From contig NZ_JANQJQ010000036.1 in the NCBI RefSeq assembly GCF_028281565.1, positions 1 through 40,230 of the forward strand: a DNA stretch of 40,230 nt. The letters are read 5' to 3'. Made by a program: the position numbers and the translations under genes. Every line of letters starts with the position of its first letter. The stretch's first letter is position 1. Below are positions 1-40,230 of this stretch, piece after piece. This DNA comes from Seonamhaeicola sp. (GTDB lineage Bacteria > Bacteroidota > Bacteroidia > Flavobacteriales > Flavobacteriaceae). The notes beneath the pieces were generated by a model, which saw only the letters and a program-made list of their open reading frames with translations, did not search any database and was not told the origin of the DNA.

Positions 1-64
1 GCCCGGTCATCGCGCCTGCTTTGGGAGCAGGAGGTCGCAGGTTCGAATCCTGCCACCCCGACCA
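1..64 (+). tRNA. tRNA-Pro(UGG), 5' end outside window
   Basis: This is the 3' part of a proline tRNA. The anticodon stem CCTGC/GCAGG closes a seven-base loop TTTGGGA, which gives anticodon TGG. It is followed by a T-arm GCAGG-TTCGAAT-CCTGC, the acceptor strand CACCCCG, discriminator A and an encoded CCA at 62-64. The 5' acceptor strand and most of the D-arm lie before base 1. A near-copy of its last ~25 bases occurs again at 338-362. Confidence 0.93.
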
Positions 65-66
65 AC

Positions 67-98
67 AAAAGCCAAACACAAATGTGTTTGGCTTTTTT
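67..98 (+). terminator. Terminator of tRNA-Pro(UGG)
   Basis: A perfect 10-bp stem (71-80 with 83-92) is preceded by AAAA and followed by a T-run. This is a standard intrinsic terminator starting three bases after the tRNA CCA. Confidence 0.8.
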
Positions 99-169
99 AT
101 TTTCCAATATCGAAAGCTTGCTTTTGGATAGTTTGGAAAATAAAAAATTAACCAAGTGATGCTTGGTTA
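94..169. repeat. Two further hairpins after the tRNA terminator
   Basis: A 14-bp perfect inverted repeat (94-107 with 133-146) encloses a smaller imperfect stem around AAAGC-TT-GCTTT. It is followed by an 8-bp perfect hairpin, 149-156 with 162-169. Together with the terminator this makes three consecutive hairpins in 100 bases. The role is unknown: bidirectional terminator, or residue of an inserted element. Confidence 0.6.
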
Positions 170-176
170 GCTTTTG

Positions 177-225
177 TTGAGCAACATTCCCTGACCAGGA
201 TCACCGACCGCAGGGAGGTAATCCT
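177..225 (+). repeat. Imperfect direct repeat, copy A
   Basis: This 49-base unit is repeated at 297-344. The strongest shared part runs from TCACCGACCG through GGGAGGTAATCCT. Its 3' part resembles a tRNA-Pro T-arm in which the T-loop has been altered (AGG-GAGGTAA-TCCT instead of AGG-TTCGAA-TCCT). Confidence 0.6.
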
Positions 226-296
226 ATCTCATCACTTCAACGTCTTAAGGTTTAGAAACAGAAAATACGTTGCAAGCATTGGCCTGGAGGATTGTC

Positions 297-344
297 TTGA
301 ACAACACCCCTCATTAGGGTCACCGACCGAAGGGAGGTAATCCT
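297..344 (+). repeat. Imperfect direct repeat, copy B
   Basis: This is the second copy of the unit at 177-225, starting 120 bases downstream. Unlike copy A it continues into a tRNA-Pro 3'-end remnant. Confidence 0.6.
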
Positions 345-364
345 GCCACCCCAACCAACAAAAT
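338..364 (+). pseudogene. tRNA-Pro 3'-end remnant
   Basis: The segment AATCCTGCCACCCC followed by AACCAACAAAA matches bases 46-70 of the real tRNA-Pro(UGG) 3' end with one change (G to A just before ACCA). There is no anticodon arm upstream, so it cannot be a working tRNA. It may be an old attachment-site duplication or the scar of a tRNA-associated cassette. Confidence 0.6.
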
Positions 365-537
365 AATTAAAATAACATTTGAAATGATTTATCATTGGTA
401 GAGATTTTAGAAGGGATACCAAATTCATCTTTTAATATTTCAATTAAGAAGAAAGCTTCATCCCTGCATATGCATGAAGAAGGAAAGTTGGGTTTGGAAG
501 ATTCTTGGTTAGCCCCTGGTTGTTTTTAATAGTTAAG
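365..537. other. Intergenic stretch with possible coding remnant
   Basis: No gene is called here. On the minus strand an open stretch of about 52 codons ends near 370 and reads ...RDEAFFLIEILKDEFGIPSK..., which has helical protein-like character. It has no clear start and no recognisable family. It could be the tail of a decayed gene or simply chance. No convincing terminator for the minus-strand operon ending at 538 is visible. Confidence 0.2.
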
Positions 538-1869
538 TTATTTGTTTTCAAATTCAATCTCTTCTAATGTTTTATTTGTGGTCTCAAACAAAAATGTTCT
601 AAAAAAGAAGTAAGCTAAAAGGGTCATTATCGAAAAAAAAGCAAAACTATATCCTATGCCTTTACCATCGTTAAAGGCTCCAACCACTATTGGGAACAGG
701 AAGGTGATGGACCCGTTCACGATCCAATTTGAAAAAGAGCCTATGGCCACACCCCGGGACCGAATGTTGTTTGGAAATATTTCCGCCAACAATACAAATA
801 CTACGGCCCCCATGGACGAAGCAAAAAAGGCAACATAACAAATGAGAATGCCCAACAATAACCTGCCTTCTGTATTACCTGTATAGAAAGCCCATGAAAA
901 AACGCCAAGTGATACAGTCATTCCAAGAGTTCCGACATGCAATAATTTTTTTCTTCCTACTTTGTCTATTAAGATCATGGCTATTAGGGTGAAAATTAAA
1001 TTTGTCGCACCAAGAATAACCGTTTGGCCTATGGCCGAATCAGTCGAAAAACCGGCAGCCCTAAAAATATCAGTTGCATAGTAAAAAACAATGGCTACTC
1101 CTGTAAACTGGCTGAATAACCCAATACATATCCCTATTGAGGTAAACTTTAAGTTGGGTTTTTTAAACAGGCGTTCCTGTTTTCCTTCACGTTCTAAGGT
1201 GATAGAGGTTTCTATGTCGTTGACAATACCTTGTATATCAGCATTGGGGTTTACACTTGCGATAGTTTCTTTAGCTGCTATTTGATCTCCCGTCTGCATC
1301 AACCATCGTGGGCTTTTAGGAACTTTTAGAAGCAGGAGCAGAAAGGCCAGGGCCGGTATGACCTCAGAGATGAACATGTAACGCCAATTGTTTTTTCCGG
1401 TATCGATTAAGATATAATCTACAAAAAAGGCTACCAATATTCCAGCTACCAAAGCCAATTGAAAAGTTATAATTAACCTTCCCCTATGGGTTGCAGGGGC
1501 TATTTCTGAAATATAGATGGGTGATAACACAGAGGCTGCCCCAACCGCCAAACCGCCAATAAACCTAAACAGAATAAAACTGTTGATTTCCGGTGCAAGC
1601 CCAGTGCCAACTGCTGAAATCAAAAATAACAGGGCAGAAAGCTTGAGCATCTCACGCCGGCCATACTTATCACCGGGTTTGCCAATTCCAATAGCACCAA
1701 TTATACATCCCAATAAAGCAGAACTTACGGCCCAACCGGTCATGACATCATTCAATTGGAAATGGGATTTAAAAAAAGGTAAAGCGCCATTTATTACTGC
1801 TGTGTCGAAGCCGTAAAGAAGCCCTCCCAGGGCAGCTACCAAGGTATACAGTATTAGTTTCCATTTCAT
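538..1869 (-). CDS. MFS sugar-porter family transporter
   Basis: This 443-residue inner-membrane protein has about 12 hydrophobic segments and is a proton-coupled sugar or sugar-acid importer of the sugar porter family. Diagnostic motifs are GDKYGRRE after helix 2, PKSPRWLM before the central loop, DKVGRKK after helix 8, AEIFPNNIRSRG after helix 10 and ETTNKTLEEIE at the C-terminus, the counterpart of the family's PETKG-type signature. Length is normal for the family. It is the last gene of a six-gene minus-strand operon, 10 bases after the creatininase-family gene, so it probably imports the compound that operon degrades. The substrate cannot be read from sequence. Confidence 0.9.
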   Translation of the reverse strand: MKWKLILYTLVAALGGLLYGFDTAVINGALPFFKSHFQLNDVMTGWAVSSALLGCIIGAIGIGKPGDKYGRREMLKLSALLFLISAVGTGLAPEINSFILFRFIGGLAVGAASVLSPIYISEIAPATHRGRLIITFQLALVAGILVAFFVDYILIDTGKNNWRYMFISEVIPALAFLLLLLKVPKSPRWLMQTGDQIAAKETIASVNPNADIQGIVNDIETSITLEREGKQERLFKKPNLKFTSIGICIGLFSQFTGVAIVFYYATDIFRAAGFSTDSAIGQTVILGATNLIFTLIAMILIDKVGRKKLLHVGTLGMTVSLGVFSWAFYTGNTEGRLLLGILICYVAFFASSMGAVVFVLLAEIFPNNIRSRGVAIGSFSNWIVNGSITFLFPIVVGAFNDGKGIGYSFAFFSIMTLLAYFFFRTFLFETTNKTLEEIEFENK

Positions 1870-1879
1870 GTACTTAGCT

Positions 1880-2644
1880 TTATTCCTTTTCCATAATTAA
1901 AAGATCATTAATGATTTTTTTAAAATCATCAACAACCAATTTTGAAATTTGTTTCCCTTTTTCCAAAGTTCCATATTCCGGGTTACCAAAAACGCCGTTA
2001 GCAGTCATTTCCTTTGTTGATCTATAATAGGATGCCTTGGGACCGCGTAACATATCACCATCGTTCCAGGAAAAAGTATCCGTATGTTTTCCTTTTTCCA
2101 CTTTATCGGAATGCACTAAATGTGGGGCTATCATTAGCATTAATGCTGTTTCAAATTCGCCGGCATGGCCTACACCTCCTTTCCCGCTTTCATTTAAAGT
2201 TAATAAGGCGTCGAATGCCAGTTTCCACCAGGTAACCATAATGACATTAGTAGAGGGGTTTTCATAGCCTAACTGTTCTACCAATACTTGTCCAACGGCC
2301 TGGTTTCCACCATGGCTGTTTAAAAGAATGATATTTTTGAATCCATGTTGTATTACCGATCTGATAATATCTTTAACCTGTCTTATAAATGTATCATGAC
2401 TAATAGTAAGTGTTCCTGAAAAATCCATATGGTGTGAAGAGCACCCTATGCTAATGGAAGGCAGCACCAGTACCTTATTTGGGATGGTTTTGTGTAGCGC
2501 ATTAGCAAAATGTTCTCCAATCAATCTGTCGGTTGCCAGGGGTAAATGCTTTCCGTGTTGTTCCGTAGCAGCCATAACAAGAATAACCGGTATGTGTTTG
2601 GCTATCTTACTTAATTCCAGTGTTGTTAATTGATCCCAAATCAT
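1880..2644 (-). CDS. Creatininase-family amidohydrolase
   Basis: This is a 254-residue cytoplasmic metal hydrolase. The family's metal-binding signature is present: E28-Q-H30 and D39 in the segment EQHGKHLPLATD, then NSHGGN and GHAGEFETALML with further His and Glu ligands. The family opens cyclic amides such as creatinine. Other members include 3-dehydro-scyllo-inosose hydrolase and the mycofactocin protein MftE, so creatinine need not be the substrate. It sits between the RidA-fusion gene (15 bases upstream) and the MFS transporter. A ring-opening step in carbohydrate-acid or cyclitol breakdown is plausible given the SDR and RraA-like neighbours, but this is inference. Confidence 0.87.
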   Translation of the reverse strand: MIWDQLTTLELSKIAKHIPVILVMAATEQHGKHLPLATDRLIGEHFANALHKTIPNKVLVLPSISIGCSSHHMDFSGTLTISHDTFIRQVKDIIRSVIQHGFKNIILLNSHGGNQAVGQVLVEQLGYENPSTNVIMVTWWKLAFDALLTLNESGKGGVGHAGEFETALMLMIAPHLVHSDKVEKGKHTDTFSWNDGDMLRGPKASYYRSTKEMTANGVFGNPEYGTLEKGKQISKLVVDDFKKIINDLLIMEKE

Positions 2645-2659
2645 AATGTTACTGTTTAG

Positions 2660-3535
2660 TTATGCTTTAGCTGCCCACATTTCAATTTCAACAACGAGGT
2701 TCATCAGCAAACCTGTTTGTACTGCCGTACGAACGGGTTTAGGGTCTTTAAAGTAATTTTTATAAACGGTATTGAATCTTGGCCAATCGGCCAAATCTTT
2801 CATAAACACATTGACTTTAAATACATCGTTTAGGGTGCATCCTGCAGACGCTAATTGCGTAGTGCAATTATCCATCATATAGGCCGTTTGTTCCTCTATG
2901 GTATCTCCAATAACATGTCCCAGTTTATCTATGGCTGCTTGCCCGGAAATAACAATCAGTTTATTGGGGGTTACTTCTAAAACCGGAGTGTAGGGTCCTG
3001 CCGTAACATGCTGACTTGCATTTTCCGGAACCTGCTTTGCGCCTTGTAAATCAGTATTGGCACTAAGACTAAAAAACGGCAAATATCCTGTGAATCCAAC
3101 AATTTTCCATTGCCCGTTTATTTTTCTGCACCTATATAATGTTTGCCAATTTGTTTCAACATAACTCCCGTCTGCTTTTTTTATGTCCCCAACAAACTTT
3201 TTGTGCAGTAATGCTGCATCACCTATAATCTCTATGTCCTGTAATATGGTGACTCTGTGTAATGCTTTGGTTATATCTTCTCCCCATGCTGTTTCCTGAA
3301 AGGCTTTGGCTTGTTGAAGCCATGAGACTTTATAGCTTTCTAAATCCGGAAAACTTAATTTCCATTGATCAATATTTTGGGATTTCACGCCATCGATTCC
3401 CATGAAACCTGCTTCATGAAAATCATTTTCTACCATTTGCCAATCCCGGTTTACAAAAGCTTCAATATCTCTTTTGACCACCATGTCCCAAATGTCTTCT
3501 TTATTTTTATCTATGTCTATAAATGGGTTGTTCAT
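2660..3535 (-). CDS. SnoaL-like domain fused to RidA/YjgF domain
   Basis: This 291-residue protein has two parts. Residues ~10-155 look like a SnoaL/DUF4440-type cone fold (MVENDFHEAGFMGIDG, WKIVGFTGYLPFF). Residues ~165-291 are a RidA/YjgF domain (LIVISGQAAIDKLGHVIG near its start and PVRTAVQTGLLMNLVVEIEM at its end, keeping the conserved Arg). RidA proteins hydrolyse reactive enamine/imine intermediates; SnoaL-like domains are small-molecule isomerases, hydrolases or binding domains. Its start overlaps the end of the enolase-superfamily gene by four bases (ATGA), which indicates translational coupling. The fusion suggests two consecutive chemical steps on one intermediate; the substrate is unknown. 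Confidence 0.82.
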   Translation of the reverse strand: MNNPFIDIDKNKEDIWDMVVKRDIEAFVNRDWQMVENDFHEAGFMGIDGVKSQNIDQWKLSFPDLESYKVSWLQQAKAFQETAWGEDITKALHRVTILQDIEIIGDAALLHKKFVGDIKKADGSYVETNWQTLYRCRKINGQWKIVGFTGYLPFFSLSANTDLQGAKQVPENASQHVTAGPYTPVLEVTPNKLIVISGQAAIDKLGHVIGDTIEEQTAYMMDNCTTQLASAGCTLNDVFKVNVFMKDLADWPRFNTVYKNYFKDPKPVRTAVQTGLLMNLVVEIEMWAAKA

Positions 3536-4665
3536 AATGTATATGCTTTTTGTTTTGTTTGGTAATGTTTGACGGCCTCCATATCTACTTCAATACCCAA
3601 GCCCGGTCCTTCCGGTAAATAGGCATAGGGCGCCTCAATTTTTAAAGGTGATTTTAATAGGTCATGCTCACGGATCAATCGTCCAAAAATATCACTTGGC
3701 CAATTACAAGATGCTGCGGCTGCGGCTGAGTGTATGTACATGGCTTCTAAAATGCCAAGGTCTATTTCAGAACCGTGCCAGCAGTTTAGTTCTGCTGCAG
3801 ATGCAATATGATCCAGTCTCTGGAAATCTGCCAGTCCGCAGTTAAAATTAAACCCATCCACAGCTTGTAATCGAATGGCCTGAATGCTATCTTTTATTCT
3901 TTGTCCATGAATGATATAGGGCAACGACACATGAAGCACTATAGGTACGGAGGCATAGTTTCTTAATTGGTGATATTCGCTTAGCTGCCAACGTGGAAGT
4001 GGATCTTCAAGACATAAAACGTTTCCTATTTCCTGTAACCCATTAATACGTTTCTTTACTTCGAAAGCATGCAACCAACGTTCGTTAGGATCTAAAATAA
4101 CCTGCATTTCAGGTGTAGTTTCTGCAATTTTTCTGCACCATCCTACAACATCATCCTCCAAATCGCTCTTAAACTTCATACAGTTATAGCCCATATTATG
4201 AAATTTCAATGCAAGCTCTGCGATGTCTTCCTGACTACGATGGCTGGACCATGCGCCCACTTTTACTTTGCTTTTTAAAGGGCCTCCCAGTAAATCTACT
4301 ACGCGTACGCCCTTTAATTTGGCATAAGCATCCCAAATGGCACACTCAAAACCGTCATATTCCCTGGAAAAGGCAAAAGGTAATTTCTGTAATGTCAGCT
4401 TTTCAATATCCTGTCCAACCAATAGTTCACATATGGCATCTACAGTGGCCCAATTGTGGCTCCTGTATAGTTCCCCCCAGCCAACTAAACCATTTTTCAA
4501 CTCCAGTTGTACTATTAGTTTGGGAACTTCATCAAATTGTACATTCCACCCTGCTTTAGCTCCCAGGGGTAATTTGTGTAACCCCTTATTGAAACCTTTA
4601 CTTTCAATAGCTCCGGGGTTTGCCGGAACTATGACTTCAAAACAGGTAATCCTACTAATTTTCAT
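3532..4665 (-). CDS. Enolase-superfamily (mandelate racemase/muconate lactonizing-like) protein
   Basis: This 377-residue protein has an N-terminal capping domain (~1-130) and a C-terminal barrel. The barrel shows the Lys motif (K164-F-K166), metal ligands D192 in LDPNERW and E220 in CLEDPLP, and a late HGSEIDLG loop. Members typically dehydrate or epimerise sugar acids by abstracting a proton next to a carboxylate. The third metal ligand, normally Glu or Asp after the next strand, is not evident: that position reads PIVLHVSLP, with His or Val where the acid is expected. Chemistry could therefore differ from the standard dehydratases. It lies 5 bases after the SDR gene and overlaps the next gene by four. 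Confidence 0.85.
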   Translation of the reverse strand: MKISRITCFEVIVPANPGAIESKGFNKGLHKLPLGAKAGWNVQFDEVPKLIVQLELKNGLVGWGELYRSHNWATVDAICELLVGQDIEKLTLQKLPFAFSREYDGFECAIWDAYAKLKGVRVVDLLGGPLKSKVKVGAWSSHRSQEDIAELALKFHNMGYNCMKFKSDLEDDVVGWCRKIAETTPEMQVILDPNERWLHAFEVKKRINGLQEIGNVLCLEDPLPRWQLSEYHQLRNYASVPIVLHVSLPYIIHGQRIKDSIQAIRLQAVDGFNFNCGLADFQRLDHIASAAELNCWHGSEIDLGILEAMYIHSAAAAASCNWPSDIFGRLIREHDLLKSPLKIEAPYAYLPEGPGLGIEVDMEAVKHYQTKQKAYTL

Positions 4666-4670
4666 TTGTG

Positions 4671-5459
4671 CTATTTTTCTATAAACGAATTGTTATACAA
4701 CATAGCGGTCGTTCCATTATCTACATAAATCACCTGACCGGTAATGGCCCTGCTACATTCGGAAGCTAAAAACCCAACCACATTGCCGCAATCTTCGGCT
4801 TGTATTTCAAATGGTAAACTTTGATAATCCCTGGTGTGACGTTCAACCCAAAGTTTGGGGTCATCAGCAAAGGTTTTGATCAATTCTAAATTCTGTTCTG
4901 CATGTACGTAACCGGGTGCTACCGCATTTACCCTAATATTGTGTTTCCCCAGTTCTATTGCCATACCCTTAGTTAATCCTTCTACCGCACTTTTTGCACT
5001 TGCATAAATGGCATACTTGGAAATGGTTGCCGAAGCATGTACGGAAGATATATTAATTATACTGCCTTCCGTATTGTTTTCAATAAGCTGATTGGCAAAT
5101 AGTTTAGAAAGCTTCCATACGGCTCTTACATCTATATTGTATAGATTATCAAACTCTTGATCGGTTACCTTATGTGCTTCTTTACTCAGTCCGATACCGG
5201 CATTATTTACTAAACCATGTATGACGCCGACTTGCTTAGCCAAGGTTGCGAACATGGCATCCACCTGGGTTTTATTGGTTATATCGGCTGCTACCGCCAT
5301 GGCATTGGGCAATTTATTTGCAACAGCTTGCGCTTTTTCTAAATTTCGAGCATTGATAATAACCCGGGCTCCCATTTTTGATAGGGCAACTGCAACCCCA
5401 TGACCGACCCCAAAGCCGGCAGCTCCTGTAACTAAAATATTTTTGTTTGACAGATCCAT
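4671..5459 (-). CDS. Short-chain dehydrogenase/reductase (SDR)
   Basis: This is an NAD(P)-dependent oxidoreductase of the classical SDR type, about 262 residues from the chosen start. It has the Rossmann motif TGAAGFGVGHG near the N-terminus, NNAG, the active-site SS...YAIYASAK (Tyr-x3-Lys) and ITGQVIYVDNGTT near the C-terminus. The frame is open back to 5501, but that would overlap the RraA-like gene by 32 bases. The ATG at 5459 (MDLSNKNILVTG) leaves a 10-base gap and puts the glycine motif at the usual depth. It probably oxidises a hydroxyl of the operon's substrate before dehydration or ring opening. Confidence 0.88.
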   Translation of the reverse strand: MDLSNKNILVTGAAGFGVGHGVAVALSKMGARVIINARNLEKAQAVANKLPNAMAVAADITNKTQVDAMFATLAKQVGVIHGLVNNAGIGLSKEAHKVTDQEFDNLYNIDVRAVWKLSKLFANQLIENNTEGSIINISSVHASATISKYAIYASAKSAVEGLTKGMAIELGKHNIRVNAVAPGYVHAEQNLELIKTFADDPKLWVERHTRDYQSLPFEIQAEDCGNVVGFLASECSRAITGQVIYVDNGTTAMLYNNSFIEK

Positions 5460-5469
5460 CCTTAAATAA

Positions 5470-6171
5470 TTACATGATTCCAAATTTTTCATAGGCTTCA
5501 ACGGTGCTCATGCCTGCTTCCAGGGCTTTTTGTACCAGTTTTTCGCCTCTTGCTTTTTCGATAGCTCCTTTAAACGCTTCCTTTTCTATTTCCTGAGGAA
5601 CGATTAGTACGCCGTCCCTATCTCCGTAAACAATATCTCCGGGGTTGATGCGAACACCGTTAAATTCAATAGGTACTCTATAATCAATCACTTTTCCTCT
5701 AGGCCCCTGGTCCTGGGCATAAGTTCCCAATGAAAATGTTGGAAAATTTAGTTTTTCTATCTCATTGCTATCTCTTGAATACCCGTCAACAACGGCTCCC
5801 GCCGCTTTTAACTTTAAAGCCCTCGTACTCATTAAACCTCCCCATAGTGCATATCTGGGCGAGGCTCCCGAGCATATGTATACTTCATTCGCTTTTAGAC
5901 TGTCCAATGCTTCAAACATAATCCCGAAGGGTTTCTGCATTAGGGGATTGTTTGTTTGCTGTGGCGATTCTTCAAAGGTATCTGCTTCCAGTACGGTCAT
6001 CGCTCGTCCTATGGTAATCATGTCTTTTCTCAGGGGTTTTATTCTTGGCGAAAGAAATTGGTGCAAGTACCCCATCTTATCCAATACATCACCCACTAAG
6101 GCGACGAACAATTCTTCTTTAGCTATTTTGAAAAGCTCCTGGTCACTTTTCCATATGTTTTCTGCACACAT
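5470..6171 (-). CDS. RraA-like / HMG-aldolase-type family protein
   Basis: This 233-residue protein has the RraA fold: GDVLDKMGY near residue 30, IGRAMTV, GGLMSTRALKLKAAGAVVDG and the Arg-Asp pair in YSRDSNEI, followed by PGDIVYGDRDGVLIVP. Members include 4-hydroxy-4-methyl-2-oxoglutarate aldolase and oxaloacetate decarboxylase, which cleave or decarboxylate 2-oxo acids with a divalent metal; the RNase E inhibitor RraA is a side branch. In a catabolic operon a late retro-aldol or decarboxylation step is the likeliest role. It is the first gene of the six-gene operon and faces the AraC regulator. Confidence 0.87.
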   Translation of the reverse strand: MCAENIWKSDQELFKIAKEELFVALVGDVLDKMGYLHQFLSPRIKPLRKDMITIGRAMTVLEADTFEESPQQTNNPLMQKPFGIMFEALDSLKANEVYICSGASPRYALWGGLMSTRALKLKAAGAVVDGYSRDSNEIEKLNFPTFSLGTYAQDQGPRGKVIDYRVPIEFNGVRINPGDIVYGDRDGVLIVPQEIEKEAFKGAIEKARGEKLVQKALEAGMSTVEAYEKFGIM

Positions 6172-6313
6172 AATCGTTTACTCTTTTTGAAATTTAGTGG
6201 GCCTATAACTCATGATCCGGATTACGGTTCCTTAGCATAGATCCTGAATAAACAAAGGAAATTAAAAACTCAAAAAATATTATTAATTTTAGTACGATAA
6301 TACTATTTCAAAG
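6172..6313. promoter_or_regulatory. Divergent promoter region, catabolic operon / araC-type gene
   Basis: These 142 bases separate the two divergent transcription units, so they should hold both promoters and the regulator's binding sites. A small dyad TAGTA (6290-6294) / TACTA (6301-6305) lies just upstream of the regulator start. No confident -7/-33 pair is assigned. Confidence 0.5.
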
Positions 6314-7186
6314 ATGCAGGAACTTGATACGGTCTCTACGGAAGAGCGCAAAATAATTGATTTGGAAGCTTTAGGGTTTAAATTCATAAAGGTTTTGGGG
6401 TCTTACAATTACAGGGAAATGAAAAAAAGCCTGGAAATGCATGTTCATGAAAACATGATAGAAATATGCTTTCTTGAAAAGGGAACGCAATATTACCATA
6501 TTCAGGGAGCGGATTACAGGATTAATGGAGGGGATCTTTTATTAACTTTTCCGGGAGAGGAACATGGCACCAAAAGTTTTCCTGAAGAACGGGGGCGTTT
6601 ATTTTGGCTTGTCATAGAAGTACCCGATAAAAATAGTCGCCTTTTAAATTTAACAAAAAAGGACACCAAATTATTTATAGAGAGTTTCATGGGTTTGAAA
6701 GCGAATAGGAAATTTAAAGGTTCTGACAGGCTAAAATATGATCTTAATGCTATTTACCGAATTTGCAAACACCCTATAAATGGCTTGGACAGGATTAAAA
6801 TAACCAATCTATTGCTGCACTTCCTGTTAAGTGTCCTGGACTTTGGAAATAAACATTCCAGCCAAACCATAAGCAAGGAAATAAATGATATCTGTGCATA
6901 TATTAAGGATAACCTTAATGAGCCGCTTCCCCTGGAGCATTTAGCCCGGTTGAGCAATCTGTCATTATCCCATTTTAAATACAAGTTTAAAAAGGAAATG
7001 GGGTATTCGCCATCAGATTATGTTCTAAGGCAAAAAATTGAAAAAGCCAAGGAACAATTGCTCATTAAAACAAATAGCATACAGGATGTGGCCTATAATT
7101 TGGTATTTAGTTCTTCTTCTTATTTTGCCACTGTTTTTAAACGTTATACGGGTGTAACACCAACGCAATTTAAGCTTCTTTCTTAA
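6314..7186 (+). CDS. AraC-family transcriptional regulator
   Basis: This 290-residue regulator has an N-terminal cupin-like effector domain (~30-115; MHVHENMIEICFLEKGTQYY, GGDLLLTFPGEEHG) and a C-terminal double helix-turn-helix (~190-290; LEHLARLSNLSLSHFKYKFK, then QDVAYNLVFSSSSYFATVFKR and TGVTPTQF). It is divergent from the six-gene operon, so it is most simply that operon's activator, responding to the imported compound or an intermediate. Confidence 0.9.
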   Translation: MQELDTVSTEERKIIDLEALGFKFIKVLGSYNYREMKKSLEMHVHENMIEICFLEKGTQYYHIQGADYRINGGDLLLTFPGEEHGTKSFPEERGRLFWLVIEVPDKNSRLLNLTKKDTKLFIESFMGLKANRKFKGSDRLKYDLNAIYRICKHPINGLDRIKITNLLLHFLLSVLDFGNKHSSQTISKEINDICAYIKDNLNEPLPLEHLARLSNLSLSHFKYKFKKEMGYSPSDYVLRQKIEKAKEQLLIKTNSIQDVAYNLVFSSSSYFATVFKRYTGVTPTQFKLLS

Positions 7187-7377
7187 GGCCGTTTTAAGCT
7201 AATCAGAGTACTTAGATATTCGGAGTTATCGTTTGGACAAGTCAAAGGGTTTCCCAAATATATTTTTAAACCTACACCAATTGCAGCCCCAAAACTCAAT
7301 TTAAGTTACAATTCCTCAGATTTTTTATAACTATTTCAGATGAAAAATCTTATATTCCGAGCTGTAAATAATCCCTA

Positions 7378-9216
7378 ATGAAACTTTTTATTTGTTTAGC
7401 TTTCTTTTTAGGTTTCACCAGTGTGTTTGGTCAAAATCCTGACCTGGGACAGTCTGTTAGTGATTTAAAACAAAAAATTGAAAAGGCTAGCCTGAATGGT
7501 GACAGACTTAAATGGATGGACAGTCTGTGTGATCTGATAGAAGACAAAACGGAATACCAATATGAAGCGATCGCCAGACAAACCATTGATTACGCCCTGG
7601 AACTGGATTCAACGCGTGTGGCCCTAGACAATGGTATATCGCTATTAAGTTACTTGCGCTCCGATCTGGGAAAACCGGAACAAGCGATCATATTTTTTAA
7701 TGACCTCAGAGACAAGGTGCCCCTAAATAAAGACTTTTTGGAGCTAACCTATTTTTATGACGGCGCAGCTGACAGCTACGAAAGACATGGTGACTTTGAC
7801 AGGGCAATTCTCAATTATGAAAAGGCCTGTACATTTGCGGGCAAGATGAATGATTCTATTCGTATGGGTACTTTAAAAAGCTATATTGGAGAGCTTTTGT
7901 GTTTTAAGGGTGACTTTCAAAAAGCGGCAGCTACCCTACAGGAATCCATTGAAATGCTTAAAGTGGGACCTTCACGTAAAATTTTCAGAGCAAAGGGAAC
8001 TTTGGCCATATTATATTCTCAAAATGGATTTCAAAAAGAAGCAAAGAAAATTAGACTGGATATATTGAGGGAAGCCAGAATTAATCAGGACTATAAAGCA
8101 TTATATGGTGAATTTTATAATCAGGCTTTTGATGAATGGTTACATGGTAGTCAAAAAGAGCGGCTCAGATACCTGGATTCGGCCAGACTATATGTGTATG
8201 ATGACTTCAGGCGTCAGGAATTATTGGTGGCTCAATTAAGTGCTTACTCTGAAAATGGGCTTGTGGAAAAAATGAAAGCCACTAAGCATATGCTGGATGA
8301 GCATATAAAAACTCATCCGAGTATTGAAATGGATGAATATGAATTGGCTATGGGACAATATGAATATGCCATGGGTAATTTTAAAAAAGCTGCTTTATGG
8401 GGAGAAAAGGAATATGATAAAGCCATTGCCATGCCGTATTATGAAAACACCTTTTCAGTTCATAAATTTTTGTCTAAAGTTTATAGCCGATTGGGAGATT
8501 ATAAAAAGTCACTAACGCATTTTAAAGCCTATTCCAAAATAAGAGATTCCATTGAAAGTGTGCAAAAGGCGAACGGCTTTTCGTATTACCAGTCTTTGTA
8601 TGAAGTAGAAAAAAAGGATATGGAAATTGCAGCACAAAAATCTAAAATCTCCCTTTTAGACAAACAGAACACCATTAAAAGACAATGGATCTTATTTGGA
8701 GGTATTGGCGTTTTTGTCTTGCTATTGATTTTGTATTATCGCCATAAACAAAAGGCTTTGGAAAACAAGATTTTAATGGCAGAAATAACCTATAAAAAAA
8801 AGGACTTAAAAGATTTGGCATTGGATATTACACATAACAGGCAGTGGGCTTTGGTACTTGCCGAGAAACTTAAAGACGTTAAATCATCAACCGGAAAACG
8901 AAGAGCCATTGAACTTGATAAGCTGGAAACCGAAATTAAAAATAAGATCAGGGTTGATGAAACAACAGAAGACTTTCACAATAAGGTAGAACTCTTAAGC
9001 AGTTCGTTTTATGGCAGGTTGAAAGAAGCCTACCCCGATTTAACAAAATCGGAAATACGGTTGTGCTCTTTAATAAGGATGAATATGAATACCAAGCAGA
9101 TAGCTACGCTGCAAAATATTAATCCATCTTCTGTAAAAACCAGTAGAAATCGCCTTAGGAAGAAATTGAACCTGATGCCGGGAGATGATCTGAATGCTTT
9201 TATAGCCTCTTATTGA
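7378..9216 (+). CDS. Membrane-anchored TPR protein with LuxR-type HTH
   Basis: This 612-residue protein has a signal peptide (~1-18), a long helical-repeat region (~30-400; e.g. SYERHGDFDRAILNYEKACT and KVYSRLGDYKKSLTHFKAYS, TPR-like), a single membrane span at ~435-456, a charged coiled region, and a C-terminal HTH (~565-605; LTKSEIRLCSLIRMNMNTKQ, then NPSSVKTSRNRLRKKLNL). This matches Bacteroidota regulators that sense in the periplasm and carry the DNA-binding domain in the cytoplasm. It is a single-gene unit; the sulfatase gene downstream is a candidate target but 207 bases separate them. Confidence 0.87.
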   Translation: MKLFICLAFFLGFTSVFGQNPDLGQSVSDLKQKIEKASLNGDRLKWMDSLCDLIEDKTEYQYEAIARQTIDYALELDSTRVALDNGISLLSYLRSDLGKPEQAIIFFNDLRDKVPLNKDFLELTYFYDGAADSYERHGDFDRAILNYEKACTFAGKMNDSIRMGTLKSYIGELLCFKGDFQKAAATLQESIEMLKVGPSRKIFRAKGTLAILYSQNGFQKEAKKIRLDILREARINQDYKALYGEFYNQAFDEWLHGSQKERLRYLDSARLYVYDDFRRQELLVAQLSAYSENGLVEKMKATKHMLDEHIKTHPSIEMDEYELAMGQYEYAMGNFKKAALWGEKEYDKAIAMPYYENTFSVHKFLSKVYSRLGDYKKSLTHFKAYSKIRDSIESVQKANGFSYYQSLYEVEKKDMEIAAQKSKISLLDKQNTIKRQWILFGGIGVFVLLLILYYRHKQKALENKILMAEITYKKKDLKDLALDITHNRQWALVLAEKLKDVKSSTGKRRAIELDKLETEIKNKIRVDETTEDFHNKVELLSSSFYGRLKEAYPDLTKSEIRLCSLIRMNMNTKQIATLQNINPSSVKTSRNRLRKKLNLMPGDDLNAFIASY

Positions 9217-9392
9217 ACATGCTGATAGGGTTGTTCTGATAAGTTTGTATGTTAGACAGAGTATCCATAAATCTATACCAAAGCATAAATGTCTTTAGAA
9301 AATTAATGTCGATAGTTTTTATAATTCCAAAATTGCTTTTTTGATTTCAGAAGAAAAACTCCATTAGATTAAAAGATAAATTTAAATAGTAT

Positions 9393-9407
9393 ATTACAAC
9401 GTGTAAT
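9393..9407. promoter_or_regulatory. Palindrome upstream of sulfatase gene
   Basis: A perfect 6-bp dyad (ATTACA-ACG-TGTAAT) lies 16 bases before the sulfatase start. Its size and position suit a dimeric regulator's operator. No regulator is identified. Confidence 0.35.
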
Positions 9408-9423
9408 CTTTAAAATTAAAGGC

Positions 9424-11046
9424 ATGAAAAGCGTTGTATGTGTTTTATATTGTTTTCTTTTAATAGTATTATGTACTAATTGCAAAGAATCGGAAAAGGA
9501 AAAAGTCCGGCAGCCAAAACCTAATATCCTGTTTATCATGTCTGATGATCATGCCTATCAGGCTATTAGTGCCTATAGCAATCATTTAATTGAAACCCCT
9601 AATATTGACAGGATCGCTGATGAAGGTATGCTATTTACAAATGCCTGTGTAACGAATTCAATTTGTGCACCGTCCAGGGCAACCATTCTTACCGGAAAGC
9701 ATACGCATATTAATGGCAAAATAAATAATATTCAACCTTTCGATACGACTCAGGTAACTTTTCCGCAATTATTTCAAAAAGCCGGATATGAAACGGCCAT
9801 GTTTGGAAAATTGCACTTTGGAAATAACCCTAAGGGCGTAGATGAATTTATGATCTTGCCCGGCCAGGGTCATTATATTAATCCAAAGTTTATAACAAAA
9901 AAAGGCGATACAACCATAACAGGTTATGTTACGGATATTATCACGGACCTCACTATAAATTGGCTCGATAAAAAGCGTAATAAGGAAAAACCTTTTATGA
10001 CCATGTATCTGCATAAAGCACCTCACCGTCCGTGGTGGCCCAGTCCGGAAAAGTTTAAGACGTTTACCAAAAAGACCTTTCCCGAACCGGAGTCTTTGTT
10101 TGATAATTACGAAAACAGGGGGACGGCTGCAAAAACTGCCGAAATGAACTTGCTTACCCATATGAAGTATGGGCATGATTCTAAGATAAGGCCTGAAACT
10201 ATAGAAGAAATGGGTGGCGCCGAACCTTATGTGCCGCCATTTATTTGGCGTGGTGTTGATGGGTTTACGGGCCCATATGGTAGAGCCAATGAACAGCAAA
10301 AAGCGATATATGATCCTGTTATAGATTCCATCAATGTTTGGTTTAAAGGCCACTGGCCAAAATTAAGTGATGAGGAAAAAATGCGATGGAAGTATCAACG
10401 CTACATGCAGGATTATTTAGGATGTATTTCTTCAGTTGATGATAATGTTGGACGTGTTTTAGATTATTTGGAAGCCAGCGGTTTAGATGAAAATACTATC
10501 GTTGTATATACATCAGATCAAGGGTTTTATTTAGGGGAACACGGTTGGTTTGACAAACGATTTATTTATGATGAGTCTTTTAAAACACCGTTATTGATTC
10601 GTTGGCCAAATAAAATTACAGCCGGAACCACCTGTGATGAAATGGTTCAAAACCTGGATTTTGCTCAAACTTTTTTAGAAGCGGCCCAAATAAAGGCTCC
10701 TGGCGACATGCAGGGAGAAAGTTTTATGCCTTTATTAATGGGTCAAAAAGACAAGTGGGATAGGGACGCTGTTTATTACCATTATTATGAATATCCTTCG
10801 GTGCATATGGTGAAACGGCATTATGGCATTGTTACAAAAGAATATAAGCTGGCGCATTTTTATTACGATGTGGATGAATGGGAGTTGTATGACCGTATAA
10901 AAGATCCACAGGAAATGAAGAATGTCTATAATGACCCGGCTTATGCCGAAGTAGTTAAAGAACTTAAGGCAGAATTGTCAAAACTCAGAATAAAGTATAA
11001 AGACTCGGAGGAATTAGACGCACACTTTATTGAACTCACAAAATAA
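9424..11046 (+). CDS. Lipoprotein sulfatase, formylglycine type (S1 family)
   Basis: This 540-residue exported sulfatase carries a lipoprotein-type signal ending at Cys17 or Cys20 (FLLIVLCTNC). The mature N-terminus has the metal-binding start PNILFIMSDDH. C81-A-P-S-R85 is the sulfatase signature whose Cys is converted to formylglycine, which requires a maturase encoded elsewhere. Further family motifs are MFGKLHFG, KAPHRPWWPSPEKF and TSDQGFYLGEHGWFDKR, then a C-terminal YDRIKDPQEMKNVYNDP subdomain. It removes sulfate esters from glycans at the cell envelope. Substrate position cannot be assigned from sequence alone. The gene lies outside the SusCD locus 20 kb away. Confidence 0.92.
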   Translation: MKSVVCVLYCFLLIVLCTNCKESEKEKVRQPKPNILFIMSDDHAYQAISAYSNHLIETPNIDRIADEGMLFTNACVTNSICAPSRATILTGKHTHINGKINNIQPFDTTQVTFPQLFQKAGYETAMFGKLHFGNNPKGVDEFMILPGQGHYINPKFITKKGDTTITGYVTDIITDLTINWLDKKRNKEKPFMTMYLHKAPHRPWWPSPEKFKTFTKKTFPEPESLFDNYENRGTAAKTAEMNLLTHMKYGHDSKIRPETIEEMGGAEPYVPPFIWRGVDGFTGPYGRANEQQKAIYDPVIDSINVWFKGHWPKLSDEEKMRWKYQRYMQDYLGCISSVDDNVGRVLDYLEASGLDENTIVVYTSDQGFYLGEHGWFDKRFIYDESFKTPLLIRWPNKITAGTTCDEMVQNLDFAQTFLEAAQIKAPGDMQGESFMPLLMGQKDKWDRDAVYYHYYEYPSVHMVKRHYGIVTKEYKLAHFYYDVDEWELYDRIKDPQEMKNVYNDPAYAEVVKELKAELSKLRIKYKDSEELDAHFIELTK

Positions 11047-11154
11047 ATTACTCAAGTTGTCTTTTGTGTTTGGAAGACGATAAATGCTACATTAAAAAAA
11101 TAGTTGTGGCAAATTCCGTATGTTTATAACCGGATTAAAATTTTAAATATCAGT

Positions 11155-12477
11155 ATGAAAAAATTAGCATTACATTGGCAAATATTAATAGGTATGTTAT
11201 TAGGTGTCATTTTTGGTTTTATAATGGCATCAGTTAACGGACAAGACTTTGTGATGAAATGGATCGATCCGTTTGGAAAAATATTTGTTAAACTTTTAAA
11301 ACTAATTGCAGTACCGTTAATTCTGGCTTCTCTAATAAAGGGAATTTCCGATTTAAAGGACATATCCAAGTTTAAGAACATGGGGTTGCGCACTATAGTT
11401 ATCTATATTATAACCACAGTTATAGCAATAACTATTGGTTTGGGTCTTGTAAATACCTTAAAACCCGGGAATGGAATTACTGAAGACACCGTTACCATGC
11501 TTAAAGATAAGTATTCAACAAGCGATAAGGCGCAGACCATACTTACTAATGCACAACAGCAAAAAGAAGCAGGACCCTTACAGTTTTTGGTAGATATGGT
11601 GCCGGATAATGCTGTATTTGCTATGAGCAATAATAAGTTGATGTTACAGGTTATTGTGTTTGCTATTCTTTTAGGCTTATGTTTATTGTTGGTTCCCGAA
11701 GAAAAAGCAAAACCTTTAAAAAACTTTTTCGATTCTTTAAATGAAGTGGTTTTAAAAATGGTTGATATCATTATGCTTTTTGCACCTTATGCTGTTTTTG
11801 CCTTATTAGCCAGTGTTGTTGTTTCTGCTGATGACCCGGATATTCTTTTTGCATTATTGAAATATGCCGGAGTAGTGGTTCTGGGCCTATTTTTAATGAT
11901 TTGTTTCTATATGATCTTAGTATCGGTTTATGCCAAAAAATCGCCTTTTTGGTTTATTAGCAGAATAAGCCCCGCCCAATTATTGGCATTTTCAACCAGT
12001 AGTAGTGCCGCAGCATTGCCTGTTACCATGGAACGCGTGGAAGAACATGTGGGTGTAGATAAAGAAGTAACGAGTTTTGTATTGCCTGTAGGAGCTACTA
12101 TTAATATGGATGGAACAAGTTTGTATCAAGGTGTAGCGGCTGTATTTATTATGCAGGTTTTATGGCCGGAAGGTTTAGTGTTTAGCAATCAGTTAATGAT
12201 TATTCTAACGGCTTTGCTGGCTTCAATAGGGAGTGCTGCAGTTCCGGGAGCTGGTATGGTGATGTTAGTCATTGTATTGGAAGCCATCGGATTCCCTTCA
12301 GACCTGTTGCCAATTGCCCTGGCATTAATTTTTGCTGTTGACAGGCCTTTAGATATGTGTAGAACAACAGTAAACGTTACGGGAGATGCAACCGTTTCAA
12401 CAGTTATAGCTAAATCTTTGGGTAAATTAGGTGAGCCAAACGTGAAGAATTGGGATGATAATTATCCGGTTACTTAA
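11155..12477 (+). CDS. Dicarboxylate/amino acid:cation symporter (DAACS family)
   Basis: This inner-membrane Na+/H+-coupled symporter of the glutamate/dicarboxylate (GltP/DctA) family is about 440 residues from the chosen start. It shows the serine-rich hairpin motif STSSSAAALPVTM, the cation-site motif NMDGTSLYQG and the substrate-site stretch DRPLDMCRTTVNVTGD, with about eight membrane segments plus two hairpins. The frame is open from a TTG at 11104, but the ATG at 11155 (MKKLALHWQILIGMLLG) starts right before helix 1 and is preferred. It precedes two peptidase genes, so amino acid uptake is plausible. Confidence 0.9.
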   Translation: MKKLALHWQILIGMLLGVIFGFIMASVNGQDFVMKWIDPFGKIFVKLLKLIAVPLILASLIKGISDLKDISKFKNMGLRTIVIYIITTVIAITIGLGLVNTLKPGNGITEDTVTMLKDKYSTSDKAQTILTNAQQQKEAGPLQFLVDMVPDNAVFAMSNNKLMLQVIVFAILLGLCLLLVPEEKAKPLKNFFDSLNEVVLKMVDIIMLFAPYAVFALLASVVVSADDPDILFALLKYAGVVVLGLFLMICFYMILVSVYAKKSPFWFISRISPAQLLAFSTSSSAAALPVTMERVEEHVGVDKEVTSFVLPVGATINMDGTSLYQGVAAVFIMQVLWPEGLVFSNQLMIILTALLASIGSAAVPGAGMVMLVIVLEAIGFPSDLLPIALALIFAVDRPLDMCRTTVNVTGDATVSTVIAKSLGKLGEPNVKNWDDNYPVT

Positions 12478-12512
12478 TAAGCGTCAGGTAATTGAAATTT
12501 TAAAATATAAAT

Positions 12513-15032
12513 ATGAACAGGTGTTTGTTAACTGTTTTCGTTTTGGTCGTGAGTTTTGTAAAAGCTCAAGATCAGTTGGATCTATCCTACCATTTACCCC
12601 AAAATATTACTTATGATTTAAGTATTCCCACACCTGAAAGTGTCATTGGACATAAAATAGGAGCATGGCATATTACCCATGACAAACTGGTTGAATATAT
12701 GAAGGCAGTCAGTGAAGCTTCAGATAGGATCACTATTGAAGATAGAGGCAAAACCTTTGAAGGAAGGCCTTTGTTGCTATTAACCGTCACAGCTCCGGAA
12801 AACCACGAAAATATCGATGCTATCAGGTCAGATCATTTGAAATTGATGAAGCCGGATAGCGGCAGTTTAGACCTGGAATCAATGCCTGCAGTGGTTTATC
12901 AGGGGTTTTCAATCCATGGGAACGAACCCAGTGGGGCAAATGCCAGCTTATTGTTGGCCTATTATTTGGCAGCAGCCCAGGGAGATGACATTGAAACATT
13001 GCTACGAAATACTATTATTTTATTGGACCCAGCTCTTAACCCGGATGGGGTACAACGATTTGCGTCGTGGGTAAATGTTCATAAAAGCGAAAATATTAAC
13101 CCGGATCCGAATGACAGAGAATATCAGGAAGTCTGGCCAAAGGGAAGAACAAATCATTATTGGTTCGATTTGAACAGAGATTGGCTTCCGGTTCAATTAC
13201 CGGAATCTAAAGTGAGAATTAGGACCTATAATAAGTGGATGCCAAATGTTTTAACGGATCATCATGAAATGTCATCCAATGCTACATACTTTTTTCAACC
13301 GGGTGTTCCATCCAGGGTACACCCTTTAACACCCCAAAAGAACCAGGAGTTAACTAAGGAGATCGGCAATTATCATGCTGAAGCACTGGATGAAATTGGG
13401 ACTTTATATTTCACTGAAGAACGCTATGATGATTATTATTATGGAAAAGGGTCTACATTTCCGGATATTAACGGAGCTGTAGGGATTTTGTTTGAACAGG
13501 CCAGCTCAAGAGGGCATGCACAGGAAACTACCAATGGATTGCTGACGTTTCCTTTTACTATTAGAAATCAGTTCAAAACGGCCTTGTCTACGCTGAAAGC
13601 TGCGGGGGACATGCGTAATGAATTATTGAGCTATCAAAGAGATTTTTTTAATACTATTAGAAATGAAAATGCCAAAGGAAGTGTTAAGGCCATAGTTTTT
13701 GGAGATAAAAAGGATCAGGCTAAAACATACCATTTAGCCGAGATCTTAAAAGAGCATCAGATTAAATTTAATTTACTTAAAGAAGACATTAGTGTAAATG
13801 GCAAAACATTTGAGAAAACATCGAGTTACATTGTTCCGATGGATCAGGAAAAGAGTAAGGTAATAAAAGCCATTTTTGAAAAGCGAACTACATTTAAAGA
13901 TAGTTTGTTTTATGACATTTCCGGATGGACCTTTCCCCTGGCATTTAACTTAGATTATTCAGAATTAAGGGCTTCCGGTAATGTGGGAACTATTGTTGAA
14001 AATTTGAAATTGAACAAAGGTACGGTATCCTCCAAAAGTAATTACGCCTATTTAATGCAGTGGCATGAATATTATACGCCTAAAGCCCTTGCCAAAATAC
14101 TTGAAAAGGGAATAAGGACTAAAGTAGGAATGAGACCGTTTTCTACAAATAATGGAACTTATGATTACGGAACCATTTTAATACCGGTCCAAAATCAAAA
14201 ATTGGATCAGGATCAGTTGTATGATTTTTTAAGCGAGGTGGCTGAAAACAGTCATGTTGTTATAAACGGGGTCCAAACCGGTTTGACCGAAGGTATCGAT
14301 TTAGGTAGTTCCCAGTTCAAAACTTTAGAAAAACCTAAAGTAGCATTGTTGGTAGGTCATGGCGTTAAGTCTAATGATGCCGGTGAAGTCTGGCATTTGT
14401 TTGACCAACGTTACCAAATGACTATTTCTAAATTAGATGTATCTTATTTAAAGACTAAGGACCTATCAAAATACACTACTATTATAATTCCCAGTGCGAC
14501 CTTAAAACTGGATACAGAGACCATTAACAAGTTAATATCCTGGACCAAGCAAGGCGGAAACTTGATAGGGTACAAAAAAGCTATTAAATGGCTGACTTCG
14601 AATAAGTTTTTAGAGTTAGAGTATGCGTCTGCAACGGTGGAACCAAAAACTGTAACTTTTGAGCAAAAGGCCGATTTTAAGGGAGCTCAAAATATTGGGG
14701 GCGCTATTTTTGAAACGAAACTAGATAGGTCCCACCCAATAAACTTTGGTTTTAAGGATGATAAACTGCCCATGTTTAGAAGCACTAAAATATTTATTAA
14801 ACAGGATAGTTTAAGTTATAATAATCCAATTAAGTATACTGAAAAACCGCTTTTAAGCGGGTACATTTCAAAGCAAAATTTAGAGGTGTTAAAAGAAACC
14901 GTGCCCTTTCAGGTTAAAAAACTGGGAAAAGGTAAAGTTATGGTGTTTACAGATAATACAAACTTTAGAGGTTTTTGGTTTGGAACTAATAAGCTTCTGA
15001 TGAACGCTGTGTTTTTTGCTAAATTCATGTAA
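12513..15032 (+). CDS. M14-family zinc carboxypeptidase, secreted
   Basis: This 839-residue protein has a signal peptide (~1-18, ending VKA-Q). Zinc ligands are H135 and E138 in GFSIHGNEPSG, with the third His in LTDHHEM (~250). The substrate-binding DLNRDW and a late Glu in GILFEQASSRGH complete an M14 active site. Residues ~380-839 form a long extra region including a segment (KVALLVGHGVKSNDAGEVWH) that resembles class-I amidotransferase-like folds seen in large Bacteroidota M14 proteins. It releases C-terminal amino acids outside the cytoplasm. It probably forms a peptide-scavenging unit with the symporter (35 bases upstream) and the isoaspartyl peptidase (12 bases downstream). Confidence 0.9.
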   Translation: MNRCLLTVFVLVVSFVKAQDQLDLSYHLPQNITYDLSIPTPESVIGHKIGAWHITHDKLVEYMKAVSEASDRITIEDRGKTFEGRPLLLLTVTAPENHENIDAIRSDHLKLMKPDSGSLDLESMPAVVYQGFSIHGNEPSGANASLLLAYYLAAAQGDDIETLLRNTIILLDPALNPDGVQRFASWVNVHKSENINPDPNDREYQEVWPKGRTNHYWFDLNRDWLPVQLPESKVRIRTYNKWMPNVLTDHHEMSSNATYFFQPGVPSRVHPLTPQKNQELTKEIGNYHAEALDEIGTLYFTEERYDDYYYGKGSTFPDINGAVGILFEQASSRGHAQETTNGLLTFPFTIRNQFKTALSTLKAAGDMRNELLSYQRDFFNTIRNENAKGSVKAIVFGDKKDQAKTYHLAEILKEHQIKFNLLKEDISVNGKTFEKTSSYIVPMDQEKSKVIKAIFEKRTTFKDSLFYDISGWTFPLAFNLDYSELRASGNVGTIVENLKLNKGTVSSKSNYAYLMQWHEYYTPKALAKILEKGIRTKVGMRPFSTNNGTYDYGTILIPVQNQKLDQDQLYDFLSEVAENSHVVINGVQTGLTEGIDLGSSQFKTLEKPKVALLVGHGVKSNDAGEVWHLFDQRYQMTISKLDVSYLKTKDLSKYTTIIIPSATLKLDTETINKLISWTKQGGNLIGYKKAIKWLTSNKFLELEYASATVEPKTVTFEQKADFKGAQNIGGAIFETKLDRSHPINFGFKDDKLPMFRSTKIFIKQDSLSYNNPIKYTEKPLLSGYISKQNLEVLKETVPFQVKKLGKGKVMVFTDNTNFRGFWFGTNKLLMNAVFFAKFM

Positions 15033-15044
15033 TATCAGGGAATT

Positions 15045-16094
15045 ATGAAAAAAATAATTGTTTTACTAGTTTTTGTTGGTATGCTTCTGTCATGTAAAAC
15101 AGAACAGGAGAAAAGTGTTGAAGTAACCCAAAGAACACCGAATGCGTTCTCAATAGTAATTCATGGCGGAGCCGGTAACGGTATTACCAGGGAAAATTTT
15201 GATGCTGAAAAAGAAATGGCTTATGCAAAGAAACTGCAGGAAGCGCTTGATGCCGGGTATACCGTTCTTGAAAAAGGCGGGAGATCATTAGACGCTATTC
15301 AGGCCGCCATCAATGTATTGGAAGATTCGCCTTTATTTAATGCAGGAAAAGGGTCGGTATACAATAGTGAAGGCAATCAGGAAATGGATGCTTCCATTAT
15401 GGATGGACAGACTTTAAATGCCGGTGCCGTGGCAGGTATTAACCATGTGAAGAATCCAATTCTGGCAGCAAGAATGGTTATGGACAGTACTAAACATGTC
15501 ATGCTTTCCGGTATGGGTGCCGAAAGTATCATGGAAACCTTTGGCCTGGAAATGGTAGACAGTAGTTACTTTTTTACAGCTGACAGATATAATCAATTAA
15601 AACGAATTCAGGAGAAACAAAAGGATAAGATTGCTTTTAATTCAATTTCAGAAGGCATTATTCTTGGCGATGATAAATACGGAACCGTTGGTGCTGTAGC
15701 TATTGATAAAGATGGAAATATAGCGGCGGGAACTTCTACCGGTGGCATGTCAAACAAAAAATATGGGAGAATAGGAGATTCACCTATTATTGGGGCGGGC
15801 ACTTACGCTAATAATTTGACTTGTGGGATTTCAGCAACCGGTACAGGCGAATATTTTATAAGAACCGTTGCCGCACATGAAGTGTCCAATTTAATTCAAT
15901 ATGGAGGTATGAATCCCCAAGAGGCTTTACATGAGGTTTTATTCAGTCAGATAGCTCCGCTGGGAGGTAAAGGTGGTATGATCTTATTAGACAAAAACGG
16001 TGCTGTCTTTTGGGATTTTAATACAAAAGGCATGTTTAGGGGCTACAAAAAATCAACCGGGGAAAATGTTGTTGAAATGTTTGGTGTAGAATAG
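15045..16094 (+). CDS. Isoaspartyl peptidase/L-asparaginase, Ntn hydrolase, lipoprotein
   Basis: This 349-residue type 2 asparaginase-family enzyme has a lipobox ending at Cys17 (GMLLSC). The N-terminal half begins with IVIHGGAGNG. The autocatalytic cleavage site is G213/T214 in DKYGTVGAVAID, where Thr becomes the N-terminal nucleophile. Downstream GTSTGGMSNKKYGRIGDSP and the GTGEYFIR loop are family hallmarks. It hydrolyses beta-aspartyl dipeptides and some asparagine. The lipid anchor places it in the envelope, consistent with working after the M14 peptidase encoded 12 bases upstream. Confidence 0.93.
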   Translation: MKKIIVLLVFVGMLLSCKTEQEKSVEVTQRTPNAFSIVIHGGAGNGITRENFDAEKEMAYAKKLQEALDAGYTVLEKGGRSLDAIQAAINVLEDSPLFNAGKGSVYNSEGNQEMDASIMDGQTLNAGAVAGINHVKNPILAARMVMDSTKHVMLSGMGAESIMETFGLEMVDSSYFFTADRYNQLKRIQEKQKDKIAFNSISEGIILGDDKYGTVGAVAIDKDGNIAAGTSTGGMSNKKYGRIGDSPIIGAGTYANNLTCGISATGTGEYFIRTVAAHEVSNLIQYGGMNPQEALHEVLFSQIAPLGGKGGMILLDKNGAVFWDFNTKGMFRGYKKSTGENVVEMFGVE

Positions 16095-16556
16095 TTACTC
16101 TAATCTAACATAGTTTTCAGCAAAAACCGGATGGCCGTCATCATCAATTCGTACCTGACTAAATGTATCTTTGGTTAAAGTTAGATTAAAAACAAAAGCA
16201 CTGTCATTGGCAATATGAACACTCATAGTTTTTGATCCGTAGTCCAGTATTTCGGTTAAAATACTATCCTCAACCCTATAGCTTCCATAGCCAAACCAAT
16301 CACTGGAATCAGACGGGATAAAACGGCACCACATAACCTTAGAGTCGGTAAAAACTTTTATATGTCTGTTTTCTATTGAGGTATTAAACGTATCGGTAAC
16401 TTCGCCATCAACATAGTTATAAAAACTGGTTCTTTCCCATGTGCCTTTTAATGAGAACTCCTTTTCTTCAGTAGTGTCTTCGGTGGTTTTGTTAGCATTG
16501 TTGCAAGAAAAAATAATAGTAAGAAGGACAGCCAGCAGTAAGACGTTGTTTTTCAT
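16095..16556 (-). CDS. Small lipoprotein of unknown function
   Basis: This 153-residue protein has a lipoprotein signal ending at Cys18 (LLTIIFSCNN), a short acidic linker (TTEDTTEEKE) and a compact domain starting FSLKGTWERTSFYNYVDG with alternating beta-like segments, reminiscent of lipocalin-like Bacteroidota lipoproteins. I do not recognise a specific family. It is convergent with the isoaspartyl peptidase gene, with no bases between the two stop codons. Confidence 0.7.
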   Translation of the reverse strand: MKNNVLLLAVLLTIIFSCNNANKTTEDTTEEKEFSLKGTWERTSFYNYVDGEVTDTFNTSIENRHIKVFTDSKVMWCRFIPSDSSDWFGYGSYRVEDSILTEILDYGSKTMSVHIANDSAFVFNLTLTKDTFSQVRIDDDGHPVFAENYVRLE

Positions 16557-16863
16557 GATGGTAAGTTTTATGGTTTACAACAAGTTACAAAAAAAAATAA
16601 TACGTTGAACTTTAAGAATAGATTTTAAACTAGAGCCATGTTTGGAAGCGATAAAAAAAGGTATAAAAAATAGGAAGTAAAAATGTTTGAAATAAAATAA
16701 GGGTATTTGTTAAAATATTCGTCTATGTATTAAAATGAGATACACTTTTGTATGGCCTTTTTTATAGTTTTAGTTTATATTTTAATAAAAACTGTTGATA
16801 ACTTATGAGTAAGGATTTATCCAAAAACTCTACTTTTGTTTAACTAAATTAAGTGAAAAAATT
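16557..16863. promoter_or_regulatory. AT-rich intergenic region with trxB -7 element
   Basis: These 307 bases separate the divergent lipoprotein and trxB genes. TACTTTTG at 16831-16838 matches the Bacteroidota -7 consensus TAnnTTTG and sits 26 bases before the trxB ATG. No well-spaced -33 TTG was found. I see no other gene or repeat here. Confidence 0.45.
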
Positions 16864-17844
16864 ATGTCTGATACAATAGAAAGAGTTAAGTGTTTGATAA
16901 TAGGTTCCGGACCTGCTGGATATACTGCTGCCATTTATGCAGCCAGAGCTAATATGGCGCCAGTATTATATCAGGGGACACAACCCGGCGGCCAATTAAC
17001 AACAACGAATGAAGTAGAAAATTTTCCCGGATACCCGGATGGTGTAACAGGCCCCGAAATGATGCTTCAATTACAGGCACAGGCACAACGTTTTGATACC
17101 GATGTGCGTGATGGCTGGGTGACAAAAGTTGACTTCTCGGGAGATGTACATAAGGTTTGGGTAAATGACACTAAGGAAATTCACTGTGATACGGTCATTA
17201 TTTCTACAGGTGCTTCAGCTAAATATCTGGGCCTGGAATCCGAACAAAAGTACCTTAAGTTGGGTGGTGGTGTTTCGGCATGTGCTGTGTGTGATGGATT
17301 CTTCTATAGAAACCAGGAAGTGGTCATTGTGGGTGCCGGCGATTCTGCCTGTGAAGAAGCACATTACTTATCTAAATTATGTAAAAAAGTTACTATGATT
17401 GTGAGAAGAGACCAGTTTAGAGCCTCAAAGATCATGGAAGCCAGGGTTAGAAATACTGAGAATATTGAAATTCTCCATAATACGGAGACTGATGAGGTTT
17501 TAGGGGATGGACAAGTAGTGACCGGTGTTAGGGTTTTTAATAATAAAACCGGCGAAAAGCATGAGATTCCGGCTACGGGATTCTTTGTAGCCATTGGTCA
17601 TAAACCCAATACCGACATTTTTAAGGATTATTTAGACCTGGATGAAACAGGCTATATTATCAATGTACCGGGAACATCAAAAACTAATGTGGATGGTGTT
17701 TTTGTGTCCGGTGATGCTGCAGACCATGTTTACAGACAAGCTGTTACGGCTGCGGGTACAGGTTGTATGGCCGCTTTAGACGCCGAGCGTTATCTGGCAG
17801 CTAAGGATGCTACTTTTGAAGTCTCTACTCCTACTTATAACTAA
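16864..17844 (+). CDS. trxB: Thioredoxin-disulfide reductase
   Basis: This 326-residue cytoplasmic flavoprotein reduces thioredoxin with NADPH. It shows the FAD-binding GSGPAGYTAAIYAARAN, the redox pair C140-A-V-C143 in SACAVCDGFFY, the NADPH-binding GAGDSACEEAHYL followed by IVRRDQFRAS, and the C-terminal FAD motif GVFVSGDAAD...YRQAVTAAGTGCMAALDAE. Length and motif order are exactly those of bacterial TrxB. It is a single-gene unit with its own promoter and terminator. Confidence 0.97.
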   Translation: MSDTIERVKCLIIGSGPAGYTAAIYAARANMAPVLYQGTQPGGQLTTTNEVENFPGYPDGVTGPEMMLQLQAQAQRFDTDVRDGWVTKVDFSGDVHKVWVNDTKEIHCDTVIISTGASAKYLGLESEQKYLKLGGGVSACAVCDGFFYRNQEVVIVGAGDSACEEAHYLSKLCKKVTMIVRRDQFRASKIMEARVRNTENIEILHNTETDEVLGDGQVVTGVRVFNNKTGEKHEIPATGFFVAIGHKPNTDIFKDYLDLDETGYIINVPGTSKTNVDGVFVSGDAADHVYRQAVTAAGTGCMAALDAERYLAAKDATFEVSTPTYN

Positions 17845-17863
17845 AAAGTAAATTTTTAAAATA

Positions 17864-17900
17864 AAAAGGTCGGAGTTCCATACTTTGGCCTTTTAATTTT
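17864..17900 (+). terminator. trxB terminator
   Basis: An 8-bp stem AAAAGGTC / GGCCTTTT (one U-G pair) is followed by AATTTTT, 20 bases after the trxB stop codon. Confidence 0.65.
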
Positions 17901-17945
17901 TGTAGTTATTCAAAAATGTGTTTTCTTTGAAAACTATTTCAAAAT

Positions 17946-18025
17946 CGGGATGTGGCCTCTCGACTTTGCTCGAGATAAACTCCGTCCGGTTAGCGTATCA
18001 CGCTGATAGCGTGATGGTCGCAGGG
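17946..18025 (+). pseudogene. Degenerate tRNA-Pro-like copy with palindromic insert
   Basis: CGGGATGTGGC (17946-17956) is identical to the 5' end of the intact tRNA-Pro(GGG) at 18270. It is followed by an insert with a perfect dyad TCTCGA (17958-17963) / TCGAGA (17970-17975). Then tRNA sequence resumes with GTCCGGTTAGCGTA, an anticodon-like stem TCACG/CGTGA with loop CTGATAG (a GAT 'anticodon') and TGGTCGCAGGG, after which the T-arm and acceptor are missing. It cannot fold into a complete tRNA. It directly precedes the GIY-YIG gene. Confidence 0.75.
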
Positions 18026-18035
18026 AAGATGGTAT

Positions 18036-18266
18036 ATGGTTGTTTATATTCTATTTAGTGAAAAGTTAGGTAGGTATTATGTTGATCATACAATGGATAT
18101 TGAAAAGCGACTAGAGGTTCATAACCAGGGAGGAAAAAAGTATACTACTAAGGGAATCCCTTGGGAATTGATAAAGACATATTTATGTTCCAACCGTTCA
18201 GAAGCGGTTCAATTGGAACGAAAAATAAAAAAGAGAGGTATCAAAAGGTATCTTGAGGAAAATTAA
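18036..18266 (+). CDS. Small GIY-YIG nuclease
   Basis: This 76-residue single-domain GIY-YIG protein has VVYILFSEKLGRYYVDHT as the GIY..YIG region, KRLEVHN with the conserved Arg, TTKGIPWELIKTY, and the catalytic-Glu segment RSEAVQLERKIKKRGIKRYLEE. The Gly of the second motif is Asp here (YYVD instead of YYIG), which may weaken activity. The gene fills the gap between a broken tRNA-Pro copy and the intact tRNA-Pro(GGG): its stop codon ends three bases before the tRNA. Small GIY-YIG genes beside tRNAs are familiar in Flavobacteriia genomes. The arrangement suggests a tRNA-targeting mobile cassette, but homing activity is inference. Confidence 0.87.
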   Translation: MVVYILFSEKLGRYYVDHTMDIEKRLEVHNQGGKKYTTKGIPWELIKTYLCSNRSEAVQLERKIKKRGIKRYLEEN

Positions 18267-18269
18267 ATT

Positions 18270-18347
18270 CGGGATGTGGCGCAGTCCGGTTAGCGTACAC
18301 GGCTGGGGGCCGTGTGGTCGCAGGTTCAAATCCTGTCATCCCGACCA
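18270..18347 (+). tRNA. tRNA-Pro(GGG)
   Basis: This is an intact proline tRNA: acceptor CGGGATG / CATCCCG, D-arm around AGTCCGGTTAGCGT, anticodon stem CACGG/CCGTG with loop CTGGGGG (anticodon GGG), T-arm CAGG-TTCAAAT-CCTG, discriminator A and encoded CCA at 18345-18347. An integrase gene starts ~220 bases downstream, so its 3' end is the probable insertion site of the mobilizable element. Confidence 0.95.
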
Positions 18348-18567
18348 AAAGGGTATTAAAAGAAATCTTTTAATATGTAATTAAATGAAAACCAGTGAAA
18401 TACATTTTTGCTGGTTTTTTTTGTAATCATTTAAATACAGATTCATTGGTGTCCTAATTGGTGTCCTATTTTTAGAAAATAAATTTCTAAATTTATGGCT
18501 CGTTCAGTATTTGACTTTCGTGGGCGATTTGGCTTTCGTTTAACTGATTTATCAATTTAAAACGAAA
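18348..18567. promoter_or_regulatory. Putative attL region: hairpins, terminator, direct repeats
   Basis: A 9-bp hairpin (18354-18362 / 18367-18375) lies 7 bases after the tRNA. An intrinsic terminator follows (AAAACCAG 18388-18395 with CTGGTTTT 18411-18418, then Ts). A 12-base unit ATTGGTGTCCTA is present twice in tandem (18445-18455 and 18457-18467, the second ending ...CCT), like integrase arm sites. An 8-bp inverted repeat ACTTTCGT (18514-18521) / ACGAAAGT (18562-18569) brackets the integrase leader. Confidence 0.5.
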
Positions 18568-18570
18568 GTG

Positions 18571-19851
18571 ATGACAACAACACACACCTTCAATGTCCAT
18601 TTTTGGTTGAAAAAGACCCTAATCAAAAGCGATGGAACGGCTCCCATTTATGCGCGTATTTCGATAGATAGTATACGTGTAGATTTAAGTACAAAAGAGA
18701 CCGTTTTCGAAGAATACTGGAATTTTGATACAAAACGGGTAAAATCACGGACAAAAAATGCAAAGTTCATCAACGACACTCTTGATGATATTTACACCAA
18801 AATAAAAAGTGCCTTTAGGCAACTTAAACAGGAAGGGAGGGTAATAACACCACAATCCGTGAAGCTCCGTTATTTAGGAAAGGACAAGGCAATCTTAACG
18901 CTTAAAAACCTTTTAGAATACCATAGAGATAACGAATTGGAAAAATTAGCTCCGGGAACGGCAAAGAACTATAGCGCGACTGAGAAATATCTTAACCGCT
19001 TTATCAGAAAACAATTCAATTCAAATGATGTGCATTTAACTCAAATTAATTATTCATTTGTTGTTCAATTTGAAAATTATTTACGTACCTGTCAACCATT
19101 ACAAAAATCCCGTCCCTTGAATAATAACGGAATCATGAAGCATCTGGAGCGTTTACAAAAGCAGACTACTTTGGCTTTCAAACATGGTTGGATTAAGATA
19201 AATCCTTTTGCACTCTATGAACTGAAATTTGAAGAGTTCGATTGTCCATTTCTGGAACAGCATGAAATTGATATAATGTCCAAGCTTTCCATACCCCATG
19301 AGAGTATGTGTTTGGTAAGGGATGTATTCATTTTTGCTTGTTATACCGGCTTATGTTATATCGAGGTAAAGAACCTAAAAAAGAATCATATTGTTTCTGG
19401 TGTAGATGGAGAACAATGGATAATGGTTAGGAGACAAAAGTCAGGGACGCCTGTTAAGCTGCCTTTGTTAGATGAAGCCAAAGAAATTCTAGAGAAGTAT
19501 GCGGATTTTCCTTGCGCTGAAAATGACTATTCTCTGTTACACGTTTTCAGTGACCAAAAAATCAATCAATACCTTAAAAAAATTGCCAGACTCTGTAAGA
19601 TAGAGAAAAACCTAACTTTCCATGTTGCACGACATACGTTTGCCACTACAATAGCACTTTTAAATGATGTCCCCATTGAAACAGTTTCAAAAATGTTAGG
19701 GCATACCAAATTATCAACAACGCAAAAATATGCCAGAGTGGTCGAAAAGAAAATCAGTAAGGATATGGCTCAATTAAAGGACAAATTGAAACGTTCAAAA
19801 CAGAGTTTTCAATACAAAGAAACAGATTACGACCATTTAAAAATAGTTTAA
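18571..19851 (+). CDS. Tyrosine recombinase / integrase
   Basis: This site-specific recombinase (~426 residues) integrates and excises the element. The N-terminal arm-binding domain of the Bacteroidota type spans ~1-95 (TFNVHFWLKKTLIKSDGTAP), the SAM-like core-binding domain ~110-205 and the catalytic domain ~225-400. Counting from the GTG at 18568: H352-x2-R355-H356, LGH379 and nucleophile Y388 are present. The first catalytic Arg is replaced by Cys263 (YTGLCYIEV); loss of that Arg is also known in Bacteroides IntDOT. The frame opens at a GTG immediately followed by ATG; the ATG at 18571 is chosen. Confidence 0.93.
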   Translation: MTTTHTFNVHFWLKKTLIKSDGTAPIYARISIDSIRVDLSTKETVFEEYWNFDTKRVKSRTKNAKFINDTLDDIYTKIKSAFRQLKQEGRVITPQSVKLRYLGKDKAILTLKNLLEYHRDNELEKLAPGTAKNYSATEKYLNRFIRKQFNSNDVHLTQINYSFVVQFENYLRTCQPLQKSRPLNNNGIMKHLERLQKQTTLAFKHGWIKINPFALYELKFEEFDCPFLEQHEIDIMSKLSIPHESMCLVRDVFIFACYTGLCYIEVKNLKKNHIVSGVDGEQWIMVRRQKSGTPVKLPLLDEAKEILEKYADFPCAENDYSLLHVFSDQKINQYLKKIARLCKIEKNLTFHVARHTFATTIALLNDVPIETVSKMLGHTKLSTTQKYARVVEKKISKDMAQLKDKLKRSKQSFQYKETDYDHLKIV

Positions 19852-19898
19852 AGAGACTCTTTGTGAAGCTATTATTATTCAATACCCCCGCAATTTAA

Positions 19899-20041
19899 AC
19901 TCGTAAAATACTTCCATCAAAAGACTACGGCATAAAGCCATTTCATTATCCTTTGCTTATTTATTCCGTTTCCTTTTGAGCCAAGATTTTAGCTTCCGTT
20001 TGGTTTCTGCTCAAATATTGTTTAATCAAAATTTGAGTATT
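19899..20041 (+). repeat. Duplicated leader, copy 1 (upstream of parB-like gene)
   Basis: These 143 bases match 21926-22068 at roughly 90% identity without gaps, and both copies end directly at an ATG. A short hairpin TTTGG...CTCAAA (19999-20015) is kept in copy 2 as a stronger TTTGGG/CCCAAA stem. It contains no reading frame of its own. It is probably a promoter plus regulatory 5' leader shared by two operons of the element. Confidence 0.8.
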
Positions 20042-21826
20042 ATGACAACAAAAACAAGTACTAGAAACAAGCGTAGTAGAACAAATACTGCCCAGACTGA
20101 AGTGAACGGAAAGATTAATTCTACACTTCAAATTCAGAACCTACCTATTGGTAAAATCAAGCCTGACCCAAATCAACCAAGAAAGACCTTTGATGAGAAG
20201 CAATTGATTGAACTTTCCCAAAGTATCAAAAAACATGGTGTGTTACAGCCTATCACCGTAAGGCCAATGAACGGTCATTACTTGATTGTGATGGGTGAAC
20301 GTCGCTATCGAGCTAATAAATTGGCAGATAACAAAAGCATTCCATGCATTGTTAAAGCATTTGAGGATAACGATGTGTTGGAAGTTCAAATTATAGAGAA
20401 CTTACAAAGAAAGGATGTTGAGCCTACCGAAGAAGCTGAAGCAATAGCCTATCTAAGCGATAAATATGCACCATCTGAAATTGCACAACGATTGGGCAGA
20501 ACAGACAATTTTATCAGACAGCGGTTAAAATTGGCAGGCCTTATCGAAGGGTTTAAGCATTTTGTGCGAAATGGTGAAATGACTATCTCGCTCGGTGTTG
20601 GTGTAGCGTTGTTTGAACCAGAAGAACAGCAGATGATGCTGGAAGCTATGGGCGATGATTTTAACGCTCACCAAATCAATAGAATGATAAAGAACCAGTC
20701 TTATGATTTATTGATGGCTCCCTTTGATGTTGATGACAAAACATTAATAGCAAAAGTAGGGGATTGTAATAGCTGTCCATTCAATGCAGCAAATCAGGGC
20801 AATTTATTTGGTGAAGGAAAAATGGTCTGCACAAAAGCATCCTGTTACGAAGCCAAGAAAAACAAATGCTTCCTTGACTTAATTGAGCAATCAAAACGAG
20901 AGAATATCATATTGATTCCAGAAATTATGAAGTACTGGGCAGATGACGAAAACAATCAATTGATTATTTCCCAACTGGAAAAAAAGGGTTTCAAGGTTTA
21001 CCTTTTGGATGATGTTGAAGTGATAGAAAATCCGATTGAGCCGACAATGGCATCTATTAAGAAGGAATACGAACATTACGATTATTCCGAAGATGACCTA
21101 AAGGTGGAATTGAGCGAAGCGAAAAAGGAATATGAAGAAGAATTGAAAGTATTCCAGTCTGCCAAATCCAATGGTTTTGTAAATGCTATTGTTTTCCATG
21201 CTTCAACCTATAAGCACAGAGAAGTGTTTGTTAAGATTATTGAAAGGCCTGAGAGCGGGTCAGCAACACATTTGGCACCTTTGACTGAAAGAAAAATGGC
21301 TGATTGCTCGCCTGAAGAACAAATCATCAAAATCAATGAAAGAGAAATACGCAAGAAGCAAATCGAGAACAACAAGCAGTTTGAAGAAATTGTAGGAATG
21401 ATTAAGGAAACCAAGTATATCGATACCAAGAAAGCCCTGTCCACGGATGAAATGGTTGCCTTTTCTATCTCACTCTTTGAGAACAATGTGGATTATATGA
21501 GTCAACAAAAACACTTCCCGAACATCTTTGGTAAGACTTCGAAGATGAACAAGGTTCAAGTCGTAGAACATTTCAAGAAGAATTTCAAAAAGGAAATCTT
21601 TCACAAGTTGATACGCTATATCCTCACCAAGCAAGTACACTTTGGAGAGAGCAATCACGTAAATAATCTCACCAATATTTCATTCTATAACGCCATGCAG
21701 GGGTATTACAAAACTAAAATTGCAAGTATTGAAAAAGGATATGCCGAAGACCGTGTCAAGCGGGAGGCCCGTTTGAAAGAGCGTATAAAGATACTTGAAG
21801 TAAAGATTCAGGCTCTTGAAGTCTAG
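20042..21826 (+). CDS. parB: ParB/RepB/Spo0J-family protein
   Basis: This 594-residue DNA-binding protein is ParB-like. It has an N-terminal nuclease/CTP-binding domain (LPIGKIKPDPNQPRKTFDEK, GERRYRA, ENLQRKDVEPTEEAEA) and a helix-turn-helix (APSEIAQRLGRTDNFIRQRL). A four-Cys cluster (CNSCPF...MVCTKASCYEA) follows, possibly metal-binding, then a long charged, partly coiled C-terminal half. It is much longer than chromosomal ParB (~300) and typical of ParB-like proteins on Bacteroidota mobile elements; no ParA is encoded nearby. The frame is open from a TTG at 19976, but those extra codons lie in the duplicated leader and are shared with an unrelated gene, so the ATG at 20042 is the real start. 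Confidence 0.88.
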   Translation: MTTKTSTRNKRSRTNTAQTEVNGKINSTLQIQNLPIGKIKPDPNQPRKTFDEKQLIELSQSIKKHGVLQPITVRPMNGHYLIVMGERRYRANKLADNKSIPCIVKAFEDNDVLEVQIIENLQRKDVEPTEEAEAIAYLSDKYAPSEIAQRLGRTDNFIRQRLKLAGLIEGFKHFVRNGEMTISLGVGVALFEPEEQQMMLEAMGDDFNAHQINRMIKNQSYDLLMAPFDVDDKTLIAKVGDCNSCPFNAANQGNLFGEGKMVCTKASCYEAKKNKCFLDLIEQSKRENIILIPEIMKYWADDENNQLIISQLEKKGFKVYLLDDVEVIENPIEPTMASIKKEYEHYDYSEDDLKVELSEAKKEYEEELKVFQSAKSNGFVNAIVFHASTYKHREVFVKIIERPESGSATHLAPLTERKMADCSPEEQIIKINEREIRKKQIENNKQFEEIVGMIKETKYIDTKKALSTDEMVAFSISLFENNVDYMSQQKHFPNIFGKTSKMNKVQVVEHFKKNFKKEIFHKLIRYILTKQVHFGESNHVNNLTNISFYNAMQGYYKTKIASIEKGYAEDRVKREARLKERIKILEVKIQALEV

Positions 21827-21925
21827 TTTTTGTTGTTCAAGATAGAGTTGGCATTTATGTCGGCTCTTCTTTTTTTTATTCAAACTAGGGTTAGGGGAAA
21901 TCAATCAATATGGGTACAAAGGTAA

Positions 21926-22068
21926 ACCCGTAAAATACTCCCATCAAAAGACTACGGCATAAAGTCAATCCATTATCCATTGCTTATTTATTCCGTTTCC
22001 TTTTGAGCTGAGATTTTAGCTTCCGTTTGGGTGTTGCCCAAATATTGTTTAACCAAAATTTTAGCATT
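21926..22068 (+). repeat. Duplicated leader, copy 2
   Basis: This is the second copy of the leader at 19899-20041, ending at the ATG of a 55-residue gene. The hairpin TTTGGG (22026-22031) / CCCAAA (22037-22042) is perfect here. Confidence 0.8.
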
Positions 22069-22236
22069 ATGAAACAAATTCCATGCACTCCAGAAATCAC
22101 ATTACAAGAAGCAGAAGCACACTATGATTCAAGTAGAATCAAATACAACATAGAAGGTGCAGAAAGCCATCTCGCTTATTACAGGGATAAACACCCAGAT
22201 TACTACACCATATTGTTAAATAAATATCAAAAATAA
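22069..22236 (+). CDS. Small protein of unknown function
   Basis: This 55-residue protein begins MKQIPCTPEITLQEAEAHYD and is rich in Tyr and charged residues; no family recognised. An upstream TTG (22027) would add 14 residues reading QILFNQNFSIM, nearly the same as the false N-terminus of the ParB-like gene. That stretch is translated leader, not protein. The gene is 12 bases ahead of the next gene, forming a two-gene operon. Confidence 0.65.
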   Translation: MKQIPCTPEITLQEAEAHYDSSRIKYNIEGAESHLAYYRDKHPDYYTILLNKYQK

Positions 22237-22248
22237 AAACCAAACACT

Positions 22249-22812
22249 ATGAAAACTCCCGATAAATTGCAGCTTGATTTTGGCTTTGACATAAAGCCTA
22301 TGGACAAATTAAACCCTAAAACCATTACCAAAAAGAAGGCTCAGAAAAACTTTGTTTTTGAATTTATGGATTGCCTCAGCAGTCCAGTGATTGTTTATGA
22401 ATCTCCCTGGAAAGACGATATCCCTAAAGATTTGTTGGGTAAGATTACTATGAGCCGATTACTGTGCCTTATGAAAAATGAAGAAATGGCATCGATAACC
22501 GAAGTTGTAGCCTATATGATGCCCAGGACTTTTGAAGCACCAATGCATTCCGAATGGGTGAATATCTATACTTGGTGTGGACTTCAATATGCCAATATGT
22601 TTAATAATTCAGAGAAAAGGGAAGATATGGTTACCGCAATGCAAGAGATAGCACCAACTGAACTTTCCAGTTATGAGCAGGGACTTTTAAAGGGTTTAAG
22701 AATTTGGATTTATAACCAAAGACGCAAGGCCTTGAAAGTAAGGTTAAAGAACGATAGAAATAAAGAAATTAAATTAGAGCGTAATGCACAGGGAAGTCTC
22801 TTTGATAATTAA
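22249..22812 (+). CDS. Unknown mobile-element protein
   Basis: This 187-residue, probably soluble protein has no signal peptide or membrane segment. It starts MKTPDKLQLDFGFDIKPMDK, has a central region SPWKDDIPKDLLGKITMSRL and a Trp/Tyr/Met-rich helix-like segment SEWVNIYTWCGLQYANMF, and ends in a basic stretch and QGSLFDN. I do not recognise the family. Its place between parB and ssb suggests a role in element maintenance or DNA processing, without direct evidence. Confidence 0.75.
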   Translation: MKTPDKLQLDFGFDIKPMDKLNPKTITKKKAQKNFVFEFMDCLSSPVIVYESPWKDDIPKDLLGKITMSRLLCLMKNEEMASITEVVAYMMPRTFEAPMHSEWVNIYTWCGLQYANMFNNSEKREDMVTAMQEIAPTELSSYEQGLLKGLRIWIYNQRRKALKVRLKNDRNKEIKLERNAQGSLFDN

Positions 22813-22952
22813 TATTTTAAGGACAAAGAGGAAGCATTATTTAACCCGTTCAGCACATTCCCTTTCATTTCGTTGCCCTACATTTCAGGAAAAGCGCTTC
22901 ACTACAGACATCTTGGACACAATCCCCAATTTTAACTTTCCATTCCATTAAC

Positions 22953-23454
22953 CCTTCCCGATACTCTGGGAAGGAACACTTCATTCCCTAGCTAAAATTG
23001 TGAATTAAGTCCGCTTTTCATCGGAAAGCCAACACTTCGGTTTTCTTAACAGAATTTACGGTAAGCCCTTCTTGGGGCTTTCTCGAAAATCCTTAAAAAC
23101 CGAACCGCTGTCTTACACATTTTAAGGGGTCTATAATGGATAAAGCCTTTATTGTTTTTCGGTGCGTCGAAAAACAAGCACGACATAACCAATGCTAATT
23201 TAACCATGGCCACTTATTTCGCTTAACTGTCGGTACACTCAAACGTAACCATGTTTAAAAGCATTGCTAATGCCCTTATGGAACTTGTCAAGACCGTACA
23301 GGATTTTAGTGAAAAATAAGGTTTCTACTTCCTTGAAAATCCAAGGATTTTACTACGTCGCAAACACTCCTGATTTTACCCTAAAAGTCTTGACAAAACC
23401 CACTTTATCCATTGTGCGGTGCACGAAAGAAAAGAACAAACGCCCCTTAAAATG
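22953..23454 (+). other. Highly structured non-coding region (candidate RNA or single-strand origin)
   Basis: The gap 22813-23494 (682 bases) has no credible gene but many inverted repeats. A nested set runs 23118-23129/23443-23454 (12 bp perfect), 23135-23145/23403-23413 (11 bp), 23285-23294/23387-23396 (10 bp) and 23301-23307/23336-23342 (7 bp). Side hairpins lie at 23155-23174 and 23190-23196/23260-23266. Upstream are stems 22953-22959/22968-22974, 23013-23019/23023-23029 (one U-G pair if read on the plus strand), 23036-23044/23096-23104 and 23063-23068/23075-23080. Such an architecture suits a large structured RNA, a single-strand origin, or a replication/transfer site. The 70-codon frame at 23264 is judged spurious. 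Confidence 0.45.
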
Positions 23455-23494
23455 CAAATCAATGGGGAATTATTAATCTTTTAAATCTTTAATT

Positions 23495-23833
23495 ATGGGT
23501 ACTATTAAAAATCATGTACAGTTAATTGGAAACGTTGGTGTAGAACCAACAATTACGAACCTTGAAAGCGGAAAGAAAGTTGCCCGTTTTTCATTAGCCA
23601 CAAATGAGTATTACAAAGGTGGCAAGGGCGAAAAGCAAACAGATACGAACTGGCATACAGTTGTTGCCTGGGGCAAGACTGCAGAAATTGTAGAGAAGTA
23701 TGTTGCCAAAGGTAAAGAAGTGGGTGTAGCTGGAAAACTAAAATCCCGAAGCTATACAACTGATGACAATGAACAACGCTATGTTACGGAAGTGGTAGCC
23801 GATGAAATCCTATTGTTGGGAAATAACAATTAA
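23495..23833 (+). CDS. ssb: Single-stranded DNA-binding protein (element-encoded)
   Basis: This 112-residue OB-fold SSB shows the N-terminal NHVQLIGNVGVEPTI, FSLATNEYY, TNWHTVVAWGKTAEIVEKYV, and KGKEVGVAGKLKSRSYTTDD. It stops right after the OB fold (DEILLLGNNN) and lacks the acidic C-terminal tail by which chromosomal SSB recruits partner proteins. It would coat the single strand during transfer or rolling-circle replication. A terminator follows. Confidence 0.93.
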   Translation: MGTIKNHVQLIGNVGVEPTITNLESGKKVARFSLATNEYYKGGKGEKQTDTNWHTVVAWGKTAEIVEKYVAKGKEVGVAGKLKSRSYTTDDNEQRYVTEVVADEILLLGNNN

Positions 23834-23844
23834 TTCCAAAAAAG

Positions 23845-23889
23845 AAAGAGGGCATGTGCATATCTCTAAATAATAACTGCCCTCTTTTT
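23845..23889 (+). terminator. ssb terminator
   Basis: A 10-bp perfect stem AAAGAGGGCA (23845-23854) / TGCCCTCTTT (23878-23887) is followed by Ts, shortly after the ssb stop. Confidence 0.8.
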
Positions 23890-23916
23890 CATCATTTACT
23901 CTAAATAAAGGAAACA

Positions 23917-24360
23917 ATGAAGAGCAAAGTTAACGAAATAAAGATAAGTTACAAGGGACACCCAAAATCTCCGGTAACGATAAAAAGCTCCGTAGAAATC
24001 AGTAAACTGCTTTATGAACATTGGGATAAAAACACTATTGGCCTATTTGAGAGTTTTAAGATAGTGTTATTGAACAACTCCAATAAAATAAAGGGCATCT
24101 GTCAACTATCCATAGGCGGTATATCAGGAACATTGGTAGATATAAGAATCCTTTTTGCCATAGTACTTAAATCCCTGTCAGTGGCTATTATATTGGCACA
24201 TAACCACCCCAGTGGCAAATTACAGCCCAGTGAATTGGACAGACAGCTTACAGAGAAAATAAAGAAAGCAGCAGAACTTTTGGATATCAAAATATTGGAC
24301 CACGTGATATTGGCTCCAAATGGGGAGTATTACAGCTTCTCGGATAATGGCATATTATAA
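23917..24360 (+). CDS. RadC-like JAB/MPN-domain protein
   Basis: This 147-residue protein consists of the RadC metalloprotease-like domain only. It has E45 in FESFKIVLLN, H95-N-H97-P-S-G and D108 in LAHNHPSGKLQPSELDRQ, which is the JAMM zinc pattern, and ends LDHVILAPNGEYYSFSDNGIL. The N-terminal helix-hairpin-helix region of full RadC is absent. Such short RadC-like genes are common on Bacteroidota mobile elements; their biochemical role is not established. It is followed 16 bases later by a 65-residue gene. Confidence 0.88.
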   Translation: MKSKVNEIKISYKGHPKSPVTIKSSVEISKLLYEHWDKNTIGLFESFKIVLLNNSNKIKGICQLSIGGISGTLVDIRILFAIVLKSLSVAIILAHNHPSGKLQPSELDRQLTEKIKKAAELLDIKILDHVILAPNGEYYSFSDNGIL

Positions 24361-24376
24361 TTTAAGGACATAGACT

Positions 24377-24574
24377 ATGATTACTTTAAATTATAACAAT
24401 CTGGATGCCGAGACACAAGAATGGCTGCTTTCCAAATCCAAAGCTGAGATAAAGGAAAGGCACGGAAATGAACTTAAAGCTTTTTCAGAACAACATCAAT
24501 TGAATTTTGAAGACGTACTGTATGAAGAAGCAATAAAGAACCTATATAACTACAAATACATATTCAATATTTAA
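24377..24574 (+). CDS. Small hypothetical protein
   Basis: This 65-residue protein starts MITLNYNNLDAETQEWLLSK and is helical and charged, ending in an aromatic tail NLYNYKYIFNI. No family recognised. It sits 16 bases behind the radC-like gene and right before a strong terminator, which supports it as the last gene of that unit. Confidence 0.6.
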   Translation: MITLNYNNLDAETQEWLLSKSKAEIKERHGNELKAFSEQHQLNFEDVLYEEAIKNLYNYKYIFNI

Positions 24575-24590
24575 AAAAAAGAAAATAGAG

Positions 24591-24626
24591 AAAAAGGCCT
24601 TAGAAAAACTAAGGTCTTTTTCTTTA
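24591..24626 (+). terminator. Terminator after radC-like unit
   Basis: A 13-base arm AAAAAGGCCTTAG (24591-24603) pairs with CTAAGGTCTTTTT (24609-24621) with one G-U, and is followed by T-rich sequence. Confidence 0.8.
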
Positions 24627-24825
24627 AAATCCTATTAAGAATTTTAATATCCGACGTTCGTTTTAGCTCGTTGGTTGGAAATCATAAAAGCCAATGTCAA
24701 AACAGACCATTTGCGACCAAATCGGGTTTCATAATAAACCAGTTAAGTAATACCTTTAAAAGAAGCTGACCACGAACAAAAGCAAACGTTTCAATAACTA
24801 TTGGAATCAACAAGGTCGTTTGAAA

Positions 24826-25016
24826 ATTTTTGTCCCTGCGGGACGAAAATCGAAAAGCAAGAGGGTAACACGCTACGCGATGTTACAATACAATTAGTTA
24901 ACGAAACCCCTTTTAAACAAAGGGTTTGCAATGGTGAATAAAAAAGGGTCTGTTTGGTTTTTCACGGAAAAATGAAGCCAGCCCAGAAAAATCAGGGGGT
25001 TTTTCACGGAAAAATG
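24826..25016. other. Candidate oriT: hairpins and repeated palindrome before mob genes
   Basis: Three hairpins follow each other: 24826-24836/24840-24850 (11 bp, one wobble, GTCCC-TGC-GGGAC core), GTAACA 24865-24870 / TGTTAC 24881-24886, and 24904-24913/24919-24927 (one bulge). Two identical 19-base copies, each containing the dyad TTTTTC-ACG-GAAAAA, lie at 24956-24974 and 24998-25016, with a 42-base period. The rest of the gene-free stretch 24627-24825 shows nothing I can name. The position directly upstream of the mobilization genes suits a transfer origin or the binding sites of the first Mob protein. Confidence 0.45.
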
Positions 25017-25559
25017 GATAAAGGTTATGAAAAAGAGCGGTTTGAAAGTTTGAGCATCAAGACCTCCATTGCCAAAAAGTTCAGGGTTTTCTGCAAAAAG
25101 AACGCCAAATCCCAATCCATGACCCTGTTGGAAATGATTGATTTTTTTGAAATCAATGAATTATCGCCAAATGATAGGTTAGGAGCAACCATTACAGGTT
25201 TAAAAAGTATCATAAAAAAGCGGTTCAATGCCGTGATTGCCATAATTAGGGATATTGAAAAGAACCAGACCCAGCCCACAACTGCCATGTTGCAGGCACT
25301 GTTTGAAGAAACATTAAGAGAAGAAGATGACGAAGAAACCATCTATTTTGAAGCACCAACACTTATAAGTGAAAATGAAGAGCTGGAGTACTACAGAAAG
25401 CAGTACTATAAAACACAACAGGAAACGGGAGAGCTAAAACAAGAGGTTGTAGATCTGATAGAAAAAACCACTTACGTAAAAACCACCTTTGGAAAAGGTT
25501 ATTACCGACTGGAAGTGAGCAAAGAAGAATTTGAAGCATTAAAAGAACACCTAAATTAA
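25014..25559 (+). CDS. BfmA/BtgA-type mobilization accessory protein
   Basis: This is a DNA-binding mobilization protein, 181 residues from the chosen start. The N-terminal ~60 residues (ERFESLSIKTSIAKKFRVF, SQSMTLLEMIDFFEINE) fit a ribbon-helix-helix module as in the Bacteroides BfmA/BtgA family. The middle is basic and the C-terminal half is acidic and coiled. The frame is open from 24954 and has ATGs at 24972 and 25014. The longer versions translate the 19-base repeat into VFHGKM twice, so I place the start at 25014 (MDKGYEKERF). It is 11 bases before the relaxase gene and probably nicks or binds oriT together with it. Confidence 0.72.
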   Translation: MDKGYEKERFESLSIKTSIAKKFRVFCKKNAKSQSMTLLEMIDFFEINELSPNDRLGATITGLKSIIKKRFNAVIAIIRDIEKNQTQPTTAMLQALFEETLREEDDEETIYFEAPTLISENEELEYYRKQYYKTQQETGELKQEVVDLIEKTTYVKTTFGKGYYRLEVSKEEFEALKEHLN

Positions 25560-25570
25560 AATAGAATGGT

Positions 25571-26605
25571 ATGTACGTGACCATAAGCCCCCAAAAACTG
25601 GGAAACAATTATATGCAAAGCGTAACCGACTTTGTAAACTATCTCAATAAAGAAAATGAAGGAAAAGAACTTGAGGATATGGAACATTTCTTTAACCATT
25701 ATGGAGATGAGATTGATTCAAAAGAAGTCATAGAGCATATTGACAACAATGCGGCAAAATTAAAAAAGAACGAACCCCGGTTTTATTCCATAACCCTAAA
25801 TCCAAGTCAGCAGGAGCTTAAGCATTTAGAAAATAACCCTGAAGCTTTAAAGGAATATACGAACGAGGTCATGAAAACCTATGCCAAGGCCTTTAACAGG
25901 GAAATAGATGGAAGAAAAGTAACCGTAGATGATATCATGTATTATGCAAAAGTAGAACATACGAGGACCTTTAAAGGAACCGACAAGGCCATTAGGGAAA
26001 ATGCACCCTATTACAAAAAGATAGTAAGGCTGGAAAATAAAATCCAGCAAATAAAATCGGGAAATCTCATCGGGAACATTCAGGAAAAGGAACAAGAAGT
26101 CAAACAACTAATTGAAGAAGCTCCCCATAAGCAAAATGGGAAACTAGTAAAACAAGGGATGCAAAAGGAGGGAAGCCAGGCCCATATCCATATAATAGTC
26201 AGCAGAAAGGATAGAACAAACACATACAGTTTATCCCCAGGGAGTAAATACAAAGCATCAGAAGTCATGATGAACGGTAAATTGGTTAAACGTGGATTTG
26301 ACAGGGACCAATTTTTTAGCGAAGCAGAAAAGACATTTGACAAACTATTTGATTACAATAGAAATTATGTAGAAACCTATAACGCAAGAAAGCTTTTTGT
26401 GAAGGATACAAAAGGGTATTATATAAGCATTTTAGGGCTGCCCAATAATGAAAGGGCCATGGCTTTTAAACTTTTAGGAAAGACTGGGATAAATACCTCT
26501 ATAATGAATATTCCCACCAATAAAGTGCAACTGGCCTTGAAAGTTTTTCGAAAGTTAAAAAGGGGAACAGAAAAAGCCATTCAATCTAGTTCAATAGGCA
26601 TATAA
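25571..26605 (+). CDS. MobB-type relaxase / mobilization protein (DUF5712-like)
   Basis: This 344-residue protein is probably the DNA-nicking relaxase. N-terminal Tyr residues (MYVTISPQKLGNNYMQ) could provide the nucleophile. H205-I-H207 in SQAHIHIIVSRKD matches the metal-binding HxH of HUH relaxases, and VEHTR (H130) may contribute a third ligand. The C-terminal ~70 residues are basic. It is 11 bases after the BfmA-type gene and overlaps the coupling-protein gene by one base (TAATG), giving a compact three-gene mobilization operon. The relaxase assignment rests on motif and context. Confidence 0.8.
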   Translation: MYVTISPQKLGNNYMQSVTDFVNYLNKENEGKELEDMEHFFNHYGDEIDSKEVIEHIDNNAAKLKKNEPRFYSITLNPSQQELKHLENNPEALKEYTNEVMKTYAKAFNREIDGRKVTVDDIMYYAKVEHTRTFKGTDKAIRENAPYYKKIVRLENKIQQIKSGNLIGNIQEKEQEVKQLIEEAPHKQNGKLVKQGMQKEGSQAHIHIIVSRKDRTNTYSLSPGSKYKASEVMMNGKLVKRGFDRDQFFSEAEKTFDKLFDYNRNYVETYNARKLFVKDTKGYYISILGLPNNERAMAFKLLGKTGINTSIMNIPTNKVQLALKVFRKLKRGTEKAIQSSSIGI

Positions 26606-28059
26606 TGGAAATAGTTCAAATCATACTTTATATAGTGACACCGGTATTGTTTATTGGAACCGTTTTATATGGATTGTATCATAAAGAACAAAGTCAAGTA
26701 AAAGACAAAAAATACCAGGTGCACTTTAAACTCACCAATGGGAAATTTAAAATAGATAACCTAAGAAGAGGAGTGTCCATAATCGGGTCGGCCGGAAGCG
26801 GAAAAACAGAAAGTGTGGTCTATAACTTTTTACAGCACTTGAGTAAACATGATTTTTGCGGAGTCATCCATGACTATAAAGATTTTGAACTTACCGAGAT
26901 AGCCTATCCCTTATTCAAGAACAGCAATACCAGATTTTATACTATTTCTTTTGATATAATCCACTATAAAGTAAACCCCATTGCGCCGAGATATTTGCCC
27001 AATGAAGAAAGTGTCAATGAACTCTCCCGGGTACTTATTGAAAATCTATTGGAACAAGGAGAAGCAACAAACATCAATGCAACCTCACGGTTCTTCAATG
27101 ATGCCGTGGAAGGGTTGTTGGCCGGTATGATATGGAAAATGAGAACGGATTACGCTAAGTATTGTACGTTGCCGCATGTAATAGCACTTTTTCAACAGCT
27201 AAATACCAAAAGTCTGGTAACATTTTTAAGTTCAAACCTGTCTTCTAAAAGTCTGGCCAGTGCTTTTATCAATGGTATAGATTCGGACAAACAGACAGCA
27301 GGGGTAAAAAGCACCTTGGCAAATGCATTTAAAAAAATTGCATCGCAAAAAATGTTCATGGTATTATCGGAAGATGAAGTGCCTCTTGACATAAACAATC
27401 ATAAAAACTCTGGAGTAATTTCCATAGTCAATAACCCAAAGTATGAATCGGCTTATTCTCCCATAATCGCAACAATAATGCATACGGTCATTAAGCAAAT
27501 GAGTGTCAGGAATCAAAAATCATCATTTGTTCTAATGGAAGAAGCTCCAACAATAAAACTTTTGAATATGCACCGTGTTCCCGCCACACTTCGAAGTTAT
27601 GATATAGCCACTATATATGTTATGCAGGATAAGGTACAGAATGATATGCTGTATGGAGAGAAAGCAAGCAAAGCCATATTAAGTAATCTGTCCTATCAAT
27701 TTTTTGGCAAAGTAAACGACCCTGATACAGCTAAATATTATGAACGCTTTTTTGAATTGGTTAAAATAAAGACAACAAGCATTAACAAAGGAGTGAATCT
27801 AAGTCTTGATACCAGGATAACTAAAGGTGAAAAGGAAGTTTCAAAACGGAGGGCTGATATTTTCTTCAGGTTGAATCAAGGAGAGTTTGTGGTTTTTGCG
27901 GATGGTAAAGATAAAAGAGCTCAAATAAAACTTCAGAAAATCGAAAAGAATTTGTCTGAAAAAAATAATAGTTATTCAAATAAAGAACTTAAACTAAACT
28001 ATGAAAGGGTATACCGAGATATGGGGTCTTTGCTAAATTTATGGAGTGCAAGTAGTTAA
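26605..28059 (+). CDS. MobC-type coupling protein (TraG/TraD-like ATPase)
   Basis: This 484-residue membrane-anchored ATPase would deliver the nicked strand to a helper's conjugation pore. It has an N-terminal membrane span (~4-25), Walker A G61-S-A-G-S-G-K-T68, a Walker B-like FVLMEEAPT and a following sensor region TIYVMQDKVQ. Size and motifs fit Bacteroidota MobC/TraG-type type IV coupling proteins. Its 3' end overlaps the sigma-factor gene on the opposite strand by 21 bases. The C-terminus (LNLWSASS) shows no obvious truncation. Confidence 0.88.
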   Translation: MEIVQIILYIVTPVLFIGTVLYGLYHKEQSQVKDKKYQVHFKLTNGKFKIDNLRRGVSIIGSAGSGKTESVVYNFLQHLSKHDFCGVIHDYKDFELTEIAYPLFKNSNTRFYTISFDIIHYKVNPIAPRYLPNEESVNELSRVLIENLLEQGEATNINATSRFFNDAVEGLLAGMIWKMRTDYAKYCTLPHVIALFQQLNTKSLVTFLSSNLSSKSLASAFINGIDSDKQTAGVKSTLANAFKKIASQKMFMVLSEDEVPLDINNHKNSGVISIVNNPKYESAYSPIIATIMHTVIKQMSVRNQKSSFVLMEEAPTIKLLNMHRVPATLRSYDIATIYVMQDKVQNDMLYGEKASKAILSNLSYQFFGKVNDPDTAKYYERFFELVKIKTTSINKGVNLSLDTRITKGEKEVSKRRADIFFRLNQGEFVVFADGKDKRAQIKLQKIEKNLSEKNNSYSNKELKLNYERVYRDMGSLLNLWSASS

Positions 28060-28641
28060 GCTATTGTTACCAAACAATAGGAATAAAATCGTTTGGACTT
28101 TTTCTTGAGCACTATTACGTAATATTTTAAAAGCTTTTGATAGATGAAACTCTACACCTTTTACAGAAATATTCAAGTATTCAGCAATTTCAATATTTGT
28201 TAAGCCTTCTTTTCTACTTAAAAGAAATGTCTCTTTACACCTGGGAGGGAGGTTTTCAATTTCTCTTTTTACTATTTCAATAAGTTTATTGAGATAACTT
28301 TCATCCTCAGATTCCACAACCATACTGAGACCATCAATATATTTTTTCTCAATGGACAAAATTGATTTTTGTTTTCGATGCTGGTCAATGTACTCATTAT
28401 AAACTGATTTGTATAAATAGTTCTTTAATGAAAAGTCATCTTTTAAGTTGCTTCTTCGTCTCCAAATATTAATAAATACATTTTGAACCACATCTTCCGC
28501 AAAATCATTGTCGTTAGTTAAGCTAAAAGCGTAAACACAAAGTTTATGATGATAATTACGCAGAAGAAATGAATAAGCATCAGGGTCTTCATTCTTTAAT
28601 GCTTTGATAAGAGAGATATCGTCATTATACTGTGTCTTCAT
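28039..28641 (-). CDS. ECF RNA polymerase sigma factor
   Basis: This 200-residue sigma-70 family protein has region 2 at ~25-90 (YHHKLCVYAFSLTNDNDFAE, VVQNVFINIWRRR, NYLYKSVYNEYIDQHRK) and region 4 at ~130-185 (LPPRCKETFLLSRKEGLTNI, EIAEYLNISVKGVEFHLSKAFKIL). It is the Bacteroidota FecI-like type that drives SusC/SusD operons. It is transcribed divergently from the FecR-type anti-sigma gene instead of preceding it on the same strand, and converges with the coupling-protein gene. It probably directs transcription of the downstream SusCD locus when released. Confidence 0.93.
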   Translation of the reverse strand: MKTQYNDDISLIKALKNEDPDAYSFLLRNYHHKLCVYAFSLTNDNDFAEDVVQNVFINIWRRRSNLKDDFSLKNYLYKSVYNEYIDQHRKQKSILSIEKKYIDGLSMVVESEDESYLNKLIEIVKREIENLPPRCKETFLLSRKEGLTNIEIAEYLNISVKGVEFHLSKAFKILRNSAQEKVQTILFLLFGNNSLTTCTP

Positions 28642-28756
28642 GTGGTAATTTGATAATTATTAGCTTTGATAATTGCGAAAATAGCAAAAAAAATATTATT
28701 CAATGACTAGGGTATTCTTTTTTGACTTTCGTTATAGTGATAGATTTATGTGATAT
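28642..28756. promoter_or_regulatory. Divergent sigma/anti-sigma promoter region
   Basis: This 115-base AT-rich gap lies between divergent genes. TTGAC at 28722-28726 and TAGATTTA at 28741-28748 could form a promoter for the anti-sigma gene, though the untranslated leader would be very short. TTTGACTTTCGT (28721-28732) also occurs upstream of the integrase gene (18510-18521). Confidence 0.35.
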
Positions 28757-29935
28757 ATGTTAGGAAAAAGAGAACATGAACTTATTGTAAAGTATTTGAC
28801 AAATACTATAACTTTTCCAGAAATAGAAGAACTGGAAAACTGGCTTGATAAGGGTGGTAATAAGGAAGAATTTCTAAATTACATTAGGACGAATTATACA
28901 ATTAATTACAATTTGAGCAATTTTGATATAGATAAAGCGGAAAAAAACTTAAGAGAAATAATAGAGAATGAAAAGGGCAGGAAAAAGATTTTTGGAATAA
29001 GTAGGGTTAAGAGAGTAATGAAGTATGCGGCAATTTTAGTTCTCGTTTCCACAACTTCGTATTTTCTTTTGAGTAAAGCGAATGATAGTGAACCGATATT
29101 GGATGGCAATGAAGTTGTTGTTGAAACAGGAATTGTACCCGGGTCAAATAAAGCTATATTAGAATTAGATGATGGTTCGGAAATAAATTTAGGAAAGAGT
29201 TCTCATGTGCTAACCAATAACGCAAAAAGTAACGGTAAAGAAATTATTTATAAAAATAAATTAGCAACTGCTCATAAGCTTGAATATAATACTCTGACTA
29301 TTCCGAGAGGGGGGCAGTATTTTATTGAGCTATCTGATGGAACTAGGGTTTGGATGAACTCGGATTCAAAGTTAAAGTATCCAGTAAGCTTTATTGATGG
29401 ACAGTCAAGGGAAGTGGAATTGGTTTATGGTGAAGCTTATTTTGATGTTTCTCCAAGCACTAAACATAACGGTGCCGAATTTAAAGTTTTTAACGAGGGA
29501 CAGGAAATTAGAGTTTTAGGTACTGAGTTTAATATAAAATCCTACAAAGAAGAAGCTCATATATACACAACTTTAGTTGAAGGGAAAGTGCTTGTAAAAT
29601 ATGATGATATAAAGCAGGAATTGCTGCCTGAACAGCAGTCTAATGTAAATCTTAGTAGTAAGCATTTAATGGTGAAAACCGTAGACCTTTATAATGAGAT
29701 ATCTTGGAAAGAAGGTGTTTTTAGTTTTGAGAAAAAACCTTTAAAAGAAGTGATGACAGTTTTATCTCGTTGGTTTGATATGGATGTAACTTTTAAAAAT
29801 AAAGAAATTGAAACCATTTTATTTGATGGCGTTCTTGGAAAAGAACAAAAAATAGATGAAATATTGGCTGTAGTTAAAGATTTTGGGATAATAAACGATT
29901 ACCAAATCATTGATAAACAGGTAGTATTAGAATAA
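28757..29935 (+). CDS. FecR-family anti-sigma factor
   Basis: This 392-residue inner-membrane protein has a cytoplasmic sigma-binding N-terminus (~1-85), one membrane span (~88-106), a periplasmic FecR domain (~180-285; LTIPRGGQYFIELSDGTRVW, REVELVYGEAYFDV, EIRVLGTEFNIKSY) and a C-terminal DUF4974-like domain (~315-392; FEKKPLKEVMTVLSRWFDMD). It holds the divergent sigma factor inactive until the STN domain of the SusC-type transporter signals substrate binding. It precedes the SusC gene by 93 bases. Confidence 0.93.
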   Translation: MLGKREHELIVKYLTNTITFPEIEELENWLDKGGNKEEFLNYIRTNYTINYNLSNFDIDKAEKNLREIIENEKGRKKIFGISRVKRVMKYAAILVLVSTTSYFLLSKANDSEPILDGNEVVVETGIVPGSNKAILELDDGSEINLGKSSHVLTNNAKSNGKEIIYKNKLATAHKLEYNTLTIPRGGQYFIELSDGTRVWMNSDSKLKYPVSFIDGQSREVELVYGEAYFDVSPSTKHNGAEFKVFNEGQEIRVLGTEFNIKSYKEEAHIYTTLVEGKVLVKYDDIKQELLPEQQSNVNLSSKHLMVKTVDLYNEISWKEGVFSFEKKPLKEVMTVLSRWFDMDVTFKNKEIETILFDGVLGKEQKIDEILAVVKDFGIINDYQIIDKQVVLE

Positions 29936-29936
29936 G

Positions 29937-29990
29937 AAAAGGAAACGAAGTAACGATATTTTTCCGGACATCATACTTCGCTCCTTCTTT
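29937..29990 (+). terminator. Hairpin between anti-sigma and susC genes
   Basis: An imperfect stem with core CGAAGTA (29946-29952) / TACTTCG (29974-29980) is flanked by GGAAA and CTCCTTCTTT. It may terminate or attenuate the anti-sigma transcript so that susC is expressed separately. Confidence 0.5.
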
Positions 29991-30028
29991 ATGTATTAAT
30001 TATTTATTAACTAACACAAGGCAAATTT

Positions 30029-33000
30029 ATGAAAATTAAATTACTTAAAGGATGCTCGTTTGTTCGTAAACGACTCCCATTATTAATGATGAAAGCATTT
30101 ATTTTTTTCTTTTGTACGGCGGCATTTAGTTTTAGCACTAGTGAATCGTTTGCGCAGAAAAAAATACAAATTGAAAACACCTCTGAAATTACCGTTTATG
30201 AAGTGTTTAAGATTATTAAAAAACAAACAGATTATCGTTTTCTTTACCCAAGAAAGCTTTTTAAAGATTTTCCTAAAGTAAAATTAGAAAAAGGAGAAAT
30301 TACCTTAGATGAATTACTTGAAAAGAGCTTTAGGAATGGAAATGTTAGTTTCAAACTAATAGGTTCAAATAATATTATAGTAAAGAAAAAAGAACGAATA
30401 CTTGTAGATAAACCACAACAATTTCAGGTTTCAGGTGTCGTTACTGATCAAAACAACCAGCCCTTACCAGGAGCTAATATAATTGAGAAGGGAACTACCA
30501 ACGGTTCACAAACTGATTTTGATGGTAAATTTACATTGTCAGTTTCCAATGAAAATGCCGTAATAGTAGTATCCTATATAGGCTTTTTAACAAAGGAAGT
30601 TGAAGTTGATGGTCAATCAAATATTAATATTGCTTTGGTTGAGGACGCGGCGAAACTGGATGAGGTAGTAGTAGTAGGTTATGGAACACAGAAAAAAAGT
30701 GACTTGACCGGTGCTGTTTCTTCCGTTAAAGGTTCAGATTTGGCCTTGAACACCCCTGTTGATGCAGCAAATGCCTTACAAGGTAGAATGACAGGTGTTA
30801 GAGTTGAAGCTGATGGTTCAGCCCCAGGCGCTGAACCTATTATAACCATTAGAGGATCGGGTACTCTATCTGATGTTGGACCTCTTTATGTTATAGATGG
30901 AATGTTGACTTCTTCCATGAGTTTTCTTAACCCACAAGATATTGAGAGTGTAACAGTTTTAAAGGACGCATCAGCTTTGGCGATTTATGGTTCTAGAGCT
31001 GCAAATGGTGTTGTAATTGTAACCACTAAAAAGGGGAAATCCGGAGCGATTAGGGTCAATATTGATTCGTATGCTGGTTTTCAAGAGGTTATAAGCACTA
31101 TAGATTATGCCAATGCGGCACAATATGCCAATATCAGAAATATTGCTAATGATAATGATGGTGAGGCTCGATCTCCTGCCAATGATTCAGCTTTTGACCC
31201 AAATGTGGATAGTGATATGCAAGCAGAACAATTGAGAACGGCCTTTGTCCAGGCACATAGTGTTAGTCTATCTGGCGGAGGTGATAACTTAACTTTTAAT
31301 TTATCCGGCGGTGTAGTTGATCAAGAAGGGATTGTCAAAAATTCGAGTTTTACCAGACATAATTTTAGAATTAATTCCGCCTTTAAGAAGAATAAATTCA
31401 AAATTGATCAGTCCTTGTCCTTAAGTAAAACGGATGAGGAGCTTAATAACCAGTTTGGGGTCGAATGGGGACATTTACCGACACTTCCTATTTATGACGA
31501 AAATGGCGGTTTTTCTAATATAACGGATGCTTCTATTATTACAGGTGTCGGCACAATAGCAAATGAATTGGCGTTGGCCTCTTTAATTGAAGACACAAGA
31601 AAAAGGGAGCAAGTATTGGCTAATTTGGCGCCAAGCTATGAGATTATACCAGGGTTGGTATATAAATTAAACTTGGGGATGGAATATAATGTGGAAAACA
31701 GATTTACGTTTAGGCCAACATATGAACTAAACAATACTTCTCCTGGGACAAATGAGGTAGCAGATCTTTCAGAAACCAGTACGATAAGTAAAAATTACCT
31801 TGTAGAAAATACACTGAATTATAAATTCAATGTAGGAAAGCATAATTTTGATATTCTGGGAGGAGCAACCTATCAGAAAATAGATACAAGGATTCTTTCA
31901 ATTCAGGCCTCTGGTTTTCCTTCTAATTCCATTAGGGTAGCGGGGGCAGCTGAAAATCTTTTAAGTTCTCCATCCTATCAGGAAATTGTTGGGTATGAAT
32001 CGTATTTAGGGAGATTAAACTATAATTACGGGGACAAATACTTTCTAACTGCTTCGGTTAGAAGAGATGGTTCTTCAAGGTTTAGTAGCGAAAATCAATG
32101 GGGAACGTTTCCGTCATTGGCATTTGCCTGGAACGTAACTAACGAAGGTTTTATGAAGGAAGTTTCTTTTATCAACAATTTAAAGTTACGCGGAGGTTAT
32201 GGTAAAATTGGTTCAGATAACATTGGGGCATACGATACACAAAGTGTGTTGAATATAGCTTCAGAAACTGTTATTGGTGAGACAAGGGTGCCAGGTACTT
32301 CCCTTTCTAATGGAAGTAATACTGAATTAATATGGGAAACAACGGAAACCAAGAACTTTGGTGCTGATTTAGGGTTCTTAAATAATAGAATAAATTTTAG
32401 TGTAGATTATTTTATAAAAGATTCCAATGATGTTTTGGCTAGTCTTAATGTTTCCAATAGTACCGGATTTAGCAATGCTGTGCCTTTTAATGCAGTTAGT
32501 ATTCAGAATAAAGGTTTTGAATTTATGTTAAATTATAAGAAATATGCTAAAGATTTTAGTTTTAGTGCAACAGGTACACTTTCTACGCTAAAAAATGAGG
32601 TTGTTTCTTTAGGAGAAGGTATTACGCCAATTGCAGGTGGAGAATTTACAAATAATTCAATTTTTGGAACGCTTACACAGGCAGGCAGTGAAATTGGCTC
32701 TTATTTTGGTCACCAAGTAGTTGGGATTTATCAAACAGATGCAGAAGCTTTAGCGGATGGAAGAACGGATGCTCAAGCCGGGGATTTTATATTTAGAGAT
32801 GTTGACGGCAATGGTGTAATTGATAATGATGATAGAGTTGTTTTAGGAAGTTATATTCCCGATTTCGAATATGGTCTTCAATTAGATTTTACATATAAAA
32901 ACTTTGACCTTAATTTATTTTTCAATGGAGTACAAGGTAATGAGATTTTAAATGGTAAAAAGTTCCAAGGGCAAATTCATTATTTTGGTAATTATTTTGC

Positions 33001-33367
33001 TAATGCGGCTGAAGTTGCTTGGTCTCCTTCCAATCCAAATGCTACGGCACCAAGGCTTACAATCAATGATTTGGCCAATAACAGAAGAATGTCGAGTTTT
33101 TACGTTGAAGACGGCTCATATTTTCGTCTTAAAAATTTAAATATTGGTTATACCTTCCCTGATGATTTGATGTCAAAAATTGGAATTAATAGGTTACGCC
33201 TTTATGCTTCAATGGAAAATGTTTTTACTATAACTAATTACAGTGGTTACTACCCTGAAGTTGGTAGAAGTTTTAGAAGAGAACCGAGACTTTTTAATTC
33301 AGGAGTAGACGAAAGAGCTTACCCTGCGGCCAGAACTTTTAGACTCGGAGTTCAAATAGGATTGTAG
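30029..33367 (+). CDS. susC: SusC-family TonB-dependent transporter with STN signalling domain
   Basis: This 1112-residue outer-membrane glycan importer has a signal peptide (~1-43), an STN domain (~46-118; IQIENTSEITVYEVFKIIKK) that contacts the FecR anti-sigma, a carboxypeptidase-D-like beta domain (~134-212; QVSGVVTDQNNQPLPGANI), the SusC signature DEVVVVGYGTQKKSDLTGAV, a plug domain and a 22-strand-type barrel ending in the aromatic-spaced TFRLGVQIGL. It pairs with the SusD lipoprotein encoded 58 bases downstream. The substrate is unknown; the nearby fucosidase suggests a fucose-containing glycan. Confidence 0.96.
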   Translation: MKIKLLKGCSFVRKRLPLLMMKAFIFFFCTAAFSFSTSESFAQKKIQIENTSEITVYEVFKIIKKQTDYRFLYPRKLFKDFPKVKLEKGEITLDELLEKSFRNGNVSFKLIGSNNIIVKKKERILVDKPQQFQVSGVVTDQNNQPLPGANIIEKGTTNGSQTDFDGKFTLSVSNENAVIVVSYIGFLTKEVEVDGQSNINIALVEDAAKLDEVVVVGYGTQKKSDLTGAVSSVKGSDLALNTPVDAANALQGRMTGVRVEADGSAPGAEPIITIRGSGTLSDVGPLYVIDGMLTSSMSFLNPQDIESVTVLKDASALAIYGSRAANGVVIVTTKKGKSGAIRVNIDSYAGFQEVISTIDYANAAQYANIRNIANDNDGEARSPANDSAFDPNVDSDMQAEQLRTAFVQAHSVSLSGGGDNLTFNLSGGVVDQEGIVKNSSFTRHNFRINSAFKKNKFKIDQSLSLSKTDEELNNQFGVEWGHLPTLPIYDENGGFSNITDASIITGVGTIANELALASLIEDTRKREQVLANLAPSYEIIPGLVYKLNLGMEYNVENRFTFRPTYELNNTSPGTNEVADLSETSTISKNYLVENTLNYKFNVGKHNFDILGGATYQKIDTRILSIQASGFPSNSIRVAGAAENLLSSPSYQEIVGYESYLGRLNYNYGDKYFLTASVRRDGSSRFSSENQWGTFPSLAFAWNVTNEGFMKEVSFINNLKLRGGYGKIGSDNIGAYDTQSVLNIASETVIGETRVPGTSLSNGSNTELIWETTETKNFGADLGFLNNRINFSVDYFIKDSNDVLASLNVSNSTGFSNAVPFNAVSIQNKGFEFMLNYKKYAKDFSFSATGTLSTLKNEVVSLGEGITPIAGGEFTNNSIFGTLTQAGSEIGSYFGHQVVGIYQTDAEALADGRTDAQAGDFIFRDVDGNGVIDNDDRVVLGSYIPDFEYGLQLDFTYKNFDLNLFFNGVQGNEILNGKKFQGQIHYFGNYFANAAEVAWSPSNPNATAPRLTINDLANNRRMSSFYVEDGSYFRLKNLNIGYTFPDDLMSKIGINRLRLYASMENVFTITNYSGYYPEVGRSFRREPRLFNSGVDERAYPAARTFRLGVQIGL

Positions 33368-33380
33368 TTTTTATACAATC
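33360..33380 (+). terminator. Hairpin at the susC stop codon
   Basis: A 7-bp stem GATTGTA / TACAATC overlaps the susC stop and is followed by TTTT. Read-through into susD is expected, so it probably sets the SusC:SusD ratio or protects the mRNA end. Confidence 0.4.
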
Positions 33381-33425
33381 TTTTCAATTACAGTTATATT
33401 AATTAATAATTAAAAATATTTTGAA

Positions 33426-34952
33426 ATGATTAAATCGATTAAATACTATGTCGTTGGAGCTTGCCTGTTATTAACAAGCCTCTCTTGCGACCCTGATTTA
33501 CTAAATCAAACAAACCCAAATGCTTTAACACCTTCAGAGTTTTGGCAAACCGAAGATGATGCCATAAAAGGTTTAATGGGGGCTTATAGTCCTTTGAGTA
33601 TTGCTACATATTATGGTAGAGCGCGAATATGGCTTACCGATTATCGGGATGATATTGTTAACCCTTTTAATCCTTCTGTAAGAACCGCTCCAGCAAGGTT
33701 TGTTGGAGAATCGACAACTGATACACAGCGGTGGGTATATCCTCAAGTAATGAATGTTGTTGCGAGGTCTAATGATGTAATAAACTTTGTTCCTGGTATT
33801 GATATGGACGCTTCTTTAAAAGAAACCATTATTGGAGAAGCACACTTTTTGAGGGCATTGGCTTATTTTGATTTGGTTATGATTTGGCGCAACGTTCCAA
33901 TTTTAAGAGAAAGAGTAACGGTAGCTGATCAAAGGAACCAAGTCCAGGCCGATCCTAGTGATGTTTGGGATTTTATAATTGAAGATTTTAAAATTGCACA
34001 GTCAAAACTGCCAACTACTTGGGATTCGTCTAATGCGGGTAGGGCTACTTCAGGAGCAGCTACAGGATATTTAGGTAAGGCGTATCTATTTACAGAACAA
34101 TATAGCCTTGCAATAGCAGAATTTAACAAATTGTCCGCAAATTATGATTTAGTGGCAAATTATGCCGATAATTTTAGTGCATTTACTGAATTCAATGAAG
34201 AGTCAATATTTGAATTGTCATACATTAACGATGGCAATGGTGGATGGGGAGGTGACCAATTAAATAGAGGTAGAGCCTTAGCGGATGAACCGGATATTGC
34301 TCCGCCAGGTTACACCAGTCAAAATACGATGAGAATAAATGATTGGGTCCTGCCATTATTTTTAAAAGAACAAACAAATGGGGGAGATATTGACCCTCGA
34401 ACATTTACAACTCTGTTTTGGAACCATCCTAATTCCACAATATATGGAGGAGTTAAGTATGAAGATGCCTTTCCTGGTGATACGAGGGTTTTTGGTAGAA
34501 AATGGTTAAATATCGAAGGAGGTGTATCAAATGCCCAATTTTTCAGAAATCCTATAAATAGGAGATTAATGAGATATTCGGATGTTCTTTTAATGCTCGC
34601 TGAAGCTGAAAATGAACTGAATGGACCTACAAGTATAGCGTATGATGCTATAAATAAGGTTCGCCAAAGAGTTGATATGCCTGATATAACTGCAGGGCTT
34701 ACCCAAAGTGAGATGCGTGATAGAATTAGAGATGAGCGTGTTTTGGAACTAGCTCTTGAAGAAGTGCGTTGGTTTGATTTAATTCGTTGGGGACTCGTGA
34801 AAGAACGCGTTGTAGATTTACGTGATGCTAATGGATTGGATATGAAGAGCGGTTGTGGCGGAGTAGGTGCCTATGTAGAAGGTAGAGAATATATGGATAT
34901 ACCTCAAGTGGAAATTGATAATGCTGGTTTCCCGAATAATCCCGGATATTAA
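33426..34952 (+). CDS. susD: SusD-family glycan-binding lipoprotein
   Basis: This 508-residue outer-membrane surface lipoprotein has a lipobox ending at Cys21 (LLTSLSC). It opens PDLLNQTNPNALTPSEFWQT and carries the TPR-like helical SusD core (FLRALAYFDLVMIWRNVPIL), ending with NRRLMRYSDVLLMLAEAENE, INKVRQRVDMP and a RDERVLELALEEVRWFDLIR block. These are standard RagB/SusD features. It forms the lid over the SusC barrel and captures the glycan. Confidence 0.96.
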   Translation: MIKSIKYYVVGACLLLTSLSCDPDLLNQTNPNALTPSEFWQTEDDAIKGLMGAYSPLSIATYYGRARIWLTDYRDDIVNPFNPSVRTAPARFVGESTTDTQRWVYPQVMNVVARSNDVINFVPGIDMDASLKETIIGEAHFLRALAYFDLVMIWRNVPILRERVTVADQRNQVQADPSDVWDFIIEDFKIAQSKLPTTWDSSNAGRATSGAATGYLGKAYLFTEQYSLAIAEFNKLSANYDLVANYADNFSAFTEFNEESIFELSYINDGNGGWGGDQLNRGRALADEPDIAPPGYTSQNTMRINDWVLPLFLKEQTNGGDIDPRTFTTLFWNHPNSTIYGGVKYEDAFPGDTRVFGRKWLNIEGGVSNAQFFRNPINRRLMRYSDVLLMLAEAENELNGPTSIAYDAINKVRQRVDMPDITAGLTQSEMRDRIRDERVLELALEEVRWFDLIRWGLVKERVVDLRDANGLDMKSGCGGVGAYVEGREYMDIPQVEIDNAGFPNNPGY

Positions 34953-35005
34953 TCAAAAGTGTGTGTAAAAAATTGAGTTAGTTTAGTTTGAAGTTGAAAT
35001 GAAGA

Positions 35006-35046
35006 GGGCTGCGATAGTTAAAGTACAAGTTAAGTTATCGTAGCCC
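35006..35046 (+). terminator. Long hairpin after susD
   Basis: An 11-bp stem GGGCTGCGATA (35006-35016) / TATCGTAGCCC (35036-35046) has one G-U pair and no T-run. It could be an mRNA-stabilising or Rho-related structure separating susCD from the following unit. The rest of the 227-base gap (34953-35179) holds no gene. Confidence 0.5.
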
Positions 35047-35179
35047 GTCATTTCTAAAAATTAAGATTTACCTAACTTCTTTTTTTATTGATAATTCTGA
35101 AATTGTTGTATCTACCTGTAATGCGTCCAAAGGATGACATTAATTATTTCATGTTTTTTAATAAAATATTAGACTTAAG

Positions 35180-38100
35180 ATGAGATTTTTTCAATTCGTG
35201 GTGAAAATCATCCTAGTGACTTTATTGTTTTATTCTTGTGGGGGTTCCTCAAAAAAAAACAAAGATATTGTTGGACTGAAATTGATTGATCCGAAGTATT
35301 CAGGAGTAAATTTTAAGAATCAAATAACTGAGAGTGATTCCCTTAATTATTACAATTTCCCCTATATTTTTATGGGAGGAGGAGTTAGTATTGGAGATAT
35401 AAATAATGACGGATTAAGTGATATTTTCTTCAGTGGGAATATGTCAAGCAATAAGTTATATCTAAATCGTGGAAATATGCAGTTTCAGGATATAACGGAA
35501 ACCGCGGGTATTGTTGGTGGTAATCAATGGTATACTGGAACTACAATGGCTGATGTTAATAATGATGGATGGCTAGACATTTATGTTTGTGTTTCCTCAA
35601 AATATAAACCCAGTTCTAATCAATTGTTTATTAACAATCAGGACAATACATTTACAGAAAGAGCTGAAGAATATGGATTAGATGATTCCAGTTCATCAAT
35701 TCAAGCGACTTTTTTTGATTACGATAATGATGGTTTACTGGATGTTTTTGTTGTTAATTATCCGTTGCTACCTATTAGCATGGGTAACGAGTTTTATCAC
35801 CGGAAAGTAACTGAGAATGAGTATTCTGAATCAGCTCATTTATTTAGAAATAATGGCAATGGCACATTTTCAGATGTTACCGAACAGGCAAATGTTAAGA
35901 ATTTTGGGTTGACCCTAGGGGTTATAGCGTCTGATTTAAATAATGATGGATGGAAAGATCTTTATGTCTCAAATGATTTTAATGTTCCGGATTACTTATA
36001 CTTAAATAATGCTGATGGTACTTTCAAGGAAATTATAAAAGAGGCAACCAACCAAACGTCGCAATTTGGAATGGGAGTGGACGCATCTGATTTTAACAAC
36101 GATGGCTTTCTGGATATTCTTCAAATGGACATGACATCGGACAGTCATTTTAGATCAAAGACCAATATGGCCAGTATGAGCCAACATGCATTTGAACAAG
36201 CAGTTGATTTGGGGTTTCATTACCAATACATGCATAATATGCTTCAATTTAATAACGGGGTGTTTGATACCAAACCGGTTTTTAGTAATGTTTCAAGACT
36301 TGCAGGTGTTGCTGCGACCGATTGGAGTTGGGCAGGATTATTCTGTGATTTGAATAATGATGGATTCGAAGATATTTACATCACCAATGGAATTAAAAGG
36401 GATGTAAATAACAATGACGCAAACGAGAAATTGAAATCTCAAAGTTTTTTTGGAAAGGTTCTTAAGTATAATCCCGAAATATTTCCGTCTTCACCATTAG
36501 AGAATTCTCTTTTTATCAATAATGGAGACTTGACTTTTAGATATGGCAACGAAGATTGGAGATTAGAAAATAAAGGGTTTTCGAACGGCGCCGCCTATGC
36601 GGATTTAGATAATGATGGCGATTTAGATTTGGTTGTTAACAATATTGATGAAGAAGCATATTTAATAGAAAATAAATGTTCAGATAGGGCTACTGGAAAC
36701 AATAATTATTTAAAGATTAAATTAATTGGTTCAAAATCTAACCCTTTTGGAATTGGAAGTAAGGTTGTATTATCAAACGGAAACAGTTTACAGGTTAAAG
36801 AGCTAACCTTATCTAGAGGCTTTCAATCCAGTGTAGAACCGTTGCTTCATTATGGTTTAGGTAAAAAGGATACTGTAGATGAGTTAAAAATAACTTGGCC
36901 CGATGGCAGCAGTCAGGTTTTAAATTCTGTCAAGGGAAATCGGACATTTACACTGGATTATAAAAATGCAAGTAAAAGTAAAGTACTCAATAAAAGAAAG
37001 GTAAATGAGTTTCCCGTCTTTACAGATATTACCAATCAATTAAATATTGATTTTTTACACAAGGAGGATTTCTATGATGATTTCAGAATAGAACCCTTGT
37101 TGCCCCATAAAAACTCCCAGATTGGACCAGGATTGGCTGTAGGAGATGTTAATGGAGATGGTCTAGAGGATTTTTTTATTGGCAATGCATCGGGGTATAA
37201 AGCAGCTATGTATTATCAAAATAAGGAAGGTCACTTCAAAGAGGTTGATGGACCGTGGTTAAATGATTACCAATTTGAGGATACGGGAGTATTGTTAGAG
37301 GATTTTGACAATGATAATGATTTGGATTTATACATTGTAAGTGGTGGTAACAATGGCCAACTGGAAGGACAGTATTATGAAGATCGTTTATATGTTAACA
37401 ATAATGGTGTCTTTACAAAGTGCGAAGATTGTTTGCCTAAAATACAAATCAGTGGTAAGACTGTAATTGCTGGAGATATAGATAAGGATGGAGATTTAGA
37501 CTTATTTGTTGGAGGGCGTATTGTTCCTGGAAAATACCCCAGTACCCCACCAAGCTATGTATTGAAAAACGAAGGTGGCTTAAATGATAGATTGAACTTC
37601 ACGAATGTTACCGAAAATTTAAATCCGGAGCTTACTGAATTAGGTATGGTTACTGACGCTAGATGGTGTGATTTTGATGCAGATAATGATTTGGATTTAG
37701 TTGTTGTTGGTGAATGGATGGGAGTAACACTTTTCGAAAACACTTCCTCTGGGTTTAATAATGTATCCCATAAGTATGGTTTGTCTGATACTGCTGGGTG
37801 GTGGAGAAGTATTGAAAAAATGGATGTGGATAATGACGGGGATATGGATTTTGTAATTGGTAATTACGGACTCAATAGTAAATACAAAACCAGTTTAGAG
37901 GAACCTTTTGAGATTTATAGTAATGATTTTGATGAAAACAACAGCTTGGATATCGTATTAAGTAAAACAAAAAAGGGAAAGAGGCTACCTGTAAGAGGTA
38001 GGGAATGTTCATCTCAACAAATCCCGGCAATTGCCAAAAGATTTGAGACATACAATGAATTTGCTCTCGCCAGTTTAGAGGATGTTTACGGGGAGTCCAT

Positions 38101-38509
38101 GTTGTCCAAATCAATGCATTTTAAGTTAGATACTTTTGAACATATATGGTTGGAGAATACAGGAACAAAATTTAATATTCATAGGCTTCCCAACAGAGCT
38201 CAAAGTTTTGCTATAAACGCTTGCGAGGTTATTGATTATAAAGAAGATGGAACCCCTCATATAATAATTGCAGGAAATTTATTTGATACCGAGGTGGAAA
38301 CACCAAGAAATGATGCAGGTATTGGGTTGCTGCTTTCGCCTAATGCTAATTCAAAAAAACTAGATGTTATTGCTCCATCAGAAAGTCGGTTAATGATAAA
38401 AGATGAGGTGAAGGTTATTAAAAAAATAAATTTAGCGAATGGAGAAACAGGGGTTCTATTTGCAAGAAATAATAGTACCCTGAAATTATTTAAACTAAAA
38501 AATGAATAG
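35180..38509 (+). CDS. FG-GAP/VCBS repeat lipoprotein with ASPIC/UnbV domain
   Basis: This 1109-residue surface lipoprotein (lipobox Cys20, LLFYSC) is built from about 12 calcium-loop repeats of the form DxNxDGxxD in two blades. The first set (~75-470) includes DINNDGLSDIFFSG and DLDNDGDLDLVVNN. An ASPIC/UnbV-like domain follows (~525-600; NPFGIGSKVVL, LHYGLGK, ITWPDGSSQV). The second set (~675-880) includes DVNGDGLEDFFIGN and DVDNDGDMDFVIGNYG. The repeats suggest a beta-propeller pair. Proteins of this kind are frequent in Bacteroidota SusCD loci, but their role (glycan binding or enzyme) is not established. Its end overlaps the next gene by eight bases. Confidence 0.88.
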   Translation: MRFFQFVVKIILVTLLFYSCGGSSKKNKDIVGLKLIDPKYSGVNFKNQITESDSLNYYNFPYIFMGGGVSIGDINNDGLSDIFFSGNMSSNKLYLNRGNMQFQDITETAGIVGGNQWYTGTTMADVNNDGWLDIYVCVSSKYKPSSNQLFINNQDNTFTERAEEYGLDDSSSSIQATFFDYDNDGLLDVFVVNYPLLPISMGNEFYHRKVTENEYSESAHLFRNNGNGTFSDVTEQANVKNFGLTLGVIASDLNNDGWKDLYVSNDFNVPDYLYLNNADGTFKEIIKEATNQTSQFGMGVDASDFNNDGFLDILQMDMTSDSHFRSKTNMASMSQHAFEQAVDLGFHYQYMHNMLQFNNGVFDTKPVFSNVSRLAGVAATDWSWAGLFCDLNNDGFEDIYITNGIKRDVNNNDANEKLKSQSFFGKVLKYNPEIFPSSPLENSLFINNGDLTFRYGNEDWRLENKGFSNGAAYADLDNDGDLDLVVNNIDEEAYLIENKCSDRATGNNNYLKIKLIGSKSNPFGIGSKVVLSNGNSLQVKELTLSRGFQSSVEPLLHYGLGKKDTVDELKITWPDGSSQVLNSVKGNRTFTLDYKNASKSKVLNKRKVNEFPVFTDITNQLNIDFLHKEDFYDDFRIEPLLPHKNSQIGPGLAVGDVNGDGLEDFFIGNASGYKAAMYYQNKEGHFKEVDGPWLNDYQFEDTGVLLEDFDNDNDLDLYIVSGGNNGQLEGQYYEDRLYVNNNGVFTKCEDCLPKIQISGKTVIAGDIDKDGDLDLFVGGRIVPGKYPSTPPSYVLKNEGGLNDRLNFTNVTENLNPELTELGMVTDARWCDFDADNDLDLVVVGEWMGVTLFENTSSGFNNVSHKYGLSDTAGWWRSIEKMDVDNDGDMDFVIGNYGLNSKYKTSLEEPFEIYSNDFDENNSLDIVLSKTKKGKRLPVRGRECSSQQIPAIAKRFETYNEFALASLEDVYGESMLSKSMHFKLDTFEHIWLENTGTKFNIHRLPNRAQSFAINACEVIDYKEDGTPHIIIAGNLFDTEVETPRNDAGIGLLLSPNANSKKLDVIAPSESRLMIKDEVKVIKKINLANGETGVLFARNNSTLKLFKLKNE

Positions 38510-39815
38510 AAAAAATAAAATATTGGCAAAGTTTGGATTCTTAATTCTAACTGCTTTATTGGGATTTTTCAGTAACGCTCAGAAAGATTCCATTAATTCA
38601 TTACCTACACAGTTAAAACCTTGGACTGAAGGTTATTTAGATATACATCATATTAACACAGGAAGAGGAGACGCTACTTTTATGTTGTTACCGGATGGAA
38701 CCACAATGATGTTTGACGTGGGGGCTCTTGAGGGAGGTTGGGCTGAGGAATGTCGACCTGCAAATAGAATGCAGGTGACTCCTGTCTACCCGAATAATTC
38801 TAAAAGACCAGGTCAGTGGATTGCAAATTACATAAAACAGGTAGTTCCTGCGGATTTTAGTAATGAAATTGATTATGCGGTAATATCTCATTTTCATGGT
38901 GATCATTATGGGATGATTCATGATAAAAGTGTGTGGTCAGCGACTGAGGCATACCGACTTTCAGGAATTACAGATTTATACGATGAAATACCGATAGTGC
39001 AGATTATTGACCGCGGCTATCCAAATTATGATTTCCCTAAAGACTTAAGAAGTCATAATAATAAAGAGTTGAATTTTGTGAACTATTTAAGGTTTTTGGA
39101 ATATCACGTTGAGAATAACAATTTAAAAGTTGATTCCCTAAATGTTGGAGATTCTAGGCAAATCTCTTTACTCTCAAACCCCGATGAATATGATTTTATG
39201 GTGATGCCGATAAAATCGAATGGCACAATTAAAGATAGTCTTACAAACAAACCCTATCAGTATATGTCAAAGGAAGACATCGTAAATGAAGAGGGGAAAT
39301 TTGGTGAAAACCCAATGAGCATTGCCTTAAAGATATCGTACGGAGACTTTGATTATTACACCGGAGGTGATAACACAGGTGTTAATACTAAACAAACTAC
39401 CAATGGAATGGATTGGTGGTTTGACGTAGAGACCCCAATGGCTAATGCGGTTGGGCAGGTTGAGGTGGCCGTGATGGATCATCATGGTGTAAGGGATGCT
39501 ATGAATCAATATTTTGTGGATACTCTGGCTCCTCAGGTGTTTGTTCAGCAGTCCATTACTTCGGATCATCCAGGGCAAGAGACTTTTTTTAGAATGTACG
39601 GCTTAGAGCCAACACCGGATTTTTTTGCAACCAACATCCATAATGCTACTATGGCAACATACGGAGGGGCATTTAGAAGAGGCTATAAAATCAGGCAAGG
39701 CCATATTTTGATTAGAGTTTTACCAGGGGGTATGGAATATTACGTCTTGGAACTTGACCATTTAAATCCAAAACTGGAAGTCAAAAATATATTTGGGCCT
39801 TATAAAACTTTCTGA
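38502..39815 (+). CDS. Secreted metallo-beta-lactamase-fold hydrolase
   Basis: This 437-residue exported protein (signal peptide ~1-26, ending SNA-Q) has the fold's metal motif H130-F-H132-G-D134-H135 in ISHFHGDHYG, preceded by DATFMLLPDGTTMMFDVG, the ComEC/Rec2-like version of the N-terminal strand. Later GDFDYYTGGDNTG and VAVMDHHG supply likely Asp/His ligands. Activity could be hydrolysis of a phosphate or other ester. The start overlaps the FG-GAP gene by eight bases, so the two are translationally coupled and probably act together on the locus' substrate. Confidence 0.87.
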   Translation: MNRKNKILAKFGFLILTALLGFFSNAQKDSINSLPTQLKPWTEGYLDIHHINTGRGDATFMLLPDGTTMMFDVGALEGGWAEECRPANRMQVTPVYPNNSKRPGQWIANYIKQVVPADFSNEIDYAVISHFHGDHYGMIHDKSVWSATEAYRLSGITDLYDEIPIVQIIDRGYPNYDFPKDLRSHNNKELNFVNYLRFLEYHVENNNLKVDSLNVGDSRQISLLSNPDEYDFMVMPIKSNGTIKDSLTNKPYQYMSKEDIVNEEGKFGENPMSIALKISYGDFDYYTGGDNTGVNTKQTTNGMDWWFDVETPMANAVGQVEVAVMDHHGVRDAMNQYFVDTLAPQVFVQQSITSDHPGQETFFRMYGLEPTPDFFATNIHNATMATYGGAFRRGYKIRQGHILIRVLPGGMEYYVLELDHLNPKLEVKNIFGPYKTF

Positions 39816-39852
39816 TTTGGTTATTACCTATTACCAATTAAAATAAATTAAG

Positions 39853-40230
39853 ATGAAATTAAAAAAAACATACAGAAAAGCGTTTTTTTTATACGTTATA
39901 GCTGTTGCGCTTTTCGCATGTGAAAAAAATAAAAAGTCTGATATTGGTTTAAATCGGGCGATATCAGAGAAAAAGGAATATCAACCCACCTGGGAATCTC
40001 TGGGCAATTATGAGGTTCCTGAATGGTACAAAGACGCGAAGCTAGGTATTTTTATCCACTGGGGCCCCTATGCGGTGCCGGCTCACGATTCGGAATGGTA
40101 CCCGCGACGGATGTACAGGGAAACCTCAGGGGTATTCGATTACCACAAGGAGAACTGGGGGAGTCAGGAGGAATTCGGATATAAGGATTTCATCCCCATG
40201 TTCAGGGCCGAGAACTTCGATGCGACGGAG
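39853..40230 (+). CDS. Alpha-L-fucosidase (GH29), lipoprotein, 3' end outside window
   Basis: These are the first 126 codons of a glycoside hydrolase. They encode a lipobox ending at Cys23 (VIAVALFAC), a linker, then the GH29 N-terminus: PEWYKDAKLGIFIHWGPYAV, AHDSEWYPRRMY and EFGYKDFIPMFRAENFDATE. GH29 enzymes release alpha-L-fucose with an Asp nucleophile that lies beyond the window. It follows the MBL-fold gene by 37 bases and points to a fucosylated glycan as the locus' target. Base composition jumps inside this gene: about 52% G+C over the last 210 bases, against roughly 17-42% in the preceding 60-base blocks. Confidence 0.88.
   Translation, partial: MKLKKTYRKAFFLYVIAVALFACEKNKKSDIGLNRAISEKKEYQPTWESLGNYEVPEWYKDAKLGIFIHWGPYAVPAHDSEWYPRRMYRETSGVFDYHKENWGSQEEFGYKDFIPMFRAENFDATE

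Follow-up and report, generated by a model that had tools for sequence, protein, structure and literature searches.

Upstream of the single-stranded DNA-binding protein gene (ssb), in what looks like an integrated mobile element of Seonamhaeicola sp. (Flavobacteriaceae), a non-coding assembly of 613 bp (22842-23454) is made up of three modules, A, M and B. The folds of A and B are conserved and supported by compensatory changes, the strand under selection is the minus strand, which is the template of ssb, position and orientation relative to the neighboring genes are kept among relatives, and an exact standard promoter box is missing. On balance, the A-M-B assembly is probably a control element acting as single-stranded DNA (ssDNA), as a promoter and/or primer site, in the manner of Frpo but without similarity to it in sequence. 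We infer that ssDNA, not RNA, is the active form and that the fold functions as a start site. Throughout, the window is the whole stretch of DNA analyzed (40,230 nucleotides of contig NZ_JANQJQ010000036.1), and coordinates and strands are those of the window.

The mobile element around the gap

The presumed left end of the element is a tyrosine integrase gene beside a tRNA-Pro gene, and from the integrase through the coupling protein every listed element gene points right, on the plus strand. The features are as follows.

18270-18347: tRNA-Pro, adjoining the tyrosine integrase gene
18568-19851, plus strand: tyrosine integrase
19896-20031: repeat P, copy 1, a hairpin ending 10 bases before the ATG of parB (20042)
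20042-21826, plus strand: ParB-like gene (parB)
21923-22058: repeat P, copy 2, ending 10 bases before the ATG of p55 (22069)
22069-22236, plus strand: p55, conserved 55-residue gene; no named family matched
22249-22812, plus strand: p187, conserved 187-residue gene; all-helical model, no family found
22846-23016, minus strand: module A, two adjacent minus-strand hairpins
23020-23114, minus strand: module M, a long imperfect hairpin between A and B, near-palindromic, its strand assignment not firm
23118-23454, minus strand: module B, a multibranched fold closed by a 12-bp stem (23118-23129/23443-23454) and holding the nested pairs
23455-23494: spacer or leader of 40 bp from B to ssb, with a conserved AGGGGAAnTATTAATC-like stretch
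23495-23833, plus strand: ssb, the first gene past the A-M-B assembly
23917-24360, plus strand: RadC-like JAB-domain gene (radC), in the putative leading region
24377-24574, plus strand: p65, conserved small gene of 65 residues
24829-24886, minus strand: oriT-like conserved block with an inverted repeat (24865-24870/24881-24886)
24954-25559, plus strand: BfmA/BtgA-type mobilization protein (p201, MobA-like; mobA)
25571-26605, plus strand: MobB-family relaxase (DUF5712)
26605-28059, plus strand: coupling protein (MobC/TraG type)

The right end of the element is not placed, no copy of 14 bases from the tRNA end being found further right within the window. Because no type IV secretion genes were seen when the window's list of open reading frames was read by eye, the element may be mobilizable rather than self-transmissible.

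A modular fold between p187 and ssb

Four perfect arm pairs in strict nesting had been described from the letters of 22953-23454, and all were recovered by a repeat finder:

23118-23129/23443-23454: 12-bp perfect pair
23135-23145/23403-23413: 11-bp perfect pair
23285-23294/23387-23396: 10-bp perfect pair
23301-23307/23336-23342: 7-bp perfect pair

The two side hairpins in the left loop (23152-23161/23168-23177, 10 bp; 23184-23196/23260-23272, 13 nt, 85%) and the stems further upstream (22915-23012, 22953-22974 and 23024-23082) are present as well. The repeats exceed chance, as this sequence-only reading had estimated: 22953-23454 contains four perfect pairs of at least 10 bp against a shuffle mean of 0.225, and among 2000 dinucleotide shuffles four such pairs were reached once and two nested such pairs 15 times. 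Folding of both strands against shuffled controls, which the same reading had proposed without naming a strand, placed both below the controls, with the minus strand the better one. RNA folding of 22813-23494 gave z -8.36 for minus and -3.65 for plus (20 shuffles each); with DNA energies, 22842-23494 folds at -106.7 kcal/mol (z -8.23) on minus and -84.8 kcal/mol (z -7.61) on plus, a small strand gap in z for the window's own fold. Together, fold z-scores and shuffle counts rule out chance inverted repeats.

A coding role and membership in a known RNA family were both rejected. The longest listed open reading frame in the gap (70 aa, TTG start, 23264-23476) stays open to the end of B in only 5 of 43 copies, and any of the three plus frames does so in 12 of 43, which bears out the earlier statement that no reading frame explains the region. 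Rfam 15 gave no gathering-level match in the gap, and the four weak matches (E 0.83-2.7) of a relaxed search over 21800-23600 are not credible.

The extent first quoted, 22953-23454, was too small, since the unit is modular and covers 22842-23454, with bounds set by matches in relatives (A 22842-23017, M 23018-23117, B 23118-23454). In each A hairpin a symmetric internal loop carries (G/A)A(A/G)TGNA facing the same motif, which is matched at A's four places by 44, 42, 49 and 45 of 60 copies. AATGNA occurs 3.57 times per A copy on the minus strand, 0.02 times on the plus strand and 0.31 times in mononucleotide shuffles, and 51 of the 60 copies hold it three or more times. Facing 5'-GNA-3' strands form stable sheared G.A pairs in DNA, and the paired GAATGNA loops of A are compatible with such pairing in folded DNA, which we take as a lead. 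In relatives, module A is also met by itself, as tandem copies and ahead of P-parB; it may be the part of the assembly through which the fold is recognized.

In nine loci (L009, L014, L023, L085, L087, L088, L089, L091 and L092) the place of B before ssb is occupied by another sequence, B', which comprises the 388-435 bases between A and ssb, shows no B match and takes the shape of a long imperfect minus-strand hairpin. B' is not purely non-coding: a short conserved frame lies within it, read in the direction of ssb, and part of its conservation may come from coding constraint. In L085, L087-L089, L091 and L092 part of this frame seems to be repeated as an inverted copy, giving a hairpin with one coding arm.

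Covariation of the folds

Covariation among homologous gaps, a further check suggested at the outset, was found in both modules. RNAalifold, applied to the minus strand of 43 B copies (chosen from 61 distinct full copies by a 95% identity cut and removal of gappy rows), predicted 74 pairs, 42 of which have at least one sequence changed on both sides. In a 112-pair version, 58 pairs and 302 cells are two-sided against 29.7 and 84.2 in shuffles, and none of 500 shuffles reached as high, although these shuffles, like those used for A, ignore phylogeny and can be beaten by related sequences. The paired fraction of B is 93.6% and drops to 35-52% when partners are slid by 1-3 columns, a comparison that favors the unslid version, as the structure was derived from the same sequences. 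For A, the structure was taken from the window copy and compared with 60 copies, hand-picked mostly to leave out long insertions from the 79 that a 93% cut had left of 94 distinct copies; 32 of its 47 pairs are two-sided against a shuffle mean of 21.1 (0 of 500 as high), and RNAalifold found no structure in an automatic A alignment. Inheritance alone hardly explains the covariation, because many pairs occur as three or four pair types, for example UA, GC, CG and AU at one B pair.

The strand under selection

By RNA energies, minus is more stable than plus in all 43 B, all 60 A and all nine B' copies; by DNA energies it is so in 42 of 43, 55 of 60 and 9 of 9, the opposite preference being seen in five A copies and one B copy. 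In a second, overlapping set it folds better in 98 of 98 distinct B copies. As a control, the oriT regions of the same elements fold better on minus in 7 of 27 with either RNA or DNA energies. RNase P genes of the window's family served as a yardstick (28 of 30 loci, leaving out two too near contig ends), and all 28 fold better on the RNA strand. The strand energy of module M was unusable, M being near-palindromic and its hit set mixing orientations (52/84).

Wobble pairs provide a second view of the strand. A G.T on one strand is an A.C on the other, so a constraint at the level of the duplex would prefer neither. The B structure derived from minus has G.T in 8.4% and A.C in 0.9% of cells; in the structure derived from plus, where the prediction bias runs the opposite way, plus-A.C takes 3.4% and plus-G.T 0.9%. 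The wobbles of B are thus of the minus kind even in a plus-derived structure, which points to selection on the minus strand of B as a single strand. As G.T/A.C ratios, forward-strand structures gave 17.8 for RNase P, 15.9 for Frpo, 10.8 for B', 9.8 for B and 6.6 for A, and reverse-strand structures 0.3 for B, 0.9 for RNase P, 0.9 for B', 1.4 for A and 2.9 for Frpo; the reverse-strand test is clearly one-sided for B only and indecisive for A and B'. Use of the ratio to tell RNA from DNA failed, with RNase P and Frpo both high in forward structures: it detects single-strand selection and does not separate RNA from ssDNA.

Relatives, gene order and spread

Some part of the gap was matched in 106 of 397 sampled genomes of the family and in 18 of 98 relatives. 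The carriers are chromosomal or draft contigs of the window's family, and a DNA search of plasmid and phage collections with the gap returned no match. A 19-base B pattern was met in three stretches of viral contigs, none of them with a B match of 250 positions.

The order common to 40 loci and the window, parts of which are missing in many of them, is int-(A)-P-parB-(P)-p55-p187-A(1-3 copies)-M-B-ssb-radC-p65-mobA-relaxase-coupling protein. Leaving out partial hits of less than 55% of the model, identifiable element genes accompany 41 of 46 A copies, 32 of 33 B copies and all 20 P copies, and these 93 copies all share the orientation of the genes. The next feature after B (33 copies) is ssb in 28, mobA in two and radC in one, with none within 900 bp in two. 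The second set was built from named genomes found by one conserved 19-base pattern (at least 118 stretches) and comprises 98 distinct B copies from 121 loci, after removal of nine loci without a B of 250 positions and 15 identical copies; it is not independent of the first, because many copies come from the same species or contigs. In this set ssb lies downstream on the same strand in 90 of 98 (median 56 bp, range 42-1380), while four of the other eight are cut by the end of the locus and four have no ssb match; A stands within 700 bp on the other side of B in 75 and not in 18, with no room for it in five. Among 80 of the 118 stretches listed, the carriers of B include Maribacter, Aquimarina, Flagellimonas, Arenibacter, Leeuwenhoekiella and others.

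Beyond the family, the MobB relaxase family was matched in 16 of 395 genomes of the phylum at E up to 0.001, 12 of them over the cut-off. Nine loci from other families of the class were inspected, two of them only about 3 kb long. One (L121) has a full A, in a gap that folds weakly on minus (z -0.9 vs -2.4 on plus), one a weak partial A (L124, E 0.006) and one a weak P (L125, E 0.82), and six have no module match.

Two loci have unusual arrangements. L086 holds A copies at 4009-4178, 7342-7457 (partial) and 12988-13193, within about 9 kb and with none of the window's element genes matched, as dispersed hairpins or a decayed element. In L084, two B copies lie about 1 kb apart, at 4002-4342 and 5326-5668.

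The oriT-like block and the transferred strand

The block at 24829-24886 lies between p65 (or radC) and mobA and was aligned in 27 of 29 loci, two longer than 900 bases being left out. In these 27 the inverted repeat is on the mob side and an invariant core on the ssb side. Twelve columns (AGCAAGAGGGTA) reach at least 95% conservation; they adjoin the inverted repeat GTAACA...TGTTAC from the left and extend into it. On the minus strand the block reads as the repeat, then CCTCTTG|CTTTTC. MOBP-type relaxases bind to a repeat located on the 5' side of nic, and their cleavage site lies within a core resembling (T/C)C(T/C)TG|C. By this likeness, nic would fall between 24857 and 24858, which suggests that minus is the transferred strand. 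If MobB relaxases follow the MOBP rule, minus would be transferred from 24857 and the region to the left would enter first, so that the leading genes would point to oriT with the transferred strand as their template. In the accessible portions of the literature on Bacteroides nic sites, no nic sequence was found.

Since the oriT-like block lies about 1.4 kb to the right, before the mob genes, the A-M-B assembly is probably not the transfer origin itself: the relaxase-proximal inverted repeat with a conserved nic-like core is found at 24829-24886 and not in the gap. The earlier suggestion of a single-strand replication or transfer origin thus fits in kind, in keeping with the place of the assembly in the putative leading region, and probably fails as to transfer origin. 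The alternative that it had offered, a multibranched RNA, is sound as far as a large, multibranched, covarying non-coding single-strand structure between p187 and ssb is concerned.

Promoter boxes

The main flavobacterial sigma factor is described as using TAnnTTTG (PMC9723704). Of the 28 RNase P genes, 26 have an exact TAnnTTTG in the 80 nt upstream, and the same interval upstream of B on the minus strand has none in any of 57 copies, which come from a hand-listed portion of the loci without a similarity cut. Extending the interval to 250 nt on minus still leaves 55 of the 57 without an exact box. On plus, the 60 nt after B hold none in 57 copies, and B with 320 bases before and 60 after holds one in only 2 of the 57. 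Neither strand of the 40-bp spacer (23455-23494) contains an exact box, and no conserved exact box lies inside A, B, B' or P on either strand. The nearest box-like sequences on minus are TATTTTTT, which agrees with the box at 5 of 6 positions in 81% of B copies, and TGATTTTG, which does so in all nine B' copies. These counts indicate that an ordinary main-sigma promoter is missing from the expected place both for a minus-strand RNA and for ssb; in both cases another sigma factor may be used. The test loses its edge at a threshold of 5 of 6 positions, where near-boxes on minus are found for 32 of 57 B copies, 42 of 57 shuffled sequences and 26 of 28 RNase P genes. Just two of these 28 genes show a TTG at 17-23 bp. 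The stretch 18501-28100 has a single TAnnTTTG on plus and ten on minus, though the recognized genes as far as the coupling protein are on plus, an asymmetry that perhaps reflects base composition.

Proposed function and alternatives

As an ssDNA control element, the A-M-B assembly would work as follows. In conjugation, the minus strand would enter the recipient 5' end first from the oriT near 24857, and the region with p65, radC, ssb, A-M-B, p187 and parB would arrive early. Still single-stranded, the minus strand, template of these genes, would fold at A, M and B, and the fold would offer a start site resembling a double helix to the recipient's RNA polymerase or to a primase. RNA made toward oriT would express ssb and its neighbors before the second strand exists and would also, or instead, prime second-strand synthesis. 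Conversion to double-stranded DNA would remove the fold and with it the activity. The weak point of this scheme lies in the modules themselves, which, unlike Frpo, contain no exact promoter box.

A structured non-coding RNA, transcribed from minus divergently from ssb and acting in the cell as a regulatory or large ornate RNA, is the reading that competes most directly. A structured RNA would be expected to show covariation, G.T wobbles and numerous conserved unpaired blocks, as B does, and RNase P behaves alike in the strand and wobble tests. The promoter evidence divides according to stringency, as near-boxes do stand upstream of over half of the B copies (in shuffled sequence, of more), while the exact box, usual before RNase P, is missing upstream of every B copy and from the wider 250-nt interval of nearly all. 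Moreover, no Rfam family was matched, and the unit is not a single RNA gene, given that A is also found separately from B, whether by itself, in tandem or ahead of P-parB. A free RNA gene, as raised by the sequence-only reading, would be one without the exact promoter box that known RNA genes show. We consider it unlikely, and less likely than an ssDNA element. Two points shift the weight slightly from the ssDNA reading toward the RNA: B alone gives a clean result in the reverse wobble test, and the promoter argument depends on the exact box.

The same strand, polarity and folding evidence would also suit a single-strand origin (sso/ssi), where the folded transferred strand primes second-strand synthesis only and has no role in gene expression. 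Frpo itself is said, in the title of a 1997 paper by Masai and Arai, to serve primer synthesis too. The placement of the modules leads one to expect gene control rather than replication alone, since B keeps a short, rather constant distance before ssb and A is also found before P-parB, and a pure origin seems improbable to us. A function in double-stranded form, as a ParB partition centromere, a cruciform regulator or attC-like recombination sites, would be in line with the inverted repeats and with the tandem A repeats near parB; it gives no reason for the one-sided wobbles of B or for the better fold of minus throughout the 98 copies of the second set, and we regard it as very improbable. 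Several observations weigh against the ssDNA control element as well: no exact box is conserved in the modules, they share no sequence similarity with Frpo, the strand gap of the window's own fold is small in z with DNA energies and a few A and B copies prefer plus, the gap with A in L121 folds weakly on minus, B' includes a reading frame, and the A copies of L086 stand apart from any of the window's element genes. It remains the reading that we somewhat favor.

Relation to known systems

The sso of rolling-circle plasmids and of integrative and conjugative elements is strand-specific folded DNA of the displaced or transferred strand. The A-M-B assembly differs from it in being placed before leading genes and in several copies. 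Large ornate bacterial RNAs of mobile elements have a similar size and a multibranched conserved fold; unlike them, the assembly has no credible Rfam match and no exact standard promoter box.

Closer likeness is seen with Frpo/ssi of F and ColIb-P9, which also measure several hundred bases, are mostly non-coding, lie directly before ssb and come in repeated copies with the template strand folding better; the leading region of F, too, holds ssb and a ParB-family gene. Eleven of 11 Frpo copies from ten F-type plasmids fold better on the template (T) strand, and they carry little covariation because of their average likeness of 89%. In plasmid F, a repeat (89% identical copies) before ssb and before genes nearer oriT sits where Frpo2 and Frpo1 are given (PMC9849209), and both copies fold better on the template strand. 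The layout proposed here, with leading genes pointing toward oriT and the transferred strand as template, would be the one described for F, where a leading gene in the other orientation is reported not to be expressed from ssDNA (PMC9849209). Frpo is also reported to rebuild -10 and -35 boxes (PMC9849209), whereas the present assembly has separate modules (A, M, B or A, B') and no exact promoter box, and comes from chromosomal or draft contigs without a match in the plasmid or phage collections. No similarity to the 11 Frpo copies was detected by nhmmer (A, B, M and P, E up to 10) or blastn (E up to 1), and AATGNA is absent from their T strand. Because it is like Frpo in place, strand and arrangement and not in sequence or promoter boxes, the A-M-B assembly is not classed as a member of Frpo. 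More tentatively, it is possible that it represents a separate, modular family of ssDNA control elements, sequence-unrelated to Frpo and arisen independently of it, that governs early genes of conjugative and mobilizable elements across the Flavobacteriaceae, with at least two unrelated core folds (B and B') sharing the site before ssb and A as a common accessory module with paired GAATGNA loops.

Repeated long non-coding sequences before establishment genes have been described in pLS20 as EGeRS; in the part of the article available, their authors call a role as ssDNA promoters "highly unlikely", in view of their length, the absence of a promoter from the fold and which of the strands is nicked (PMC8708921). 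By comparison, the strand proposed here would suit an ssDNA-promoter mechanism, and a promoter in the fold is missing here too. For Frpo of F-type plasmids, it is documented that genes are expressed from the entering single strand (PMC9849209; PMC11541004). A 2024 survey of leading regions in Nature is described as having sought Frpo relatives by similarity and by -35/-10 boxes, and its main text has no word beginning with "bacteroid" (PMC11541004). In the open-licence literature, no title or abstract opening describes such an element in Bacteroidota. If the ssDNA reading is right, Bacteroidota and integrated mobile elements would join the known cases of expression at the ssDNA stage, by way of a different fold, and the assembly would mark an establishment region in elements whose small early genes (p187, p55 and p65) gave no match to a named family. 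With so large a covarying alignment, the idea can be tested directly by disrupting stems and then re-establishing their pairing.

Repeat P and other features of the element

Repeat P is the non-coding part of a 167-bp repeat (19896-20062 and 21923-22089) whose two copies are 86% identical, and it has 33 hits across the mapped loci. On plus it carries TTTTG-N16-TCCGTTTG, one base off the standard -7 box. By itself, P folds better on minus in 24 of 27 copies with RNA energies and in 26 of 27 with DNA energies, its wobbles fall on both strands (G.T makes up 6.0% in the structure from minus and 4.2% in that from plus), and the two P-bearing gaps of the window score better on plus (z -4.5 vs -1.9 and -2.7 vs -0.2). 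With strand evidence so mixed, P is not claimed as a T-strand element.

The gene before the assembly, p187, is conserved in the elements, with 11 homologues aligned at 52-63% identity. It matched no family in Pfam, NCBIfam, PHROGs or PADLOC, and its predicted structure is all-helical (pLDDT 72), with no match at E up to 0.001 in a fold search of the PDB; it is a candidate establishment gene. On the other side of ssb, p65 gave two weak PHROGs matches, both to families with no assigned function, and no named family, and a hairpin/T-run sequence resembling a terminator was seen on its 3' side.

Two direct repeats of 42 bp (71%), at 24956-25039 where the mobA frame starts, contain the imperfect palindrome TTTTTCACGGAAAAA and are possibly operator or mobilization-protein sites. 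Right of the coupling protein, 28039-34952 holds an ECF-type sigma gene (minus), a FecR-like gene and a SusC/SusD-like pair, named by reading translations rather than by a family search, which are perhaps cargo or flanking chromosome.
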